In this document: positions 1 through 64,000 of the stretch, piece by piece
How positions within the stretch are numbered: position 1 is the first letter of the stretch
Layout of the letters: each line of letters starts with the position of its first letter
Source: Egibacter rhizosphaerae
GTDB taxonomy: Bacteria; Actinomycetota; Nitriliruptoria; Euzebyales; Egibacteraceae
DNA length: 64,000 nt
Assembly (NCBI RefSeq): GCF_004322855.1
Contig: NZ_CP036402.1
Span: 1,550,001-1,614,000, forward strand
Direction of reading: 5' to 3'
Made by a program: the position numbers and the translations under genes
The notes under the pieces: model-generated
Databases searched by the model: none
Told to the model about the DNA's origin: nothing
What the model saw: only the letters and a program-made list of their open reading frames with translations

Positions 1-1
1 C

Positions 2-385
2 GAGCGGCAGCAGCTTGAGCAGCAGCAGCAGCAGATGCCCGCGCCCGACGAGCGGCAGCGGTTCCAGCAGGTCTTGCAGCGCGCGCAGCAGGCCGACGCG
101 TCGCCGGTGATGATGAACCGTCCGTCGGATCGGCCGGGCGAGGATGTGCGCGAAGGGCTCGGCACTGGCGGGCAGGGCCTTGAGGGCATGCAGCAGATGC
201 GTCCCGGCCAGCGCGAGGGGCTGGTCGAGATCGCGCGGCGCTTGCCGCTGTGGGAGCAGCACGCCGCGCGGCCGGGCACGTCGAACGTGTTCAAGCAGTT
301 CGTTCGGATCATGCGGTCGCGGATGCCCGCCGATGTCGACATGAGCGAACTGCTCGGCGGCGAAGGGGGCGGAGCGAGTCGATGA
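2..385 (+). CDS. Phage protein, C-terminal part (5' end outside window)
   Basis: The frame is open from the left edge and ends at a TGA that overlaps the next start (ATGA). The visible part begins in a Gln/Glu-rich stretch with a run of five glutamines, and has no recognisable domain. Close coupling to the giant downstream gene suggests a minor virion protein. An internal ATG at 35 exists, but coding clearly continues upstream of it. Confidence 0.6.
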   Translation, partial: ERQQLEQQQQQMPAPDERQRFQQVLQRAQQADASPVMMNRPSDRPGEDVREGLGTGGQGLEGMQQMRPGQREGLVEIARRLPLWEQHAARPGTSNVFKQFVRIMRSRMPADVDMSELLGGEGGGASR

Positions 386-3300
386 GCTACATGGGCGAGT
401 TCGCGCGGCTGGGCCGCAATGTGCACGAGTCGCCGCCCGACCCGGACGAGGAGGTCGCCGAGTCGGCGTCGATTTGGGAGCGCGGCTGGGATCGCACCAC
501 CGACTTCTTCGGCGGGTTGAGTCAGGGCGCGATCGAGACGGGCGGCTTCTTCGTCGACATGGCGCACGCCACCCCGATCCTGCCGGGCTTCGAGGACGAG
601 GACTTCCACGAGTCGCTGTGGTCGATCACGCAAGAGCGTCTGCTCGAAGGCGCGATGGGCGAGATGTTCGGACCCGACCGGGGGGTGGGTGCAGCGATCG
701 GCGCGGTGCCCGAGCGCGTGCGCGAACCAGTCGGCGAGGGCTTCGACTGGATGATGGAGAACATCTACGAGCCGTGGAACCGCGCGCACGCCGCCACCCA
801 CCACATGCAGAACCTCTCCGAGGACCAGCGGTGGCACGAGGAGACCGAAGATCTCGGCTTGTTCGAGGGCTTGTCGAAGCAGTGGCAGGCCGCGTGGGAC
901 CTCGCCGAGTCGGCGTCGCCGGGTCAGGCGCTCGGCGCGCGGCTGACGCGCACCGACATCACCGACCCCGACGACGTCGCCGAGCTGATGGGCTCGGACG
1001 CGTTCCGGTTCTGGTCGGGCACCTACGACGCGGTGTCGACGTTGACGTTGGAGCCCGACGTGATCGGCGCGTCGTGGATCGGCAGCGCGCGGCGTCGCTA
1101 CCTCAAACGTCCGCTCGACGCCGACCCGCAGCGACGCGCGGTGCAACGCGAGGAGTTCTTCACCGGCCGCGGCAAGGAACGCGGCGTCTTCCGCGCGTCG
1201 TGGCGCGACATGGACGACTTCATCACCCGCCGACTCGACGAGACCGGCGACGCGGCGCAGACCGCGGGGGAGATCCGCCGCCGGTTCTTCCAAGGCGACC
1301 CGCACGGCGAGTTCAAGTCGTGGGCGCTGGCGAGCTTGCCGAACAAGCAGAGCCGCGAGCAGGCGATGCGGTTGTTCATGGGCGACATGTCGCAGCTCCG
1401 CGCGCTCGACCGCTACAGCCAAGACCTCGAACTGCGCGTCGCGGAGGCCACCAGCGAGCAGCGCGACCTCTCGCGGCTGCGCGAGCAGCACGGCGCCCCG
1501 CGCCCCGGCGAGGGCGCGTTCCAGCAGCCAGCCGCCGACCGGCTGACGCAGTGGCAGGCGCAGCAGCGGCGCGTCACCGACGAGATCCAGCGGCGCATGG
1601 AGGACTACTCGTGGCCGAACGAGATCGGCGACCCGTGGTTCCGCGACCTCGCGCACGAGCGCATCAAGAACGACCAGGTCCACCAGGCCGGCCTCGACGC
1701 GGAGCTGCGCTACCTCGACGTCGAGAACGAGATGTTGCAGCAGTGGCGCCGCACCGCCGGGTCGCAGCAGCACGAGCCGCGCTTGTCGCGTCTCGGCGAC
1801 GCCCGCGACGCGGTCACGCGCGGTCGCATGTTCCAAGAGCCCGGCTCGGGACGCGTGCTGAACATGTTCACCAAGCGTCCGCATCGTCAGATCGACCTTG
1901 AGGACGGCCACCACGTGTCGACGATGGTCGAGCGGACGTTGCGGCAGGCGCGCATGTCGCGCGACGAGATCGACCGGTGGGTGGGCGCGTTCAACGAGCC
2001 GATGCAGGCGGGCCAGCGGTTCGAGCTGTGGAACCGCATGGAGCAGGCCGCGTTCCGCAAGGTCGCTCGCGACTTCGGCGTCAACGAGGCCGACATGGGC
2101 CCGATCATGGAGAAGATGGCAACGGGCCGCGAGCAGGCACGCCGGTTGCAGCAGTCGGGCCGCAGCGAGGCGTTCGCGGCCGGCGACCGCGACCTGATCC
2201 GCTTCGCGGGCCCCGACGGCGAGATCAGCGTGTATCCCGCGCCGATGGCGAAGACGCAGACCCGCAACTTCACGACCGCCACCGACTTCCCCGCCGTGTT
2301 GCAGGCAATGCGCCGGTTGGAGAAGAAAGGGTTCACGCCGCCCGCCGACCCGTTGCCGGCGGGCGTCCTCGGCCGCGCGCGCACGCTGATGGACCAGACG
2401 ATCGAGGGGCTGGAGGTCGGCACCGACCTGCGGGGCCGGTTGAAGCGGTCGCGCCGCGCGATGGACCAGGACACCGACGCGCCGCGCTACCAGCGCCGCA
2501 TGATCGACGACGCGCTCGACGACCTTGAGGACTGGGCCGCCACCAACCCCGACGCGGGCGACGTGATCCTGCCGGAGATGCAGCGGCTGCGCGAGGAGGT
2601 CGGCGCGCTGCCCGATCCGACGCAGGCGCGGCGGCGCATGGAGGGCACGCGGCGGCTCGGCCGCGAAGCCGCCGAGGGGCTGAACTACTTCTGGAAGGCG
2701 AACGTGCTGCTGCGTCCCGCGTGGCCGATGCGCGTGGTCGCCGACCAGAACATGCGTAACGTCTTCAAGTTCGGGGCGCTCGCGACCGCTGGCCAGATGC
2801 CGCGCGCGGGCGCGAACATGACGCGCGCGGCGATGCGCGAGCTGGGCGTCGAGATGGCGCCGCACTCGGGCAGGGGCCAGCGACGCGCGACGCAGCTCGG
2901 CGTCGCGGGCGGCGCCGGCACCGGCTTCGCGGCGGCCGGGCCGGCGGGCGCGGCGGTGGGCGCGGCGATCGGCGGGTTCACTGGCCGCGGGTTGCATCGC
3001 AAGCTGTCGGACATGGACGCGATGGGCTATAAGGGCCCGGTCGTCGGCGGGGCCCGCCACGAGGGCCCGTTCGGCGCGGCGGGCGACGCGTCGAACATCT
3101 ACCGCGAACGCAACCGGCAGATGCGCCAGATCCAGGAGGTCATGGGGTCGGAGGAGACGCTGATGCGGCGCCTCGAACCCGACCCGCGGAACATGGAGAC
3201 GGTCCAGGGAACCGACCCGCGGCACGCGGACTCGTGGGCGCGCAACGTCAACAACCAGGTCGGCGGCGACGAGTTCTGGTCGCAGGCGCTGCGCGGCATC

Positions 3301-5457
3301 CGCGACGGCGAGACGCCGTCGGTGACGATGGAGCGGATGGTCGACTGGCTCGACTCGCCCGACGGGGCGGCGTATCGCCGGTCGGTGCCGTGGCGCGACG
3401 ACGTCGACGGGTCGGGCGCGCGCGTGGAGGTGCCCGAGGGCGGCGAGTGGGTCAACCTCGACCGCGAGACGTGGGCGGCGCATCTCTACGACGAGGCCCA
3501 GCGGCTCGTCGACGGCAATCCCGAGCTGGCCGACAAGGCGCTGCATCGCACGTTGCAGGCCAACGACATTGAGACGGCGATCCCCGATGCGGCGTTGCGT
3601 CCCGAGGTGCACGGCGAAGCGATCGCGCAGCTTGCCGGCCAGGGGGTCATGGGCACGGTCAACACGTTCGTGAAGCGCGGCATGCGGTTCTTGGGCACGC
3701 TCGTCGACGACGAGTTGTCGCGGATGCCGTCGTTCTCGCTGCACTACAACCAGCGGCTCCGCGAGCTGCACGGGGGCGTGCCGGAGGGCCAGCGGATCTC
3801 GCGGCAGCAGCTCGACGCGTGGGAGGGCCAGGCGCGCGACTATGCGTTGTCGCAGACGCGCGAGTTGATGTTCGACCTCGCCGAGCGCAGCCAGTTCGGT
3901 GAGATGGTGCGGTTCCAGTCGCAGTTCTTCGACGCGTTCCGCGAGATCACCGCGACGTGGGCGGGGCTGGTCGCCGACAACCCGGCGGCGGCGGTGCGCG
4001 CGATGAAGTCGTGGGAAGGCCTCACCGAGTATCCCGGTTTCCACGAGGACGACGAAGGCAACCGGTGGATCGACATGCGCGTGCCCGACTTCGCTCAGGG
4101 GCTGCTCAACGAGTCGCCATTGTTCCAAGACGCGGTCGACTCGCAGGGTTACATGCGCCTGTCGCCGCGGTCGCTGGCGGTCGCGCCGGTCGTCGGCGGC
4201 CCCGAGGGGGTGCAGGGCATGGTCGAGACGATGGCCGGCTTCGGCCCGTGGATTCAGATTCCCGCCTCGGAGCTGGTGCGCCGCCGCCCCGAGTTCGAGG
4301 ACGTCATGTCGCCGATCTTGCCGTTCGGGCCAAGCCGCGACATTCCCGACGCGCTGATGTCGAGCTGGCAACGCGACATGCGCGGCTACTTCGAGGGCTA
4401 CAGCGACGACCGTTACGCCTCGAACTTCCAAGGCATCCTGCGCACCAAGCTCACCGAGATGCGGCTCGGCGAACGCGAGCCCGTCGACTTCGACGATCCC
4501 GAGGCGCGACGCGCGTTCGTCGACGAGGTCGAGAGCGAAGCGACGTCGCTGCAACTGCTCGACGCGCTCACGTCGTTCGCGGCTCCCGCGAGCCCCCAGT
4601 TCGACTCGCCGTTCCGTCCCTACATCGACCGGTACCAAGAGCTGCAGCGCGAAGATCCCGCCACGGCGGACTCGCGGTTCTACGAGACGTTCGGCGACGA
4701 GTTCTTCGCGTTGACGCAGAACTTCACCGAGTCGATGGACGGGGTGCCCGCCACCCAGGAAGGCTGGGTCGCGGGGGAGCAGTACCGCGCGTTCGCGGAG
4801 GAGCATCCCGACTTGTTCCCCGTGATCTTGGGCTCGGGCGGCGGCGGTTCGATCCCTGAGTTCTCCCGCGCGGTGTACGACGCGCAGATGGACTCGCCGT
4901 TGCGGTTCGGCGCGGAGGAGACGCGACGTCGCCGGTTCACGCCCGACGAGATGATCGAGGACACCGACGTGCGGGCGGGCCGGATCAAGTTCAGCCGCCT
5001 GATGGACCGCATCGACAGCGAGCTTGAGCGGCGCGGCCTGCCGCACCTCGACCATCCCGACGCCGAGCCGATCGCTCGCGCGCGCAGCATGGTCGTCGAC
5101 CAGGTCGAGCAGCAGCATCCCGAGTGGCGTCGCGAGCGCGAGCAGATGGACCGGGGCCGCTGGCGCGAACGCATCCGCGCGTTCGACTGGATGACGCGCC
5201 TCGAACCGGTCAACCAGCGGCCCGACATCCAAGGTCTCGACACGTACCTTGAGTTGCGCGACCGGTTCATCGGCGAGTTGGAGCAGCGCGAGGTCCGCTC
5301 GTTGACCGCGCGCGCGAACGAGGATCTGCACCAGGCGTGGCAGCACGCCCGCCAGCAGCTCATCCAGCAGAACCCCGCGTTCGCGGACCTGGCGCACCGC
5401 TACTTGGAGTTCGACACGTTGGAGCCGGGCACGAGCCGGCAGGAGGCGGCACAGTGA
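382..5457 (+). CDS. Giant phage virion protein, putative ejection/internal protein (1,691 aa)
   Basis: Start ATG 382 overlaps the upstream stop, with GGGGGCGGAG just upstream. The product is 1,691 residues, mostly charged and helical. It has an isolated Gly/Ala-rich hydrophobic stretch at about residues 839-870 that could insert into a membrane. No enzymatic motif is evident. It lies next to two proteins with cell-wall-degrading or cell-wall-binding domains, and no other gene looks like a tape measure. By analogy with large internal core proteins of podoviruses, I infer a role in genome ejection. A highly divergent tape measure or a large polyvalent protein are alternatives. Real coding is well supported; the function is a guess. 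Confidence 0.8.
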   Translation: MSYMGEFARLGRNVHESPPDPDEEVAESASIWERGWDRTTDFFGGLSQGAIETGGFFVDMAHATPILPGFEDEDFHESLWSITQERLLEGAMGEMFGPDRGVGAAIGAVPERVREPVGEGFDWMMENIYEPWNRAHAATHHMQNLSEDQRWHEETEDLGLFEGLSKQWQAAWDLAESASPGQALGARLTRTDITDPDDVAELMGSDAFRFWSGTYDAVSTLTLEPDVIGASWIGSARRRYLKRPLDADPQRRAVQREEFFTGRGKERGVFRASWRDMDDFITRRLDETGDAAQTAGEIRRRFFQGDPHGEFKSWALASLPNKQSREQAMRLFMGDMSQLRALDRYSQDLELRVAEATSEQRDLSRLREQHGAPRPGEGAFQQPAADRLTQWQAQQRRVTDEIQRRMEDYSWPNEIGDPWFRDLAHERIKNDQVHQAGLDAELRYLDVENEMLQQWRRTAGSQQHEPRLSRLGDARDAVTRGRMFQEPGSGRVLNMFTKRPHRQIDLEDGHHVSTMVERTLRQARMSRDEIDRWVGAFNEPMQAGQRFELWNRMEQAAFRKVARDFGVNEADMGPIMEKMATGREQARRLQQSGRSEAFAAGDRDLIRFAGPDGEISVYPAPMAKTQTRNFTTATDFPAVLQAMRRLEKKGFTPPADPLPAGVLGRARTLMDQTIEGLEVGTDLRGRLKRSRRAMDQDTDAPRYQRRMIDDALDDLEDWAATNPDAGDVILPEMQRLREEVGALPDPTQARRRMEGTRRLGREAAEGLNYFWKANVLLRPAWPMRVVADQNMRNVFKFGALATAGQMPRAGANMTRAAMRELGVEMAPHSGRGQRRATQLGVAGGAGTGFAAAGPAGAAVGAAIGGFTGRGLHRKLSDMDAMGYKGPVVGGARHEGPFGAAGDASNIYRERNRQMRQIQEVMGSEETLMRRLEPDPRNMETVQGTDPRHADSWARNVNNQVGGDEFWSQALRGIRDGETPSVTMERMVDWLDSPDGAAYRRSVPWRDDVDGSGARVEVPEGGEWVNLDRETWAAHLYDEAQRLVDGNPELADKALHRTLQANDIETAIPDAALRPEVHGEAIAQLAGQGVMGTVNTFVKRGMRFLGTLVDDELSRMPSFSLHYNQRLRELHGGVPEGQRISRQQLDAWEGQARDYALSQTRELMFDLAERSQFGEMVRFQSQFFDAFREITATWAGLVADNPAAAVRAMKSWEGLTEYPGFHEDDEGNRWIDMRVPDFAQGLLNESPLFQDAVDSQGYMRLSPRSLAVAPVVGGPEGVQGMVETMAGFGPWIQIPASELVRRRPEFEDVMSPILPFGPSRDIPDALMSSWQRDMRGYFEGYSDDRYASNFQGILRTKLTEMRLGEREPVDFDDPEARRAFVDEVESEATSLQLLDALTSFAAPASPQFDSPFRPYIDRYQELQREDPATADSRFYETFGDEFFALTQNFTESMDGVPATQEGWVAGEQYRAFAEEHPDLFPVILGSGGGGSIPEFSRAVYDAQMDSPLRFGAEETRRRRFTPDEMIEDTDVRAGRIKFSRLMDRIDSELERRGLPHLDHPDAEPIARARSMVVDQVEQQHPEWRREREQMDRGRWRERIRAFDWMTRLEPVNQRPDIQGLDTYLELRDRFIGELEQREVRSLTARANEDLHQAWQHARQQLIQQNPAFADLAHRYLEFDTLEPGTSRQEAAQ

Positions 5458-6548
5458 GCGACATCACAGGCGCCGCCGACGCGTTCGACGAGAACCAGCC
5501 GCCCGAGCAGGCGGGCGTCGACCCGGCCGCGGTCGACCCGGCTGGCCCGACGGTCGGCGACGACGGGCTCGCGCCGCCGGTGGGAGGTCAGGGCGACCTC
5601 GGCGTCGACGAGATGATGGACCTCGCGATCGCGTCGACGGCGGCGAGCCGCGCCGACCAGGACTTCGAGCAGCCGACGGTGATCACCGGCTTTCGGCAAG
5701 AGACGCGCCAGGAGGGCCGCTGGCCCGAGCCGATCGCGCAGCACATGACCACGCCCGGCCCGATTCGTCGCGAGACGGTCGAGCAGCGCCGCACTCCCGA
5801 GGAGGCGGCCCAGTCGGTGATCGGCAACGCGCCCGAACGCGAGTTGCGCGAGTACCAGCGCAAGCTCTACGCGGGCGGGTTCTACCAGGAGCCGTTCGAG
5901 GACATCCGTTGGGGCTTCGGGGGCCCGGAGACGCTGTCGGCGGCGATGAACTTCTTCGAGTTCGCCGCGCACTACCGCGAGCCCGGCACCGGCGAGGAGC
6001 TGCCGTTTTGGGACGTGCTCGAACGCGTGGTGGACTCGTCGGGTGGCATGGACGACTTGGAGGACGACCCCGACCATCGCGAGCCCGCGCCGATGATCGA
6101 CCTGCAAGACCCCGAGGCGATCGGGCACACGGTCGACGACACGTTCCGGCAGGTCGCGGGCCGCCGCGCGACCGACGAGGAGAAACGCGCGTTCGTGAGT
6201 CTCACGCATCGGCTGCAGCGCGAACGGCAGATGACCCAGCACGAGTACCGCGCCGCGTTGCAGAGGCAGGAGGCGGGGATGCCGCAGCGGCCCGGCGACG
6301 AGCAGTTCGTCGGCCACCCCGAGGGTGAGACGCAGTTCGACCGGCCCGACCCGGAACATCCGATGCGCGGCGCGCCCGACGTCGAGCCGGGCGAGCCGCC
6401 CGAGGCGGTCGAGACCGAAGGGGTCGACGTCGCCGCGCGCGCCCGCGAGTTCGTCGAGGAGCAAGCGCCCGGCGACGTCTTGGATCGCGAGGCGCGGCAG
6501 GCGCACCAGGCATTCCGCGGCATGGCGACGCGCGGGCGGGGGGTGTAG
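5454..6548 (+). CDS. Phage structural protein, acidic, unknown function (364 aa)
   Basis: GTG start at 5454 overlaps the previous stop (GTGA), preceded by AGGAGG. The first 90 residues are acidic and Pro/Gly-rich, probably disordered. A helical segment near residues 220-265 (FRQVAGRRATDEEKRAFVSL) matches a motif common in phage minor virion proteins. The C-terminal third is again acidic. Tight coupling on both sides places it in the same structural operon as the giant protein. Function unknown. Confidence 0.75.
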   Translation: MSDITGAADAFDENQPPEQAGVDPAAVDPAGPTVGDDGLAPPVGGQGDLGVDEMMDLAIASTAASRADQDFEQPTVITGFRQETRQEGRWPEPIAQHMTTPGPIRRETVEQRRTPEEAAQSVIGNAPERELREYQRKLYAGGFYQEPFEDIRWGFGGPETLSAAMNFFEFAAHYREPGTGEELPFWDVLERVVDSSGGMDDLEDDPDHREPAPMIDLQDPEAIGHTVDDTFRQVAGRRATDEEKRAFVSLTHRLQRERQMTQHEYRAALQRQEAGMPQRPGDEQFVGHPEGETQFDRPDPEHPMRGAPDVEPGEPPEAVETEGVDVAARAREFVEEQAPGDVLDREARQAHQAFRGMATRGRGV

Positions 6549-6551
6549 CTC

Positions 6552-7652
6552 GTGGCGGGCATGCGCAACTTCATGTCGAGCGTGCAGCGGCTCACTGGCG
6601 GGTCGATGGTGAGCGAGAGCGGCGACCGCGACGTGACGACGATCGGCGACGTCGACGCGGGCCGGCAGGGCGGCTTGCCGGTCGGCGAGATGCGTGGCGG
6701 CAACGTCGTCGACGCGCAGCCCGCGCCGGGTCGCGGCGGCGGACACGGCGAGATCGACGAGTTCTTGGAGTCGATCGCGCAGGTCGAGTCGGGCGGCCAG
6801 TACCACATTCGCGGGCCGCAGACGCGCCACGGCCAGCCGCTCGGCAAGTACCAGATCTTGGACTCGAACTGGGACAACTGGGCGGCCGAAGCCGGCATTC
6901 CCGGTGCGGACTGGCGCGACCCGCAGGCGCAGGACCGCGTCGCGCAGCACAAGATGTTGGAGTATTACCAGCAGTTCGGCTCGTGGGACGGGGTCGCGGT
7001 CGCGTGGTTCGCCGGCCCCGGTCGGGCGCATCGGTGGAACCAGGACTCGTCGAGCGTGGCGAACATCGCGGACACGCTCGGCACCAGCGTCGAGCAGTAC
7101 GTCGACAGTGTGCTCGGCCAGATGCACCGCCCGTCGCCGGGCACGCAGGCGGGCGCGGGACGCATGCGCCCGCAGGGCGGCGGCGAGTGGACCGGCGACG
7201 AGATCGGCCGGGCCGCGGAGACGATCGCCGAGTCGTTCGGGATGCGCGTCACCAGCCATCACCGGTCGGAGGCGCACAACGAACGCGTCGGCGGGGCGAC
7301 GAACAGCGACCACTTGTGGGGCGGCGCGGTCGACTTCGCCGGGTCGATGGAGCAGATGCGCGAACTCGCCGACTGGGCGGAAGCGCAGGCCGGCCCCGAC
7401 GGGCCGTTCCGGATCGTGCTGCACCCGTGGAACGACCCTGACGGGCACGACGACCACGTGCACATCTCGTGGCATCGCGGCGCGAACGCGCCGGTGCGGC
7501 TCGACGGGTTCGGCAACCTCGACGCAGGATCGTTCCCACAAGCTCAGGATGTGGGCACGATGATGCAGGAACCGGCGAGCCCTGTGAGCACGGCGGTCGA
7601 CGCGTTCCGCAGCGTGCTCGGCTCGTCGTCGCTGCCGGGAGGGGTGAGGTAG
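6552..7652 (+). CDS. Virion-associated peptidoglycan hydrolase: lysozyme-like domain plus M15-type peptidase domain
   Basis: Two cell-wall domains are fused. At about residues 70-155 is a lysozyme/transglycosylase-like fold (ESIAQVESGGQY as the catalytic-Glu region, then GKYQILDSNWDNW). At about residues 215-310 is an M15-like D-Ala-D-Ala peptidase domain with zinc motifs SDHLWGGAVDF and DHVHISWH. The start is GTG 6552; ATG 6561 is also possible. Its place among structural genes, far from the endolysin at 22.4 kb, points to a virion enzyme that opens a local hole in peptidoglycan at entry rather than a lysis enzyme. Domain calls rest on motifs seen directly; the entry role is inference. Confidence 0.8.
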   Translation: MAGMRNFMSSVQRLTGGSMVSESGDRDVTTIGDVDAGRQGGLPVGEMRGGNVVDAQPAPGRGGGHGEIDEFLESIAQVESGGQYHIRGPQTRHGQPLGKYQILDSNWDNWAAEAGIPGADWRDPQAQDRVAQHKMLEYYQQFGSWDGVAVAWFAGPGRAHRWNQDSSSVANIADTLGTSVEQYVDSVLGQMHRPSPGTQAGAGRMRPQGGGEWTGDEIGRAAETIAESFGMRVTSHHRSEAHNERVGGATNSDHLWGGAVDFAGSMEQMRELADWAEAQAGPDGPFRIVLHPWNDPDGHDDHVHISWHRGANAPVRLDGFGNLDAGSFPQAQDVGTMMQEPASPVSTAVDAFRSVLGSSSLPGGVR

Positions 7653-9020
7653 ATGTCCGACACGCAGGGGCGGTCGCTGCCGCCGCACATGGCGCCCGAC
7701 GAGCCGCGACCCGGCGATCCGGTGCGCGGCACGCCGAGCTACACCCACGATGTGCGCGGCATCCAGCGCGCGTTGCAGCATCGCGGCTACGACGTCGGCC
7801 CGATCGACGGTCTGTTCGGGCCGCGCACCGAGAACGCGCTGCGCGCGTTCCAGCGCGACAACGGCATCTCGGTCAACGGCGTCGTCGACCATCGCACCGG
7901 GTCGCGTCTGCTCGGCCGTTCGTGGGAGGGCGGAGACGAGTTCCGCCGCGGCGACACCGACTTCATGGACACCGGCCGGCCCGGCGACCCCGTGCGCGGC
8001 GACCAGCCGCCCGGCCGCGTGTCGCCCGAGCACGATGCCACACCGAGCGGCCCAGGCGGCGGCGCGAGCGTGCCGGGCACGACGCTCGATGCGCCGCGAG
8101 ACCCCGACGAGCCGGGGCCCGACGCGTCCGACGAGGAGATCGAGGAGTTCGTCCGCGAACGCTACGGCTTCATGGCGTGGGTGCTCGACGAGCCCGAGCT
8201 GGCCGAGGTCATGCGCACTGCGATTCGGGAGGGCCGAGATCCCGACTGGATCGAGTCGCAGATAATGACGACCGACTGGTGGACCGACACCGAGCCGGCG
8301 CGGCGCGAGTGGCAACGCATCCGCTCCGAAGACCCTGCGCGCAGCGAGCAGGTGATGGACTCGGTGATGCTCGACATTCGCCTGCAAGCCTCGCGGATGG
8401 GCGTGTCGATCGACCAGGACCGGATGCGTCAGCTCGCCTTGGAGGCGGTCGGCAACGGCTGGGTCGACATCAACACGGGTCGCATCAGCCAGGGCGAGCG
8501 GATGCAGCGCGCGATCGCGAACGAGGCCGACTTCCGCGGCGATCAGCGCGTCGGCGGCGACATGGGCGCGATGCAGGACGCGATCGTCGCCCAGTCGCAC
8601 GAGTGGATGGTGCCGATGTCGGAGGACAGCGCCTTGGATTGGGCGCAGCGCATCCTCTCGGGCGAGGCGACCGAGGACGGGTTGGAGACGCATCTGCGCG
8701 ACATGGCGCGCAGCCGCTACCCGCATTTGGAGGACTACTTCGCGCGCGGCGTCTCGCCGCAGCAGTTCTTCCAGCCCTACCGCGAGGAGCTGGCGCGCAC
8801 GTTGGAGATGAACCCGGACACGATCGATCTTGTCAACGACTCGCGGTTCTCGCCGGTGCTCGACTTCGCCACCGAAGGTGACGAGCGCCGGCCGATGACG
8901 ATGAGCGAGGTGCAGCAGTACGCGCGTGGGCTGCCTGAGTGGCGCGGCACGCGGCAGGCGCAGGAGCAGGGTTCCGCGTTCACGGAGATGTTGGGTCGCA
9001 CGTTCGGGAGGATCGCCTGA
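7653..9020 (+). CDS. Phage structural protein with peptidoglycan-binding domain (455 aa)
   Basis: ATG follows directly on the previous stop codon. Residues about 32-86 form a PG_binding_1 domain (GIQRALQHRGYDVGPIDGLFG, then TENALRAFQRDNGI). The remaining roughly 350 residues are helical and resemble conserved phage virion proteins of unknown function, with a Met/Glu-rich middle and a C-terminus ending MLGRTFGRIA. Next to the hydrolase gene, it probably helps dock that enzyme, or the injected proteins, onto the cell wall. The binding domain is clear; the rest is unassigned. Confidence 0.8.
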   Translation: MSDTQGRSLPPHMAPDEPRPGDPVRGTPSYTHDVRGIQRALQHRGYDVGPIDGLFGPRTENALRAFQRDNGISVNGVVDHRTGSRLLGRSWEGGDEFRRGDTDFMDTGRPGDPVRGDQPPGRVSPEHDATPSGPGGGASVPGTTLDAPRDPDEPGPDASDEEIEEFVRERYGFMAWVLDEPELAEVMRTAIREGRDPDWIESQIMTTDWWTDTEPARREWQRIRSEDPARSEQVMDSVMLDIRLQASRMGVSIDQDRMRQLALEAVGNGWVDINTGRISQGERMQRAIANEADFRGDQRVGGDMGAMQDAIVAQSHEWMVPMSEDSALDWAQRILSGEATEDGLETHLRDMARSRYPHLEDYFARGVSPQQFFQPYREELARTLEMNPDTIDLVNDSRFSPVLDFATEGDERRPMTMSEVQQYARGLPEWRGTRQAQEQGSAFTEMLGRTFGRIA

Positions 9021-10465
9021 TGGGTTTCAACCTCGACGATTTGACGCCTGCGCCTCGCGGCGAGGTGCAGATCCAGCCGGACGCGGCGCGTGAGGCGCGC
9101 GAGCGCGCGTCGGGCACGCGCAGCATCCGCGACGTGGCGCGCCACGGCCGCTACCTCGTCGACCCGGACGGGCGCGAGTGGCTGGCCTACGACGGCGAAC
9201 TGCATCGCGTGTCAGGGCCTGGTTTGCGCGCTGGACTGCAGACGCTGTTCGGGGGCCGCCCCGAGGAGGTCGGCTGGCGCGCGCTCGACGAGCGCGGGCG
9301 CATCACTGACGAGCACGCGATCGACTTCTTCGGCGGGCCGCGCGGCATCGAGGAGCAGATCCGCGAGGGCTTCGTCGACGATCCGCCGCGCGGACGGTTC
9401 GTCGTCACCGACGCGGGCGAGCACTACTTCGTCGCGAACCGGCGCGTCCACCGAGCTGGTGGCGCGGGCATCCAGTCGGGGTTGATGTCGCTGTACGGCG
9501 AACCCGAGCGGGTGTCCGAAAGCGACCTCGACGCGATGGGCGAGCGGCACGACACGCGCGCGCTCGACGTGTTCGGCGGCCCGATGGGCATCGAACGCAC
9601 CATCCACGGCGACTTCGTGCAAGAGTCGCTGGTCGGCGACGACGAGCCCCGAGATCGCGACGCGCTCAACCGCATCCGCGACGACCTGTCTGAGTGGGGC
9701 CTCGGGTCGTTGGCCGACTGGGTGTGGGAGCAGATCCAGGCGGGCCGCAGCGAGACCGAGATCATGCGCGACCTCCGCGACCGCCCCGAGTACCAGCAGC
9801 GGTTCCCCTCGATCTCCGAACGCCGCGAACAGGGATTGACGCCCGTCTCGGAGCAGGAGGTCATCCAGTACGAGGAGGACGTGCGCCGCATCATGCGCCA
9901 GTCGGGCATGCCGGAGGGCTTCTACGACTCGCCGCAGCAGATCCAAGAGCTACTGGTCGACGACCTCTCCCCCCGCGAGGTCGAGCAGCGCGTACAGGAA
10001 GGGTTCGTGCGCGTCGACCAGCAGCCCGAGGAGGTACTTGACGCGTTCGGGGAGCTGTTCGGCGCGAACAACCGTCAGGCGCTCGCGAGCTTCATTTTGG
10101 ACCCCGACCGGTCGTTGCCGCAGCTAGAGCGAGCGGTCGACATGGCGGGGGTGCGCGGCGCAGGGTCGATCGGCGGGTTCCAGGTGTCCGAGGACCGCGC
10201 CGAGCGGATCGCCGGTATGGGCTTCGGGTTCGAGGAGGCGCAGCCGCGCTTTCAGGAGGCCGGGCAGCTCCGCCCGCTCGCAGACGATCTGCCGTGGGAA
10301 CGCGGCGAGTTCACCGAGGGACAGTTGGTCGACGCGGCGTTCGAGGTCGACGTCGACGCGACCGAGCGGATGCGCCGCCGCCAGGAGTTGCGCCAGTCGC
10401 CGTTCGAGGGCGCGGGCGGCGCGCTGCTCGGCCAGGAGGGGTTGGGTGTTGGCCCTGCCGACTAG
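9020..10465 (+). CDS. Phage structural protein with internal tandem duplication (481 aa)
   Basis: ATG 9020 overlaps the previous stop. Residues about 43-120 and 122-198 are two copies of the same unit of roughly 77 residues. Both run from a G-R-(Y/F)-(L/V)-V motif through a GGPxGIE motif to a (D/E)GFVDDP or GDFVQES ending. The C-terminal half contains MPEGFYDSPQQIQELLVDDL, a motif type common in minor virion proteins of actinobacterial phages. No enzymatic motif is seen. It ends the first structural operon before a 64-bp gap holding a putative promoter. Confidence 0.78.
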   Translation: MGFNLDDLTPAPRGEVQIQPDAAREARERASGTRSIRDVARHGRYLVDPDGREWLAYDGELHRVSGPGLRAGLQTLFGGRPEEVGWRALDERGRITDEHAIDFFGGPRGIEEQIREGFVDDPPRGRFVVTDAGEHYFVANRRVHRAGGAGIQSGLMSLYGEPERVSESDLDAMGERHDTRALDVFGGPMGIERTIHGDFVQESLVGDDEPRDRDALNRIRDDLSEWGLGSLADWVWEQIQAGRSETEIMRDLRDRPEYQQRFPSISERREQGLTPVSEQEVIQYEEDVRRIMRQSGMPEGFYDSPQQIQELLVDDLSPREVEQRVQEGFVRVDQQPEEVLDAFGELFGANNRQALASFILDPDRSLPQLERAVDMAGVRGAGSIGGFQVSEDRAERIAGMGFGFEEAQPRFQEAGQLRPLADDLPWERGEFTEGQLVDAAFEVDVDATERMRRRQELRQSPFEGAGGALLGQEGLGVGPAD

Positions 10466-10469
10466 CACG

Positions 10470-10503
10470 GGTCTACCCTGTGGAAGACATAACCGCGCCC
10501 TGT
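10470..10503 (+). promoter_or_regulatory. Putative repressor-controlled promoter inside the late operon
   Basis: Two CCCTGT hexamers (10476-10481 and 10498-10503) bracket a CATAAC -10-like hexamer (10488-10493). The layout CCCTGT-6-hexamer-4-CCCTGT nearly copies the early promoters at 33.48 and 28.0 kb (CCCTGT-5-TACGGT-4-CCTGT). The -35 position (TAGCAC) is poor. It sits in the 64-bp gap before the 10,530 gene, so it could start an independently controlled transcript. Confidence 0.45.
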
Positions 10504-10529
10504 GGGGCGCCGACTGGTAGGGGTTGGCG

Positions 10530-10973
10530 ATGGCCGATGCGATGCACTGGTTCGGACGCGGCGTCGAAGCGGTCGTCCGACAAGACGTCGACCTGCTGAA
10601 CGACACGATCCGCGTTGCGCTGCTCACCGACGACTACACGCCGGACCAGGCCAACCACCAGTTTTGGGGCGACGTCAACGCCGACGAGGTGTCCGGCGCC
10701 GGCTACTCGTCGGGCGGTGAGGCGTTGACTGGCCGGTCGCTGTCCTATGGGGCCGCGAATCTGCGCACCGTGTTCCACGCGGACAATGTGGCGTGGCCTG
10801 ACTCGTCGGTGGCGGCGCGCTGGGCGGTCGCGTACAAGGACACCGGGGCCGCGTCGACGTCGCTGCTGTTGGGCTATGTCGACTTCGGCGGGGAGCGTGA
10901 GACCGACGGCACTGAGTTGCTGATCGACTGGGATGACGCGGGGATTCTGCGTAGCGCGGCGGAGGCTGCCTGA
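10530..10973 (+). CDS. Conserved phage virion protein, probable surface or tail component (147 aa)
   Basis: ATG 10530 is preceded by GGTAGGGG. The protein matches a widespread phage family recognised by DTIRVALLTDDYTPD near the N-terminus, then EVSGxGY, WPDSSVAARWAVAYKDTG and GYVDFGGE. These look like beta-strand-rich virion proteins, often unannotated. It is coupled by TGATG to the tailspike gene and is the first gene after the putative promoter at 10.48 kb. Exact virion location is unknown. Confidence 0.7.
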   Translation: MADAMHWFGRGVEAVVRQDVDLLNDTIRVALLTDDYTPDQANHQFWGDVNADEVSGAGYSSGGEALTGRSLSYGAANLRTVFHADNVAWPDSSVAARWAVAYKDTGAASTSLLLGYVDFGGERETDGTELLIDWDDAGILRSAAEAA

Positions 10974-12871
10974 TGGGCAGGGTGCGCGCGAACTTCGTTG
11001 ACGGCGAGGTCGACGACGACCCGCTCGGGTCGGGCGCGTCGACGCTGAACTCGCCGGGCCTTGAGGATCTACCGGTGGTCGATGGCGGGGACCCGGACGA
11101 GTTCGCGGTGCTCGTGCTCGATCCGATGGGCGGCGATCCCGAGGTCGTGCATGTGACCGATCACGCGGCGGATTCGTCGTCGGCGACGATTTCGCGCGGC
11201 GAGGAGGGCACGTCGGCGCAGGAGTGGCCGCAGGGCACGTTGTGGCGGCACGGGTTGACGGCGGCCGAGCTGGACGAACTGTTGACCGAGGCGTCCGCTG
11301 GCGCGACCTACCAGCTGCAGCGCATGGTCGACGTCACCCACCCTGACTACGGAGCTGAGGGCGACGGGTCGACCGACGACACCGAGGCGATCCAGTCAGC
11401 GATCGACGCGGCCGATGGGCGGCCGGTGTGGTTCCCGCCGGGGACCTACCGGGTCACTGACACGGTCACGCTGCCGTCGAACACGACGCTCGATCTCGCG
11501 CCCGACGCGGTCATCGACGGGACCGAGGCGCCCAAGACCGGAATGCTCGGCGACGGGCTACTGCAGTCCGAAGGCGACCTGACCGACACCACCGACATCA
11601 CCGCAGCCGTCGAGCCAGGCGATCTCACCGTGGATCTGGCCGATGCTTCGCCGTTCAGCTTCGGCGACTTCATCTTCCTGCAATGCGACATTATGTGGCG
11701 CACCAACATGCCCATGCAGGGCGAAACCCACACAGTAGTCTCGGTGGACGGCAACACCGTGCAGCTACGGGAGCATGTGTGGGGCCGCTACCCGACCGAC
11801 GAGAACCCCAAGGCGTCGAAGCTCGACCCGATCACGAACGTGAGCGTCCGAGGTGCCGGGAAGATCATCGGCGATCCCGATCCGGGCGAGACCCAGGAGG
11901 ATGCGCAGTCGGCGGTGGTGTTCAAGAACTCCGCCAACGTCATGGTCGAGGACGTTACCTTCGAGGGGTGGACGGGTCGGGCCATTTGCGCCGACCGAAC
12001 GATGCACTTGCGCGTGGCGGGGGTCCACTGGGCACAGATGCGCGGTATCGACAACACCGGTGGCGCTGGGGTTGCATTTCAGAACGGCGCTCAATGGGGC
12101 AGCGTTGCGGGATGCACGGGCGATGATGTTCGCCACCTGGTCGATAACGGTGGAGACTCGTCCGATTATGGATGGAGCCGGTTCGTCACCGTGACTGGGT
12201 GCACCGTTTATGGCGGCCGGGCGGCGGGGCTGTCGATGCATGGCGCTGGCGAGTTCTTCGTGTATGAGGGAAACACGATCAGCGTCAGTGACGAGTCCGG
12301 TCACGGTATCTTTATTCGTGGGATCAATGTGACCCTCGACGGTAATATCGTTTATGGGGGTGCTGGTTATGGGCTCTTGTGTGAGCCCGATAACGGCGAG
12401 AAGGCCTCGTACACCATCGCCAATAATGATATCTATCCCGCCGATGGCGGCGAGGGCATCATGATCCGATGCTCGCAGGACATCGGGGACGCTGAGGAGC
12501 CCCTCACGAATGTCGTCGTCACGGGCAACACGGTGCGGTCTCAGGCCTTCCGGGTCTTGACCCTCCAGTCGCGCCACGGGCGTGCGATCAGACGTGGCGC
12601 GATCTCGGGGAACATTGTTGAATCGCCCCCCGATACGGAGATCTGGACGGGCATTTTTCTCATAGCCGACGAGCCTAGCGAGGGCGATCTCGTCGAGCAC
12701 ATCGCGATCACCGGCAACAGCGTCACTGTGCCCGACGGTCGAGGCATTCGTTCCGACAACGTGCAGGACTGCTGGGTGGACGGGAACCTCATCGTCGCTC
12801 GGGACGGCGAACACTTGCATGGCGATTGGGGTTCCGCTGATATCGGCGACAACCGCGAGATCGACGGCTAG
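10973..12871 (+). CDS. Tailspike with pectate-lyase-type beta-helix (632 aa)
   Basis: Residues 1-115 look like a head-binding or adaptor region. From about residue 120 the motif GAEGDGSTDDTEAIQSAID is the classic opening of the pectate_lyase_3/tailspike right-handed beta-helix. Repeated short strands with Asn/Gly turns (VTGNTV, ITGNSV, LDGNIV) follow to the end. Such proteins bind and often cleave host surface polysaccharide. The region about 12,050-12,750 is visibly richer in A/T than its neighbours, as expected for a receptor-binding module acquired by recombination. I cannot identify catalytic residues or the substrate. Confidence 0.85.
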   Translation: MGRVRANFVDGEVDDDPLGSGASTLNSPGLEDLPVVDGGDPDEFAVLVLDPMGGDPEVVHVTDHAADSSSATISRGEEGTSAQEWPQGTLWRHGLTAAELDELLTEASAGATYQLQRMVDVTHPDYGAEGDGSTDDTEAIQSAIDAADGRPVWFPPGTYRVTDTVTLPSNTTLDLAPDAVIDGTEAPKTGMLGDGLLQSEGDLTDTTDITAAVEPGDLTVDLADASPFSFGDFIFLQCDIMWRTNMPMQGETHTVVSVDGNTVQLREHVWGRYPTDENPKASKLDPITNVSVRGAGKIIGDPDPGETQEDAQSAVVFKNSANVMVEDVTFEGWTGRAICADRTMHLRVAGVHWAQMRGIDNTGGAGVAFQNGAQWGSVAGCTGDDVRHLVDNGGDSSDYGWSRFVTVTGCTVYGGRAAGLSMHGAGEFFVYEGNTISVSDESGHGIFIRGINVTLDGNIVYGGAGYGLLCEPDNGEKASYTIANNDIYPADGGEGIMIRCSQDIGDAEEPLTNVVVTGNTVRSQAFRVLTLQSRHGRAIRRGAISGNIVESPPDTEIWTGIFLIADEPSEGDLVEHIAITGNSVTVPDGRGIRSDNVQDCWVDGNLIVARDGEHLHGDWGSADIGDNREIDG

Positions 12872-12896
12872 CCAACGAGTCGCCTAGCCTGCAACC

Positions 12897-13931
12897 ATGA
12901 CAGACGACCATCTCGCAACGCTGCAGCAGCTCGCCGCCGACAAGATCGACAGCGACCACGCGTCCGCTCGCGACCTCGCCGACGCGTGCCGCCGCGTGAT
13001 CCGGAACGCCCCCGATGCCGACACCAAGCTGCGCGCCATCAGCCACATCCTCGAAGCGCTAGAGCCCGGCCAGCTGCCCGAGGACATCCTCCGTCACGCG
13101 CTCAGTCTCCGCGCCGACCTCGCTCCAGTCGCCTCGTTCCAGAGGCTGTTGCCACTGCGGCGCCGTCGCCACCACCTCGGCCCGTTCAAGCTCGAAGGGG
13201 CACTTGAGCGGAAAGCAGTGTCGGCAAGGTTCGCTGACCTCTGCGGCATCCGAACCCCACAAGCCTCGTCGGAGACACTCACTCTCGACCAGCTGGACCC
13301 GCGCCCCGGTGTTGCGTTCAAGCCGACGAACTCGACCGGTGCGCGCGGTGTGATGCTCTGCTTCGACGAGCACCGCGTGTTCCGCCCCAAGGAGCAGACC
13401 TGGACCGAGTGGGGCGAGTCGGTGGCAATGAGCCGCCAGATGCTCGCCGAGGGCCGGATCAAGACCGACGAGTGGGCCCGGGAGGAGCTAGTCGAGGACG
13501 TCGCCGAGGAGGGGCCCGCCCGCGACGTGAAGTTCTACTGCTTCTACGGTCGCGTCGGGCTGGCACTAGAGATCGTGCGGGACCCTGAGACGCGCCACTG
13601 CTGGTGGTCACGCGACGGAGAGCGGATCGCGACCGGCAAGTACGAGGACAGCGCGTTCGAGGGCGTCGGGGTGAGTGACGCGGACTTTGAGATGGTCGAG
13701 CGGTTCAGCGCGGAGATCCCCGCGCCGTTCATGCGCATCGACTTCCTGCACGGCCGAAACGGACTCGTGTTCGGCGAGATGGGCGCGAAGCCTGCTCGGT
13801 ATGACCGCTTCGACGATGAGACGGACCGATGGCTTGGAGACCTCTGGCTCGAAGCCGAGGGACGCCTACTCAACGACGCGCTGGCGGGCCAGCGATTCGA
13901 GGCGCTGGAGGCCGCGCAGGCCATCCACTAG
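12897..13931 (+). CDS. TupA-like ATP-grasp enzyme carried by the phage (344 aa)
   Basis: Residues 1-105 are a helical N-terminal region. The rest is an ATP-grasp fold of the TupA type. Signs are FKPTNSTGARGVML (nucleotide loop region), then RDVKFYCFYGRVGLALEIV, then MRIDFLHGRNGLVFGEMGAK with its metal-binding acidic residues. TupA-like proteins are linked to teichuronopeptide and exopolysaccharide synthesis, where they are thought to attach amino acids to glycans. Directly after the tailspike gene it could modify the host surface polymer to block re-infection, or modify a virion protein. Family call fairly sure; role inferred. Confidence 0.72.
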   Translation: MTDDHLATLQQLAADKIDSDHASARDLADACRRVIRNAPDADTKLRAISHILEALEPGQLPEDILRHALSLRADLAPVASFQRLLPLRRRRHHLGPFKLEGALERKAVSARFADLCGIRTPQASSETLTLDQLDPRPGVAFKPTNSTGARGVMLCFDEHRVFRPKEQTWTEWGESVAMSRQMLAEGRIKTDEWAREELVEDVAEEGPARDVKFYCFYGRVGLALEIVRDPETRHCWWSRDGERIATGKYEDSAFEGVGVSDADFEMVERFSAEIPAPFMRIDFLHGRNGLVFGEMGAKPARYDRFDDETDRWLGDLWLEAEGRLLNDALAGQRFEALEAAQAIH

Positions 13932-13979
13932 GGCCCGCTATCCGACGGATCGCCTCGCCGCGCTAGTACCATCCTCGCG

Positions 13980-14375
13980 ATGACTTACGGCACCCTCACC
14001 CACGGGCGCACCACGTACGCGCGATCCCAAGCACGTGATCGCACGATCACGCCGATCCCCGCCGACTCGACGTGGACCGCCGTCGCCCCCAACGTCGTCT
14101 CCGACATTCGCATCCGCCCCGCACCCGGCGACGCGACCTACACGAGTGCCACGCCCACGATCGGGCTCGGCCAGCTCGTCGAGCCGCAGCCCGCCGACTC
14201 GACCTGGACCGCCTTGGCCCCGACGCTGCGCATCGTCGACCGCGTGCATCCCGCGCCCGGCGACGCCGTCTACCAAGCGGTCGCTCCGAACCTGCGGGTG
14301 ATCACTGGCCGCAACGTCCGCATCACCGGCGAACTCGCCCCGCGGATCTGGTCGGCTACCGTGGAGCGGCACTAA
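13980..14375 (+). CDS. Small phage protein built of four approximately 21-residue repeats (131 aa)
   Basis: Most of the protein is four tandem units of about 21 residues. They alternate between a PADSTWTA(V/L)AP form (units 1 and 3) and a PAPGDAxYxxxxP form (units 2 and 4). Each looks like a short beta-hairpin with a conserved Pro and aromatic. No match to a named family. Placed between tailspike/ATP-grasp and capsid genes, a fibre, spike or decoration role is possible. The ribosome site is weak. Confidence 0.65.
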   Translation: MTYGTLTHGRTTYARSQARDRTITPIPADSTWTAVAPNVVSDIRIRPAPGDATYTSATPTIGLGQLVEPQPADSTWTALAPTLRIVDRVHPAPGDAVYQAVAPNLRVITGRNVRITGELAPRIWSATVERH

Positions 14376-14399
14376 GGGGCCGCCTGGGAGGAGATGGGG

Positions 14400-14741
14400 A
14401 TGCGACGCGAGACCCTGCCGCGCGCGAGCATCGAATACCTGCCCGTGCGCGTCGAAGCCGACCCCGACGACCTCGGCAACGACGACCTCACCGACTTCCC
14501 CGTCGAGTTCGCCGTCGCGCGCACAGACGTGCCCAGCGACCAGATCGACGAGTCCGACTGGGAATCTGGCAGTTGGCGCGACCCGATCGAGTCGCACATC
14601 GCGGTCGCGCGGTTGCTGGTCGGACCGGGGTTCGCGCGGCTGCGCCGGTCGCAGGCGGCCGTGTGGGTGCGGGTCGACACGACCGGCGCGGGCGGCGACG
14701 TGGTGCCGGTGCTCGGCCCGTTCGTGATCGACACGGTCTAG
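14400..14741 (+). CDS. Hypothetical phage protein (113 aa)
   Basis: ATG 14400 is chosen because GGGAGGAG (14386-14393) is 6 bases upstream. ATG 14394 abuts that site and is less likely. The protein is acidic in the first half (VEADPDDLGNDDLTDFPVEF) and beta-rich in the second. No family recognised. It is the last gene before a 369-bp non-coding stretch. Confidence 0.6.
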   Translation: MRRETLPRASIEYLPVRVEADPDDLGNDDLTDFPVEFAVARTDVPSDQIDESDWESGSWRDPIESHIAVARLLVGPGFARLRRSQAAVWVRVDTTGAGGDVVPVLGPFVIDTV

Positions 14742-15110
14742 CGCCACAGGGCGAGGTCGTTGCGTCGCGGCGAGCGAACAGGTACACCTTGTGGCGCGAA
14801 GGAGGCTGCCGATCCACTTCGGCCGTCGTCGGGGGGCGCGCGAGCTGACCGCGAGGTTGGCCGCGCCCTTCGGCGGGCGAGAGCTGTAGAGAGGATCGTC
14901 TCCTTGGCCGCGAACCGGCCTTCCCGCTGGGCCGGGGGTAGCCATCAAAGCGGAGTAGCCAGCGAACACGCAGCGAGACCCCCGAATCGGGAGGGTGCTG
15001 GCTAATCGTGCATCTCAGATTCCCCTCGAACGAGGGTTCCCCCCTGGGGCGTGTCCTCCGCGCGCCCTGGCGTATCAGGGACATTCGGAGCGTAGAAAGG
15101 GTGACTGGCG
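14742..15110. other. Non-coding, hairpin-rich region upstream of the capsid module
   Basis: No convincing gene occurs in these 369 bases. Arms AGCCAGC (14957-14963) and GCTGGCT (14997-15003) pair exactly. They enclose a second hairpin (14978-14996) with arms ACCCCC and GGGAGGGT. Just downstream is CCTCGAACGAGG (5-bp arms, two-base loop), and upstream lie short hairpins such as GGCC-N7-GGCC. This may be a leader RNA, a processing site, or an orphan structured RNA. No known RNA family was recognised. The region ends with a good ribosome site (AGAAAGGGTG) for the next gene. Confidence 0.45.
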
Positions 15111-15674
15111 ATGGGTGACGAGCAAACCGCGCAGGCGCAGGACGGTGGCGGCGACAACGAGCCGCAGACCGACGAGAACGGCAACATCGTGATCAGCCGC
15201 GAGGCGTTCGACAATCTCCGCAGCGCCGCGAACCGCAGGGAGGACACGCAGCGCGTGAAGCGCGAGAACTTCCTGCTCAAGAAGGGCGTCGACCCGGAGG
15301 GCGAGACGGGCCAGATGCTCATGGGCATCGAGGGCGAGATCCCCGATCAGCTCGTCGACCAGCTCGCCGCGCAGGGCCAGCAGGCCACCCAGGTCGAAGG
15401 CAGCGAGGGGTCGGGTGGCGAGGAGTCGCAGAGTGAGGGGCCCGAGTTGAGCGACAGCGAGCGCCAGTCGACCGAGATCCGCCAGGGCGTCGCCAGCGGC
15501 ACCTCGCCGGAGGGCGACAACCAGGCCGACCCGTACGAGCAGATCATCGGGCAGGCCAACGAGCAGATCACGCAGGGCGCCACGCGCGAGGACGCGGTCG
15601 GCAACGCGATCGGCGCGGTGATCGCCAGCGACGATCCGCGCACGATCGCGCAGACCAGCGAACCGGTGGAGTAG
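15111..15674 (+). CDS. Probable capsid scaffolding protein (187 aa)
   Basis: An acidic, Gln/Glu/Ser-rich protein with a helical segment at residues 25-60 (EAFDNLRSAANRREDTQRVK) and disordered flanks. Composition, size and position two genes before the major capsid gene are typical of phage scaffold proteins. No protease motif was seen. Function rests on context, not on a sequence match. Confidence 0.6.
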   Translation: MGDEQTAQAQDGGGDNEPQTDENGNIVISREAFDNLRSAANRREDTQRVKRENFLLKKGVDPEGETGQMLMGIEGEIPDQLVDQLAAQGQQATQVEGSEGSGGEESQSEGPELSDSERQSTEIRQGVASGTSPEGDNQADPYEQIIGQANEQITQGATREDAVGNAIGAVIASDDPRTIAQTSEPVE

Positions 15675-15676
15675 CG

Positions 15677-15997
15677 ATGCAGCGACGCCATCACGGTCAG
15701 CACGACTCGTCGTGCTTCGCGTGCAAGGCCGCCACGGTGATGTTGTCGCCGCAGGCGACGCCGACGCGGCGCAACGCGGTGCGTCCGCAGCGCACTCGCT
15801 ACAACCGCTGGGAAGCCGGCGTCGCGCACGAGGACCGCCCCGGCGGGTTCCAGATGCCGATCATCAACTCGAAGGGCCACGAGGTCGGCGTGAAGCAGTA
15901 CGCCGACTATCGCGGCCGGTTCGAGCAGGCCCGCCGCCGCGTCCGCGAGCAGGGCGAGGCGGCTTTGACGTCGAGCAAGGAGCAGGCCGATGCCTGA
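15677..15997 (+). CDS. Small phage protein with CxxC motif, capsid-module neighbour (106 aa)
   Basis: The N-terminus contains HHGQHDSSCFACK, a possible zinc knuckle. The middle (GHEVGVKQYADYRGRFEQAR) is basic and helical. It overlaps the capsid gene start by 8 bases, so translation is probably coupled. It may take part in head assembly; no family name can be given. Confidence 0.65.
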   Translation: MQRRHHGQHDSSCFACKAATVMLSPQATPTRRNAVRPQRTRYNRWEAGVAHEDRPGGFQMPIINSKGHEVGVKQYADYRGRFEQARRRVREQGEAALTSSKEQADA

Positions 15998-17114
15998 CGA
16001 GCGACCGCTGACCGAGTACCAGTTCACCGCGGGCCAGCCGCGCGACTTCGAGCCGCTGATCGCGCTGCTCGACCCGTCCGATGTGGTGTTGCAGGGCCAG
16101 TACGGCGCGGACGGGCGGACGATCCTGTCGTCCCGTCCGGCGAGCCAGAAGAAGGTCGAGTGGCAGGACGAGACGTTGCTGCTGCCGCGCGCGACGCTCA
16201 GCGACGCGATGACCGACGCGCAGGAGACGATGGATCTCGGCTCGAACGACGAGCGGCAGCGGTTCCAGACCGGCGATGTCGTGATGATCGACGACGAAAA
16301 GCTGCGCGTCACCGGCTACAACGACAGCGACGGGGTGCTCGACGTGGCGCGCGGTGTCATGTCGACCACGGCGTCCACGCACGATGCGGGCGACGACGTG
16401 ACCGGGCTCGGCGCGATGCTGCCCGAGGGCAGCGATCCGCAGGAGAACCGGGCGCTCGACCGCACTGACCGGCACAACTTCACGCAGATCTTCGGGCCGA
16501 CGCTGGTGAAGGTGTCGGGCACGAAGATGGTGACGCAGCGTTGGGGTGTCGCGTCGGAGTACAACCATCAGGCCGAGCGGCGCACCCGCGAGCAGTTCGT
16601 CGCTCGCGAGCAGGCGCTGATCTACGGCACCCGCTTCAACGACGAGTCGGCGGAGCGCCGCGCGATGGGCGGCCTCACGTTCTACATCACCGAGAATGTC
16701 GACTCGTCCACCAGCGATCTGGACTACTCGTCGATCCGCGACCAGTTGCAGACCATCTACGAGAAGGGCGGGTCGGCGGATCGGCTGCTCTGCTCGATCG
16801 CGCAGAAGGCCGTGATCGACGACTTCGACAACAACCAGATCCGGTTGCAGCGCGTCGACAACGGTCGCGGCGAGATGGTCGACGTGCTGTTCACCTCCTA
16901 CGGCGACGTGACGGTGGTCAAGAGCCGCGAGGTGAAGGACAAGGACGTGTTCCTGTACAACCGGGATCAGGCGATCCAACGTCCGCTGCGGCCGATGCAG
17001 TTCGTGCCGCGCTCGACGGTCGGTGACTACACCAGCGGCTTCCTGGTGTCGGAGCGGAGCTTGGAGTTCCGCCGCGACCGTCACGCTGCCCGTTTCAACA
17101 GCCTCACCGTGTAA
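15990..17114 (+). CDS. Major capsid protein, DUF5309/SU10 type, HK97 fold (374 aa)
   Basis: The central block NFTQIFGPTLVKVSG, followed by GVASEYNHQAERR and an EQALIYGTRF segment, is characteristic of the DUF5309 capsid family described from podovirus SU10. The C-terminal half has the expected DVLFTSYGDVTVVKSR and VPRSTVGDYTSGFLVSE strands. Length fits the family. It forms the HK97-fold shell of the head. The gene is followed by a very strong hairpin terminator, so capsid transcription probably ends or is attenuated there. Confidence 0.85.
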   Translation: MPDERPLTEYQFTAGQPRDFEPLIALLDPSDVVLQGQYGADGRTILSSRPASQKKVEWQDETLLLPRATLSDAMTDAQETMDLGSNDERQRFQTGDVVMIDDEKLRVTGYNDSDGVLDVARGVMSTTASTHDAGDDVTGLGAMLPEGSDPQENRALDRTDRHNFTQIFGPTLVKVSGTKMVTQRWGVASEYNHQAERRTREQFVAREQALIYGTRFNDESAERRAMGGLTFYITENVDSSTSDLDYSSIRDQLQTIYEKGGSADRLLCSIAQKAVIDDFDNNQIRLQRVDNGRGEMVDVLFTSYGDVTVVKSREVKDKDVFLYNRDQAIQRPLRPMQFVPRSTVGDYTSGFLVSERSLEFRRDRHAARFNSLTV

Positions 17115-17140
17115 CCGCCACGGGGCAGGGCGGTTGTCGG

Positions 17141-17181
17141 GGCGGCTCCCCGCCGAGCGATGAGGCTCGGCGGGGGCCGCC
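17141..17181 (+). terminator. Strong hairpin after the capsid gene
   Basis: Arm 17141-17158 (GGCGGCTCCCCGCCGAGC) pairs with 17165-17181 over 17 base pairs with one bulged T and a six-base loop GATGAG. No T-tract follows, which is common for high-GC actinobacterial terminators. The next gene may therefore rely on read-through. Confidence 0.7.
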
Positions 17182-17211
17182 GTGTGGCGAGCGATGAGGG
17201 GGCGTGAGCTT

Positions 17212-17475
17212 GTGGAAGCGACGTTGGAGCGAGTCGTGACCGACGACGAGCCGACCGCGCGCGAGCTGATCGTTCAGATCAAGGGGCTCCGCGGCGACGT
17301 GACGTCGCTGACCGAGGAGGTCAAGCGCATCAACGGGCAGGTGCGCGACAACCGCACCGACATCGCGCACCTCAAAGCCCGCGAGGGGCAGATCCCGGTA
17401 CGAAACGCGCTGTTGGCGTTGAGCATCATCGTGTCGGCGATCTTGGGTGTGGTCGCGGGAGCGGGGCTGGGATGA
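17212..17475 (+). CDS. Small phage membrane protein, coiled coil then C-terminal transmembrane helix (87 aa)
   Basis: GTG 17212 is preferred because GAGGGGG lies 9 bases upstream; earlier starts (17182, 17194) are possible. Residues 8-60 are heptad-like (LRGDVTSLTEEVKRINGQV). Residues about 66-87 form a single membrane helix (LLALSIIVSAILGVVAGAGL) ending at the C-terminus. It overlaps the next gene by ATGA, which encodes a protein of opposite layout. A holin-like or spanin-like partner function is possible. Confidence 0.65.
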   Translation: MEATLERVVTDDEPTARELIVQIKGLRGDVTSLTEEVKRINGQVRDNRTDIAHLKAREGQIPVRNALLALSIIVSAILGVVAGAGLG

Positions 17476-17774
17476 GGCTGCGCGACTGGCTGGACTTGGC
17501 GCTGGGGGTCGCGGCGGTCGTGTTCGTGCTGATCGTCGGCTGGCACTTCGGGTCGGCGTTCGATGAGCAGCAAGAGGCGCTGCGCGAGCTGCGGATCGAG
17601 CTGCGCGAGCCGGGCTCGTTCGCTGACGACGGCGACGCGGGCCCGCGGGGCCGCGTGTTCGAGCAGGTGCCGGAGATGCACGAGCGGCTACGCGACGTCG
17701 ACGGCCAGCTCGACGAGATCGAGCGGCGGCTCGACGAGATCGAGAGCGAGGGCGACGATGGCGACGGTGGGTGA
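17472..17774 (+). CDS. Small phage membrane protein, N-terminal transmembrane helix then coiled coil (100 aa)
   Basis: Residues about 8-25 form a membrane helix (LALGVAAVVFVLIVGWHF). Residues 30-95 are heptad-rich (MHERLRDVDGQLDEIERRL). The layout mirrors the preceding protein, and both genes overlap, suggesting the products act together in the membrane. The 3' end overlaps the next gene by 17 bases. Holin/antiholin or an inner-membrane ejection accessory are possibilities; neither is shown. Confidence 0.65.
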   Translation: MRLRDWLDLALGVAAVVFVLIVGWHFGSAFDEQQEALRELRIELREPGSFADDGDAGPRGRVFEQVPEMHERLRDVDGQLDEIERRLDEIESEGDDGDGG

Positions 17775-18630
17775 ACTGCTCGACCGCGCTGAGTGGCATC
17801 TGACCGGTGGGCTGCGCGCGGAACGCAACCGGCTCGCCGCGCCGCTGTCGACGTCGGACGGCGAGGTCGAGTTGGAGTTCCCCGTGCGGTCGCTGGCGGT
17901 CGGCGAGGTGTTAGAGGTCGGCCGCGAGCTGATGTACGTGTGGCGCGCCGATCCGGATTTGCCGCAGCCGGTCGCGGAGGTCGAGCGCGGTTTCCGCGGC
18001 TCGCCGGTCGAGTCGCATTTCGAGGCGGCGACGGTGCGCCGCAACCCGCGCGCGCCGCGGCATGTGCTGTGGGATTCGATGCTGCGCGAGCTGCGCGAGC
18101 TGTCGGGCACAGGCTTGTTGGGGTTCGAGGCGACGACGAAGGCGCTGAGTGGCGATGAGAGCGTCGTGACCCTCGAACCCGAGGGTAACCATGCGGTGCT
18201 CGGCGTCTACGACGTGAGGCCGGTCTCTGGCAAGGAGGCGCGCATCGGCTGGCGGGTGATCCGCAAGCCCGACCCGGACGAGCACGGGTCGGGGGCGGTG
18301 GTGCGCGTGTGGGGCGCCGAGGGCAAGTCGGTGCGGATCATCTACACGCGCGGGTTCTCCGAGTTCACGTCGGAGTCGGACGATGTGCAGGCCGTGTGCG
18401 GCGTGCCCGACTATGCCGAGGAGGTGTTGGAGGTCGGCGCGGCGCGGCGCGTGCCGCCGGGCGTGATGGGCGAGTTGTTGCAGCGCGACACGGCGCGTGG
18501 GCCGCGGGACGCGCAGGAGATGCAGGCGGGCGGGTTCTTCCGCCAGCAGGTCGACGGGCTGTATCGGCGTGCGGTGAGCGATGCGTTGGCGGCGCAGGCG
18601 GCGGCGTTCCCGCCGGGGAAGGCGCCGTAG
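17758..18630 (+). CDS. Probable head-tail connector/adaptor protein (290 aa)
   Basis: ATG 17758 gives a 290-residue protein of mixed fold (VGELLDRAEWHLTGGLRAER at the N-terminus; VIRKPDPDEHGSG and VRIIYTRGFSEF further on; a long C-terminal helix). Position after the capsid and before the tail genes fits a neck or adaptor protein. No diagnostic motif was recognised, so the name rests on gene order. Confidence 0.55.
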   Translation: MATVGELLDRAEWHLTGGLRAERNRLAAPLSTSDGEVELEFPVRSLAVGEVLEVGRELMYVWRADPDLPQPVAEVERGFRGSPVESHFEAATVRRNPRAPRHVLWDSMLRELRELSGTGLLGFEATTKALSGDESVVTLEPEGNHAVLGVYDVRPVSGKEARIGWRVIRKPDPDEHGSGAVVRVWGAEGKSVRIIYTRGFSEFTSESDDVQAVCGVPDYAEEVLEVGAARRVPPGVMGELLQRDTARGPRDAQEMQAGGFFRQQVDGLYRRAVSDALAAQAAAFPPGKAP

Positions 18631-18631
18631 G

Positions 18632-20410
18632 ATGCGCGCGCGGTCGGGCGAGGTGCCGGGGGCCTATGCGGTCGCGATCGCGGGGCGCAGCTTCGCGGTC
18701 GACGTGGACCAGTGGCAGCGCGGCACGTTGGAGACGCAGCGGCAGCAGATCGACGTGTCGGAGGTGCCCGGCGAGCAGTCGCTGAATCCGCGGGACTTGT
18801 GGCGTCGGTCGCAGCACGATTGGACGCACGGGTCGGGTCAGTTGTGGCGCGACCGCGAGGAGGCGTCGCCGCGCCGGTTCGATGCGTCACGCGGCGTGGA
18901 CCCGTGGGAGCGCGGCGAGTTGACCTTGTTGCCGCGCGCGGAGCGGATCGACTCGTTCTCGGGCACGGTCGGCAAGGCGATCGTGGCGGCGGGCCGCCTG
19001 TACGTGGTGCGCGGCAACTTCTTGTCCTACTGGAACGGGTCGAGCTGGTCGGACACGTCGTCGTTCTCGTCGACGATCGTCGACGTCGCCACCGACGGCG
19101 AGCGGGTGTATTGCGCGACCGAGAGCGACGGGATCGAGGCGGTCACGTCGACCTCGGACAATCCGGCGACGATCAACGACCTCGTCGCCGACCGGGTCGC
19201 GTTCGCGAAGGGCCGGTTGATGGCGGCGGCTGGCGCGGACGTGTACGACGTGAGCGACATCACCGATCCTGATCCGCCCGATCCGGTGTCGGCGCTGGTG
19301 AACCCGGATTGGCAGTGGGACACGTTCGGCGAGGGGCTGCGGTTCATCTTCGCGGCGGGCCATTCGGGCGACACGTCGATGGTGTACCGGTGGGGGATCC
19401 GCGAGGACGGCACGCGGCTGCGCGCCGGGGCGCAGGCGGGACGGTTGCCCGACGGCGAGCGTGTCTACGCGATGGTGTTCTACCTCGGCTTGGTGGTGTT
19501 GGGCACGAGCAAGGGTGTGCGGCTCGGCGTCGAGGAGGGCGAGGGGGTGCAGATCGGCCCGGTGGTGGAGACGGGCGGGCCGGTGCGCGATTTGGAGCCG
19601 CACGGTCGGTTCGTGTGGTTCACGTGGAGCGACCCGGACAACGGGGGCGGGCCGAGTCTCGGGCGGATCGACTTGACGCGGTTCCTGCCGGGGCAGGACC
19701 TGGTGGCCGCGTGGGCGCCGGATCTTGAGGCCGAGGGCGTGTCGAGCGGCGAGTGCGTGTCGGTGGTCACGTTCGACGACCGGCGCGTGTTCGTGGTCGA
19801 GGGCGAGGGCGTGTTCCGCGAGTCGACGGTGCCGGTCGGCGAGGGCTGGGTCGATTCGGGGCGTGTGGCGTTCGGGCTCGACGAGGAGAAGGTGTTCTGG
19901 TCGTTCGATGTGCACGCCGACTCGTTGCCGGTCGGCGCGACGGTGGCCGCCGAGGTGCGCGTCGACGGCAGCGACGATCCGGCGGGTCGCGGGTCGGTGT
20001 CGAGCGTCAGCGATCCGACGTTGCGGGTGCGCGTCGGGGGGCGCGGTGAGTACGCGCAGTCGCGAGTGACCCTGTCTGCGGGCGGCGGTGAGGCGCCGGT
20101 GGTGACGCGCTGGCTGTTGCGCGCCTATGGGGTGCCGGACCGCAGCGACGTGGTGCAGGTCCCCTTGAACCTGTACGAGACGGTGGCGCGGTTCCACGGC
20201 GGCGTCGAGCACGCCGACCCCGAGCGCGAGTTCGACTGGCTAAAGCGCATCGAACGCGACGGCGAGCCGGTCGAGGTGCAGGAGCTGGGGCGGCACTATT
20301 GGGCGGTGATCGACCAGATCGTGCGCGGCCCGAATCTGCGCTTGTCGACGGATGGGCACAGCTTGGAGGGCCCGTGTGTGGTGACGTTGCGGGTGATCGA
20401 CGATGGCTAG
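18632..20410 (+). CDS. Phage tail protein, probable beta-propeller (592 aa)
   Basis: After a short N-terminal region, residues 100-420 contain repeated blade-like strands (IVAAGRLYVVRGNFLSYWNG, VATDGERVYCATE, AMVFYLGLVVLGTSKG, FDDRRVFVVEGEGVFRE). This is typical of propeller-like phage tail or neck proteins. The last 130 residues are different and end in LEGPCVVTLRVIDDG. It overlaps the tail-fibre gene by 8 bases, consistent with a tail tip or tube protein to which the fibre attaches. Fold inference only. Confidence 0.6.
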   Translation: MRARSGEVPGAYAVAIAGRSFAVDVDQWQRGTLETQRQQIDVSEVPGEQSLNPRDLWRRSQHDWTHGSGQLWRDREEASPRRFDASRGVDPWERGELTLLPRAERIDSFSGTVGKAIVAAGRLYVVRGNFLSYWNGSSWSDTSSFSSTIVDVATDGERVYCATESDGIEAVTSTSDNPATINDLVADRVAFAKGRLMAAAGADVYDVSDITDPDPPDPVSALVNPDWQWDTFGEGLRFIFAAGHSGDTSMVYRWGIREDGTRLRAGAQAGRLPDGERVYAMVFYLGLVVLGTSKGVRLGVEEGEGVQIGPVVETGGPVRDLEPHGRFVWFTWSDPDNGGGPSLGRIDLTRFLPGQDLVAAWAPDLEAEGVSSGECVSVVTFDDRRVFVVEGEGVFRESTVPVGEGWVDSGRVAFGLDEEKVFWSFDVHADSLPVGATVAAEVRVDGSDDPAGRGSVSSVSDPTLRVRVGGRGEYAQSRVTLSAGGGEAPVVTRWLLRAYGVPDRSDVVQVPLNLYETVARFHGGVEHADPEREFDWLKRIERDGEPVEVQELGRHYWAVIDQIVRGPNLRLSTDGHSLEGPCVVTLRVIDDG

Positions 20411-21821
20411 CGACCGCGACCGTGTGATCGGCGACCTGATTGAGCATGCGGGGCTCGACAGCGATTTCGCGGCGAACCTCAAGTCGCGGCTCGCGCGCGC
20501 GGGGGTAGAGACATCCGCCAACGTCGAGGGGGCGATCGACGCGCACGAGTCGCCGGTTGAGGACGAAGATCCCGTGCCGCAGATCGTGTCGATTCGTCGG
20601 GGTCGCCCGTCGGGCGCGTTCGTCGGCTGGTCGGGCTCGTCGCTGGTGCACGGCCACGGTTATTACCAGTTGCAGGTCGCGATCGACAGCGGGTTCGGCG
20701 ACGTGCTCGACGATGTGGCGACCGCGTCGACGTGGGCGATCGTCGAGGAGATCACGGTTGGTGCGGGCAAGTGGGCGCGCGTCCGCGCGGTCGATGCGGC
20801 GGGCACTGTGGGCGAGTGGTCGGATGGGGTCGAGGTCGAGCCGTTGCAGGTGGATACGGGCGACTATGGCGACGGGTCGGTGACGGACGAGAAGGTCCAG
20901 AGTCTTACGGCGGACAAGATTACGGCGGGCACGATCAACGCGGGCGTGATCGACGTCATCAACTTGAACGCGAACAACATCACGGCGGGCACGATCTCAG
21001 CGGACCGCATCGGAGCGGGCGAGATCGAGGCGACGATCTCGATCGACGCGCCGACATTCACGTTGAAGTACGAAGGCGGCGGCCGGCAGCCGGAGATGGA
21101 GATCGCCATCGAGAACGATGGCGCCGAGATCGGCGTGACCGATGGCGGGCTGGTGGTCGACGTTCCGCAGGGCTCCATCAACCTGATCCCCAGCGGCCTC
21201 GGGTCGCTGCAGTATTCGGGCAGCGAGGTCGCGACGCAGAACTATGTGCAGAGCTACATCAACTCCAACGACCCGTTCCACAGCCACCCGTACGTGAACA
21301 GCGGCACGAGCGTGACGCAGACGATGAACGCGACGCTCAACAACACGAACGGGCTTTTCCGCGCTTCTGACGGCGGCACGGCCCCGTACATGGGGCTCGG
21401 TGAGGACTGGCGCGGGTCGGGCTTGCGCGTGGGTCGAAGCGACGGGACGACGTTCCGGTTCTTCGACGGGCACATTGGCGCGCTTGAGGGCACCGGCGAC
21501 ACGAACTACACGAGCATCAACGCCGACTCGTTCGACGAGCAGTCCGCCCGCGCGTCGAAACGCGACATCGAACCGCTCGACTCCGCGCTCAACACCGTGC
21601 TTGCCACCGACGTCGTCACGTTCGCCAAGAAGCACCGCGACGCCGACAAGCGCCGCGTCGGCGTGATCGCCGACGACCTGCCCGACCTGCTCCGCCGCGA
21701 CGTGCCCGACGAGCGCGGCGAGCGTGTCTCGTGGGCCGTGTCGGGCGTGCAGCTCGCCGCGTTCGCGTGGCGCGCGATCCAAGAACTCGCCGACCGCATG
21801 GAGGAGACCCAGGGTGGCTGA
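20403..21821 (+). CDS. Tail fibre with C-terminal S74-type intramolecular chaperone (472 aa)
   Basis: Residues 50-150 include a fibronectin-like segment. Then come repeats around LTADKITAGTINAGVIDV, typical of trimeric fibre shafts. The C-terminal 110 residues match the peptidase_S74 chaperone domain: SARASKRDIEPLDSALNTV carries the Ser/Lys pair used for self-cleavage, followed by RVGVIADDLPDLLRRD and VQLAAFAWRAIQEL. That domain folds the trimer and is then cut off. Together with the tailspike at 11-12.9 kb the phage has two receptor-binding proteins. Confidence 0.85.
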   Translation: MASDRDRVIGDLIEHAGLDSDFAANLKSRLARAGVETSANVEGAIDAHESPVEDEDPVPQIVSIRRGRPSGAFVGWSGSSLVHGHGYYQLQVAIDSGFGDVLDDVATASTWAIVEEITVGAGKWARVRAVDAAGTVGEWSDGVEVEPLQVDTGDYGDGSVTDEKVQSLTADKITAGTINAGVIDVINLNANNITAGTISADRIGAGEIEATISIDAPTFTLKYEGGGRQPEMEIAIENDGAEIGVTDGGLVVDVPQGSINLIPSGLGSLQYSGSEVATQNYVQSYINSNDPFHSHPYVNSGTSVTQTMNATLNNTNGLFRASDGGTAPYMGLGEDWRGSGLRVGRSDGTTFRFFDGHIGALEGTGDTNYTSINADSFDEQSARASKRDIEPLDSALNTVLATDVVTFAKKHRDADKRRVGVIADDLPDLLRRDVPDERGERVSWAVSGVQLAAFAWRAIQELADRMEETQGG

Positions 21822-22017
21822 CGCGCACAAGGTCATCGACCGGCTCGCCGACCGCATCGCCAAGCTCGAAACCGAGAACGCCGCCTTGAAGGTCGACCTC
21901 GCCGACGCGGTGCAGGCGCTCGGCGAACTCCGCCGCGAACTACAGGAACAACCTGTGGCAGAATCGGGTGAGCCCGTCGACGTCGACCAAGGAGACGCGA
22001 GTGAACCGCCTCGCTAA
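21814..22017 (+). CDS. Small coiled-coil phage protein (67 aa)
   Basis: GTG 21814 has GGAGGAG a few bases upstream and overlaps the fibre gene stop. The product is a single amphipathic coiled coil (RIAKLETENAALKVDLADAV) with an acidic tail and no membrane segment. Placed between tail fibre and holin candidate it could be a fibre-attachment chaperone or a lysis regulator. Confidence 0.6.
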   Translation: MADAHKVIDRLADRIAKLETENAALKVDLADAVQALGELRRELQEQPVAESGEPVDVDQGDASEPPR

Positions 22018-22393
22018 CGCCGCCCACCGCGCGCGCCGCGCCGCCCGCGACCATCCGCCCGCCACCGCCGCCGGCCTCACCGGCGCCGTCGCCACGCTGC
22101 TCGTCCGCCTCGCCGACTGGGGGCTCGACGCGGTCGCCGTGCCCGACGGGGTGGCGCAGGCCGCCGAGGCGGTCGCGGTGATCGTCGCCATGCTCGTCGG
22201 CGCTGCGATCGGCAAGGCCGCCGAGCGGTGGACGTGGCCCGACGAGACTCACCGGGCCGCCGCCGCCTACGCGCTGTTCAAACAGGCGCCGCGCAGCGAC
22301 GAGGAGGCCGAGGGCTATCTGCAGGCGCTGGGTGTCGGTTCGGTGCGCGAGGCCGCGGAGCTGATCGGCCTCGACGTCGACGAGGAGGCGTAG
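22001..22393 (+). CDS. Probable holin (130 aa)
   Basis: GTG 22001 is preceded by AAGGAG. The protein has a basic N-terminus (NAAHRARRAARDH) and two hydrophobic segments at about residues 20-45 and 55-75 (EAVAVIVAMLVGAAIGKAA). A charged C-terminus follows. Size, two membrane segments and position directly upstream of the amidase gene (4-bp gap) fit a class II holin that releases the endolysin. The first segment is only moderately hydrophobic. Confidence 0.65.
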   Translation: MNRLANAAHRARRAARDHPPATAAGLTGAVATLLVRLADWGLDAVAVPDGVAQAAEAVAVIVAMLVGAAIGKAAERWTWPDETHRAAAAYALFKQAPRSDEEAEGYLQALGVGSVREAAELIGLDVDEEA

Positions 22394-22396
22394 CCG

Positions 22397-23170
22397 TTGT
22401 TGACGCGGTCGCGTTCCGAGCTGGGTATCGCGCGTGGCGGGGGCTTGTCGACGCCGGTCGACATGGTGGTGTGGCACACCGAGGACGGCGCGCCGGTCGA
22501 CGCGAGCATGTCGGTGGCCCAGGAGGTCGCGCGCGTCGACGCGATCGACGCGTGGCACAAGTCGATCGGCTGGCGCGGCTTCGGCTACAACGACTGCGTG
22601 TTCCCCTCGGGGCGTGTGTATGAGGGGCGCGGCGATTCGCAGGGCGCGCACGTGGCGGGCCACAACGACTCGTCGTGGGGGGTGCTGTGGCCCGGCGATG
22701 GGAACCGGCATGGGTTGACGTCGCAGCAGGTCGCCGCGTCGGGGGATCTTGTGCGCTGGCGCATCGAGCGCGGCCACGTGTCTGAGGGGTATCGGTCGCG
22801 GGGTCATCGCGATCTGGACGCGTCGAAGTCGTGTCCGGGCACGCACAAGTATCCGTCGGTGTCGAAGCTCTCCGGCCTATCCCCCGGCGACGATGGCGAC
22901 GAGGGCGAGGAGATCGAGGAGGCGAGGTTCGAGATGCTGGTCTATGCAGAAGGCGCGGACGAGCTGTCGGCCGCAGCGGTCGTGGCGGCCAAGCGCGAGG
23001 GCGTGTTCACCTCGGACGCGGAGCAGGCGCGCGCGGAGATCGAGCGCGGCGGCAAGGTGTTCGCGGTCGGCGGTCCGGCGGCGGAGACGCTGTCGGGGTT
23101 GCCGTCGTCGCGGAAGCTGGTCGGCGCGGATCGGGTGTCGTCGTTGAGTAAGGCGCTGTCGAAGCTCTAG
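22397..23170 (+). CDS. Endolysin: N-acetylmuramoyl-L-alanine amidase with C-terminal wall-binding repeat (257 aa)
   Basis: TTG start at 22397 follows GAGGAGG by 8-9 bases. Residues 20-150 are an Amidase_2/PGRP-type zinc amidase: H27 in VVWHTED, GYNDCVFPSGRVYEGRG, AGHN, and the second zinc site GHRDLDASKSCPG. Residues 170-257 resemble one cell-wall-binding type 2 repeat (AVGGPAAETLS, then LVGADRVSSLSKAL), a module seen in actinobacterial and firmicute wall proteins. It cleaves the stem peptide from MurNAc for lysis. It shares a CTAG stop palindrome with the convergent gene. Confidence 0.88.
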   Translation: MLTRSRSELGIARGGGLSTPVDMVVWHTEDGAPVDASMSVAQEVARVDAIDAWHKSIGWRGFGYNDCVFPSGRVYEGRGDSQGAHVAGHNDSSWGVLWPGDGNRHGLTSQQVAASGDLVRWRIERGHVSEGYRSRGHRDLDASKSCPGTHKYPSVSKLSGLSPGDDGDEGEEIEEARFEMLVYAEGADELSAAAVVAAKREGVFTSDAEQARAEIERGGKVFAVGGPAAETLSGLPSSRKLVGADRVSSLSKALSKL

Positions 23171-23466
23171 TCGAGTTCGAGGCGGTAGGCGTAGCGGACG
23201 GGGGCGGGGTCGCCGCGTTCGCGGGCGGCGTCTCGGCGGGGGCGGCAGCGTGTGGGGCAGTGGCACACCTGTTTGGTGATGGTGTGGCCGGCGTTGCGGA
23301 GTTCGGAGAGGGCTCGCCACCATCCTTGGCCGGCGCTGCGCCAGTGTTGGAGGCGCATGGAGCAGACCCAGCCGTTGGTGGTGGGTTCGGTGTGGGCGTG
23401 TTGGAGGGTGGTGAGGGCGCGTTGGGCGCGGGGGCGTAGGTAGGTGTCCTCGGCTGTGGTGCTCAC
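23167..23466 (-). CDS. Small phage protein, possible winged helix (99 aa)
   Basis: GTG start at 23466 with AGAGG upstream. The segment WWRALSELRNAGHTITKQVC looks like a winged-helix recognition region, followed by an arginine-rich loop and a final strand YAYRLELD. It is the last leftward early gene and meets the endolysin gene tail to tail, sharing the palindromic CTAG stop. A DNA-binding role is possible but unproven. Confidence 0.6.
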   Translation of the reverse strand: MSTTAEDTYLRPRAQRALTTLQHAHTEPTTNGWVCSMRLQHWRSAGQGWWRALSELRNAGHTITKQVCHCPTRCRPRRDAARERGDPAPVRYAYRLELD

Positions 23467-23512
23467 CGGGTCACCTCTCGTCGCGGGCCAGCGCGGGTCA
23501 GCGCGTCGTCAC

Positions 23513-23722
23513 TCACCAGTCTGCAACCTCCCTCACGGACACGATGTCGCGGCAGCGGGGGCACCACTCACCCCAGCCGATGATCGGCGCGCCCTTGCAC
23601 GGCTGGGTGCCGTCGTCGGGCCAGTCGCCGTTGAAGTGCTCGGGCTTGCTGGCCAGTACCCAGCGGGAGACGTGACCGCAGCCCTGCTTGACGATCCACT
23701 CCGGCGCGTCATCACCGCTCAC
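23513..23722 (-). CDS. Small zinc-binding phage protein (69 aa)
   Basis: GTG 23722 starts a protein beginning MSGDD. Cys/His residues lie at CGH, QPCKG and WCPRCRD, suggesting one structural zinc site. Its first residues copy those of the small gene immediately upstream (also MSGDD), hinting at a shared translation-initiation cassette or duplication. Function unknown. Confidence 0.6.
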   Translation of the reverse strand: MSGDDAPEWIVKQGCGHVSRWVLASKPEHFNGDWPDDGTQPCKGAPIIGWGEWCPRCRDIVSVREVADW

Positions 23723-23840
23723 CTTGCGCCTCCCTTGTCGCGCCGCAGATCACGCACTGGTAGGTCGCGAACCAGTGCCCCTCACCGTGCGTCTCGTCGC
23801 AGCCGTCGCCGCAGTAGTGCGTCACGTCGTCACCGCTCAC
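23712..23840 (-). CDS. Zinc-ribbon microprotein (42 aa)
   Basis: GTG 23840 overlaps the upstream stop (GTGA), and the reading frame overlaps the next gene by 11 bases. The translated product begins MSGDDVTHYCGDGCDE and contains a CxxC pair further on (YQCVICGA), giving four cysteines in 42 residues. Coupled overlaps on both sides support real coding despite the small size. Confidence 0.55.
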   Translation of the reverse strand: MSGDDVTHYCGDGCDETHGEGHWFATYQCVICGATREAQGER

Positions 23841-24052
23841 CGTCGACCCCCCTCACGCTGCGTGGCCGCAATCCCCGCCCTCATCTCCTCAAGATTCTCC
23901 AGAATCTCCTCGGTCTCGCGGCGCTGAAGCACAAGACCACGACGAACCGCCTGTCCGATGAGCATCCGGTATCGCGGCGTGCCGAGATGTAGTGCCAGGT
24001 TGGCTAGCTTCCATGCGACCCGGTTCCGGCGGCAGTTCAGTCGTTCACTCAT
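23837..24052 (-). CDS. Small basic phage protein (71 aa)
   Basis: ATG 24052 has GGAG nearby upstream. The protein is helical and basic (RRNRVAWKLANLALHLGTPR), with an amphipathic segment RRETEEILENLEEM. It is the first gene after a strong hairpin terminator, so the four genes 24,052-23,167 need either read-through or an unseen promoter. No family recognised. Confidence 0.6.
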   Translation of the reverse strand: MSERLNCRRNRVAWKLANLALHLGTPRYRMLIGQAVRRGLVLQRRETEEILENLEEMRAGIAATQREGGRR

Positions 24053-24110
24053 CTCCGTGCTCCTCTCCGGTGAGCGCTGGGGCGCGTGATCGGCGAACGC
24101 GAGCACGCGA

Positions 24111-24148
24111 CGCGGCGGGGACGCAGGCACACCTGCGTCCCCGCCGCG
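24111..24148 (-). terminator. Perfect 17-bp hairpin terminator
   Basis: Arms 24111-24127 (CGCGGCGGGGACGCAGG) and 24132-24148 pair perfectly around the loop CACA. It lies ten bases beyond the 3' end of the 24,158 gene and most likely ends the long leftward early operon. The symmetric stem could act on either strand, and no T-tract is present. Confidence 0.75.
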
Positions 24149-24157
24149 TACGAGCTA

Positions 24158-24925
24158 CTAGGCATGACCATTCCCATGCCCACGCAGCGACTTCGCCTTC
24201 TCCGCAGCCGCCTCCACCAGCCGCGAAGCCGGCGAAACATACCGCTCCGCGCGGTTCTGATCGTCACGCTGCACCTGCTCCGCAGACACAGACATCGCCA
24301 GCGCGTACGCGGCCTCCTCCACAGCCACGTCCTGCGACATCGGCCACTCCGTCGCCGTCGCAAGGAACTTCCCGTAGATCGGCCGCATCTCCCCCAAGCC
24401 CGCGTAGCGGCCAGCGTGGCGCCAGCACTCCGAGAGCGTGTCAGGGTCGAAGATCACCGGATCGACCTCGACCGGCAGCGAGAACGACCACTCCGTAAAC
24501 ATGCCGCGCGTCCGCGGCGTCCGGTTCTTCTGCACACCGACCGTCTTCCGCAGCCGGAAACTGCCGTCCTTCCACAGTTCCTCCGGGTCTCGCGGCCCGT
24601 CGTACACGAGGTCGGCGTGTTCGGTGAGTGGGAACACGCCGCGGAGGACGTCTTGGCCGCGCTTGATCCGCTTGGCGCCGTCCTGCAAGCACCGCAACAC
24701 GTTCCACGCGGGCAGGCACGGCCCGTTCCCGTTCGTGTAGAGGCTGCCGTAGAACTCCAAGCGGGAGATCTCCCACAAGTCGGCCTCGGTCTTGTTGCGC
24801 TTCTTGCTGACGGCTGCGATCGCTCGCGCGTAGTCGTCGAGCGGGTCGGCGAGACGTTCGTTGTGCACTACCAGCGGGGTGCCTCCGGCCTCGCTGCGGC
24901 CGTCGGCGGTGAGGAGAACCTGCAT
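24158..24925 (-). CDS. Conserved phage early protein of the recombination region (255 aa)
   Basis: ATG 24925 has AAAGGAAGG upstream. The opening (MQVLLTADGRSEAGGTPLVVHN) and the blocks RLEFYGSLYTNGNGPCLPAW, CLQDGAKRIKRGQDVLRGV and AGRYAGLGEMRPIYG match a family that is common in phage genomes beside recombination genes. No function is established that I know of. It is separated from the Cas4-like nuclease gene by the pentamer repeat array and is the last gene before a strong terminator. Confidence 0.65.
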   Translation of the reverse strand: MQVLLTADGRSEAGGTPLVVHNERLADPLDDYARAIAAVSKKRNKTEADLWEISRLEFYGSLYTNGNGPCLPAWNVLRCLQDGAKRIKRGQDVLRGVFPLTEHADLVYDGPRDPEELWKDGSFRLRKTVGVQKNRTPRTRGMFTEWSFSLPVEVDPVIFDPDTLSECWRHAGRYAGLGEMRPIYGKFLATATEWPMSQDVAVEEAAYALAMSVSAEQVQRDDQNRAERYVSPASRLVEAAAEKAKSLRGHGNGHA

Positions 24926-25011
24926 GGTTCGTCACCTTCCTTTCTGGCTACGTGCGCCACTGGGTGTGTGGCGCGATAGATGGCGGGGCGGGTGTCCGCT
25001 GCCCGTGGAGC

Positions 25012-25427
25012 GGGGGGAAGGGAAGCCTTGTGTTGCCGCGCCTGGCGATGCCACGCCAGGCCTGGCCCCGCGAGGGCTCGCCTGGACGCGCCAAGCCTCG
25101 CCACGCGGAGGGGAGATGAGCCGGGCCGAGCCCCGATATGCCCTGCCACGCCGCGCCGATACGAGCCATGCCGCGCCAGAGGGGAGAAAAGCCATGACCC
25201 GCCGTGCCGAGCCGCGCCAGGCCATGCCAAGCCCAGACAGGTCGCGCCTGGCCAGGGGAAGGGGAGACGAGCCGGGCCTTGCCCCGCCGCGCCAAGCCAT
25301 GCCGCGCCTAGCCCCGCGGCGAGAAGGGAAGCCCAGCCCTGCCTCGGCAAGCCCGGCTAGCCAAACCAAGCCGCACCATGCGGGGACGCGCCTAGCCACG
25401 CCGGGAAAAGCCGAGCCGCAGCGAACC
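25012..25427. repeat. GCCNN pentamer array with purine-block superrepeats
   Basis: The interval is built almost wholly of the degenerate pentamer GCCNN (for example GCCATGCCAAGCCCAGACAG), read on the + strand. Purine-rich blocks such as GGGGAGATGAGCC interrupt it at about 25012, 25107, 25178, 25253, 25319 and 25401, spaced roughly 60-95 bases. Because the unit avoids stop codons, nearly all six frames are open and give the same five-residue pattern (Ala/Arg/Trp/Gly-rich). I therefore regard it as non-coding. The 24926-25011 flank holds only the leader of the downstream gene. Confidence 0.8.
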
Positions 25428-26285
25428 TCAGCCATCGTTGATGCACTGGTCACGGTGCGTGCAATACGCACACAACGGATACTTCCCGCCACCGCTCATC
25501 CGCCCCGTCTCCGGGTTCGTCACCACATCGACGTGCTCAGGGATGTAGCGCGGCGGCACATAACCCGCGTCGACCGCCTCAACAATGTCGCGCCACCGCT
25601 CGATCTCGCCGAGCGCGATCGGCGTGAACTCCTCGGGTTCGTAGTGCCACTCGGCGACGATCCGCAGATGGTCGGGGATGCCGTCGCGGTCGGCCGATTG
25701 GGCACTGATCGCCTCTTTGCTCAGGTAGACGATCACGAGCCGGTCCGCGCCTTTCGAGTGCGCGTTCACCGCGCCCTGCACGATATGGTCGAACCGAGGC
25801 CCCTCCGGCGGCTGCCGCTTGCGGCCCGTGTATGCGCCAACGCTCCGCTTGAACCCGTAGCCGCCGATCGTCTTCACTTCGACGCTCGCCAGCCCCTCCA
25901 CGGGCCCGTCGCGCACCTCCAAGTCGACGTGGCCGCTGCCCACGTCGTCGTTCGGGTCGGCGCGGACCTTCACCTCGACCTCGGCGTGCGGCCAGCGGCG
26001 CTGCGCCTCCTCCTGCCACTGGTCGTGCAAGATCGTGCCGATGCCCATGTTCCACCAGCCCGTCATGTCGGTCGGGTTGGTCTCGTCGACGCCGAGCACG
26101 CGGTAGCCGATCGCGCGCGAGCACTTGCCCGCATCGCTGTGGCGCACCCGAGTGCCCGCGACCGCGTGCTCCTTCGGGTCTTCGGAGACGCGCTCTTCGG
26201 TCCACCGTTCGGCGAGGATCGGCGCGAACACCGGCTGCGGGCTCGGCTGTTTCGATAGGGCGCTGACGTGTGGCGTGGCACTCAT
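25428..26285 (-). CDS. Cas4/RecB-like exonuclease with iron-sulfur cysteines (285 aa)
   Basis: A PD-(D/E)XK nuclease: LHDQW (His near residue 87), GHVDLEVRDG (metal-binding Asp) and SVEVKTIGG (E-x-K core). Four cysteines in the Cas4/AddB arrangement, C55 in GKCSRAIGY and C272, C275, C281 near the C-terminus (LCAYCTHRDQC), should hold a 4Fe-4S cluster. Such phage nucleases resect DNA ends for recombination. The gene lies directly downstream of a putative annealing/SSB-like protein, a common pairing. ATG 26285 is chosen; GTG 26288 is equally possible. No CRISPR array or cas1/cas2 is nearby, so a CRISPR role is unlikely. Confidence 0.82.
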   Translation of the reverse strand: MSATPHVSALSKQPSPQPVFAPILAERWTEERVSEDPKEHAVAGTRVRHSDAGKCSRAIGYRVLGVDETNPTDMTGWWNMGIGTILHDQWQEEAQRRWPHAEVEVKVRADPNDDVGSGHVDLEVRDGPVEGLASVEVKTIGGYGFKRSVGAYTGRKRQPPEGPRFDHIVQGAVNAHSKGADRLVIVYLSKEAISAQSADRDGIPDHLRIVAEWHYEPEEFTPIALGEIERWRDIVEAVDAGYVPPRYIPEHVDVVTNPETGRMSGGGKYPLCAYCTHRDQCINDG

Positions 26286-26331
26286 CACGGTGTCCTCCCG
26301 TTGCGGCTACCGGCTGGGGTTGTGGCGCGGG

Positions 26332-27396
26332 TCAAAAGGGGGTTTCTTCGGGTTCGGGCGCGGTCGGCGGGCCGGCGGCTTCCTGCTCGGCCGCGTCCGC
26401 GTCTGCGTCCTCGCCGGTGGCGACGTTCGTCTCCGGGGGGTGTGCGCCCATGCGCTCGCGGGTCCACGCGATCGCTGCGGCGCGCTTGTTCTCGTCGGTG
26501 AGCGCGTCGATCAGCTCGGACGCCTGCTTCTTGCCGAGTTCCTTCGTCGACTGGACGCCGTACTTGCCGTGGATCAACACCTTCAACTCGTCGTCGGAGA
26601 TCTGCTGCTCATCGGGCCAGTCCACGTAGTCGTCGCCGACCTTGCGGCTAGTGCAGACCGAGCGGATCATCTTCACCTGCGCGTCGCTAGCGGACTGCTG
26701 CGACGCGCCGCCGCTGGACCCCTGCGAACCACGCTGACCGCCACCGCCGCCGCTGCTGCCGCCGCTCGACTGCGACCGACCACTTCCGGCGCGTTGCTCG
26801 ACCCCCTGCATCTCCTCCGCCGACACCTCCCCCATGCCGAACAAGTCCGCTGCCGCGCGGTTCTTCGACCGGGTCTCCGCGGTTGCGGGAATGTCGTGCT
26901 CGGCTTTCGAGAAGTGCGTCCACGCGTCCTCGTGCGCCCGGAAGCCGTCGACGCCGGCGCAATGCTGATGGCGGCCCCCTCGCGTGCAGCCGGGCTCGCA
27001 GCATCGCTCGAACACGTCGCACGCGCCCCACCCGTCGACCTGGCGGCCGTTGGGGGCGATCGCGCGGGTCGTGAACTCGGCTCGGCGGACGGCGCCGCGG
27101 TCGTCGCGTTCGATGTCGCGGTGCACGATCTCGAACGTGACGCCGAACGCGGTCGAGAGCTTCCGCCAGCCGGATCGTTTCACGAAGCTCGACCCGGCGG
27201 CCTCTTGAAAGTCGGCGTCGGTGAGGATGCGTGAGCGGAGGTGTTGGTAGGCCTCGAAGGCTTGGCCGATGTGTTCGACGCTGGCGGCGGGTTGGAGGAG
27301 CGCGGTTTCGTGTTCGTCGCGGCGTGCGAGGGCGGCGACGTTGTTGTCTTGTTGGTCGTCGTTGACGACTTCGGCGTCCACGATCTCGTCACTCAT
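26332..27396 (-). CDS. Phage recombination protein with SSB-like C-terminal tip (354 aa)
   Basis: N-terminal domain (residues 45-190) has the conserved phage blocks SFVKRSGWRKLSTAFGVTFE, then IAPNGRQVDGWGACDVFERC with a Cys/His cluster (CCEPGC, HQHC), then ATAETRSKNRAAADLFGMGE. A Ser/Gly-rich linker follows (about 205-235), then a small helical domain. The protein ends in an acidic PEPEETPF tip that resembles the DDDIPF tail of SSB, which recruits replication and repair partners. With the Cas4-like nuclease next door I infer a single-strand annealing or ssDNA-binding role. The family is conserved in phages but not, to my knowledge, functionally defined. Confidence 0.65.
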   Translation of the reverse strand: MSDEIVDAEVVNDDQQDNNVAALARRDEHETALLQPAASVEHIGQAFEAYQHLRSRILTDADFQEAAGSSFVKRSGWRKLSTAFGVTFEIVHRDIERDDRGAVRRAEFTTRAIAPNGRQVDGWGACDVFERCCEPGCTRGGRHQHCAGVDGFRAHEDAWTHFSKAEHDIPATAETRSKNRAAADLFGMGEVSAEEMQGVEQRAGSGRSQSSGGSSGGGGGQRGSQGSSGGASQQSASDAQVKMIRSVCTSRKVGDDYVDWPDEQQISDDELKVLIHGKYGVQSTKELGKKQASELIDALTDENKRAAAIAWTRERMGAHPPETNVATGEDADADAAEQEAAGPPTAPEPEETPF

Positions 27397-27697
27397 CGCT
27401 GCTCCCTTGGTCTGCCGGCTCGTACTTATGCGCGAAGTGGTCGGGGTCCACCGGCCACAGGTGAGTCACGTCGCCAGGCTTGCGAACGACCCAGTGCCCA
27501 ACCGGCACCGGCACCGGCCCCTGCGCGCCATCCTTGCCGGCGTCGATGGTCAACTCGTGCTGGCCGTCGTCGGGGCCACCTACGGGCGCGCTCACGTCGA
27601 AGTACGCCATGCCACCGAGGAATGAGGCGACCTCCTCGGGGTTGTCACCTCTCCACTGGATGGCTTCGACCTCTTGCGGCTTGGACACATAACGCAT
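27389..27697 (-). CDS. Conserved small phage protein (102 aa)
   Basis: ATG 27697 has AAGGAG upstream and overlaps the previous stop (TGATG). MRYVSKPQEVEAIQWRGDN at the N-terminus and a VGHWVVRKPGD segment followed by FAHKYEPAD match a small protein family common in phage early regions, of unknown role. It overlaps the next gene by 8 bases. Confidence 0.65.
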   Translation of the reverse strand: MRYVSKPQEVEAIQWRGDNPEEVASFLGGMAYFDVSAPVGGPDDGQHELTIDAGKDGAQGPVPVPVGHWVVRKPGDVTHLWPVDPDHFAHKYEPADQGSSDE

Positions 27698-27954
27698 CAC
27701 GCGTCTCCTTGAGAGCGGCTGATCGACACCGACGACCGCGACCCCAACCGCAACACCGACCCCCGCGGCGACCACACCCGCACCACCCCATTGCTCACCG
27801 CCACGCTCGCGACCTGCACCGGCGACATCGCATGCGGCGGGTCGTTGGGGTGCGGGTAGAGGTAGTCGCCGGGGCGGAGCTTGTGCGCGGCGACGCGCAT
27901 GCGTTGCTGCGTCTTGTGGTTGACGTTCGCGAGCGTCGCGTTCTCCTCGTTCAC
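27697..27954 (-). CDS. Small phage early protein (85 aa)
   Basis: GTG 27954 lies 6 bases from GGGAGGGG; GTG 27957 is the alternative. The protein is basic and beta-rich (LRPGDYLYPHPNDPPHAM, VVRVWSPRGSVLRL), perhaps a small SH3-like barrel. It is the first gene behind the promoter at 28.0 kb, with a short leader. Confidence 0.6.
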   Translation of the reverse strand: MNEENATLANVNHKTQQRMRVAAHKLRPGDYLYPHPNDPPHAMSPVQVASVAVSNGVVRVWSPRGSVLRLGSRSSVSISRSQGDA

Positions 27955-27977
27955 CACTGACCCCTCCCGTTCGGCTG

Positions 27978-28016
27978 ACAGGGCCACACCGTACAACGAC
28001 AGGGTGGGGCTGTCAA
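27978..28016 (-). promoter_or_regulatory. Early promoter with repressor operator (28.0 kb)
   Basis: On the minus strand TTGACA (28016-28011) and TACGGT (27993-27988) are 17 bases apart. The operator ACAGGG-N3-GGCTGT (27999-28013) overlaps the -35 box, and another ACAGGG (27978-27983) lies past the -10. Bases GTGG follow the -10 box. The whole arrangement is almost a copy of the promoter at 33.48 kb, so the same repressor should control both. It would drive the leftward genes from 27,954. Confidence 0.8.
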
Positions 28017-28024
28017 CGGTGGAA

Positions 28025-28058
28025 CGAAAGAAGCCCCCGCCGCCGAAGCGACGGGGGC
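28025..28058 (-). terminator. Intrinsic terminator with TTCG tetraloop, leftward
   Basis: Read on the minus strand, GCCCCCGTCGC pairs with GCGGCGGGGGC around a TTCG loop (28058-28033), an 11-bp stem with one G-T pair. TTCTTTC follows. It ends the transcript of the upstream leftward block (last gene 28,112), just before a fresh promoter at 28.0 kb. This is the only terminator in the window with a clear T-rich tail. Confidence 0.85.
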
Positions 28059-28111
28059 GTCAGCCCTGTAGTCGGGAGGGATCAGACCCCCGCCTACGCC
28101 GCGAAACAGTA

Positions 28112-28651
28112 TCACCCCGTCACGCGGGACGCAAGGCGCGGCCAGTCGACCTCGTCCACCACCCGCGACCGCTCACCATGCGGCGACGCCACAAGCCCAA
28201 ACGCCTCCCCCGCCAAATGCCACAACCACAACGCATCCGCCTCATCATCCGACCGTCCCCCATAACCCAGCCGATCGCGCGCCGCCGACACCATCGCCGC
28301 CTTGTCCGCGTTCCCATTGCCGGTCGCGTACTTCTTCAACCGCTTCGGCTGCACCACCACATACGGCACCCCGTGGCTGTGCAGCCACAACTTCACCACG
28401 CCCGACAGCTCGCCCAGCTCGTAGGCGCGGTTGGTGCGCAGATACGCCGCCCCCTCGATCACCGCGACGTCGAGCTGCAACGACGTGGCACTGTCGTCAT
28501 GCGGCGCGGCGACGCGGGCGAGTTCCCGCACGATGAAGTTGAGGCGCTGCGCGCCGCGATAGTCGCTGGGGGGTTTGACGAGCCCGTGGTGGGCGGGCGC
28601 GACGGCCCATCCGGTGCTGCGCAGGCTCGCGTCGATCGCGAGGATTCTCAT
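28112..28651 (-). CDS. RuvC-like Holliday-junction endonuclease (179 aa)
   Basis: RNase-H-fold nuclease of the phage RuvC type. D7 lies in RILAIDASLRSTGW, the second acidic residue is in AVIEGAAYL, and the final acidic pair is in RSDDEADALWLWHL. A basic segment (VQPKRLKKYATGNGNADKAA) typical of RuvC precedes it. It would resolve branched replication or recombination intermediates before packaging. ATG 28651 overlaps the upstream stop by ATGA. Length matches RuvC proteins (about 170). Confidence 0.82.
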   Translation of the reverse strand: MRILAIDASLRSTGWAVAPAHHGLVKPPSDYRGAQRLNFIVRELARVAAPHDDSATSLQLDVAVIEGAAYLRTNRAYELGELSGVVKLWLHSHGVPYVVVQPKRLKKYATGNGNADKAAMVSAARDRLGYGGRSDDEADALWLWHLAGEAFGLVASPHGERSRVVDEVDWPRLASRVTG

Positions 28652-28791
28652 CGGGGCCTCACTCTCACGCCGAGCGCGCGTCCGCAGTAGACGCATTCGC
28701 GGTGGTAGATCAGCCAGTTCGCGTCTTCGAAGCCGAGCATGGATATGCGGGTGTGGCGGAGTCCGAGTCGGCAGAGCAGCCAGTGCAGCAT
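28648..28791 (-). CDS. Zinc-ribbon microprotein (47 aa)
   Basis: ATG 28791 follows GGGGGTGAG, and its stop overlaps the RuvC start (ATGA). The peptide contains CVYCGRALG near the C-terminus and one further cysteine in LLCRLG. Overlaps and a ribosome site support it; function unknown. Confidence 0.55.
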   Translation of the reverse strand: MLHWLLCRLGLRHTRISMLGFEDANWLIYHRECVYCGRALGVRVRPR

Positions 28792-28796
28792 GCGTC

Positions 28797-28961
28797 TCAC
28801 CCCCTGTAGCCGCGGGCGCGCGCGGCGCGGCCCTGTTTCTCGGCGCGGCGTTTCGCCGTCTGGCGCGACTGCTTGTTGCTGGGGCTATACCGGTATTTCG
28901 CGCCTTGGCTTCCCCAGCGGTAGAAGGGCCCTTCGCTGTCGCGGCCTCGCTTCACCGGCAT
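28797..28961 (-). CDS. Small basic phage protein (54 aa)
   Basis: ATG 28961 encodes a Lys/Arg-rich peptide with the blocks MPVKRGRDSEGPFYRWGSQG and AKRRAEKQGRAARARGYRG. This pattern recurs in many actinobacterial phages. It ends five bases before the next start. High charge suggests nucleic-acid or ribosome contact. Confidence 0.65.
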   Translation of the reverse strand: MPVKRGRDSEGPFYRWGSQGAKYRYSPSNKQSRQTAKRRAEKQGRAARARGYRG

Positions 28962-28963
28962 CG

Positions 28964-29350
28964 CTATCCCCTTCCGATCACGTACACAGGGACCTCGGCT
29001 TTGCGGGCGCGCTCAACCATGTCGGCCGTGCCGCGGCCCAACTCGGGGTCCTCGTGGAACGCGAGGACGAGGTCAGGCCGCCCGCCCCGAAGCATTCGTT
29101 CGTTGCGGATGGGCCCCGCCGCGTTCCCGTGCGTGTCCCAATCGGCGGGGTATTGCTGGTGGCGGATGCCCGGGCCGCGCGGGATGAGTGCGGGCCAGGT
29201 CAAGGCGCACCTGTCAGCGCCCGGCGCGCCGCCTTCGATCACGGTGAACGTGTCGCCCCGCCCGTTGGCGATGGCGTACCACCCGTAGAGCGCCGCGTGG
29301 ACGGCCTGCTCGTCGTCCCAGTCGCGGCTTCCGCAGACGAGCACCCTCAC
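28964..29350 (-). CDS. SLOG/DUF2493 (YspA-like) nucleotide-binding protein (128 aa)
   Basis: The signature blocks of the DUF2493/YspA branch of the SLOG fold are present: VLVCGSRDWDD, VIEGGAPGADRCA, AGPIRNERMLRGGRPDLVLAF, and GTADMVERARKAEVPVYV. SLOG proteins bind nucleotides or ADP-ribose-like ligands; several relatives are sensors in conflict systems, but small phage versions have no firm role. GTG 29350 overlaps the upstream stop. Confidence 0.78.
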   Translation of the reverse strand: MRVLVCGSRDWDDEQAVHAALYGWYAIANGRGDTFTVIEGGAPGADRCALTWPALIPRGPGIRHQQYPADWDTHGNAAGPIRNERMLRGGRPDLVLAFHEDPELGRGTADMVERARKAEVPVYVIGRG

Positions 29351-29769
29351 CGCTCACCCCCCTGCAACGGCAACACCTCAGCGATGTCGCCAGCCCGCTC
29401 CGGCTCGGACACCTGCGGCAACAACTCCTCCTCCGTCGCCCGCCCCGACGACTGGTTCGCGCACTCCGCACACTCCGCGTCGTCACAACCGAGATGGCCC
29501 GCCTGCCAACGCCGCCACTGCTCCGGCGCGCAATCCGCGCACGGCACCATCCCGCCATCGCCGGGCATCCAGCCCGACCCGTCGCAGTCGCACACCTCAA
29601 CCGGGTCTCGACCGCGGTCGCGCAGCGCGCGCTCGACCATCATCTCGGCGAACCGGTCGCCCCACTCGCTCGCCTGCCGGGTCGTCTCGACACCGTCCAT
29701 GAGCCGCGCGTAGCGGTCGGGCGGCAGGGCCGCGTGCGCTTCGGCGAGCAGCGCGTCCAAGCGGCTCAC
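29347..29769 (-). CDS. Zinc-finger phage early protein (140 aa)
   Basis: GTG 29769 overlaps the upstream stop (GTGA). A DnaJ-like cysteine cluster lies at about residues 60-80 (VCDCDGSGWMPGDGG, then VPCADC), and another Cys-rich patch (CDDAECAEC) at about 97-105. Flanks are helical and acidic. Probably a structural zinc protein; no enzyme motif. Confidence 0.6.
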   Translation of the reverse strand: MSRLDALLAEAHAALPPDRYARLMDGVETTRQASEWGDRFAEMMVERALRDRGRDPVEVCDCDGSGWMPGDGGMVPCADCAPEQWRRWQAGHLGCDDAECAECANQSSGRATEEELLPQVSEPERAGDIAEVLPLQGGER

Positions 29770-30011
29770 GACGGCAGCTCCTCGCCTTGCGCGTGGCGGC
29801 GCGCCGCCCACGCCAACTCCTCCAACCGCTCATAGGTCGGCGGATGGCCGATGTGGAAATGCTCCGGGCAGAACACGCACCGGTACGCGCGGATCAGCTC
29901 GCCGGTGCGGTCGGACGCCTTGTCGGCCTCGAACTTCGCCTGGAACCGGTTCGGATACGCCGTCTTCGAGTCGCAGTGCGCAGCGCGGACCTGCTCGACG
30001 CTGCGCATCAT
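29766..30011 (-). CDS. Small zinc-finger phage protein (81 aa)
   Basis: ATG 30011 overlaps the upstream stop (ATGA); ATG 30008 is an alternative. CDSKTAYPNRFQAKFEAD, followed by YRCVFCPEHFHIGH, gives a Cys2His2-like finger. This CDxKxxY...YRCxxCxxxHxGH pattern is common in phage early genes. No function assigned. Confidence 0.65.
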   Translation of the reverse strand: MMRSVEQVRAAHCDSKTAYPNRFQAKFEADKASDRTGELIRAYRCVFCPEHFHIGHPPTYERLEELAWAARRHAQGEELPS

Positions 30012-30340
30012 CGACCCGCCCGCTCCCGCATCGCGCACACCACCGCGAGCCGATGCGCGAGCACCAGCCCCTGCATGTGCGCCTCCCGCATCACCTCGTC
30101 GGTGACGGCGCTCTCGTCGTCGCCGACGACCGCAGCCACGTGCTGGCCGGCGATGTCGGTGACCCAGTCGAACAACCGCAGGATCGCCTCGCGGTCGCTC
30201 TGATCGTCCAAGTGGATCCCGCGGGCGCGGGCGCGCTGTTCGTACTCGCGGTCGGACTGGTCGAGATGCGCGACCCACGACGCGTCGTCGAGCGGTTCCG
30301 CAGCGAGCACGGTGTCGGTGATCGTGGAAAGGTCCGCCAT
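30008..30340 (-). CDS. Hypothetical phage early protein (110 aa)
   Basis: ATG 30340 has AGGAGGG upstream. An all-helical acidic protein (ITDTVLAAEPLDDASWVAHL, then ILRLFDWVTDIAGQHVAAVV). It directly follows an operator-like site at 30.36 kb, so its expression may be under repressor control. No family known. Confidence 0.6.
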   Translation of the reverse strand: MADLSTITDTVLAAEPLDDASWVAHLDQSDREYEQRARARGIHLDDQSDREAILRLFDWVTDIAGQHVAAVVGDDESAVTDEVMREAHMQGLVLAHRLAVVCAMRERAGR

Positions 30341-30360
30341 CGTTCCCTCCTGTCGATCGT

Positions 30361-30375
30361 ACAGGGCTGACTTGT
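30361..30375 (-). promoter_or_regulatory. Degenerate repressor operator (30.36 kb)
   Basis: ACAGGGCTGACTTGT matches 10 of the 12 half-site bases of the ACAGGG-N3-CCCTGT operator. Read leftward, GTCACA could be a -35 box, and TACGAT (30362-30357) a -10 box only with non-standard spacing. It lies 20 bases before the 30,340 gene. Confidence 0.5.
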
Positions 30376-30377
30376 GA

Positions 30378-30848
30378 CTAGCGACCCGCGTCGGCGCGCT
30401 GACGCCGCCACACGGCCGCTGCGTACGCAGTGATGCTCTCCCCGAACGTGCGGTCCCCGTCGGCTTCGATCACGCGGATCGCCGCGTCAGCGACGAGCGT
30501 GAGCGTCACCGTCGCGCCTGCTTGCGTGATCAGCCGCCTCAGCGCCTTGCGGCCGCGCTGGCAGATCTCCTCCCCGGTGACGTCTTGCAGGAACTCAGCG
30601 ACGATGTGGGCAGCGAACAGCGGCCATCGTTCGCCGCGAGGGTCGACCGCGCCCGATTCGCGGGCGACGTCGAGCGCCCACCGGTACGAGTCGATGCGCG
30701 CGTCGAACCGCGGCGACGACCAGCCGTGATCATGCGCCCACTGCAGAATCTGGCCCGCCAGACGGCTCTCCCCCTGCGGCCTCGTCGGGAACCGACGGAT
30801 CGCCTCCATCGACGGCGGGTTCGCTGGCTTGTGCGCTGGCTGACTCAT
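30378..30848 (-). CDS. Hypothetical phage early protein (156 aa)
   Basis: ATG 30848 begins inside the 3' end of the upstream gene, a 119-bp overlap in another frame; a later in-frame ATG (MEAIRRFP) would shorten it. The protein is helical, with GESRLAGQILQWAHDHGW and GEEICQRGRKALRRLITQAG. No known domain. The conserved core probably starts after the overlap. Confidence 0.6.
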   Translation of the reverse strand: MSQPAHKPANPPSMEAIRRFPTRPQGESRLAGQILQWAHDHGWSSPRFDARIDSYRWALDVARESGAVDPRGERWPLFAAHIVAEFLQDVTGEEICQRGRKALRRLITQAGATVTLTLVADAAIRVIEADGDRTFGESITAYAAAVWRRQRADAGR

Positions 30849-31263
30849 CGGCGTCCTCCTCGTGGCGTTGCCGTCCGCGCGCCAGCCACCGGTTCGCCGC
30901 GTCGCGGCCGGTGCCGCACAACCCGGCGATCCGGTCGACGGCGACGCCGTGCTGGTCGACGGCGATGCGCACGAACTCGTCGCGCTCGGCGCACGCCGCG
31001 TAGTACGCGTCGCGCGCTCGGAACGCCTTGTCGGCGTGCTCGCGCGCCACGTCGAGCAGTTCGTCAGTGTCGAGCTGGCCCGTGTAGCCGCGCTGGCGCT
31101 TGCGCACCGGACATTCGTCGTCGTGCTGGCGCCTGCGAGCATCCGCGGTCTTCCAGTCGGGAAAGCCGCCGGTGAGATGGCCGCAGCCGGTCGGGGGGAA
31201 GCACCACACGCGCCAGTTGCCGCTCGCGTCTTCGCGGACGATCGCTCGCGGCTCGCCGCTCAC
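30730..31263 (-). CDS. Phage early protein with zinc ribbon and possible HTH (177 aa)
   Basis: GTG 31263 overlaps the upstream stop. Residues 20-55 hold CFPPTGCGHLTGG and HDDECPV, suggesting a zinc site. Residues 85-125 contain a helical segment (VAVDRIAGLCGTGRDAANRW) resembling a helix-turn-helix recognition region. The last 50 residues are acidic and Ser/Gly-rich. DNA binding is plausible. Confidence 0.6.
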   Translation of the reverse strand: MSGEPRAIVREDASGNWRVWCFPPTGCGHLTGGFPDWKTADARRRQHDDECPVRKRQRGYTGQLDTDELLDVAREHADKAFRARDAYYAACAERDEFVRIAVDQHGVAVDRIAGLCGTGRDAANRWLARGRQRHEEDADESASAQASEPAVDGGDPSVPDEAAGGEPSGGPDSAVGA

Positions 31264-31682
31264 GCGTCAGCCCCCTCGAACTCCTCGTCGGCTTCGGCGT
31301 CCTCGGCGACGCCGACCACGCCCTCCAGGTCCTGCGGGGTGACCTGCTCGGGATCGCCGCCGCGCGGCTCCTCGTCGCCGGGGAACGGCAACCGCTCGAC
31401 GCCTTCCTCGGCGTCTTCGAGCTGCTGGTGCTCGTCGCGTAGCTCGGCGATCGTCTTGCCGACCCGCTGGGGGTGGGTGACGTACACCTCGTTCGGGTCG
31501 ATCACGTGCAGGCGAGTGAGCAGCTTGTCGTGGATCTTGTGGGCGACCTCGGCGACCGTGCCGACCATGACGATCGCGATCTCGTCTTCGCGGTGCATCG
31601 GCTCGTGGCACGCGCCCGTACCGGACACGCGGATGCGGCCTCGGTGGACTTCTTCGCCTTCGAAGTCGGGGAACTTGTTCAT
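31260..31682 (-). CDS. Conserved phage early protein, beta-domain with acidic tail (140 aa)
   Basis: ATG 31682 with GGAGCC upstream. The first 75 residues (GRIRVSGTGACHEPMHREDE, MVGTVAEVAHKIHDKLLTR) form a small beta domain that recurs in actinobacterial phages. The C-terminal half is Glu/Asp-rich. It may be a ssDNA or accessory-factor binding protein, but nothing is established. Confidence 0.62.
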   Translation of the reverse strand: MNKFPDFEGEEVHRGRIRVSGTGACHEPMHREDEIAIVMVGTVAEVAHKIHDKLLTRLHVIDPNEVYVTHPQRVGKTIAELRDEHQQLEDAEEGVERLPFPGDEEPRGGDPEQVTPQDLEGVVGVAEDAEADEEFEGADA

Positions 31683-31695
31683 CGCGGCTCCTTTC

Positions 31696-31863
31696 CTATT
31701 GGTGCGGCAGTCCCGCGTACACCGCGACCCGGTCCGAGCCGCAGTGCCAGCACTGGGGGGACTCGCCCCACGGGGTGCGCCACGCCGCCGAGCAGTCGCG
31801 GCAGCGATAGCCGGTGGTGCCACCCGGGTCGGGTGGCTGTCCGAACGTTGCGTGTCCGTGCAT
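31696..31863 (-). CDS. Double zinc-ribbon small protein (55 aa)
   Basis: ATG 31863 overlaps the upstream stop (TGATG). Two CxxC pairs (YRCRDCSAAW and QCWHCGSDRV) form a classic zinc ribbon. One of several such microproteins in this operon; likely a nucleic-acid or protein adaptor. Confidence 0.65.
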   Translation of the reverse strand: MHGHATFGQPPDPGGTTGYRCRDCSAAWRTPWGESPQCWHCGSDRVAVYAGLPHQ

Positions 31864-32045
31864 CACCAGTCCTTCGCGTAGCCGAGCCAGGTCGGCGCTT
31901 CGTCGGGGTCGTCGGGGTCGGTGTACAGGTCCTCGTGCTCGATCGGGTCGTATTCGTCGCGCGCGCCGGGCGGCCACGTCTCGGGGTCGCCGGGGCCCGG
32001 CATGGTCTGCGGGTTCATGTCGAATAGGCGTTGGCGGCGCGGCAT
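31863..32045 (-). CDS. Small acidic phage protein (60 aa)
   Basis: ATG 32045 gives a Pro/Asp-rich peptide (DPETWPPGARDEYDPIEHED) ending WLGYAKDW. Coupled by TGATG to the zinc-ribbon gene downstream. No recognised family; composition suggests disorder. Confidence 0.5.
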   Translation of the reverse strand: MPRRQRLFDMNPQTMPGPGDPETWPPGARDEYDPIEHEDLYTDPDDPDEAPTWLGYAKDW

Positions 32046-32047
32046 CG

Positions 32048-32269
32048 CTAACCCGCCTCCCGCTCGACGGGGTCGGCGCGGTGCGCCGCGTGCAGGCGCA
32101 CCAGGTCGGCGGGCGCGCCGAGCAGTGCGCCGACTCGCTCGGCGGAGCCGGAGATCACCACTCGCGTGTCGCCCTCGAAGAATCGGACGAACACGGTTCC
32201 GTCGGATTCGGTTTGGACTTCGGGCTCGTCCGCTTCTCCCGCGAAGATGTGCGTCGAGTTGTGCGGCAT
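32048..32269 (-). CDS. Small phage protein, beta-rich (73 aa)
   Basis: ATG 32269. Strands SDGTVFVRFFEGDTRVVISG are followed by a helix (AERVGALLGAPADLVRL). Similar small proteins occur in phage early operons but lack a known role. It ends three bases before the next leftward start. Confidence 0.6.
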   Translation of the reverse strand: MPHNSTHIFAGEADEPEVQTESDGTVFVRFFEGDTRVVISGSAERVGALLGAPADLVRLHAAHRADPVEREAG

Positions 32270-32290
32270 CGCTGATCCCTCCCTCTTGGG

Positions 32291-32626
32291 CTAGTGGGGG
32301 TACTGCATGCGCTTGCGGGCCTGCTCGTTGAGGTAGTCGGCGAGCGGTTCGAGGGGCACTCGGACCGCGCCGCCGAGGTCGACGCTGGGGATCTCTCCGT
32401 TCTTGATGAGCTTGCGGATGTGGCTGTCGGAGATGCCGAGGCGTTCGGCGGCGTCGGTGATCTTGATGGCCCACTCCCCGCCGCTTGTTGGTGGGAACGG
32501 GTCGGCGGGGAGTGGGTGGTCCGCCTCACTGGGGTTGTGGGGGTTGGTGAGGCGGAGTTCGATGACGATGCGTTGTTCGGTGTTGGTGGTGGGGGTGGGG
32601 AGTGAGACGACGTTGTCGGCGGTCAT
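32291..32626 (-). CDS. Excisionase/MerR-like helix-turn-helix protein (111 aa)
   Basis: After a disordered N-terminus, residues 50-100 form an HTH_17-type domain: WAIKITDAAERLGISDSHIR, KLIKNGEIPSVDLGG, VRVPLEPLADYLNEQA. This is the fold of excisionases and small MerR-like regulators. In an early operon next to the Cro-like gene it could be the directionality factor (Xis) for the integrase at 34.2 kb, or a second regulator. Confidence 0.72.
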   Translation of the reverse strand: MTADNVVSLPTPTTNTEQRIVIELRLTNPHNPSEADHPLPADPFPPTSGGEWAIKITDAAERLGISDSHIRKLIKNGEIPSVDLGGAVRVPLEPLADYLNEQARKRMQYPH

Positions 32627-32666
32627 GGCGTCTTCTCCCCGTCGAGCGCGGCGCGGAGGAGGGTCA

Positions 32667-32888
32667 TTAGTCGTCACCCCCGTCGTCGCCCAACTCCGAC
32701 CGGGCGGCGGCGACACGGCACGGAGACTCCACGTAGTGCGCCTGGCAGCGCCCGTTGTGGTCGTACCTGCATTGGGGATCGTCCATCTCAAGGAGCGCGC
32801 GCAGGTGGCGCTCCAATCGAGCGGCGCGGTCGCGGTGGAAGTCCTCAAACCAGCGGGCGTTCTCTACGGCGTCGTCGGGGGCGGTCAC
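32667..32888 (-). CDS. Hypothetical phage early protein (73 aa)
   Basis: GTG 32888 overlaps the upstream stop. A helical N-terminal half (WFEDFHRDRAARLERHLRAL) is followed by a Cys/His patch (QCRYDHNGRCQAHYVESPCR) that may bind zinc. Function unknown. Confidence 0.6.
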   Translation of the reverse strand: MTAPDDAVENARWFEDFHRDRAARLERHLRALLEMDDPQCRYDHNGRCQAHYVESPCRVAAARSELGDDGGDD

Positions 32889-33100
32889 CGGTCACCCCCG
32901 AACAACGTCGGCTCACACTCCGCAACCGTCGTCAACCGCAACCACTGGTGACACCGACCACACCGCCAAAACGTCACATGACCGAGATCCGGCGCGAACC
33001 CGGCGCCCTCACGCACCATCGGCGCCTGGTGGCACTCGGGCGGCGGATCGTTCGGCGACCGAGTGCCGGTGCGACGGATGCGCGGCAGCCGCGGCCTCAT
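32885..33100 (-). CDS. Zinc-ribbon phage protein (71 aa)
   Basis: ATG 33100 overlaps the Cro-like gene stop (TGATG). CHQAPM and FWRCGRCHQW provide Cys/His ligands for one zinc ribbon. Second gene of the early operon. A role in DNA or RNA transactions is likely but not defined. Confidence 0.6.
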   Translation of the reverse strand: MRPRLPRIRRTGTRSPNDPPPECHQAPMVREGAGFAPDLGHVTFWRCGRCHQWLRLTTVAECEPTLFGGDR

Positions 33101-33432
33101 GACCCACCCCCGAGCGGGTCGGACAGCGACCCCGAACCCACCACCGGCGGGTCGTCGTCGCGCGGCACCGCGTCCCGCAACCCCTGATCCGTGTCGAGCC
33201 GGTTGTCCTCGTAGGCGAACAGCTCGTAGACGTTGACGCCGAGGACGTTGGCGATCGCGATGCGCCGCTTGTCGACGGGCGCGTACTCGCCGGCTTCGAT
33301 CTCCGACAAGACCTGCTGCGAGAACGGCTCGCCGAGTTCTTCGGCGACGAGGGGGGCCATCTTGCGTTGCGAGAGGCCCTTGCGGAGTCGGCACCGGTGG
33401 ATGCGGGTGCCCCATACGGCGGGGTAGTCCAT
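33097..33432 (-). CDS. Cro/XRE-type helix-turn-helix regulator, first gene of the early operon (111 aa)
   Basis: HTH_3 domain at residues 8-65: RIHRCRLRKGLSQRKMAPLV, then GEPFSQQVLSEIEAGEYAPV (recognition helix around QQVLSEIE), then RIAIANVLGVNVYELF. The C-terminus is acidic and disordered. ATG 33432 has GAGGG upstream and lies about 36 bases from the predicted transcript start. It faces away from the repressor gene at 33.6 kb across shared operators, which is the layout of a lambda-type genetic switch with this protein as Cro. Confidence 0.78.
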   Translation of the reverse strand: MDYPAVWGTRIHRCRLRKGLSQRKMAPLVAEELGEPFSQQVLSEIEAGEYAPVDKRRIAIANVLGVNVYELFAYEDNRLDTDQGLRDAVPRDDDPPVVGSGSLSDPLGGGS

Positions 33433-33474
33433 TGGGTTCCCTCGTGCGACAGGCGGAATCGCTAACAGGTCCAC

Positions 33475-33503
33475 ACCGTAGCTTCACAGGGTAGCCCTGT
33501 CAA
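33475..33503 (-). promoter_or_regulatory. Main early promoter with palindromic operator
   Basis: On the minus strand TTGACA (33503-33498) and TACGGT (33480-33475) are exactly 17 bases apart. A perfect inverted repeat, ACAGGG-TAG-CCCTGT (33486-33500), overlaps the -35 box and spacer. GTGG and ACCTGT follow the -10 box. A repressor bound here would block RNA polymerase, shutting off the leftward early operon in the lysogen. Confidence 0.85.
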
Positions 33504-33587
33504 GAGGTGTCCCGCCGCACACGTTTGGCCGCGTCGACCGGTCGCCGGGGGGATGCGCGGGTCGCCGGGATGCGTCACACTCCCCCT

Positions 33588-33602
33588 ACAGGGACACCCT
33601 GT
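33588..33602 (+). promoter_or_regulatory. Palindromic operator upstream of the repressor gene
   Basis: ACAGGG-ACA-CCCTGT is a perfect inverted repeat of the same half-site as at 33486-33500, 102 bases away. It lies 33 bases before the repressor start and probably overlaps the repressor promoter (autoregulation). The exact -10/-35 boxes for the rightward transcript are not clear. Confidence 0.75.
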
Positions 33603-33634
33603 CACGTAGGCGGGAGCGAAAGGGAGAACACCAA

Positions 33635-33946
33635 GTGGCGACACTCGACCCGAAACAGATGGGCGACCACATCAAGCGCGCCCGAACCAAGAAGGAATGG
33701 TCACAAGACGCCCTCGCGCAACGCGTCGGCGTGACCCAGCAAACCATCCACGACTGGGAAAGCGGCGCCCACTCGCCGCGCCTCACCCACCTCACCGCGA
33801 TCTCGAACGCGCTCGACGTCAGCCTCGACGAGCTGGTCTACGGCGAGATCGACGCCGCTGCCCGCCGCGACCGCGAACTCGCCGAAGTCGTCACCGCCAT
33901 GAACGACCTCAAAGAGCGCGTCGAACGTCTCGGCGGAGAGCCGTGA
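33635..33946 (+). CDS. XRE-family phage repressor candidate (103 aa)
   Basis: GTG 33635 with AAAGGGAG upstream. HTH_3 domain at residues 9-65: HIKRARTKKEWSQDALAQRV, then GVTQQTIHDWESGAHSPRLT (recognition helix), then HLTAISNALDVSLDELVYGE. A short C-terminal coiled coil (LAEVVTAMNDLKERVERLG) may dimerise it. There is no LexA-like S24 peptidase domain, so induction would not be by classical self-cleavage. Divergent from the Cro-like gene and upstream of integrase, it is the best candidate for the lysogenic repressor that binds ACAGGG-N3-CCCTGT. Confidence 0.78.
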   Translation: MATLDPKQMGDHIKRARTKKEWSQDALAQRVGVTQQTIHDWESGAHSPRLTHLTAISNALDVSLDELVYGEIDAAARRDRELAEVVTAMNDLKERVERLGGEP

Positions 33947-34088
33947 GATGCGCGTCCAGCAGCCTCGTGTCCTCAGCGACCTCGGCGACCTCGCCGGACA
34001 CGTCCTCGCCCGCCGCCGCCCGCCGTTCCAGCTCGCCCGCACGCGCCGCCAGGTAGTCGACCGCGGCTCGGATCTCGTCAACGCCCAT
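33909..34088 (-). CDS. Small helical protein, convergent with and overlapping the repressor gene (59 aa)
   Basis: ATG 34088 has AAGGGAGCGGGG directly upstream. The product is amphipathic and helical (GVDEIRAAVDYLAARAGELE, RRAAAGEDVSGEVAEVAEDT). Its last 38 bases overlap the repressor gene on the other strand. A + strand frame over the same interval lacks a ribosome site and has unlikely composition, so I prefer this reading. Transcription from here would be antisense to the repressor. Confidence 0.5.
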   Translation of the reverse strand: MGVDEIRAAVDYLAARAGELERRAAAGEDVSGEVAEVAEDTRLLDAHLTALRRDVRRAL

Positions 34089-34173
34089 CCCCGCTCCCTT
34101 CGCAATGCCTCAACCACACGAGTCATTCGTAGCCAAACAGGACTAGCCCGTGAAGTCGAGAGGGTGATCCAGA

Positions 34174-35364
34174 TTGTCTAGACGCAGAGTGGCCGGATCG
34201 GGCTCTCTGTATCAGCGCGGAGACGGCCGGTGGGTCGGCCAAGTGTCGGTCGGCGGCAGAGGCAGCCGGCAGCGCCTCACGGTCTACGGCGCGACCGAGG
34301 CGGAGGCGGAACGCAAGCTCACCGACGAGCGCCTGCGCGCCGAACGCGGCGCGCCGCCCGACGCGGCGCGCCAGACGGTCGCCCAGTATCTGCACTGGTG
34401 GCTGCACACCGACCTCGCCGGTCAGGTCGCCCGCGGTGACATCGCGGCGGGCACGTGGCGCTACTACGAGGGCCGCGCGCGCCTGTACATCACCCCGGAG
34501 GTCGGCGAGGTGCCGCTGCGCAAGCTCGCGCCGCAACACGTCGCGCATCTGCTCGCCGCGCCGAGGCTCGCGCACCTGGGGCAGCGCAGCCGATTCCAGG
34601 TGTACGCGACGCTGCGGGCCGCCTTGTCGCGCGCGGAACGGCTCGACCTCGTCGACCGCAATCCCGCCGACCGCGTCGAGCCGCCGAAGGTGCGCCGCGA
34701 ACGCGTGCGCGCGCTCACCGAAGCGGAGGCGCGCGCGATCTTGGATGCGGTCAGCGGCCATCGTCTCGAAAGCCTCGTGCGCGTCGGCCTGTCCACCGGT
34801 CTGCGGCCCGGTGAGATCGGAGGTCTCGACTGGAACGACGTCGACCTTGAGTCGGGCACGCTGCATGTGCGGTGGACGCTCACCCGCGGGCACGAGGCGG
34901 TCGACGCGCAGCCCTACGGGCGACAAGGGTCGCGGCGAGGCCGCAAACCGGTGAAGACGGAGGGCAGCGCCGCGCCGGTGCCGCTGACCTCGACGCTGGT
35001 GGATGTGCTGCGTCGTCACCGGGTCGCGCAGGCCGAGGAACGGCTCGCGTCGCAGCGGTGGCGCGAGCCGCCGTGGCCGCTGGTGTGGGCCGGCCCGGAG
35101 GGCGGCCCGATCGTTCCGTCGGAGTTGTCGGAGTGGGTCGGCGACGTGTGCGAGGCGGCGGGGGTGCGGCGCATGACGGCGCACGAGTTGTTGCGGCATG
35201 GAGCGGCGACGTTGCTGGTGGCGCAGGGCGTCGAGATGCGCGTGATCAGCGAGATCTTGCGGCACACTTCGGCGTCGACGACGTCGGACATCTACGCGCA
35301 TGTGGACCGGGAGGTCGCGCGCGAGGCGGTCGGCAGGCTCGACGGGATGCTTGGGGGGCATTGA
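34174..35364 (+). CDS. int: Tyrosine integrase with unusual catalytic spacing (396 aa)
   Basis: TTG 34174 follows GAGAGGGTG. The N-terminus has the AP2-like arm-binding start (GSGSLYQRGDGRWVGQVSVG), then a SAM-like core-binding domain (VAQYLHWWLHTDLAGQVARG). The catalytic domain shows R211 (STGLRPGEIGG), H337/R341 in TAHELLRHGAAT, ILRHTSASTT, and nucleophile Y374 in DIYAHVD. The usual H-x-x-R is here H-x-x-x-R because of an extra Leu codon (TTGTTG). It catalyses integration at the Flp pilin gene and, with an excisionase, excision. The extra residue may impair activity. Confidence 0.9.
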   Translation: MSRRRVAGSGSLYQRGDGRWVGQVSVGGRGSRQRLTVYGATEAEAERKLTDERLRAERGAPPDAARQTVAQYLHWWLHTDLAGQVARGDIAAGTWRYYEGRARLYITPEVGEVPLRKLAPQHVAHLLAAPRLAHLGQRSRFQVYATLRAALSRAERLDLVDRNPADRVEPPKVRRERVRALTEAEARAILDAVSGHRLESLVRVGLSTGLRPGEIGGLDWNDVDLESGTLHVRWTLTRGHEAVDAQPYGRQGSRRGRKPVKTEGSAAPVPLTSTLVDVLRRHRVAQAEERLASQRWREPPWPLVWAGPEGGPIVPSELSEWVGDVCEAAGVRRMTAHELLRHGAATLLVAQGVEMRVISEILRHTSASTTSDIYAHVDREVAREAVGRLDGMLGGH

Positions 35365-35594
35365 TGCTCCGAACGGTGGGCGCGGGGGTCGCCGGGTTCG
35401 CGCTCGGCTGGGTCGCGGTCACGGTCGCGTATTGGATCGTGGACGTGGCGGTGGTTATGGTGGTGGGCTTCGAGTTCGGCGGGTCGCTCGCGGGGGTCTT
35501 CGGGTTCCTGTCGCTGGTCGGCGGTGTTGTGGGGGCGGTGGTGATGGTGCGGCGGTCTCGGGGGTTGCGGCGCGGGTCTCATTGGCCCCAGTAG
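35364..35594 (+). CDS. Small two-helix membrane protein downstream of integrase (76 aa)
   Basis: ATG 35364 overlaps the integrase stop (TGATG), so it is probably co-expressed from the prophage. Two to three hydrophobic segments (VGAGVAGFALGWVAVTVAYW, then VVMVVGFEF and LAGVFGFLSLVGGVVGAVVM) are followed by a basic tail. Lysogen-expressed small membrane proteins next to repressor and integrase genes often block superinfection; that is inference here. Confidence 0.6.
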   Translation: MLRTVGAGVAGFALGWVAVTVAYWIVDVAVVMVVGFEFGGSLAGVFGFLSLVGGVVGAVVMVRRSRGLRRGSHWPQ

Positions 35595-35830
35595 GCGCGG
35601 GCGTAGTGCTCGGCGAGGTCGTCGCGCACCCATTCGGGTTGTTGTCTGGCGACGGTCTCGAACTGGTCGGCGGCGTTGGCGAGCCCTTGGGGGTCGGGCC
35701 ATTCGGCGCGGGCCGTCTCGCCTGCTTGCTTGGCGGTCCGCGCGCATCGTTGGGTGGTGCTGTGCGGCCGGCTGGTGTTGCAGTGTTGGCAGGGCGGTGG
35801 GGGCTCGTCGTCTTTCTTGCGGCGCGCCAT
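35579..35830 (-). CDS. Small phage protein with Cys/His cluster (83 aa)
   Basis: ATG 35830 overlaps the upstream stop (TGATG). MARRKKDDEPPPPCQHCN, then RPHSTTQRC suggest a small zinc site. The C-terminal half is helical (LANAADQFETVARQQPEW). Its last 16 bases overlap the convergent membrane-protein gene. Last gene of the right-end leftward block. Confidence 0.6.
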   Translation of the reverse strand: MARRKKDDEPPPPCQHCNTSRPHSTTQRCARTAKQAGETARAEWPDPQGLANAADQFETVARQQPEWVRDDLAEHYARAYWGQ

Positions 35831-36447
35831 CACACGGCTCCCTCGACCTCGACGCGCCACAGCCCTTGTCGGCCGCGCATGGGGATCGGCTCGTCGAGCG
35901 GTTCGGGGTCGGCGAGCGTCCAGTGCCAGGCATCGGGCTCGGCGAAGCGGGAGCAGTAGCGAAGCTCCGACCAGTTCGGCCCCGTCTCGGTCAGGCAATC
36001 GTCGGCGTGGTGGCAGCCGGTGACCTTCACCGAGCCGAGCAACACGCCGCGCAGGCTGCGATCTTGGAACCGTGCCGCCTCCTTCACGGGAGACAACAGC
36101 GGCCCGACGCCGCGACGACGCGTCTCGCCGCTGATTACGCGCGCCCACTCCATGACCGCTTGCGTGCCGGCCGGGTCGTGCTGTTGCCCCGCGTGGATCC
36201 AGAGGCGGAACGGGAACGAACCGTCCGGTTCGCAGCCCTCTAGGTGGGGCCGCAGACTCCTCGCGGGAATGTGCGCCCGATCATCATGTGAGCCTGGTAC
36301 CGGCTCCGCGGATCGACCGCCACACTCCCGGCACCTCGCGTACTGCGGCAGCGTGGACGGCACCGGCCACGACCTGTTCTCCACCGGCTTCACGCCAGCC
36401 ATGATGAGAGACGCCCACGGCTGGCGGACAGTCAACGCCCGTTCCAT
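35830..36447 (-). CDS. ASCH-domain protein (205 aa)
   Basis: The N-terminal ALTVRQPWASLIMAGVKPVE and a following NRSWP are the signature of ASCH domains, which have an RNA-binding PUA-like fold. LWIHAGQ and GVLLGSVKVTGCHHADDC continue the domain. A Cys insert (YARCRECGG) is unusual. The C-terminus (GRQGLWRVEVEG) closes the barrel. Phage ASCH proteins are common but undefined; relatives bind modified nucleosides or RNA. Confidence 0.75.
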   Translation of the reverse strand: MERALTVRQPWASLIMAGVKPVENRSWPVPSTLPQYARCRECGGRSAEPVPGSHDDRAHIPARSLRPHLEGCEPDGSFPFRLWIHAGQQHDPAGTQAVMEWARVISGETRRRGVGPLLSPVKEAARFQDRSLRGVLLGSVKVTGCHHADDCLTETGPNWSELRYCSRFAEPDAWHWTLADPEPLDEPIPMRGRQGLWRVEVEGAV

Positions 36448-37091
36448 CACGCGCCACCTCCGTGCAGGTCGAGCATGCGCTTGGCTTCTTCGAGGCGGCG
36501 GAACGCTTCGGGGTTGCCGCCAGCGTCGGGATGCAGCCGCTTCGCGGCCTCGCGCCACGCGTTCTCGCGCACGCCCGGCGAGGTGACCAACGAGTCCGGA
36601 AGGTCCGAACCGCTCCATCCGGAGGCCGAGGCGAGCCAGCGGGCAGCCATCTCGACCGTGGCGAACCGCGGCTCGTCGCTCTCCCCGGAGCCGAGTTCGC
36701 GGAACCCGGCGTACTGGCGGCCGGCCATCACCCCGTGCCGGTCGGCGGCGCGGAGGGCTTCCATGGAGAGGCCGATCGCGCGGACGTTGTCCTGCCAGCG
36801 CGTGTACCGGTCAGTGCTCCAGCTCAGACGGCCGTGGTCGGTGTCGGGCACCACGACGGTCACGCCCGGGTGGTCCGTCTGAGCTTTCGCCCGGGGCCAC
36901 CCGTCGATGCGGAGCTGCGTGTCGTCGAGGGCGAGCTGGAACACCAGGTCGCGGCCGCCGATCATGCGGGCCTCGCGCCCGAGCAGTTCCTGCGTGGCGG
37001 TCCAGCCCGCGGAAAAGGGAGCGCGGCGGCGCTGGCCGGGTTCGCGGAGCTGGCCGGGCCAGTTGGTGAGGGGGCGGCAGACGATCCTCAC
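36447..37091 (-). CDS. Phage protein with C-terminal J-like domain (214 aa)
   Basis: GTG 37091 has GGAGGG upstream. The last 55 residues form a J-domain-like helical hairpin with the HPD signature (EAAKRLHPDAGGNPEAFRRL). The first 120 residues have LVFQLALDDTQLRIDGWPRA and a Trp-rich stretch with no family match. The J-part could recruit host DnaK. Stop overlaps the ASCH gene start. Confidence 0.72.
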   Translation of the reverse strand: MRIVCRPLTNWPGQLREPGQRRRAPFSAGWTATQELLGREARMIGGRDLVFQLALDDTQLRIDGWPRAKAQTDHPGVTVVVPDTDHGRLSWSTDRYTRWQDNVRAIGLSMEALRAADRHGVMAGRQYAGFRELGSGESDEPRFATVEMAARWLASASGWSGSDLPDSLVTSPGVRENAWREAAKRLHPDAGGNPEAFRRLEEAKRMLDLHGGGA

Positions 37092-37339
37092 GTGTCCCTC
37101 CTGTGCTGGCTGGCGTGCTCGCAGGTCGCGAAGTGCGACGTGTACAGACTCGGGGTGTCGTCGGCGCGCGCGGCGGCGTTGTCCGCGTACACGTCAGCGA
37201 GGTAGGAGCCGGTGCTGCCCACGTAGGTGAGCGCGACGTTGCCGCGCTCGTCGTCGGGCTCGGCGTCGACTGGCATCGCCTTCCCGTTGACGGTCTCGAC
37301 CCACACGATCGGTGCTCGGCAGCTTCGACAGGTCGCCAT
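37088..37339 (-). CDS. Zinc-ribbon phage protein at the right end (83 aa)
   Basis: ATG 37339. MATCRSCRAPIVWVETVNGK is the opening of a zinc ribbon found in many phage small proteins; a later CEHASQH gives further ligands. It is the outermost recognisable phage gene, 101 bases from the inferred attachment junction. No promoter for this leftward block was identified with confidence. Confidence 0.7.
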   Translation of the reverse strand: MATCRSCRAPIVWVETVNGKAMPVDAEPDDERGNVALTYVGSTGSYLADVYADNAAARADDTPSLYTSHFATCEHASQHRRDT

Positions 37340-37357
37340 CGGTCTCACCCTTTCCCT

Positions 37358-37381
37358 TCGTGGCAGCACTCGTGCCAGCAC
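37358..37381 (+). repeat. Tandem 12-bp repeat beside the phage end, possible integrase arm sites
   Basis: TCGTGGCAGCAC (37358-37369) is followed directly by TCGTGCCAGCAC (37370-37381), one mismatch. It lies between the last phage gene and the host junction. Integrase arm-binding sites are often short direct repeats near the attachment core, so this is a candidate. Confidence 0.4.
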
Positions 37382-37418
37382 GAACCACACATCGGCGGCG
37401 TCCTTCCTGGTCAGCGGT

Positions 37419-37538
37419 CTACGGCGGCTCGTGGGGGCGGAGCATCGCGTACTCCGCGGCCTGGGCGCCGGACTCGTCCGCGGGGTCGAGCCGGCGCCGC
37501 AGTGCGCGCACCGGCGCGAGAACGGTGGTTCGCACCAT
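37419..37538 (-). pseudogene. flp: Flp-type (Tad) pilin gene truncated by prophage insertion (39 aa left)
   Basis: ATG 37538 follows an excellent AAGGAGG. The peptide has a basic leader (VRALRRRLDPADES) and the type IVb prepilin site G24/AQAAEY (Glu+5, Tyr+6), then AML. Where the hydrophobic pilin helix should follow, the sequence becomes RPHEPP and stops. It sits directly after the TadB-TadC gene, where the pilin gene lies in actinobacterial tad loci. A full pilin should be 55-70 residues. The missing 3' end, and probably TadE-like genes, should lie beyond the phage left end. Excision could restore the gene. Confidence 0.72.
37436..37464. other. Inferred right attachment junction (attR)
   Basis: On the minus strand the Flp pilin frame is normal up to about 37440 (codons for EYAML), then switches to RPHEPP and stops. 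The phage/host crossover is therefore at or slightly inside this interval. The identity segment shared with attL cannot be seen, because the left end is outside the window. Confidence 0.6.
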
Positions 37539-37701
37539 GGGCACCTCCTTGGTCGGGCCACGCCTCGAACTCGCTGACCACGAGCGGGCGCGGCGATCGG
37601 TGGGGAAGGCGTGAACAACGTACGGGTGGTTTCGCCGGTGTGATTCAGATCGGTGGCGCGCCCTTGTGGAGCGAGGGCTCCCGCTGGGCTCGATCTCGGC
37701 C

Positions 37702-38838
37702 TCAGCTGCCGAACGCGGTCCACAGCACGGGCGGCACCACGCCGAGCACGAACGCGGGCAGGGTGAACAGCGTCGTCGGGAACACGAGCGTGACCTGCAC
37801 CCGCTCGACGGCCTCCTCGGCGGCGGCGCGGCGCTCGTCGCGCAGATCCGCCGCGAGGCGTCGCACCGGCTCCGCGGTACCCGCGCCCCACCGGTGACCG
37901 ACGTCGAGCACCGCACCCAAGGGTGCGAGTGGGCCTCCTTCGAACGCCTCGGCGGGGCTCCAGCCGGCCCGCAGACGACGCGCCGCACGCGCCAGTGGTG
38001 GGCCGGCGGCCGGTGGGACCAGATCGCTCGTGAGGTCGAGCGCCCCGGCCGGGTCGAGTCCGGCGTCGAGGCCGATCGCGACGAGCTCGCACGCTTCGGC
38101 GGTTCCCCCGCCCACCCGTGCTCCGGGCGTGTCGGCCCTCACCGGGCGGGAGGCGCCCCAGGCGACGCCCACGCCGGCCGCGAGCCCGGTGAGCGGCCCC
38201 ACCAGCGCCGCACCGGCGAACGCCACGGGCGTCGCGAACGCCACACCGCGCCCCCACCGCGAACGCCCGACCGGCGGCGCGAGGGGATCCGCCCGCTCGC
38301 CCGCCGTGGCGGCACGTCGGACCAGGCGGGCCGACCAAGCCCACCCCGTGGCCAACAACGCCGCCGCAGCCACTCCCGCCAGCGCTCCCAGCGGTGTGGC
38401 GTAGAACCCCAGTGAGCCGGGATCGAGGCCGGTGAGCAGCACCCAGGCACCCAGCGGTACGAGCACGAGGACCCGGGCCGACACACGGGCCTGCGCGGTC
38501 CGCACCCGCAGCAACCGATCCAGCTGGGAGCGGTCCCGCACGGCGCCGAGCACCTGGTCGACCGCCGCGACGCCGCCCACTCCCGCGCGCTCGGCCACCG
38601 CGAGCGCACGTACCAGGAGGCGAGCCGCCCCGTCGCCGGGCACCCGTTCCGCGGCTTCGGCCAACGGCACGCCGAGCCGAGCCGAGCTGGCCGCACCCGA
38701 CAGCGCGACCTGGCCACCCGACCCCGGTGACGTGGTCGCCTCCGCCAGCGCGGCCGCAGGGGCGGCCCCCGCGGCGAGTGCGGCACGGACCGCGGTCAGC
38801 TCCGCGGTCGTGGGTTCGGCCCGATCGCGCCGAGCCAT
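37702..38838 (-). CDS. Fused TadB-TadC-like pilus platform protein (378 aa)
   Basis: Two T2SSF-type domains lie in one chain. The first (about 5-165) carries LGVPLAEAAERVPGDGAARL and ends in two membrane helices (VLVLVPLGAWVLLTGL, LAGVAAAALLATGWAW). The second (about 185-378) has ACELVAIGLDAGLDPAGALD and a C-terminal membrane pair (FPTTLFTLPAFVLGVVPPVL). Separate tadB and tadC genes are usual, so this looks like a fusion. It anchors the TadA ATPase in the inner membrane. ATG 38838 overlaps the tadA stop (TGATG). Confidence 0.78.
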   Translation of the reverse strand: MARRDRAEPTTAELTAVRAALAAGAAPAAALAEATTSPGSGGQVALSGAASSARLGVPLAEAAERVPGDGAARLLVRALAVAERAGVGGVAAVDQVLGAVRDRSQLDRLLRVRTAQARVSARVLVLVPLGAWVLLTGLDPGSLGFYATPLGALAGVAAAALLATGWAWSARLVRRAATAGERADPLAPPVGRSRWGRGVAFATPVAFAGAALVGPLTGLAAGVGVAWGASRPVRADTPGARVGGGTAEACELVAIGLDAGLDPAGALDLTSDLVPPAAGPPLARAARRLRAGWSPAEAFEGGPLAPLGAVLDVGHRWGAGTAEPVRRLAADLRDERRAAAEEAVERVQVTLVFPTTLFTLPAFVLGVVPPVLWTAFGS

Positions 38839-39962
38839 CAACCGCCCCGCAGCCACAGTCGGCGCGCGCCGAGCTCCCCGTCGCCGCGCCGCTGGACCTC
38901 GGCGACCTCGACCACCCCGCGGGCGCCGTCGCGCTCGCGCCCGAGCACCACGAGCAGGTCGAGGGCCACTGCCAGCTGCGCCCGGACGGCGTCGAGCGGC
39001 AGGCCCGCGAGCAGCGCCATGCCCTCCATGCGCACCAGCGCCTCGTCGGCCGCCCGTGCGTGCACGGTCGTCATGCAGCCCTCGTGGCCCGTCGCGAGCG
39101 CCTGGAGCACGTCGACGAGCTCCACACCTCGGACCTCTCCCACCACGATCCGGTCCGGCCGCATGCGCAGCGCCTGGCGCACGAGGTCGTGGATCGTGGT
39201 CTCGCCCACCCCCTCGGCGTTGGCCTCCCGCGTCTCCAGCCGCACCGCGTGCGGGCAACGGGGCCGCAGCTCCGGCGCGTCCTCGACGAGGACGACCCGC
39301 TCGTCCGCACCGACGTCGTCGACCAACCGCCCGAGCAACGTGGTCTTGCCGGCCCCGGTACGCCCGCAGCACACGATCGCGCGCCGCTCGGCCACCGCGT
39401 CACGCAACAGGTCGCGGACGTCCTCGGGCACCGCACCGCTGGAGGTGAGGTCGTCCCAGCTCATCGCGACCGGCGCGAAGCGGCGGATCGCGACGAGCGG
39501 GCCGTCCGGAGCGAGCGGCGGGAGGACCGCATGCAGGCGGCTGCCGTCCGGAAGGCGCGCATCCACGTGGGGGCGGGCCCGGTCGAGGCGGTAGCCGAGC
39601 GGCCCGACGACGCGCAGGACCGCCTGGTGCACCGCATCACCGTCGTCGAACGTGACGTCGGTGCGCTCGAGCCGTCCGGCCCGTTCCACCCAGACCTCCC
39701 GAGGGCCGTTCACCAGGACGTCGGTGACGGCGGGGTCGCGTAGCAGCGGTTCGAGCGGACCGAGCCCGGCGAGCTCGTCAGTGAGCTCGCGGACGAGGCG
39801 GGCGAGTTCGTCATGGGGCAGCAGCAGACCCTCGCTGCGCACGGCGCGGGCGACGGCGGCACGGACGGCAGGAACGCGGTCCGCTCCGCTGCCCGCTCGG
39901 GCCACCTCCGGGTCCTCGGCCACGCGCCGTCGGATGCGCGCGAGGGTGGGTGCCGCGGTCAT
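38838..39962 (-). CDS. tadA: TadA/CpaF pilus-assembly ATPase (374 aa)
   Basis: Type II/IV secretion ATPase: Walker A GRTGAGKTTLL near residue 200, Asp box VVLVEDAPELRPRCPHAVRL, Walker B region PDRIVVGEVRGVELVDVLQA, and HEGCMTTVHARAADEALVRM with the catalytic His box. The N-terminal LGPLEPLLRDPAVTDVLVNG is typical of CpaF. It powers Flp pilus extension at the inner membrane. ATG 39962 overlaps the upstream stop (ATGA). The locus is interrupted downstream by the prophage. Confidence 0.9.
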   Translation of the reverse strand: MTAAPTLARIRRRVAEDPEVARAGSGADRVPAVRAAVARAVRSEGLLLPHDELARLVRELTDELAGLGPLEPLLRDPAVTDVLVNGPREVWVERAGRLERTDVTFDDGDAVHQAVLRVVGPLGYRLDRARPHVDARLPDGSRLHAVLPPLAPDGPLVAIRRFAPVAMSWDDLTSSGAVPEDVRDLLRDAVAERRAIVCCGRTGAGKTTLLGRLVDDVGADERVVLVEDAPELRPRCPHAVRLETREANAEGVGETTIHDLVRQALRMRPDRIVVGEVRGVELVDVLQALATGHEGCMTTVHARAADEALVRMEGMALLAGLPLDAVRAQLAVALDLLVVLGRERDGARGVVEVAEVQRRGDGELGARRLWLRGG

Positions 39963-41068
39963 GACGTCCTCGCGCCGCCATCGCGGGTCGAAGTCGGCGG
40001 GCTCGAGCCGCGCACGGGCAGGAGCCGTCGCAACGCAGCCAGCCATGAGCCCGGCAGCGCACCCGGCACCCGGCCGCGCACACCGGCCACCCCGACCCGT
40101 GCCGACCACGGCACCGAGACGACGGCGTTCCTCCCCCGCTCGCCACGCACCGCGCGCCGGGACAGCGGCCCATCACCCACGAGCACGAGCGGGTCACCCG
40201 TCCGAGGTGCCCGCACCAACCGGCCATCGGGTCGGGCCACCCGCAGCCGGCTCCCGGACCCGCGCCCCGGGACCGCGGCTTCCCCGGCCAGCTCCTCGGT
40301 GTCGGCGTCCTCTGCGACGCCATCGCCCTCGGGACCCGCATCGACCACCACCAGGTCGGCGGGCCACCCGGCGACCCGGCGGACCGGACGGCCGTCACCG
40401 AGCAGGCGCAAGCGCTCGACGCCGGGAACGGCGACCGCGAGCGTCTCGATCTCCTGCCCGGCACCGGCATCGAGCGCGGCCACGGCACGCCCGCCGGGGC
40501 CCTGCCACCGGTCCCGGCCGGCGAGCGCGAGCAGGTCATCCCCGCCGCAGACCACCACCGAGTGCCCCGCCCACGCGGTCAGCCCCGCGAGCGCGAGGGC
40601 GACCGTCGAGGCGCCGACCCCGCCGCCGATCCCGGTGATCACCAACAGTCGGGGCCCACCCGGCTGCACGTGATCCGGCGACCGACCATGCGGGGTCGAG
40701 CCACCTCCGCCGGCTGCGGTTCGCTCCCCGTGCGTCGACGGACGTCCGGTCCGTTCCGCGAGCGTGGCCAGACGCTCGCGATCCTCGGGCCACCCCAGCG
40801 CGTCGAGCGCGCCCGCGTCCAATGCCGTTCGCACCGCCTCGGCGTCGGCGACCCCGTCGATCACGACCACGGCGGGACCGTCCCTTTCGGACACGCGAGC
40901 CGGTGCGACCAGGAACAGCGCCGGGGAGGGCGGCCCTTCGGGGGTCACGACCTGCCAACCCAAGTGTTGCTCGACCCAGCCCGCCACCTCGTCGTACAAG
41001 GGTGGTTCGAGGCACACGGCCACGGGGAGGGCGGCGACGGCACTGCGTCCCGGGTCGGGCTCCCCCAT
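39959..41068 (-). CDS. TadZ/CpaE (Ssd-like) ParA-type localisation protein (369 aa)
   Basis: An N-terminal receiver-like domain (residues 10-110, AVVVIDGVADAEAVRTALDA) is followed by a MinD/ParA-like domain whose P-loop is TGIGGGVGASTVALALAGL. The later DLVVVDAGPEGD is a Walker B/A' segment. In mycobacteria the Rv3660c (Ssd) gene holds the same place, ahead of TadA. It should position the pilus machine at a cell site. The C-terminus is Pro/Arg-rich. First gene of the tad operon, divergent from the HAD gene. Confidence 0.8.
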   Translation of the reverse strand: MGEPDPGRSAVAALPVAVCLEPPLYDEVAGWVEQHLGWQVVTPEGPPSPALFLVAPARVSERDGPAVVVIDGVADAEAVRTALDAGALDALGWPEDRERLATLAERTGRPSTHGERTAAGGGGSTPHGRSPDHVQPGGPRLLVITGIGGGVGASTVALALAGLTAWAGHSVVVCGGDDLLALAGRDRWQGPGGRAVAALDAGAGQEIETLAVAVPGVERLRLLGDGRPVRRVAGWPADLVVVDAGPEGDGVAEDADTEELAGEAAVPGRGSGSRLRVARPDGRLVRAPRTGDPLVLVGDGPLSRRAVRGERGRNAVVSVPWSARVGVAGVRGRVPGALPGSWLAALRRLLPVRGSSPPTSTRDGGARTS

Positions 41069-41231
41069 CTCGCCTCCCGTGCGGTTCCTCTCGGTCGGTC
41101 GCCGTGACCGTACGAGCGACCCCCGTCCCCACCCGCCGATCGGTCGGCGAGCGCTGTGGAAGCGGCGGGGAGCCTTCCGCCCCGGACAGGGGGACGACCT
41201 CGCCCCGACCGGTCGAGCGCGGGTCGGGGGC

Positions 41232-41237
41232 TACGCT
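41232..41237 (+). promoter_or_regulatory. Candidate -10 box of a leaderless HAD transcript
   Basis: TACGCT ends 7 bases before the ATG at 41245, so transcription would begin at or next to the start codon. No ribosome site is present upstream of that ATG, which agrees with a leaderless mRNA, common in actinobacteria. The -35 region is poor. Confidence 0.4.
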
Positions 41238-41244
41238 GGGACCC

Positions 41245-42171
41245 ATGGCCCTGGGGGACGGACGGAGGCGAGCTGCCGCGTTCTTCGACCTCGACAAGAC
41301 CGTCGTGGCGAAGTCCAGCGCGCTCGCGTACGGGCGCGCGCTGCACCGCGAAGGCCTGATCTCGTCGACCACCGTCGCGCGCACGACCTACGCGCAGCTG
41401 TCGTTCCAGCTGTTCGGGGCCGACGCGGACAAGATGGATCGCTCACGCGAGGCCATGCTGGAGCTGATGCACGGCTGGAACGCCGCGCGGCTGCGGGAGC
41501 TCGTCACCGAGGGCCTCGACGAGATCATCGAGCCGATGCTGTATCCCGAGGCGCTCGAGCTGCTCGACGAGCACCGCCGAGCCGGTCACGTGCTGTTCCT
41601 CGTGTCGAGCGCGGGTGAGGAGATCGTGCAGCCGCTGGGAAGCCGGCTCGGCGTCGACCGTGTCATCGCCACCCGCATGGGCGTGGACGACGAGGGGCGC
41701 TACGACGGCACGCTCGACTTCTACTGCTACGGACCGGCGAAAGCCGACGCGATGCGTGACGTCGCTGCCGCCGACCAGCTCGATCTCGAGGCGAGCTACG
41801 CCTACTCGGACTCGATCACGGACCTGCCGATGCTGGAGGCGGTCGGCCACGCGGTCGCGGTCAACCCGGACCGCGACCTGCGCCATGTCGCGGTCGAGCG
41901 AGGCTGGCAGGTGCGCGACTTCGAGCGCCCGGAGTCCCCTCCCCGCCTCTCGCATCCCCACGCCGAGATCGTCGCCGGAGCCGGGGCGCTGTCGGCCGTC
42001 GCCGCTCTCGGATGGTGGCTGTACCACCGTCGCGAGCGCAGCGATCCCTGGTCACTCGCCAGTACCTGGGAGCGCCTGCCGTTCGACCGCCTCGCCGGCG
42101 CCCGCAACACGATCACCCGTCGGACGAGCGGCACGCTCGAACGCGTCGCCGAGGCGGGGCGCCGCTCGTGA
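41245..42171 (+). CDS. SerB-like HAD-IB phosphatase (308 aa)
   Basis: HAD motifs: I at FFDLDKTVVAKSSAL (nucleophile Asp), II in LFLVSSAGEEI, III/IV in YGPAKADAMRDV and AYSDSITDLPMLEAVG. A single membrane-like helix (GAGALSAVAALGWWLYH) near residue 250 and a basic tail follow. Mycobacterial Rv3661 has the same place beside the ssd/tad genes, so the pairing is conserved. It probably dephosphorylates a small phospho-metabolite or lipid; the true substrate is unknown. Confidence 0.82.
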   Translation: MALGDGRRRAAAFFDLDKTVVAKSSALAYGRALHREGLISSTTVARTTYAQLSFQLFGADADKMDRSREAMLELMHGWNAARLRELVTEGLDEIIEPMLYPEALELLDEHRRAGHVLFLVSSAGEEIVQPLGSRLGVDRVIATRMGVDDEGRYDGTLDFYCYGPAKADAMRDVAAADQLDLEASYAYSDSITDLPMLEAVGHAVAVNPDRDLRHVAVERGWQVRDFERPESPPRLSHPHAEIVAGAGALSAVAALGWWLYHRRERSDPWSLASTWERLPFDRLAGARNTITRRTSGTLERVAEAGRRS

Positions 42172-42207
42172 CCAGCCCGGCGAGCCGGGACCCGACCACC
42201 GACCGGT

Positions 42208-42717
42208 CTAGAGGTACTGGCCCGTCCCGTGCCGCTCGCGACCGCCCTGGGAACCCTGCGGCCCCGGCGGGAGTGCACCCTGCTGCCGCATCTGCTCGAG
42301 CTGCTGACGCGCCTGCATCTGCTGGTTGAACACCGCCGCCTGGATCCCCTGGAACAGCCCTTCCAGCCAACCGATCAACTGCGCCTGCGCGATGCGGATC
42401 TGCGACTCGCTCGGGGCGTCCTCCTGGTGGGGGATCAGCAACGCGTCCAGCTCGTCCTGCAGGTCCTGCGAGAGCACGGCGCGCATCTCGGCGACTGCGC
42501 GCTCCTGCACCTGCCTGAGTTGCTGACGCCCACCCTCGTCCGGCTCGGCGCGGCGCACCTCCTCCTGCATCTCGCGGAGCATCACCGCGATGCGCATCAG
42601 CTTGGTGGGCTCGTGGATCGACGAGCCGTCGCGGCCGTGCTCCACCATCTCGACGGAGTCGTCCCCACCGGACGCGGCCTCTTGCCCTTGCGCTGGCGTG
42701 GCGTTCGGATCGCTCAT
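42208..42717 (-). CDS. bpa: Bacterial proteasome activator Bpa (169 aa)
   Basis: DUF2587 family. The disordered acidic N-terminus is followed by a four-helix core (PTKLMRIAVMLREMQEEVRR, AEMRAVLSQDLQDELDALL, RIAQAQLIGWLEGLFQGIQA). The chain ends in GQYL, the C-terminal motif that docks into the 20S proteasome and opens its gate. Bpa forms an ATP-independent ring that feeds unfolded proteins to the proteasome. ATG 42717 has GAGGACCAGG before it. Its presence implies that this organism has a 20S proteasome. Confidence 0.92.
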   Translation of the reverse strand: MSDPNATPAQGQEAASGGDDSVEMVEHGRDGSSIHEPTKLMRIAVMLREMQEEVRRAEPDEGGRQQLRQVQERAVAEMRAVLSQDLQDELDALLIPHQEDAPSESQIRIAQAQLIGWLEGLFQGIQAAVFNQQMQARQQLEQMRQQGALPPGPQGSQGGRERHGTGQYL

Positions 42718-42845
42718 CCTGGTCCTCAAGTCCTCGCGGTGCCCTGGGGCAGCGCCGGCCGGCCTCCCGGCATCGGCCAGCCGCCTTGGCCTGTCCGTCC
42801 TCGCAGCCTACCCACGGGGCAAGGGCGTCACGGGGCCACGGTGCG

Positions 42846-43664
42846 CTACGCGTAGAGCGCGTTCGCGAGCCGCGGCCGAGTTCGTGCGACGAGATCGTGG
42901 CCGTCGCCGAGCGCGGCGAAGACCTCGAGGATCGCGGCGCGGGCGTCCTCGCGAACCGAGCGGTCGCTCACTGCGGACAACAGCTCGTCGAGCGCTTCCT
43001 CGTAGCGCTCCTGCCCCGCGAGCGCACGTCCCAGCTCGACCCGGGCCGAGGCATCGGTCGCCGCGCGCTCCCGCAGCGCGTCCAGGTCACCGCCGCCGGC
43101 GCGGGAGAGCGCGAGCCGCGAGGCCAGCTCGCGAGCCCGGTCGTCCTGCGGCGCCGCCGCGAGGAGCTGCTCGGCCTCGTCGATCTCGCGGCGGTCGGCC
43201 AGGCGCTGCGCGAGGGCGACCGTCGCCCCGGCGTGGCCCGGCTCGTGCGCCAGTGCCTCGCGCAGCAGCGACTCGGCCTCCGCTTCGGAGGCCTCCTCGG
43301 CGGCGGCGGTGAGTCGGTCCGCGGGTGACGGCGCGAGCTTCGTGAACAGGTCCTCCAGCGCCCGCTCGGTCTGCACGCCCGTGAGCTCCGCCACGACACG
43401 CCCGTCCCGGAACGCCTTGAGCGCCGGGATGCCCTGGACCCGGTACCGGCGGGCCACGGCCGGGGCGGCGTCGACGTCGAGCTTCCTGACCTCGACGTCG
43501 CCGGTGAACCGTCCGGCCACGCGTTCCAGTATCGGGGCGAGCTGGTGGCACGGACCGCACCAATCGGCCCAGAAGTCGACGACCACGGCCCGCTCCCGGC
43601 TGCGCTCGACGACGTCGGCATCGAACGTCTCGGCGGTCGTGGTGGTGATCACGGTCTCGGCCAT
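42846..43664 (-). CDS. Thioredoxin-domain protein with C-terminal TPR-like repeats (CnoX/YbbN type, 272 aa)
   Basis: Residues 5-110 are a thioredoxin fold with active site W35-C36-G37-P38-C39 and cis-Pro in GIPALKAF. Residues 120-272 are helical repeats (EAESLLREALAHEPGHAGAT, EIDEAEQLLAAAPQDDRARE, YEEALDELLSAVSDRSVRED), as in the YbbN/CnoX chaperone family. Unlike E. coli CnoX, both cysteines are present, so redox activity is likely. Cytosolic; no signal peptide. Confidence 0.85.
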   Translation of the reverse strand: MAETVITTTTAETFDADVVERSRERAVVVDFWADWCGPCHQLAPILERVAGRFTGDVEVRKLDVDAAPAVARRYRVQGIPALKAFRDGRVVAELTGVQTERALEDLFTKLAPSPADRLTAAAEEASEAEAESLLREALAHEPGHAGATVALAQRLADRREIDEAEQLLAAAPQDDRARELASRLALSRAGGGDLDALRERAATDASARVELGRALAGQERYEEALDELLSAVSDRSVREDARAAILEVFAALGDGHDLVARTRPRLANALYA

Positions 43665-43824
43665 CTCGCGCGTTCCTCCGTTCGCTCGTCCTTCGAGAAC
43701 CTCGCGGGCTCCGAGCCTACGCGGACCGGCAGCATCATCGCCCACGCGACAGAACGCGTCGTGGTGCTGCAGACTTCCCGCCGCCACCTGCGCCCGACCG
43801 ATCCCCGACCCCGAAGGAGTCCCC

Positions 43825-44238
43825 GTGGAGAGCCCGTTCGACGTCCTCATGGGCACCCGGTACGTCAGCGCCGATCCCGATCGCGCGGTGTGCGAACTCG
43901 AGGTCACCACGAAGCTGCACCAGCCGGGGGGCATCGTCCACGGGGGCGTGTACAGCGCGCTGGCGGAGGCCTGCGCGAGCAGTGGCGGCCTCGCCTGGCT
44001 GGCCGGCAACGGCATCGCGGTCGGCGTGAGCAACCACACCGATTTCATTCGTGCCGTCCGCGAGGGATCGTTGCGCGCCGAAGCCACCCCCTTGCAGCGC
44101 GGTCGCCGGCTCCAGCTCTGGCAGGTGGCGATCACCGAGGCGCAGGTGGGACTCGTCGCTCACGCCAAGGTGCGCCTGGCCAACGTTCGCGACACCCCGT
44201 CCACGCCCCCGACCTCCCCCGCAGAGGAGGCGGGCTGA
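43825..44238 (+). CDS. PaaI-type hotdog thioesterase (137 aa)
   Basis: GTG 43825 has AAGGAG upstream. The hotdog signature LHQPGGIVHGGVYSALAEAC holds the HGG motif at the start of the central helix; ITEAQVGLVAHAKVRLANV forms the last strands. Such enzymes hydrolyse aryl- or acyl-CoA esters and often relieve CoA trapping in catabolic clusters. It lies tail to tail with the PaaX-type regulator and near CoA-dependent genes. Confidence 0.85.
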   Translation: MESPFDVLMGTRYVSADPDRAVCELEVTTKLHQPGGIVHGGVYSALAEACASSGGLAWLAGNGIAVGVSNHTDFIRAVREGSLRAEATPLQRGRRLQLWQVAITEAQVGLVAHAKVRLANVRDTPSTPPTSPAEEAG

Positions 44239-44349
44239 GCCCCGCTCGCGAACGGTCAGGCGGGCTGCAACCGCACCGAAACCCGCAGCGTTCCCCGCTC
44301 GGGCCACTGCCGGCGACTCCGGACCGCGCCCTGGGCTGGCTGCCACGAC

Positions 44350-45243
44350 CTAGGCGGAGGCGGTGGAGGCCGAACCGGACTCGTCGGCCGAACCGGCTAC
44401 GAGCTCCTCGAAGCGTTCGCGCGCGGGCGCCTTCAACGCCTCGTACGCCTGCATGAACACCTCGTTAGCCTCCGCCCGCGGGAAGTGCTCGGGCAGGAAC
44501 TGCGCGGGCAGATCCGGGTCGTCGCGGGCGATGCCGCGCCATTCGTCGACCATCTCGGTGCGACCGACCAACGCCTCCGCGGCGTCGATCCGGTCCCGCC
44601 CCGCCCGCTCGACCAGGGGGCGGAACCGCGACAGGAACGTCTCGTACCGCTCGGCGAGCGCGGCGAGGTCCCAGGCCTGCTCGAGGCGCTGGCTGCTGCC
44701 TTCCCGGAACGAGACGTCGCTGGTGCGCATCACCAGCACATCCGTGAGCCCCAGCTGGTCGAGCAGGTGCAGCACGTCGTCCGGGTCGGCGTGGGGCGAG
44801 ACCCACACGGCGTCGTACAGGGGCGAGAAGGTCAACCACCGCAGACGGCTGCGCACCAGGTGACGCAGGTCCCGCTCCGCGTCGGGCACGGAGAAGATCA
44901 CCACGGTCCAGCGCCCGTCCCACGACGCGCCGCGGCGCCCGAGACCGAAGATGCGCTGCGCCCCCCGCTCGAGCACGGCCACGGCCTCGGGCGTGAGGTC
45001 GTAGTAGGTGCGCCGGCCGTTGCGTGAGCGCTCCAGCAGACCGCGCCGGGCGAGGCGGGCCAGTGCGGCGCGAGCGTTGGCGGGCGCGATCCCGAACTCC
45101 CCCAGCAGCGACACGAGGGTGGCCGACGGGATCGGGGTTCCCGGTTCGCTCCAGTACTCCCCCAGCAGCGTGACCAGCAGCCGCTGCGACCGAGCGCGCA
45201 CCCTCGGTTGCGGAGCTGCATCCGTCCCGACCGACACCGACAT
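44350..45243 (-). CDS. paaX: PaaX-family transcriptional regulator (297 aa)
   Basis: Winged helix at residues 15-80 (LLGEFGIAPANARAALARLA, RRGLLERSRNGRRTYYDLTP), then the PaaX central domain (WDGRWTVVIFSVPDAERDLR, LRWLTFSPLYDAVWVSPH) and a helical C-terminal domain ending FLPEHFPRAEANEVFMQA. PaaX proteins are acyl- or aryl-CoA-responsive repressors. Divergent from the SDR gene with a palindrome between them, it likely controls the 45.5-52.7 kb cluster. ATG 45243 almost abuts GGGAGGAGG; GTG 45237 has better spacing. Confidence 0.85.
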   Translation of the reverse strand: MSVSVGTDAAPQPRVRARSQRLLVTLLGEYWSEPGTPIPSATLVSLLGEFGIAPANARAALARLARRGLLERSRNGRRTYYDLTPEAVAVLERGAQRIFGLGRRGASWDGRWTVVIFSVPDAERDLRHLVRSRLRWLTFSPLYDAVWVSPHADPDDVLHLLDQLGLTDVLVMRTSDVSFREGSSQRLEQAWDLAALAERYETFLSRFRPLVERAGRDRIDAAEALVGRTEMVDEWRGIARDDPDLPAQFLPEHFPRAEANEVFMQAYEALKAPARERFEELVAGSADESGSASTASA

Positions 45244-45385
45244 CCTCCTCCCGAGCGGACGCTCAGCACGGTCCGCGTTGGCCGCATGGTGCACGAGCCG
45301 ATCCGGACCGGCGACCCGAGCACAGCACCTGCGGGCGGGCGGGTCAAGCCGCGCCCGGGACAGACCCCGCCACTGGCGACCCGTC

Positions 45386-45404
45386 GCAATGTGTTACATA
45401 TTGC
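45386..45404 (+). promoter_or_regulatory. 19-bp palindromic operator upstream of the SDR gene
   Basis: GCAATGTGTTACATATTGC is a near-perfect inverted repeat (GCAAT-N-TGT-N-ACA-N-ATTGC) in A/T-richer DNA between the PaaX-type and SDR genes. A possible -10 box, TACTAT (45427-45432), lies downstream, so a protein bound here would cover the -35 zone. The likely ligand-responsive binder is the adjacent PaaX-type protein. Confidence 0.65.
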
Positions 45405-45487
45405 TTTCGACCGTGTCGACTTCGCATACTATCCGCTCGCCGTGGCCGTGGAACCGGTGCGGGCCGCACACAGTGACAGGAGCGACG

Positions 45488-46405
45488 ATGAGTGATACCG
45501 ACCTGGAGGGGCGCGCCATTCTCGTGACCGGCGCCGGCGGTGGCTTGGGCCGCAGTCACGCCCTGCTGCTCGCCGAGCGCGGCGCGCGCGTCCTCGTCAA
45601 CGATCTCGGCGGCGACCTCGCTGGACAAGGTCAGGACCCCAGTGCGGCGGAGGCGGTCGCCGCGGAGATCACCGACGCGGGCGGCGAGGCGGAGGCCGAC
45701 AACGGCTCGGTCGCGAGCGAGCAGGACGCCGTGGCGCTCGTGCAGCGCGCACTGGATCGGTTCGGACGCCTCGACGGCATCGTCAACAACGCCGGGATCC
45801 TGCGTGACCGGTCGTTCGCGAAGATGACGCGCGAGGAGTTCGACGCCGTCCTGGACGTGCACCTGCGGGGGACGTTCAACGTGACCAGCGCGGCGTGGCC
45901 GCACCTTCGGGAGCAGGCGTCCGGCGCGATCGTGAACACCACCTCGGGAGCGGGCCTCTTCGGCAACTTCGGGCAGGCCAACTACAGCGCGGCGAAGATG
46001 GGGATCGTCGGGTTGACGCGCACCCTCGCCATCGAGGGCGCCCGCTACGGCATCCGCGTGAACGCCGTCTCGCCGATCGCGACCTCGCGCATGACCGAGA
46101 CGATCCTGTCGGAGGAGCAGCAGGAGCTGCTCGCCCCCGAGTACGTGTCGCCCGTCGTCGCCTACCTCCTCTCGGACGCCTGTCGCGAGACGGGCGCGAT
46201 CGTCGCCGCCGGCGGCGGGCACGTGGCACGCGTCGCGGTCGCCCAGGGGGACGGCGTCCAGTTCGACCGCGTGCCCACGCCCGACGAGGTCGCCGACCAC
46301 TGGGGCGACATCACGACGGTGAACGGCGGCGCGGAGTACCGGGGCACCGGCGCGGCCGAGCAGACCGAGCGCCTGTTCCGCCGACTCTCGCACCCGGCGG
46401 GCTAG
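45488..46405 (+). CDS. SDR-family 3-hydroxyacyl-CoA dehydrogenase-like enzyme (305 aa)
   Basis: Classical SDR: cofactor loop TGAGGGLG (residues 14-21), NNAGILRDRSFAKMT, catalytic Ser in IVNTTSGAGLFGNFG and Tyr/Lys in NYSAAKMG. The LRDRSF...FGNFGQ pattern is that of the dehydrogenase unit of peroxisomal-type multifunctional enzyme 2 and its bacterial relatives, which oxidise (3R)-hydroxyacyl-CoA. The MaoC hydratase at 49.8 kb would supply that substrate. First gene behind the palindromic operator. Confidence 0.85.
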   Translation: MSDTDLEGRAILVTGAGGGLGRSHALLLAERGARVLVNDLGGDLAGQGQDPSAAEAVAAEITDAGGEAEADNGSVASEQDAVALVQRALDRFGRLDGIVNNAGILRDRSFAKMTREEFDAVLDVHLRGTFNVTSAAWPHLREQASGAIVNTTSGAGLFGNFGQANYSAAKMGIVGLTRTLAIEGARYGIRVNAVSPIATSRMTETILSEEQQELLAPEYVSPVVAYLLSDACRETGAIVAAGGGHVARVAVAQGDGVQFDRVPTPDEVADHWGDITTVNGGAEYRGTGAAEQTERLFRRLSHPAG

Positions 46406-46447
46406 TGCGCGCGCCGGTCGCTGGGCCGGCCAAAGCACGACAATCTC

Positions 46448-46477
46448 TTGACACGCGAAACGTGGTGACCATCTAAT
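46448..46477 (+). promoter_or_regulatory. Promoter of the TRAP transporter operon
   Basis: TTGACA (46448-46453) and TCTAAT (46472-46477) are 18 bases apart, close to the sigma-70 consensus and about 90 bases before dctP. The octamer AATGTGTT that overlaps the -10 box also occurs in the palindrome at 45386, which hints at shared control. Confidence 0.75.
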
Positions 46478-46567
46478 GTGTTCCCGCAGAATCGTTCGCG
46501 GGTGCAGGACTCGGCCACGAGTTGAGGGTGGTCGCGGTCGAGACCACGGTCCTTTGAAGGGAGCTCC

Positions 46568-47788
46568 ATGACACGCATCATGAGCCGGTTCGCGAGAGGC
46601 CTCATCGCCGCGAGCGTGCTCGCGCTGCTGTTGGTGGCGTGCGAGGACGCCGAGGAGACGACCGACGACGAGCCCGAGGACGAAGCGGAGGCCGAACCCG
46701 ACGAGGCGGCCGACGATGACGACGAGGCTGACGAAGCCGACGACGAAGACGAAGCCGACCACGAAGACGCCGAAGCCGACGACGAAGCCGACCACGAAGC
46801 CGACGAGGCCGACGAGGCCGACGACGTCGACTTCGGCGACGAGGTGACGCTGACCTTCGGTCACCCGTTCCCACCGACCGACCCGATCCAGGTGAACGTT
46901 TGGGAGCCCTGGGTCGAGGACGTCCGCGAGGCGACGGACGGGACCGTCGACGTCGAGATCCACGCCGGTGGGGCGCTGGCGGGCGGTGACGCGATCTACG
47001 AGAACGTGGTGGCCGGCGCCCAGGACATCGGATGGACCATGCCCGGCTACACGCCGGGACGCTTCCCCATCACGCAGATCATCGAGGCGCCGTTCGTGTT
47101 CGAGGACGCGGTCCAGGGCACCGAGGTCGCTCACGAGCTGTGGGACGAGTTCGACGCCTTCCGCGACGAGTACGACGACACCGAGGTGCTGGCGCTCTGG
47201 GCGATGGACACGGGTGACCTCTTCACCCGCGACGAACCGGTCGAGACGCTCGAGGACGTGGAGGGCCTGACGGTCCGCAGCCCCGCCCCCCTCCAGACAG
47301 ACGCGCTGGAGGAGATGGGCGCCTCGGCCACCGGCATGCCGGGGCCCGAGATCTACGACTCGATCGAGCGCGGGGTGATCGACGGCTACAAGCTGGCGAA
47401 CTCCGCGACACGGGTGTTCGACCTCGGCGACACGACCGACTACCGCACCGAGTGCAACTGCTACACCGGAGCCTTCGTCCTGGTGATGAGCCCCGCCGCG
47501 TGGGAGCAGCTGTCACCCGCGCAGCAGGACGCCATCGCCGATCTCACCGGCAACGACCTCGCGCTCGAGCTCGCCGAGGCGCACGCGGCGGCCGCCGCCG
47601 AGGTCGAGGAGGAGTACTGGCCCGAGCACGACGTCGAGGCGGTCGAGCTGTCCGACGACGAGTTCGACCGCTGGTTCGAGGCCGTGGATCCGGTGTTCCA
47701 GTCGTGGATCGAGGAACGCGAGGAGGAGGGAGTCCCCGGGACCGAGATGGCCGACCGCGTGTTCGAGCTCACGGGTCGAGGGGAGTGA
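46568..47788 (+). CDS. dctP: TRAP transporter substrate-binding lipoprotein, DctP family (406 aa)
   Basis: Signal peptide with lipobox LLVAC (Cys25) anchors it outside the membrane. Residues 26-88 are an extreme Asp/Glu/Ala low-complexity linker from a GCCGACGAC/GAA-type DNA repeat. The DctP domain follows: LTFGHPFPPTDPIQVNVWEP, GALAGGDAIYENVVAGAQDI, LEDVEGLTVRSPAPLQTDAL (with the conserved Arg that binds carboxylates), and PGPEIYDSIERGVIDGYKLA. It captures an organic acid for the DctQM permease. GAAGGGAG precedes the ATG. Confidence 0.9.
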   Translation: MTRIMSRFARGLIAASVLALLLVACEDAEETTDDEPEDEAEAEPDEAADDDDEADEADDEDEADHEDAEADDEADHEADEADEADDVDFGDEVTLTFGHPFPPTDPIQVNVWEPWVEDVREATDGTVDVEIHAGGALAGGDAIYENVVAGAQDIGWTMPGYTPGRFPITQIIEAPFVFEDAVQGTEVAHELWDEFDAFRDEYDDTEVLALWAMDTGDLFTRDEPVETLEDVEGLTVRSPAPLQTDALEEMGASATGMPGPEIYDSIERGVIDGYKLANSATRVFDLGDTTDYRTECNCYTGAFVLVMSPAAWEQLSPAQQDAIADLTGNDLALELAEAHAAAAAEVEEEYWPEHDVEAVELSDDEFDRWFEAVDPVFQSWIEEREEEGVPGTEMADRVFELTGRGE

Positions 47789-47827
47789 GTCGGGTCCAGC
47801 GAGCAACGGGAGGCGGACAGCACCGGG

Positions 47828-48409
47828 ATGGGTGACGACGCTACCGCGCAGGGCCGTCCTCCCCCCGAGGACGGCCCCGAGGTCGGCCCGGCGATGGAAC
47901 GGCTCCAGGACGTCCACGGCGGACGCCTGGCACGCGGTCTGCGCCACGTGGATCGGGCGCTCCACGCGCTCGCCGGGGTGACGATGGTCGGTCTGCTGCT
48001 CTGGACCGTCGTCGACATCCTGGGGCGCTCGCTGTTCTCCATGCCCTTGCGGGGCACGGTGGAGCTCACCGAGCTCGCGGTCGTGATCCTGGTCTACCTC
48101 GGGCTCGCGCGAGTCGAGAACCAGGACTCGCACATCGCGGTCGACCTGCTCTTCGGCCGCCTCGGCACCCGGGGTCAGCTATTGCTGCGGGGACTGGCCG
48201 GCCTCCTGGGCGCGGGCATCATGGGCCTGCTCACGTGGCGGCTGTTCGTGTTCGCCGGCGACCTGGATGCGGGCGGCTACGCCACGGCCTCCTGGGGACT
48301 CCCCCTCTACCCCGTCGCGCTCGTCGGCGTGGTCGGCAGCACCGCCTTCGTGCTCGCGCTGCTGCTCAACGCCTACGTCGCACTGGCGGCGCTCGTGAAG
48401 CGGCGCTGA
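47828..48409 (+). CDS. dctQ: TRAP transporter small permease, DctQ family (193 aa)
   Basis: Four membrane helices (ALAGVTMVGLLLWTVVDILG, LTELAVVILVYLGLARV, GLAGLLGAGIMGLLTWRLFV, LVGVVGSTAFVLALLLNAYV) with the DctQ motif VENQDSHIAVDLL. It pairs with the large permease encoded next. The 40-residue hydrophilic N-terminus is longer than usual; a later start is possible. Confidence 0.85.
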   Translation: MGDDATAQGRPPPEDGPEVGPAMERLQDVHGGRLARGLRHVDRALHALAGVTMVGLLLWTVVDILGRSLFSMPLRGTVELTELAVVILVYLGLARVENQDSHIAVDLLFGRLGTRGQLLLRGLAGLLGAGIMGLLTWRLFVFAGDLDAGGYATASWGLPLYPVALVGVVGSTAFVLALLLNAYVALAALVKRR

Positions 48410-48410
48410 G

Positions 48411-49709
48411 TTGGATCCCGAGCTGGTCGGCCTGCTCGGCTTCGTGGCGATGCTGGTGCTCATCGCGCTCCGGGTCCCCGTGGCGCTCGCGATGATCGGT
48501 GTCGCCATCGCCGGCTACGGCTACATCGTCGGTCTCGACCCTGCGCTCGGGCGGCTCGGCTCGGACGCGTTCCGCGGCGCCTCGGTCTACAGCCTCTCGG
48601 TGATCCCGTTCTTCATCCTCATGGGGATGCTGCTCTCGAGCGCGGGACTCGGCTCCGACGTGTACCGCTCGCTCGATCGCGTGCTCTGGCGGATGCGTGG
48701 CGGATTGGCCGTCGCGACGATCGGGGCCTCGACGGCGTTCGCGTCGGTGAGCGGCTCGAGCGTCGCGTCCGCGTCCACGATGTCCCGCGTCGCCGTGCCC
48801 GAGATGCAGCGGTACGGGTACGACGACGGCATGTCCGCGGCCTCGGCGGCGGTCGGCGGCACCCTCGGTGCGCTGATTCCCCCGAGCGCCCTGCTCGTGC
48901 TGTACGGCGTCCTGACCCAGGAGCCGATCGGCCAGGTGCTGGTCGCGGGGTTCGTCCCGGGCGTCATGACCGCGCTCCTGTTGATGCTCACCGCCTACGC
49001 GTTGGTGCGCTGGCGGCCGGCCCTGGCGCCCACCGCCCGCGAGCGTCCCGACCTCGCGATCGGGCAGGCGGTCAAGCTCGTGTGGGCGGCCCCGACGATC
49101 TTCGCGATCAGCATGGGCGGGCTCTACTTCGGGATCTTCACACCGACCGAGTCGGGCGCCGCGGGCGCCTTCCTCGCGCTGGCCTACGGCCTGGTGACCC
49201 GGCGACTCGACCGCGGCCGCCTCGCCACCGCCGTCAACGAGACCATCAAGGTCTCGGCCCAGATCTTCCTGCTCATGATCGCGGGGCAGATGTTCGGCTT
49301 CTTCCTCGCCGTGACCCGGATCCCGATGTGGCTCGGCCGCACGGTCACCGAGATCGACCTCACGCCGTGGCTGATCGTCGCGCTCATCTTCCTCGTCTAC
49401 TTCGCGCTCGGCGCGGTGATGGACGAGCTCGCGATCCTCGTGATCATGACCCCGATGATGTACCCGGTCATCATCGACCTCGGCTACGACGGGGTCTGGT
49501 TCGGCGTCCTGACGATCATGATGCTCCTGACCGGGCTGCTCACCCCACCGATCGGCCTGCTCACGTTCGTGGTGTCCGGGCTCACGAGGATCCCACTGGG
49601 CGACGTGTTCCGGGGCCTCACCCCGTTCTGGTTCACCCTCTGCCTCGCGATCGCGCTCGTGATCGCGTTCCCGGAGCTCGCGACCCGACTCCCCGAACTC
49701 ATGCGTTGA
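48411..49709 (+). CDS. dctM: TRAP transporter large permease, DctM family (432 aa)
   Basis: TTG start one base after the dctQ stop. Twelve or so membrane segments; family motifs SVIPFFILMGMLLSSAGLG, SGSSVASASTMSRVAVPEM, GTLGALIPPSALLVLYGVL and TPTESGAAGAFLALAYGL are intact. It forms the Na+-driven transport channel for the substrate captured by DctP. Sodium coupling would suit a saline habitat. Confidence 0.9.
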   Translation: MDPELVGLLGFVAMLVLIALRVPVALAMIGVAIAGYGYIVGLDPALGRLGSDAFRGASVYSLSVIPFFILMGMLLSSAGLGSDVYRSLDRVLWRMRGGLAVATIGASTAFASVSGSSVASASTMSRVAVPEMQRYGYDDGMSAASAAVGGTLGALIPPSALLVLYGVLTQEPIGQVLVAGFVPGVMTALLLMLTAYALVRWRPALAPTARERPDLAIGQAVKLVWAAPTIFAISMGGLYFGIFTPTESGAAGAFLALAYGLVTRRLDRGRLATAVNETIKVSAQIFLLMIAGQMFGFFLAVTRIPMWLGRTVTEIDLTPWLIVALIFLVYFALGAVMDELAILVIMTPMMYPVIIDLGYDGVWFGVLTIMMLLTGLLTPPIGLLTFVVSGLTRIPLGDVFRGLTPFWFTLCLAIALVIAFPELATRLPELMR

Positions 49710-49800
49710 TGCAGGCGCGACGCCTCGTCAGCACGTCGCGCGACCCGACCCCGTGTCGCGCGACCACCGGAACCGAACCCGTTGGCAAGGAGGCACCCCG

Positions 49801-50262
49801 ATGACCGAACCGACCATCGTCGAGGGCGCGGAGGGGCTCCGAGCCCTCGCCGGGACCCACGTGGGCTACACCGACTGGATCGAGGTGACCCAGGAGCAGG
49901 TCGACCGGTTCGCCGACGCGACCGGCGACCACCAGTGGATCCACGTCGACCCGGAGCGGGCTGCCGACGGACCGTTCGGCGGCACGATCGCGCACGGGTT
50001 CCTCACGCTGTCGATGATCCCGACGGTGCTCCCGCAGGTGCTGGATGTGCGCGGCTTCAGCTTCGGCGTGAACTACGGGCTCGACAAGGTGCGCTTCCCG
50101 TCGCCCGTGCCGGTCGGCAGCAAGGTGCGCGCGGGAGTGACCGTCGACGAGGTGTCGGACGTCGGCGGCGGGGTCCAGACGGCCTACACGGTCACGGTCG
50201 AGGTGGACGGCGCGGACAAGCCCGCGTGCGTGGCCCGGTTCCTGGAACGCCGGTTCCCGTGA
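49801..50262 (+). CDS. MaoC-like (R)-specific enoyl-CoA hydratase (153 aa)
   Basis: ATG 49801 has AAGGAGG upstream. The hydratase-2 motif FADATGDHQWIHVDPERA carries the catalytic Asp and His; FGGTIAHGFLTLSMIPTV is the following helix of the hotdog fold. It hydrates trans-2-enoyl-CoA to (3R)-hydroxyacyl-CoA, which the SDR enzyme at 45.5 kb could oxidise. Confidence 0.87.
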   Translation: MTEPTIVEGAEGLRALAGTHVGYTDWIEVTQEQVDRFADATGDHQWIHVDPERAADGPFGGTIAHGFLTLSMIPTVLPQVLDVRGFSFGVNYGLDKVRFPSPVPVGSKVRAGVTVDEVSDVGGGVQTAYTVTVEVDGADKPACVARFLERRFP

Positions 50263-50299
50263 TGACGGCGGCGAAGGGACCGACCCACGGGAGGCCGCG

Positions 50300-51175
50300 A
50301 TGACGCTCGACCTCGACGCGCTCCAGGCGATCGACGTGCACACCCATGCCGAGCTCTCGGCCGACGGACACCCGTCGCTGCCGGAGGAGCTGGAGGCGGG
50401 CAAGGCCAAGTTCTTCAAGGCCGGCGTGCCCCAGCCCACCGTCGACGAGATCGCCGGGTACTACCGGGAGCGCCGGATCGCGGCGGTCGTGTTCACCGTC
50501 GACGCGGAGGCCGCCACCGGGCACCCACCGATCCGCAACGAGGAGGTGGCCGAGGGGTGCGCGCGCCACAGCGACGTGCTCATCCCGTTCGCGAGCCTCG
50601 ATCCCCACCGGGGCCGGGCCGCGGTGCACGCCGCCCGACGGCTGGTGCGCGACCACGGGGTCCGTGGTTTCAAGTTTCATCCCTCCCTGCAGGGCTTCTG
50701 GCCGACCGATCGGGCGTTCTATCCGCTGTACGAGGCCATCGAGGACCTCGGCGTGCCCGCGCTCTTCCACTCCGGCCAGACCGGGATCGGCGCGGGGCTG
50801 CCGGCCGGCGGCGGCATCCGCCTGAAGTACTCGAACCCGATGGAGCTCGACGAACTGGCGGTGGACTTCCCTGCGCTCACGATGATCTGCGCGCACCCCT
50901 CGGTCCCGTGGCAGGACGAGGCCCTGGCCGTGGCCATGCACAAGCCGAACGTCTTCATCGACCTCTCCGGCTGGTCGCCGAAGTACTTCCCCCCGCAGTT
51001 GGTCCGCCAGGCGAACTCGTTGCTCAAGCACAAGGTGCTGTTCGGCTCGGACTACCCGGTGATCACCCCCGACCGGTGGCTGGCGGACTTCGAGCAGTTG
51101 GAGCTCAAGGACGAGGTCCGTCCGCTCATACTGAAGGAGAACGCGGTCCGGGCACTCGGGCTCGTCGCGAGCTGA
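50300..51175 (+). CDS. Amidohydrolase-2 family metal-dependent hydrolase/decarboxylase (291 aa)
   Basis: Metal ligands of the ACMSD/resorcylate-decarboxylase branch are visible: IDVHTHAE (HxH), GFKFHPSLQGFW, ALFHSG, TMICAHPSVPWQDEA and LFGSDYPVITPDRWL (Asp). The family contains non-oxidative decarboxylases and hydrolases of aromatic or unsaturated acids. In this cluster it may decarboxylate or ring-open the imported substrate. Starts 38 bases after the MaoC gene. Confidence 0.82.
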   Translation: MTLDLDALQAIDVHTHAELSADGHPSLPEELEAGKAKFFKAGVPQPTVDEIAGYYRERRIAAVVFTVDAEAATGHPPIRNEEVAEGCARHSDVLIPFASLDPHRGRAAVHAARRLVRDHGVRGFKFHPSLQGFWPTDRAFYPLYEAIEDLGVPALFHSGQTGIGAGLPAGGGIRLKYSNPMELDELAVDFPALTMICAHPSVPWQDEALAVAMHKPNVFIDLSGWSPKYFPPQLVRQANSLLKHKVLFGSDYPVITPDRWLADFEQLELKDEVRPLILKENAVRALGLVAS

Positions 51176-51218
51176 CCCCGCAGCGACGACCGACATACGA
51201 CGCACCCGAGGAGGGGCG

Positions 51219-52736
51219 ATGCGCAACGAAGGGCTGGGATCGTGGCCGCACCGCCGAGCGCGGATCTCCGCGGAGGACACCGCCCTGATCCACGACGACC
51301 GCCACTGGTCGTACGGCGAGGTCCGGGAGCGGGTCTCCCGGCTCGCGGGGGGCCTGCACCGCGTCGGTGTCGCACGAGGGACCCGGGTCGCCTACCTGGG
51401 ACCCAACCACCCCGCGTTCGTCGAGACGATGTTCGCCGCCGGGCAGCTGGGGGCGGTGTTCGTGCCCCTCAACTCCCGGTTGGCCGCGGCCGAGCTGGGG
51501 ACGATCCTGCGCGACGCCGAGCCGGACGTCCTCGTGGTGGCGCCGGACCTCGCGGGCACGGCCGAGGACGCCCTGGCCGGGGCGCCGGTGCGGCATCGGT
51601 TCGTCGTGGGTGACCGGCCGGCCGCCTCGATGGAGGCGCTGGAACCGCTGATCGCGCAGTCCTCCCCCGGCGATGCCCCCGACGTGCCGGTGGTCCTCGA
51701 CGACCTCGCCATGCTCATGTACACGTCCGGCACGACCGGCGAGCCCAAAGGGGTGGCCCTCACCCACGCCAACCTCACCTGGAACTGCTTCAACGTGCTC
51801 ATCGACGTCGACGTCTCCCAGGACGAGGTCACCCTGGTCAGCGCTCCGCTGTTCCACACCGCCGCGCTGAACCAGACCTTCCTGCCGACGTTCGTCAAGG
51901 GCGGCACCAGCGTGCTCGTGTCCGCGTTCGATCCGGACGAGACCCTCGAGCTGATCGAACGACACCGGATCTCGTGGATGTTCGGGGTACCCGCGATGTT
52001 TCAGGCGCTGGCCCAGTCCCCGAAGTGGGAGTCCGCGGACCTGTCATCGATCCGAGCGGTGGAGGCCGGCGGCGCCCCCGTCCCCGAGGACCTGATCCGC
52101 ACCTACCAGGCCCGCGGCATGACCTTCATGCAGGGCTACGGGATGACGGAGGCGGCACCGGGCGTCTCGTTCCTGCGGGCCAAGGACAGCCTCTCCAAGG
52201 TCGGCTCCGCCGGAGCGCCGTGCTTCTTCAGCGACGTCGACGTCGTGGATGACAACGGTTGCTCCGTGCCCGAGGGACGTCCGGGCGAGGTCGTGGTCCG
52301 CGGTCCGAACGTGATGCGCGGCTACTGGGGCAAGCCCGACGCCACCGCGGCCGTCATGTCCGACGACGGCTGGTTCCACTCGGGCGACTTGGCGGAGCGC
52401 GACGAGGACGGCTACCTCTACATCGTCGATCGCGTGAAGGACATGTTCATCTCGGGAGGGGAGAACATCTATCCCGCCGAGATCGAGAACGCCCTGCACG
52501 AGCATGCAGCGGTCGCCGACTGCGCGGTGATCGGCGTCCCCGACGAGCGGTGGGGCGAGACCGGCCGCGCGTTCGTGGTTCCCCACCATGGGCAGCACCT
52601 CACCGAGGAGGAGATGCGCGGCTTCCTCGAGCAGCGCCTCGCGCGCTACAAGATCCCCAAATCGCTCGTGCTCGTCGACGAACTGCCCCGCAGCGCCAGC
52701 GGCAAGCTGCTCAAGAAGGAACTGCGCACGGACTAG
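51219..52736 (+). CDS. Acyl-CoA ligase, ANL superfamily (505 aa)
   Basis: AMP-binding motifs: MLMYTSGTTGEPKGVALTHA (P-loop), MTFMQGYGMTEAAPGVSFL, WFHSGDLAERDEDGYLYIVD and RVKDMFISGGENIYPAEIEN, with the late Lys in LPRSASGKLLKKEL. It activates a carboxylic acid to its CoA thioester via an acyl-adenylate. Length and motifs fit FadD-type or aryl-CoA ligases; substrate not predictable. Probably commits the acid imported by DctPQM to the pathway. Confidence 0.9.
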   Translation: MRNEGLGSWPHRRARISAEDTALIHDDRHWSYGEVRERVSRLAGGLHRVGVARGTRVAYLGPNHPAFVETMFAAGQLGAVFVPLNSRLAAAELGTILRDAEPDVLVVAPDLAGTAEDALAGAPVRHRFVVGDRPAASMEALEPLIAQSSPGDAPDVPVVLDDLAMLMYTSGTTGEPKGVALTHANLTWNCFNVLIDVDVSQDEVTLVSAPLFHTAALNQTFLPTFVKGGTSVLVSAFDPDETLELIERHRISWMFGVPAMFQALAQSPKWESADLSSIRAVEAGGAPVPEDLIRTYQARGMTFMQGYGMTEAAPGVSFLRAKDSLSKVGSAGAPCFFSDVDVVDDNGCSVPEGRPGEVVVRGPNVMRGYWGKPDATAAVMSDDGWFHSGDLAERDEDGYLYIVDRVKDMFISGGENIYPAEIENALHEHAAVADCAVIGVPDERWGETGRAFVVPHHGQHLTEEEMRGFLEQRLARYKIPKSLVLVDELPRSASGKLLKKELRTD

Positions 52737-52844
52737 GCGTGCCCATTGACAATCGTGGTCGCATCGATGGTGTCCCATGGCGCGTGGCTACGTTCGCATG
52801 ATCCATGGAGTCCGACCCCGAACGCAGGCAAGGCAGTGCGACCG

Positions 52845-53714
52845 ATGATCCTTCGGGTACTTCTCCTTTGTGGCACCGTAGGCCTGTTGCAAGGTTGCCT
52901 GCCATCCGAGGGGGCGGACACCGCCCTTCTCTCGCCCGGCGAGGAAGGTTCCACGTCGACAGCCGACAGCGCAGCCGCGGAAGCGCTGGGGCCCGTCGAT
53001 TCGAACTGGCCAGTGGAGATTGAGTACATACTCGGTGGCACGGTGCAGCCGGGCACGGAAGGGCGAGTGGAAAGCGTAACCCACGTGTTCCGGGCCGCCG
53101 CCTGGAACGACTGGTTCGACGCCCGCTACGACCGAGACGGCGGGTTGGTCTCCTGCACGCAGCGGACCCCTGACGCGCTACGCACGTCGATCCGGAGTTG
53201 CGCCGAAGGGTGGCAGATGACGCGCGACCATCCGCCCGAGGAACGTATCGCTCCCAATCCGTACCTGCGCCCCGCAGATCTCGACAGCGTTCGCGCCGCC
53301 CCCGACGAGGCGGTCGAGGCACAGGAGGCAGTCGCCGAACGCCTCGACATCAGCAAGGACGAACTGGTCTCCTCCGCGGAGGCGAGCATCATCGACTGCC
53401 GCCACGAGCAGTCGGCCTATTGCGGCGACAGCGATGGTGCGATCGACTTCGAGGTCGAGCAGGTCGCCCACGAAGGGAGCGGGATCATCCTTGAGTACCG
53501 CGAGACGGCCGACGGAATGCCGGTGAGCTATCTCGAGGTCGAGAATCTCAGAGTGCTGGACGAGGAGGAATGGTCTGACAGCGCCGAGACGCTGACGCAC
53601 TCGGGGGCTAGCGCAACGGGTCCCGATCCTCCGCATTGCGCCCACCCGAACCTCTTGTCAGCGGTCCCATCTCCTGCCCGCCCCTTACGCGGAGTCGGCA
53701 GCATCTTACGATGA
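52845..53714 (+). CDS. Hypothetical lipoprotein (289 aa)
   Basis: ATG 52845 yields a lipoprotein signal (MILRVLLLCGTVGLLQGC, Cys18). The mature part is acidic with four more cysteines that could pair (SCTQR, RSCAEG, DCRHEQSAYCG). No recognised domain; the last 40 residues look low-complexity. The ribosome site is weak (AAGGCAG). It is not obviously part of the upstream catabolic operon. Confidence 0.6.
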   Translation: MILRVLLLCGTVGLLQGCLPSEGADTALLSPGEEGSTSTADSAAAEALGPVDSNWPVEIEYILGGTVQPGTEGRVESVTHVFRAAAWNDWFDARYDRDGGLVSCTQRTPDALRTSIRSCAEGWQMTRDHPPEERIAPNPYLRPADLDSVRAAPDEAVEAQEAVAERLDISKDELVSSAEASIIDCRHEQSAYCGDSDGAIDFEVEQVAHEGSGIILEYRETADGMPVSYLEVENLRVLDEEEWSDSAETLTHSGASATGPDPPHCAHPNLLSAVPSPARPLRGVGSILR

Positions 53715-53763
53715 CACGTTGCCGCATTCGCATGAACGTCTGAGCCAAGGAGGCCGCCAGACG

Positions 53764-54621
53764 TTACTCCTGCGAGCGCAGGAACCGTTCGATCTCGTCG
53801 GCGATGTCCTCACCGGACGGGATGTCGGTGTCGGCGTCGTCCGAATCCTGCAACTCCTCGAGGTTCTCCACGAGCTCGGCCGCCTCGTCGTGCTGGCTCA
53901 CGGCCTCGTCGACCTGCTCGCGATGGAGCTTCGCCGCGGCTTCGAGCTCCTCGGTGTCGACCTCGGTGCCCAGCAGGTCGGCGACGATGCGCACCATCGC
54001 GAGCGCTCCGGGCGGATTCGGGCTCGCGGAGATGTAGTGCGGCACCTCTGCCCAGAATCCCAGCACGCCGATGTTCTGCTCCGCCAGGTCGGCCTGCAGC
54101 GCGGTGGCCGCACCGATCGGGCCGGTGTACCCCGAGACCGGCCGCGCCCCCTCCACCGGCCCATCGTCGACCGCGTTGCTGGCCTGCACGATCTCGATCG
54201 GACGCGTGTGCGGCGCCGCAGCGGGATACGCCGACAGCGTGACCACCCGGCTCACGTCGACCTGGGCACAGAGGCTCGCGACCGCGTCGACGAACGCGTG
54301 CCAGCGCATGTCGGGCTCCGGCCCGGTGAGCAGCAGCACGTCCCGGGGGCCGTCGAGCTGTGCGGCGTGCAGCCGGATCCGGGGCCACTCCACCCGGCGG
54401 ACCTGGCCGCTGTCGACCACCACCGTCGGACGTCGCGCGCGGAAGTCGATGAGCTCGTCACCGTCGAGTTCCGCGACCGCTTCGGCCTGCCAGCGGTGAC
54501 GCAGGAACGTGGACGCGTGCTCGCCCACGTCGCCCGCGTCGACGAAGCCGTCCAGGGCCACCAGCAGCACCGGGTCCCGCAGGGCCGGCAGGTCATCGAG
54601 CCATCTCAGCAGCTTGCTCAT
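53764..54621 (-). CDS. PAC2-family protein (285 aa)
   Basis: PAC2 (proteasome-assembly-chaperone 2-like) domain: DPVLLVALDGFVDAGDVGEH at the N-terminus, LLLTGPEPDMRWHAFVDAVA, VVTLSAYPAAAPHTRP, then YTGPIGAATALQADLAEQNI and FWAEVPHYISASPNPPGALA. The C-terminal 60 residues are acidic and helical. Common in actinobacteria with proteasomes; exact role unclear. Bpa is encoded 11 kb away, which supports a proteasome-bearing host. Confidence 0.87.
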   Translation of the reverse strand: MSKLLRWLDDLPALRDPVLLVALDGFVDAGDVGEHASTFLRHRWQAEAVAELDGDELIDFRARRPTVVVDSGQVRRVEWPRIRLHAAQLDGPRDVLLLTGPEPDMRWHAFVDAVASLCAQVDVSRVVTLSAYPAAAPHTRPIEIVQASNAVDDGPVEGARPVSGYTGPIGAATALQADLAEQNIGVLGFWAEVPHYISASPNPPGALAMVRIVADLLGTEVDTEELEAAAKLHREQVDEAVSQHDEAAELVENLEELQDSDDADTDIPSGEDIADEIERFLRSQE

Positions 54622-54664
54622 GTCTCCAAGGCTAGACGCGTCGGCCCACGAGCTGCCGAGGACC

Positions 54665-55231
54665 CTACGAGGACGAGTGCTTGGCGTCGGGACCCTCCTG
54701 CGTCGCCGCGGTCCCGCCGTCCCCCTGCGAGCCCACGTCACCGCGCCGCCACGGCTCGCCCGGGTGCGGACCGTTCGCGCTGCCGTCCCGTTGACCCTCG
54801 AGCGTGGTGGCAGGACCTGGCGGGCCGGTATCGAAGCCCTCCGCGGCCGCACCGCCCCAGATCGCGGTCGGCGTCTCGGCCTCCGGATCGGACGGGGAGC
54901 GCCGCTGCCTCCTCCCCCAGTCCCACGCGCGGCGGACCCACCGGGCGATCGCGCGCCCGGTCGCCTGCGAGGCGCGCAGCGCGGTCAGCACGATCGCGGC
55001 GACCAGCCCGTACACGAGCACCGCGACGAACGTCGTCAGCAGGAACTCGTCCTCGGCGAACATGCCCTCGAAGGGCGCCAGCAGGAACTCCGCGACCTCG
55101 CGCGTGAGCGCGACGAGCACGTTGTCCTCGTTCGCCTCGAGCAGGCGAAACAGCGTGTCGAAGCCCAGCACGCCGACGACCACGAGGAGGGCCGCGTTGA
55201 CCCATCTCGCCACGCCGTCCCACTGGTTCAT
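54665..55231 (-). CDS. Membrane protein, unknown (188 aa)
   Basis: ATG 55231 with GGATGGAGG upstream. Two strong membrane helices (VNAALLVVVGVLGFDTLFRL and LLTTFVAVLVYGLVAAIVLT) are separated by a loop. A basic segment (ARWVRRAWDWGRRQRR) and a disordered Gly/Ser/Thr tail follow. No family recognised. Confidence 0.65.
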   Translation of the reverse strand: MNQWDGVARWVNAALLVVVGVLGFDTLFRLLEANEDNVLVALTREVAEFLLAPFEGMFAEDEFLLTTFVAVLVYGLVAAIVLTALRASQATGRAIARWVRRAWDWGRRQRRSPSDPEAETPTAIWGGAAAEGFDTGPPGPATTLEGQRDGSANGPHPGEPWRRGDVGSQGDGGTAATQEGPDAKHSSS

Positions 55232-55400
55232 GCCTCCATCCTTCCCACGTGCCGGTGCGTCATCGCGGAGGACGTTGGCCGATTACGCTACCCGTCGAGC
55301 GGCCGGTCGTCGTCCCCGGCCCGGTGACGTCGTCGGCTCCGTCCCGATTCGGCACGCCAGGTCGCTGCCCGGAGCCGGTGGCTGCCGTAGCCTCTCGGGT

Positions 55401-55494
55401 GGAGGCGTAAGGGTTCCTGGTGGGCCCCGCGGTCTTCAACACCGACGAGGCCGACCCGAGTCGGCCTGGCGGGTTCGATTCCCGTCCGCCTCCG
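55401..55494 (+). tRNA. selC: tRNA-Sec (anticodon UCA)
   Basis: The 94-base gene folds as a selenocysteine tRNA. The 7-base anticodon loop CTTCAAC has anticodon TCA. The long variable arm is a perfect 8-bp hairpin (AGGCCGAC/GTCGGCCT around CCGA). The D stem has 6 bp (GGGTTC with GGGCCC), and the T loop is TTCGATT. The acceptor stem shows 7 pairs plus an unpaired T-C at position 8, slightly short of the usual 8. Discriminator G; the 3' CCA is not encoded. A TAGCCT box 7 bases upstream may be its -10 element. It implies that the host decodes UGA as selenocysteine. Confidence 0.92.
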
Positions 55495-55600
55495 CGACCG
55501 TCCGACGACCGACCCGAACGACCGTGGTCGTGCTCGCCGTCGGCGTGCCCGGCGCCGCGGTACCGGGTCGGCACCGGTCCCGGCTGATCGATGGCCCGCT

Positions 55601-56728
55601 GTGAGACCAACCCTTGCCCTCGTGGGCGCTGCCGCGGTCGTCGGCCTCGCGGGCTGGCTGACCGCGCGGGCACACCGTGGACGCGCGGGCCTCGCCCTGT
55701 GGCGTCGCCCCCTGCCGCCTCGTGTGGCCCGCTGGGCTCGGGCTCCCGGCCCTCGCCGTGCCCTGCGGACGCTCGGTCTCGCGGGTCTGGCCGTCGCACT
55801 GGGAACGCTCCTCGTCGCCTCGGCCATGCCCGACAGGCTCACCGAGCCCGTCGGCCTCGTGCGTGCCGGCGTAATGGCGATCGGGCTCACCAGTCTCCTG
55901 GCCGGCCCCGTCGGCCGGTTGCTCAGCCCTTGGAGGCTCCTCCGGCCCCCGCTGCGCGCGCGGGATCCCGACCCGGCCGCGTCGACCGGGTCCAAGGGCT
56001 TGGGACCGGCGATCCCGACCACGCTGGCAGTCGCCGCGCTGCTGATCGCCGACCTGGACCCCGCACGGCTCGCGGCCGGGCTGGTCGGGTACGCGCTCCT
56101 CGTGACCGCGGCGGTCGCGGTGCGCGGCCCTGACTGGTGCGCGCGCGGCGAGGCGTTCGAGGTCGTGAGCGGCCTGCTGGCGAGGCTCGCGCCCGTCGGC
56201 CCCGACCGCGCCGCGCGTAACACGCTCGTCGGACGCAGTCCTCTGCTCGGGATCGTCCAGTCGGCACCGCGGCCGGGCCTGCGCGGCGTGCTGGCCGCAT
56301 GGAGCGCGGGGCTGGCCGCGGCGGCCGCGAGCCGAGCGGACTGGTGGGGCGAGGCGGCGACCGCCGCGGGACTCGCCCCGGAAGGGCTCCCCGCGATCGC
56401 CTTACTCCTGCTCGCCGCGTTCGTGCTCGCGAGCGTCGTGATCCGGGCCGCCACACCCCGCGCGTTCCTCGCGGATGCGCTGGTGCCCGCGCTCGCGGGC
56501 TGGACGGTCGCGATCGGGCTCACCTCGCTCCCGGCCCCCGACCGCGTCCTGCTCGAGACGGTCGCGTGGAGCGCCGTGCTCGCGGGTCACCTGCTGAGCG
56601 TCAGCGCCGCGCACCGGATGACGACAGCGCGCTTCGACCTGCGGGCCGCGCGCGCCGTGCAGTTCCCGCTGCGGCTCGCGCTCATCGCCGGCGCGGCCGG
56701 CGCGGCCCCTGTCGTGGGGCCCGGCTGA
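55601..56728 (+). CDS. Multi-pass membrane protein, similar to actinobacterial proteins annotated fenitrothion hydrolase (375 aa)
   Basis: GTG 55601. Roughly ten hydrophobic segments alternate with Arg/Pro-rich loops. The block CARGEAFEVVSGLLARLAPV, then RNTLVG and PGLRGVLAAWSAGLAAAAAS resembles a family often labelled fenitrothion hydrolase in actinobacteria. That enzymatic name rests on weak grounds. No catalytic motif can be seen; a transport or membrane-metabolism role is equally likely. Confidence 0.6.
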   Translation: MRPTLALVGAAAVVGLAGWLTARAHRGRAGLALWRRPLPPRVARWARAPGPRRALRTLGLAGLAVALGTLLVASAMPDRLTEPVGLVRAGVMAIGLTSLLAGPVGRLLSPWRLLRPPLRARDPDPAASTGSKGLGPAIPTTLAVAALLIADLDPARLAAGLVGYALLVTAAVAVRGPDWCARGEAFEVVSGLLARLAPVGPDRAARNTLVGRSPLLGIVQSAPRPGLRGVLAAWSAGLAAAAASRADWWGEAATAAGLAPEGLPAIALLLLAAFVLASVVIRAATPRAFLADALVPALAGWTVAIGLTSLPAPDRVLLETVAWSAVLAGHLLSVSAAHRMTTARFDLRAARAVQFPLRLALIAGAAGAAPVVGPG

Positions 56729-56782
56729 CCGACGGACCGGCGAGCGCGCGGCCGCGCGGGACGAGGATGCCTTCTGCGCGGA

Positions 56783-58123
56783 TCAGTCCGGCGTGAGCGC
56801 CTCCTCGAGCTCGAGGCGGCCACCGGCCTCCTCGAACTCCTTCCAGAACGCCTCGCGGAGCCGCGGGTCGCCGAGCACGTCAGCCGCGGTCGCCGCGAGG
56901 CCGATCGCGCCGTCGATCACACCCGCGTCGGCACGCTCCGACGCGGCCCACCGCTGGAAGGCCGGCGTGTGGATCGTCACGTCGGGCGGGGCGATCGCGA
57001 GCGTCGGATGGATGGCGGGCACGCGCACCGACACGTTGCCGAGGTCGGTCGAGCCGGTCATCTCCGCGGGGACGACGCCGTGGGGCAGCACCCGGCGGTC
57101 GCGACCCCCGACGTTGACCGCGTAGCGTTCCGCGAGCGTCCGGTTGTGCCGCACCGGAAGGTAGACGGGGCACGGGTCCCAATCGAGCTCGAGCTGGGTC
57201 CCCGTGGCCAGCGCCGCGGCCTCGAAGATCTCGCGCGAGCGGCCGGCGAGCTCCGCGAGCGTCCGCACCTCCCTCGACCGCAGGTAGAACGTCGCGGCGG
57301 TCCGGTCGGGCACGATGTTCGCACGTTGGCCGCCCTCGGTGATGATCCCGTGCACCCGGTCGGTGGGCAGCAGGTGCTGGCGCAGCTGCGCGATCCCCTG
57401 GTAGGCCTGCACGACCGCGTCGAGGGCGTTGCGGCCGAGCCACGGCATCGCGGACGCGTGCGCGGGCAGGCCGTGGTACGTGACGCCGACCTGCCGTACG
57501 CCGATCCAGGGGTGCTCGGCGAGATCGACGCCCATGGGGTGCAGCATGATCGCGCAGTCGAGGTCGTCGAAGCCACCCGCGCGGGCGATGTACTCCTTGC
57601 CGCCGCCACCCTCCTCGGCGGGGCAGCCGATGAGGTCCACGGAGCCGCCCAACTCGTCCACGAACTCGGCCGCGGCGAGGAAGGCGCCGACCGCGGTCGC
57701 ACAGATCACGTTGTGGCCACAGGCGTGGCCGATGCCCGGCAGCGCGTCGTACTCGGCCAGGATGGCGACCCGCGGGCGGCCGGTCCCGGCACGAGCGTGC
57801 ACGGCGGTCTCCAGCCCGAAGGCGCCCACCTCGACGTCGTGACCCTCCGCGGCGAGGCACCGTGCGACCGAGCGGCTCGCCGCGTGCTCCTCGAAGGCGA
57901 GCTCGGGTTGAGCATGGATCGCGTGGGACAGCTCGACGAGGCTCGCGGTGCGTTCCCGGACCGCCTGGGCGATCCGGTCGTACCGTGCACCGCCGATCCC
58001 GTCATGCGGGGAGCGGACCGGCTGCGCCTGCCCCATCTGGCGCTCGATCGCGGCGAACCGCTCCTCGAGCAGTCCCTGGTAGGGCTGGGCCGGGGAGTCG
58101 TAGGGGCTGCGGCTGTGCTCCAT
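56783..58123 (-). CDS. M20-family metal-dependent amidohydrolase (446 aa)
   Basis: M20D signature: HAIHAQPELAFEEHAA, VAILAEYDALPGIGHACGHN (metal-binding His/Asp), GCPAEEGGGGKEYIARAG (catalytic Glu pair), and the dimerisation domain with GVTYHGLPAHASAMPWLGRN. A late His in NVSVRVPAIHPTLAI completes the metal site. Such enzymes hydrolyse N-acyl amino acids or p-aminobenzoyl-glutamate-like compounds. A 60-residue N-terminal extension precedes the catalytic domain. Confidence 0.88.
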   Translation of the reverse strand: MEHSRSPYDSPAQPYQGLLEERFAAIERQMGQAQPVRSPHDGIGGARYDRIAQAVRERTASLVELSHAIHAQPELAFEEHAASRSVARCLAAEGHDVEVGAFGLETAVHARAGTGRPRVAILAEYDALPGIGHACGHNVICATAVGAFLAAAEFVDELGGSVDLIGCPAEEGGGGKEYIARAGGFDDLDCAIMLHPMGVDLAEHPWIGVRQVGVTYHGLPAHASAMPWLGRNALDAVVQAYQGIAQLRQHLLPTDRVHGIITEGGQRANIVPDRTAATFYLRSREVRTLAELAGRSREIFEAAALATGTQLELDWDPCPVYLPVRHNRTLAERYAVNVGGRDRRVLPHGVVPAEMTGSTDLGNVSVRVPAIHPTLAIAPPDVTIHTPAFQRWAASERADAGVIDGAIGLAATAADVLGDPRLREAFWKEFEEAGGRLELEEALTPD

Positions 58124-58268
58124 GGCGCAAACCCTACCCGCCGGCGGCATCGTGACGGTGGGGCGTCAGGCCGAGGGTCGCTCCGCGCTGACGAGAGGCG
58201 GCCCCGCGGTGCGCCACCGGGTCGCCCCCGATCGGGCGAGCCCGGCTCCCCTCCGGTGGCAGTGAGGG

Positions 58269-58883
58269 TCAGCCGTGGCGTCGTACCCACTCGTACATCG
58301 CCACGGCGCTGGCGGCTCCCGCGTTGATCGACCGAGTGGAGCCCGCCTGGGGGATCGCGACCAGACCCTCGCAGGCGGCCACGGCTTCCCCGGACAGGCC
58401 CGGGCCCTCCTGGCCGAACAGCAGAACGCTCTCACGCGGCAGCTCGGCCGCGCGCAGATCGACCGCGCCGATCACGTTGTCCACTCCCACGACCGCGAGG
58501 CCGGCGGCAGCACTCCACTCCGCGAGCGCGCCCACGTCGGGATGGTGACGCACCTCCAGGTAGGCCTCGGTCTTCATCGCGCCCCGGCGGTTCCAGCGGC
58601 GTCGTCCCACGACGTGCACCGCACGCGCCGCGAAGGCGTTGGCGTTGCGCACGACCGCGCCGATGTTGAAGTCGTGCTGCCAGTTCTCGATCGCGACGTG
58701 GAACGGATGGGCCCGCGACGCGAGGTCGGCGCGGATCGCCTCGACGGTCCAGTAGCGGTAGCGGTCGGCCACGTTGCGGCGGTCGCCGTGCGCCAGCAGC
58801 TCCGGGTCGAGCCGCGGATCGTCCGGCCACGGCCCCGGATGTGGACCGACGCCGACCTCCCGCTGGGGTCCGAGCTCGGTCAC
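58269..58883 (-). CDS. TrmH/SpoU-family RNA methyltransferase (204 aa)
   Basis: SPOUT-fold motifs: IENWQHDFNIGAVVRNANAF (motif 1), VLLFGQEGPGLSGEAVAACE (motif 2) and IPQAGSTRSINAGAASAVAM (motif 3, the knotted SAM site). It 2'-O-methylates a tRNA or rRNA ribose. Start GTG 58883 lies just beyond the stop of the preceding hydrolase gene. Target RNA not predictable. Confidence 0.88.
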   Translation of the reverse strand: MTELGPQREVGVGPHPGPWPDDPRLDPELLAHGDRRNVADRYRYWTVEAIRADLASRAHPFHVAIENWQHDFNIGAVVRNANAFAARAVHVVGRRRWNRRGAMKTEAYLEVRHHPDVGALAEWSAAAGLAVVGVDNVIGAVDLRAAELPRESVLLFGQEGPGLSGEAVAACEGLVAIPQAGSTRSINAGAASAVAMYEWVRRHG

Positions 58884-58887
58884 CGAC

Positions 58888-59655
58888 TCACAGTGTGCGC
58901 TCGAACCAGGCACGTACGCTGTCGAGGGCCTGCTCGGCGGAAGCGTGGCTCGACAGCAGGTGATCGGTCTCGAGCAGCGGCACGAACGACTTCGGCTGGC
59001 GAGCCGCCGCGAAGTTCGCCTCGCCCTCGTCGACGCCGACCACCTCGTCGTCGACCGCGTGCAGCACGAGCAACGGCCGCCCGAGGTGGCGGACGTGATC
59101 GCGCTGTCGATGCGCCTCGAGGTCGTCGAGGAACTCCTCGGCGATCGGGAACGGCCGGCCGGCGATCTCGACGACGGCCTCGCCCTTCCGGCGGATCGCG
59201 TCCTCGCGGTCGCTGAGCAGGTGCCGAACGTGCTCGGGGGTGCTGGGGGCACCGATCACGGCGACGGAGCGCACGGTCTTGAGCCGCTCGGAGGCCAGCA
59301 GGGCCGCGGCACCCCCCAGGCTGTGCCCGACGAGCCCGCACGGCCCGTATCCCCGTTCCAGCAGCGCCGCCGCGGCCCGAACGAGGTCGCCCACGTTGGT
59401 CGAGACCGTGGTCTCGCCGAACTCGCCCTCCGACTCCCCGAGGCCCGTGAAGTCGAACCGGAGCACCGCGTACCCCGCTTCCGCCAAGCCACGCGCCAGG
59501 CGGGTCATGGTGTGCAAGTCCTTCGAACAGGTGAAGCAGTGCGCGAGCACGATGCTGCCGCGGGGCGGCCCCTCGACCGCGTCCTCGGGGACGTGCAGCA
59601 CGCCGGCCAGGCGATCCCCGGCCGAGCCGACGAACTCGAGTTCCTCGGTGCGCAT
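58888..59655 (-). CDS. Alpha/beta hydrolase (255 aa)
   Basis: Nucleophile elbow GHSLGG in GPCGLVGHSLGGAAALLA, oxyanion region LAHCFTCSKDLHTMTRLARG, the Asp in LVLHAVDDEVVGVDEGEANF, and the final His in ETDHLLSS. A soluble hydrolase of the dienelactone/YqiA-like group; substrate unknown. ATG 59655 chosen over an upstream in-frame start. It is divergent from kgd. Confidence 0.83.
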   Translation of the reverse strand: MRTEELEFVGSAGDRLAGVLHVPEDAVEGPPRGSIVLAHCFTCSKDLHTMTRLARGLAEAGYAVLRFDFTGLGESEGEFGETTVSTNVGDLVRAAAALLERGYGPCGLVGHSLGGAAALLASERLKTVRSVAVIGAPSTPEHVRHLLSDREDAIRRKGEAVVEIAGRPFPIAEEFLDDLEAHRQRDHVRHLGRPLLVLHAVDDEVVGVDEGEANFAAARQPKSFVPLLETDHLLSSHASAEQALDSVRAWFERTL

Positions 59656-59887
59656 CCGCAGTCCCTTCCCTGTCCGCACCCACGCTTCACGTCAACGACG
59701 ATTCCGTCGGTGACGCGAAGCCCTAGTGTGCCCGCGACGGCCGCCGACGGGCGCACGCGCCTCGAGCTCCGCCCGAACCGGCAAAGCTGGAAGTTCGGGG
59801 AGGCTCCGAAGCCGGAGTCCCGATAGCATCGCAGGCGCGCGGCGACAACGCCGGGACAGAACGACGCAAGGTGCGGTGAACCACCCA

Positions 59888-62800
59888 ATGACTGACCAGC
59901 GACAGTTCGGTACGAACTCCTGGATCGTCGACGAGCTCTACCGTGAGTACCTCGCCGATCCCGACGCCGTCGGAGAGTCGTGGAAGGAGTTCTTCGCCGA
60001 CTACACGCCGGGGTGGGACCGCGACGCCGAGCGGGACGGCGCCCGCAACGGGCGGAACACGGCCGACGCTCCGGCCATCCGGGAGGAGCCCGCCCGCACC
60101 GCAGGCGACGAGGGCCCCGCCCCGTCTGCGGAGCAGCCGGGCGGACGCACCGGACCGGTGGGTACCGCGCCGAGCCCACCGGAGGACGCCCAACCCTTGC
60201 GCGGCGTGTCGGCCACCATCGCCGACAACATGCGGGAGAGCCTCGGGGTGCCGACCGCGACGTCGATCCGTGAGATCCCGGCGAAGCTGCTCGAGGTCAA
60301 CCGGCGGATCCTCAACAACCAGATGCGCCGCACCCGCGGTGGCAAGGTGAGCTTCACGCACCTCATCGGCTGGGCGGTCGTCAAGGCGATGACCGAGGTC
60401 CCCGCGATGACGACGATCTACTACGAGGACGAGCACGGCAAGGCCCACTCCCGCCGACCGGATCGGCTCAACCTCGGCCTCGCGATGGACGTCGAGCGAC
60501 GGGACGGCAGCCGCACCCTGCTCGTGCCCAACGTGAAGGACGCGGCGACACTCGACTTCGCCGGCTTCTATCACGCCTACGAGGAGGTCGTGCGGAAGGT
60601 CCGCACCAACGACCTCTCGCCGGAGTTGTTCGAGGGGACGACCGCGACGCTCACGAACCCGGGCACCGTCGGCACCGTCGGCAGCGTGCCGCGCCTCATG
60701 ACCGGTCAGAGCGCCATCATCGGCGTCGGCGCCATCGACTACCCCGCGGAGTACCAGGGCGCCGACGAGCGCACGCTCGCCGAGGTCGGGGTCGGCAAGG
60801 TCATCACCCTCACCTCGACCTACGACCACCGCGTCGTGCAGGGCGCCGAGTCCGGACTCTTCCTGAAAGCGGTCCACGAGCTCCTGCTCGGCGAGCGGGA
60901 CTTCTACGACGAGGTCTTCGAGAGCCTGCGCATCCCGTACGAGCCGGTGCGCTGGCGCACCGACGAGAACCCGCGCCTGCTCGACAGCTCGGGGGACACG
61001 CAGGCCGCCAAGCAGATCGCGGTGGGCCGCCTGATCAACATGTACCGGGTGCGGGGCCACCTCATCGCGAACCTCAACCCGCTGTACGACTCGTTCACCG
61101 AGGTCCACCCCGAGCTCGACCCGGTGACCTACGGCCTCACCATCTGGGACCTCGACCGCGAGTTCCTGACCGGCGGGCTCGGCGGCGGCCCGGAGACCGG
61201 TCGGCCGCGCAAGCTCTCCGACATCCTCGGGATCCTCCGCGACGCGTACTGCCGCACCATCGGTGTGGAGTACATGCACATCCAGGAGCCCTCGCAGAAG
61301 GCGTGGATCCAACAGCACGTCGAGGGCGCACGGATCGACCTCGACCACGACGAGCAGGTGCACATCCTCGAGCGCCTCAACGACGCGGAGGCCTTCGAGA
61401 AGTTCCTGCACACGAAGTACATCGGGCACAAGCGTTTCGGCCTCGAGGGAGCCGAGTCGGCGATCCCGATGCTCGACGTGCTCCTGTCCCAAGCCGCTGA
61501 CGAGGGGATCGACGAGGCCGTGATGGGGATGGCCCACCGCGGGCGCCTCAACGTCCTCACCAACATCCTCGGCAAGGACTACAACAAGATCTTCCGCCAG
61601 TTCGAGGGCGACATCGATCCCGACAGCGTGCAGGGGTCCGGCGACGTCAAGTACCACGTCGGCACCCGCGGGCGGCACACCTCCCCCGAGGGGCACGTGA
61701 TCGACGTCGCGTTGTCCTCCAACCCGAGCCATCTCGAAGCGGTCGACCCGGTCGTGACCGGGATGGCCCGGGCGCTGCTCGAACGCAAGGAGGCCACCGG
61801 CCTGCAGGGCGAGGGCGACGCCGCCGACCATCTGGGTGGCGTGCGGGTGCACCACGGCCAGGACCCCGACGACGGCACGTTCCCCGTGCTGCCGATCCTC
61901 CTCCACGGCGATGCCGCGTTCGCCGGCCAGGGCGTGGTCGCCGAGACGTTCGCGCTCAGCCAGCTCGACGGGTACGCGACCGGCGGCACGGTGCATCTCG
62001 TCATCAACAACCAGCTCGGCTTCACGACCGCGCCGCACCAGGGCCGCTCCAGCGAGTACGCGACCGATGTCGCGAAGATGGTCCAGGCGCCGATCTTCCA
62101 CGTGAACGGAGACGACCCGGAGGCGTGCGTGCGGGTCATGAAGCTCGCCTTCGCGTTCCGGCAGGCGTTCGCGAAGGACGTCGTCGTCGACATGGTCTGC
62201 TACCGCCGCCACGGCCACAACGAGAGCGACGACCCCTCGTACACGCAGCCGATCATGTACGAGGCGATCGAGCAGCGCCGCAGCGTGCGCAAGATCTACA
62301 CCGAGGAACTCGTCAACCGCGGCGACATCACCGCCGAGGAGGCCGAGGCGTCGATGGACGCCTTCCGCCAGCAGCTCGAGAGCGCCCTCAAGGAGACCCG
62401 TGCGTCCACGAGCGGCGCGCTCGAGGAGGCGGACGTCCCACCACCCGAGAGCCACGGGGTGTTGCCCTCGATCGAGACCGGTGTCAGCCGGGAGCAACTC
62501 GACCGGATCGTGCACGCGGTGACCTCGTGGCCGGACGGCTTCACCGTGCATCCCAAGCTCGGCCGCCAGCTCAAGAAGCGCCGCGACCTCCTCGAGAAGG
62601 ACGCCATCGACTGGGCCATGGGGGAAGCCCTCGCGTTCGGCTCGCTGTGCCTGCAGCAGGTGCCGGTGCGCCTGGCCGGGCAGGACTCGGCACGCGGCAC
62701 GTTCAGCCAGCGCCACGCGGTACTCGTCGACTACGAGGGCGGACCCGAACACATGCCGCTCGCGCGGCTCGATCCCGAACAGGCGCCGTTCGCCGTCTAC

Positions 62801-63628
62801 GACTCGCCGCTATCGGAGTTCGCGGCGATGGGCTTCGAGTACGGCTACTCGGTCGTCCGCAAGGACGCCCTGGTGATGTGGGAGGCCCAGTTCGGTGACT
62901 TCATGAACGGCGGCCAGGTCATCATCGACCAGTTCATGGTGGCCGCGGAGGCCAAGTGGAATCAGACCTCCGGACTCGTGCTGCTCCTGCCGCACGGCTA
63001 CGAGGGGCAGGGGCCCGAGCATTCCTCGGCCCGCATCGAGCGCTTCCTCACGCTCGCGGCGCACGACAACATCCAGGCGGCGCAGCCGACCACCGCCGCC
63101 CAATACTTCCACCTGCTGCGTCGCCAGGTCCTGCGCGAGATCCGCAAGCCGCTGATCGTCTTCACCCCGAAGGGGATGCTGCGGGCCAAGGACGCCCAGA
63201 GCCCGGCCGCCGCGTTCGAGCAAGGACACTTCCGCGAGGTCCTGCCCGACCGCGCCCCGCCGGAGCACGTGCGGCGGGTGCTGCTCTGCTCGGGCAAGCT
63301 CGCTCACCAGCTGATGAACGAGCGGGACGAACGGGAGGCTGCTGCGGCCGTCGTGCGCATCGAACAGCTCTACCCCTGGCCCGAGGACCAGATCCTCGAG
63401 GCCATCGAGGCCTTCCCGGACGCGAACGAGGTGTTTTTCGTTCAGGACGAGCCAGAGAACATGGGGCCTTGGCCATTCGCCCACCAGCGACTGCACAGGA
63501 TCCTCCGTGACCGGTGGACGCTCAAGCACATCTCACGCCCCGAGAGCGCGAGCCCCGCGACGGGCAGTCCCGCGATCCACCAGATCGAGGAGCAGGAGCT
63601 GTTCGACGCGACGTTCGACGGGCTGTGA
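59888..63628 (+). CDS. kgd: Multifunctional 2-oxoglutarate decarboxylase/dehydrogenase Kgd (1,246 aa)
   Basis: Actinobacterial fusion of E2-type succinyltransferase and E1 domains. N-terminal MTDQRQFGTNSWIVDELYRE is the E1 leader, followed by an Ala/Pro-rich linker. The E2 catalytic core (about 115-340) includes TYDHRVVQGAES (catalytic His). The ThDP-dependent E1 has MGMAHRGRLNVLTNILGKDY, GDAAFAGQGVVAETFALSQL, and CYRRHGHNESDDPSYTQP. It has no lipoyl domain, as in mycobacterial KGD. It channels 2-oxoglutarate to succinyl-CoA or succinic semialdehyde. Length matches the family (about 1,230). Confidence 0.95.
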   Translation: MTDQRQFGTNSWIVDELYREYLADPDAVGESWKEFFADYTPGWDRDAERDGARNGRNTADAPAIREEPARTAGDEGPAPSAEQPGGRTGPVGTAPSPPEDAQPLRGVSATIADNMRESLGVPTATSIREIPAKLLEVNRRILNNQMRRTRGGKVSFTHLIGWAVVKAMTEVPAMTTIYYEDEHGKAHSRRPDRLNLGLAMDVERRDGSRTLLVPNVKDAATLDFAGFYHAYEEVVRKVRTNDLSPELFEGTTATLTNPGTVGTVGSVPRLMTGQSAIIGVGAIDYPAEYQGADERTLAEVGVGKVITLTSTYDHRVVQGAESGLFLKAVHELLLGERDFYDEVFESLRIPYEPVRWRTDENPRLLDSSGDTQAAKQIAVGRLINMYRVRGHLIANLNPLYDSFTEVHPELDPVTYGLTIWDLDREFLTGGLGGGPETGRPRKLSDILGILRDAYCRTIGVEYMHIQEPSQKAWIQQHVEGARIDLDHDEQVHILERLNDAEAFEKFLHTKYIGHKRFGLEGAESAIPMLDVLLSQAADEGIDEAVMGMAHRGRLNVLTNILGKDYNKIFRQFEGDIDPDSVQGSGDVKYHVGTRGRHTSPEGHVIDVALSSNPSHLEAVDPVVTGMARALLERKEATGLQGEGDAADHLGGVRVHHGQDPDDGTFPVLPILLHGDAAFAGQGVVAETFALSQLDGYATGGTVHLVINNQLGFTTAPHQGRSSEYATDVAKMVQAPIFHVNGDDPEACVRVMKLAFAFRQAFAKDVVVDMVCYRRHGHNESDDPSYTQPIMYEAIEQRRSVRKIYTEELVNRGDITAEEAEASMDAFRQQLESALKETRASTSGALEEADVPPPESHGVLPSIETGVSREQLDRIVHAVTSWPDGFTVHPKLGRQLKKRRDLLEKDAIDWAMGEALAFGSLCLQQVPVRLAGQDSARGTFSQRHAVLVDYEGGPEHMPLARLDPEQAPFAVYDSPLSEFAAMGFEYGYSVVRKDALVMWEAQFGDFMNGGQVIIDQFMVAAEAKWNQTSGLVLLLPHGYEGQGPEHSSARIERFLTLAAHDNIQAAQPTTAAQYFHLLRRQVLREIRKPLIVFTPKGMLRAKDAQSPAAAFEQGHFREVLPDRAPPEHVRRVLLCSGKLAHQLMNERDEREAAAAVVRIEQLYPWPEDQILEAIEAFPDANEVFFVQDEPENMGPWPFAHQRLHRILRDRWTLKHISRPESASPATGSPAIHQIEEQELFDATFDGL

Positions 63629-63688
63629 ACCGATAGGGTGCGCGGTTAGCCCTGCCCCGGCAGGTCATCCGGATCGGGAGGAAGCGAC

Positions 63689-64000
63689 GTGAGCATCGTG
63701 CTCGGATACGCCGAGTCCCCTCAAGGGCTGGCCGCTCTCGACGAGGCGGCCGCCGAGGCGCAGCTCCGGGACGCACGGCTGCACATCGTGCGCTACGTGG
63801 GCCACGACAGCGGGGACAGCCCCACGCGCCTGCGCGAGGAGCACGCGGAGGCCGAGGAGATCGAGAAGCGCCTCGAGGCTCTACGGGAACAGCTCGTCGA
63901 ACGATCCGTGGAGGTTTCGGTAGAGGTGCGCCACGGACTGCGGCAGGGCGTCTCCGAGGCCCTGCTCGACACGGCCGACCGCGAAGGCGCGAAACTCGTC
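63689..64000 (+). CDS. Universal stress protein, N-terminal part (3' end outside window)
   Basis: GTG 63689 has GGGAGGAAG upstream. The opening VSIVLGYAESPQGLAALDEA and helical middle (EEIEKRLEALREQLVERS), followed by VSVEVRHGLRQGVSEALLDT and AKLV, fit the UspA fold just before its ATP-binding loop. 104 codons are visible. Separate from kgd by 60 bases. Confidence 0.8.
   Translation, partial: MSIVLGYAESPQGLAALDEAAAEAQLRDARLHIVRYVGHDSGDSPTRLREEHAEAEEIEKRLEALREQLVERSVEVSVEVRHGLRQGVSEALLDTADREGAKLV

Follow-up and report, generated by a model that had tools for sequence, protein, structure and literature searches.

The prophage at comK in Listeria acts as a reversible gene switch. The phage phi-Sa3, inserted in hlb of Staphylococcus aureus, is likewise a phage-regulatory switch (PMC6597384). 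The closest precedent for the locus described here is provided by the comYC prophages of Streptococcus and Lactococcus (PMC4774983), temperate phages that lie inside the coding sequence of the major pilin of a type 4 filament and inactivate the gene. These cases concern the Com pilus of Firmicutes, recur in several species and are tied to loss of transformation, and it has been proposed that the phages thereby avoid removal by transformation. Among Tad-type pili, those of the actinobacterium Micrococcus luteus mediate natural transformation (PMC6916266), and those of Caulobacter are required by phages (PMC7911016). No report of a prophage in a tad or flp pilin gene was found in the open-access literature.

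The locus examined here belongs to the single-contig, 4.64-Mb genome of Egibacter rhizosphaerae and lies within a stretch of 64,000 nucleotides (NZ_CP036402.1, positions 1,550,001 to 1,614,000), the whole of which is referred to as the window (Table 1). A complete temperate prophage has very probably split the major-pilin gene of a Tad locus, with loss of the pilus, and precise excision would restore the gene; the insertional inactivation and restorability of the pilin gene are well supported. Like the comYC prophages, this is a temperate phage inside the coding sequence of the major pilin of a type 4 filament, and relatives with an empty site exist, but it concerns a Tad (type IVc) pilin in an actinobacterium and is a single case. 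With the comK and hlb prophages it shares a split gene whose frame is exactly restorable, whereas excision of those two is regulated and has a phenotype and the Egibacter prophage has been read from its DNA. The host locus resembles the Tad loci of the actinobacteria Bifidobacterium breve and M. luteus (PMC6916266) in its extension ATPase, platform proteins, minor pilins and very small major pilin, but its pilin is DUF4244-like and interrupted by a prophage.

Table 1. Features of the prophage, its ends and the interrupted Tad locus (window positions unless another source is named)
Feature	Position	Strand	Remarks
attL core, copy of AGCATCGCGTACTCC	genome C1:1540205-1540219 = L003:10205-10219		15 bp identical to attR
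Pilin 3' part, TadE-like and TadG-like genes	L003:10204 down to 8958	-	Beyond left prophage end
Right-hand part of the prophage (37.4 of 47.2 kb)	1..37440	.	Remainder at genome C1:1540220-1550000, outside window
HTH_17 protein, candidate excisionase	32291..32614	-	HTH_17 5.7e-11; phrog_66 excisionase 1e-7, longer frame
Second repressor-like HTH protein	33097..33474	-	phrog_4 7e-7
Phage repressor-like HTH protein	33635..33946	+	phrog_8 1e-14
Tyrosine integrase	34174..35364	+	Phage_integrase 5e-20; phrog_1 1e-62
Phage block between integrase and attR	35579..37341	-	Zinc-ribbon-like, phrog_9210 and weakly ASCH-like frames
5' part of split flp/DUF4244-type pilin gene	37419..37538	-	Last codons RPHEPP phage-derived
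attR core AGCATCGCGTACTCC	37441..37455	.	Identical attL copy outside window
TadBC platform protein(s)	37702..39372	-	T2SSF 5e-16
TadA/CpaF-like ATPase	38838..40109	-	T2SSE 8.5e-52
TadZ-like protein	39959..41068	-	Weak Pfam CbiA; place conserved in relatives

At the right end of the prophage, the first-pass annotation had described a 39-residue frame with a ribosome site and a prepilin motif, broken where phage DNA starts, and this description was borne out. The 39-aa frame (MVRTTVLAPVRALRRRLDPADESGAQAAEYAMLRPHEPP) has an AAGGAGG ribosome site 5' of its ATG and carries the prepilin motif GAQAAEYAML, and its homology to pilins ends with the 15-bp attR core (AGCATCGCGTACTCC), which codes for the E-Y-A-M-L part of that motif. 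Placement of the prophage within a Flp-type pilin gene, as well as loss of the hydrophobic helix in the lysogen, is supported by the sequence and by about a dozen relatives in which the arrangement is uninterrupted. The position of the pilin behind TadZ-TadA-TadBC is supported by Pfam matches (T2SSE and T2SSF) and by the conserved placement of TadZ in relatives.

The left phage end was found 9.8 kb beyond the window, in DNA fetched to its left, with the same 15 bp, a continued pilin frame and the TadE-like gene that had been anticipated there, as well as a TadG-like gene. The two core copies are 47,236 bp apart, giving a prophage of 47.2 kb. Rather than being broken at attL, the pilin frame runs on to ...GGVSAAACGGLVEIFTEPDVLRIIVDAVVDTLGDTVGGWF*, and joining of the host flanks at the core yields MVRTTVLAPVRALRRRLDPADESGAQAAEYAMLGGVSAAACGGLVEIFTEPDVLRIIVDAVVDTLGDTVGGWF, a 73-aa pilin (computed junction) of the length found in relatives, in keeping with the earlier proposal that precise excision restores the pilin in frame. 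The joined pilin is directly followed by the TadE-like gene and then by the TadG-like gene, both separated by the prophage from the other tad genes, and no decay was seen in the pilin frame or downstream. The joined pilin matched DUF4244 at 17.9 bits (E of 0.002) against a Pfam cut-off of 27, and the TadE (16.8 bits) and TadG (21.4 bits) matches were both under the curated Pfam cut-offs. A different gene restored at attL by phage sequence was also considered and was rejected, as, judged by eye, the frame on the phage side lacks both a signal peptide and a clear ribosome site.

In phage-free relatives, the pilin and its neighbors are contiguous and no prophage is present there, the gene order being HAD-TadZ-TadA-TadBC-pilin-TadE-TadG-helicase as far as the contigs reach. 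Identity between the joined pilin and the best seven relatives, drawn from the same family and order, ranges from 52 to 68%; Euzebya pacifica is one relative within the order, and an uninterrupted pilin with its neighbors is also present in another family of the order. From the G of the motif to the stop, the joined pilin comprises 50 residues, a length shared by nine intact relative pilins, and the invariant alignment columns are G24, Q26, A27, E29, Y30, A31, M32, and G35. Two relatives from another family, G023 and G027, share all 15 bases of the core. Contig G014:C162 (L092:6505-6571) stops 14 bases past the core position inside its own pilin gene, possibly hinting at strain variation at this site; no second contig in the assembly shares the end. 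Two contigs of G018 (L093 and L094, corresponding to C135 and C25) share approximately 120 identical bases inside the pilin, with one running to TadG and the other to ethanolamine-utilization-like genes, not TadBC; this branching is probably an assembly overlap.

The host locus carries the components of a Tad/Flp (type IVc) system, namely, a TadA ATPase, a T2SSF platform, TadE/TadG-like pseudopilins, and a small G-x4-E-Y pilin, an assignment for which the TadE, TadG, and pilin scores are under Pfam cut-offs and synteny is conserved. No other Flp_Fap or DUF4244 protein over threshold, and no second EY-type pilin over threshold, was identified in the genome. A second, divergent Tad-like locus is present at 2.362 to 2.369 Mb (genome C1:2362133-2369317, L120:6133-13317), encoding a CpaB/RcpC-like SAF protein, a protein in the TadZ position, TadA, two T2SSF proteins, several TadE- and TadG-like proteins, and a small hydrophobic pilin-like protein (EERGEGVVSVAIAVLIIAF...). 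The first-pass annotation had regarded a second intact flp gene beside tadC as evidence against its own reading; the pilin-like protein corresponds loosely to such a gene but lacks the E-Y motif. Type IVa-like ATPases and N-methyl-type pilins are encoded near 4.21 Mb, and the genome also encodes a ComEC-type protein and one prepilin peptidase. Because the divergent Tad-like locus and the type IVa pilus encoded near 4.21 Mb are present, pilus loss would be limited to one Tad system: the claim that lysogeny turns off the Tad pilus has to be restricted to the split-pilin system, in that lysogeny should remove this pilus and not all filaments, and the other two systems may take over some of its functions. 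In the host DNA of the window, a selenocysteine tRNA gene was predicted at 55401-55495 (+ strand).

The prophage looks complete, as genes for a terminase, a major head protein, and an endolysin are present in addition to the integrase, excisionase-like, and repressor genes, and direct att repeats enclose integrase, structural, and lysis genes, as in a temperate tyrosine-integrase prophage. Viral contigs searched for the attP pattern and for the terminase gave no match. The phage block between the integrase and attR is oriented like the tad operon, and the attR junction showed no terminator-like site; it is possible that this block is transcribed by read-through from the host operon. To place the integrase, 44 relatives with flanking sequence were taken from the class, the phylum, and other collections; they belong to the same family, share 26 to 41% identity with it, and include integrases of tRNA-integrating prophages and elements. 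In 25 of the 44, the 3' end of the integrase gene has a tRNA gene no more than 600 bp away (at 70 to 564 bp, mostly at 70 to 370 bp), whereas the nearest tRNA gene to the prophage integrase is 20 kb away and attR, 2.1 kb from the integrase, is in a protein gene. None of the 44 is inserted at a tad locus, and no integrase clade with recurrent tad-pilin insertions in several species was found among them. As the relatives are mostly beside tRNA genes and the prophage integrase is not, the simplest interpretation is that its target, formerly a tRNA gene, would now be a protein gene.

The 15-bp match is weak by itself, with 19% of random 120-bp stretches matching likewise in the left 97 kb, and it was dropped as sole proof since such repeats are too common in GC-rich DNA here. 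If it were all that linked the two ends, the 39-aa frame might be taken for a chance ORF or a phage gene merely resembling a prepilin start. This is practically inconceivable, because the frame is preserved with its exact length, pilin homology flanks the junction on both sides, and synteny in many relatives contradicts it. The undecayed pilin frame and downstream genes, together with the excisionase-like gene, would also suit active lysogeny, in which the prophage would be a regulated, reversible switch of the comK kind, excising so that the host makes its Tad pilus. The computed excision product does contain an intact reading frame of the relatives' length; however, a recent insertion explains the undecayed frame equally well, only one lysogen is known at the pilin site, with no second lysogen and no conserved occupancy in relatives, and no integrase relative lies at any tad locus. 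We consider such a switch very doubtful, and it is hardly to be expected that a temperate phage of this Euzebya-order actinobacterium controls the Tad pilus via reversible integration into the prepilin motif; if true, Tad pili would join the surface structures that prophages control as a new class.

The likeliest reading is that the integrase, once directed at a tRNA gene, was retargeted to a conserved coding site and that pilus loss is a by-product or serves the phage and is not a host-controlled switch. Tentatively, the phage might disarm a DNA-uptake pilus and so escape removal by transformation, as could be suggested by the major pilin being the target, by an integrase family found elsewhere mostly at tRNA sites, and by the ComEC-type protein, although the type IVa pilus and the other Tad-like locus could import DNA. 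It seems rather unlikely that the benefit lies in superinfection exclusion, through removal of a pilus on which competing phages depend: Tad pili are a phage receptor in Caulobacter, but we know of no pilus-dependent phage for the host lineage. The precedents go as far as making transformation avoidance and phage exclusion plausible.

Overall, the tyrosine integrase very probably inserted the 47.2-kb prophage at the 15-bp site in the prepilin motif of the Tad (type IVc) major pilin. The lysogen encodes a 39-aa stub without the membrane and assembly helix, with tadE and tadG moved 47 kb from the rest of the operon, and for both reasons the split-pilin Tad pilus is expected to be absent. With precise excision, the 73-aa pilin gene would be recreated exactly; the ability to excise, the loss of piliation, and the accompanying phenotype are predictions from this arrangement. 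The pilin-disrupting prophage strategy known for competence pili is extended here to actinobacterial Tad pili. As the core falls where the pilin gene is most conserved and has identical counterparts in two relatives of another family, other hosts could be struck at the same site, and transformation avoidance and phage exclusion become testable in a new group.
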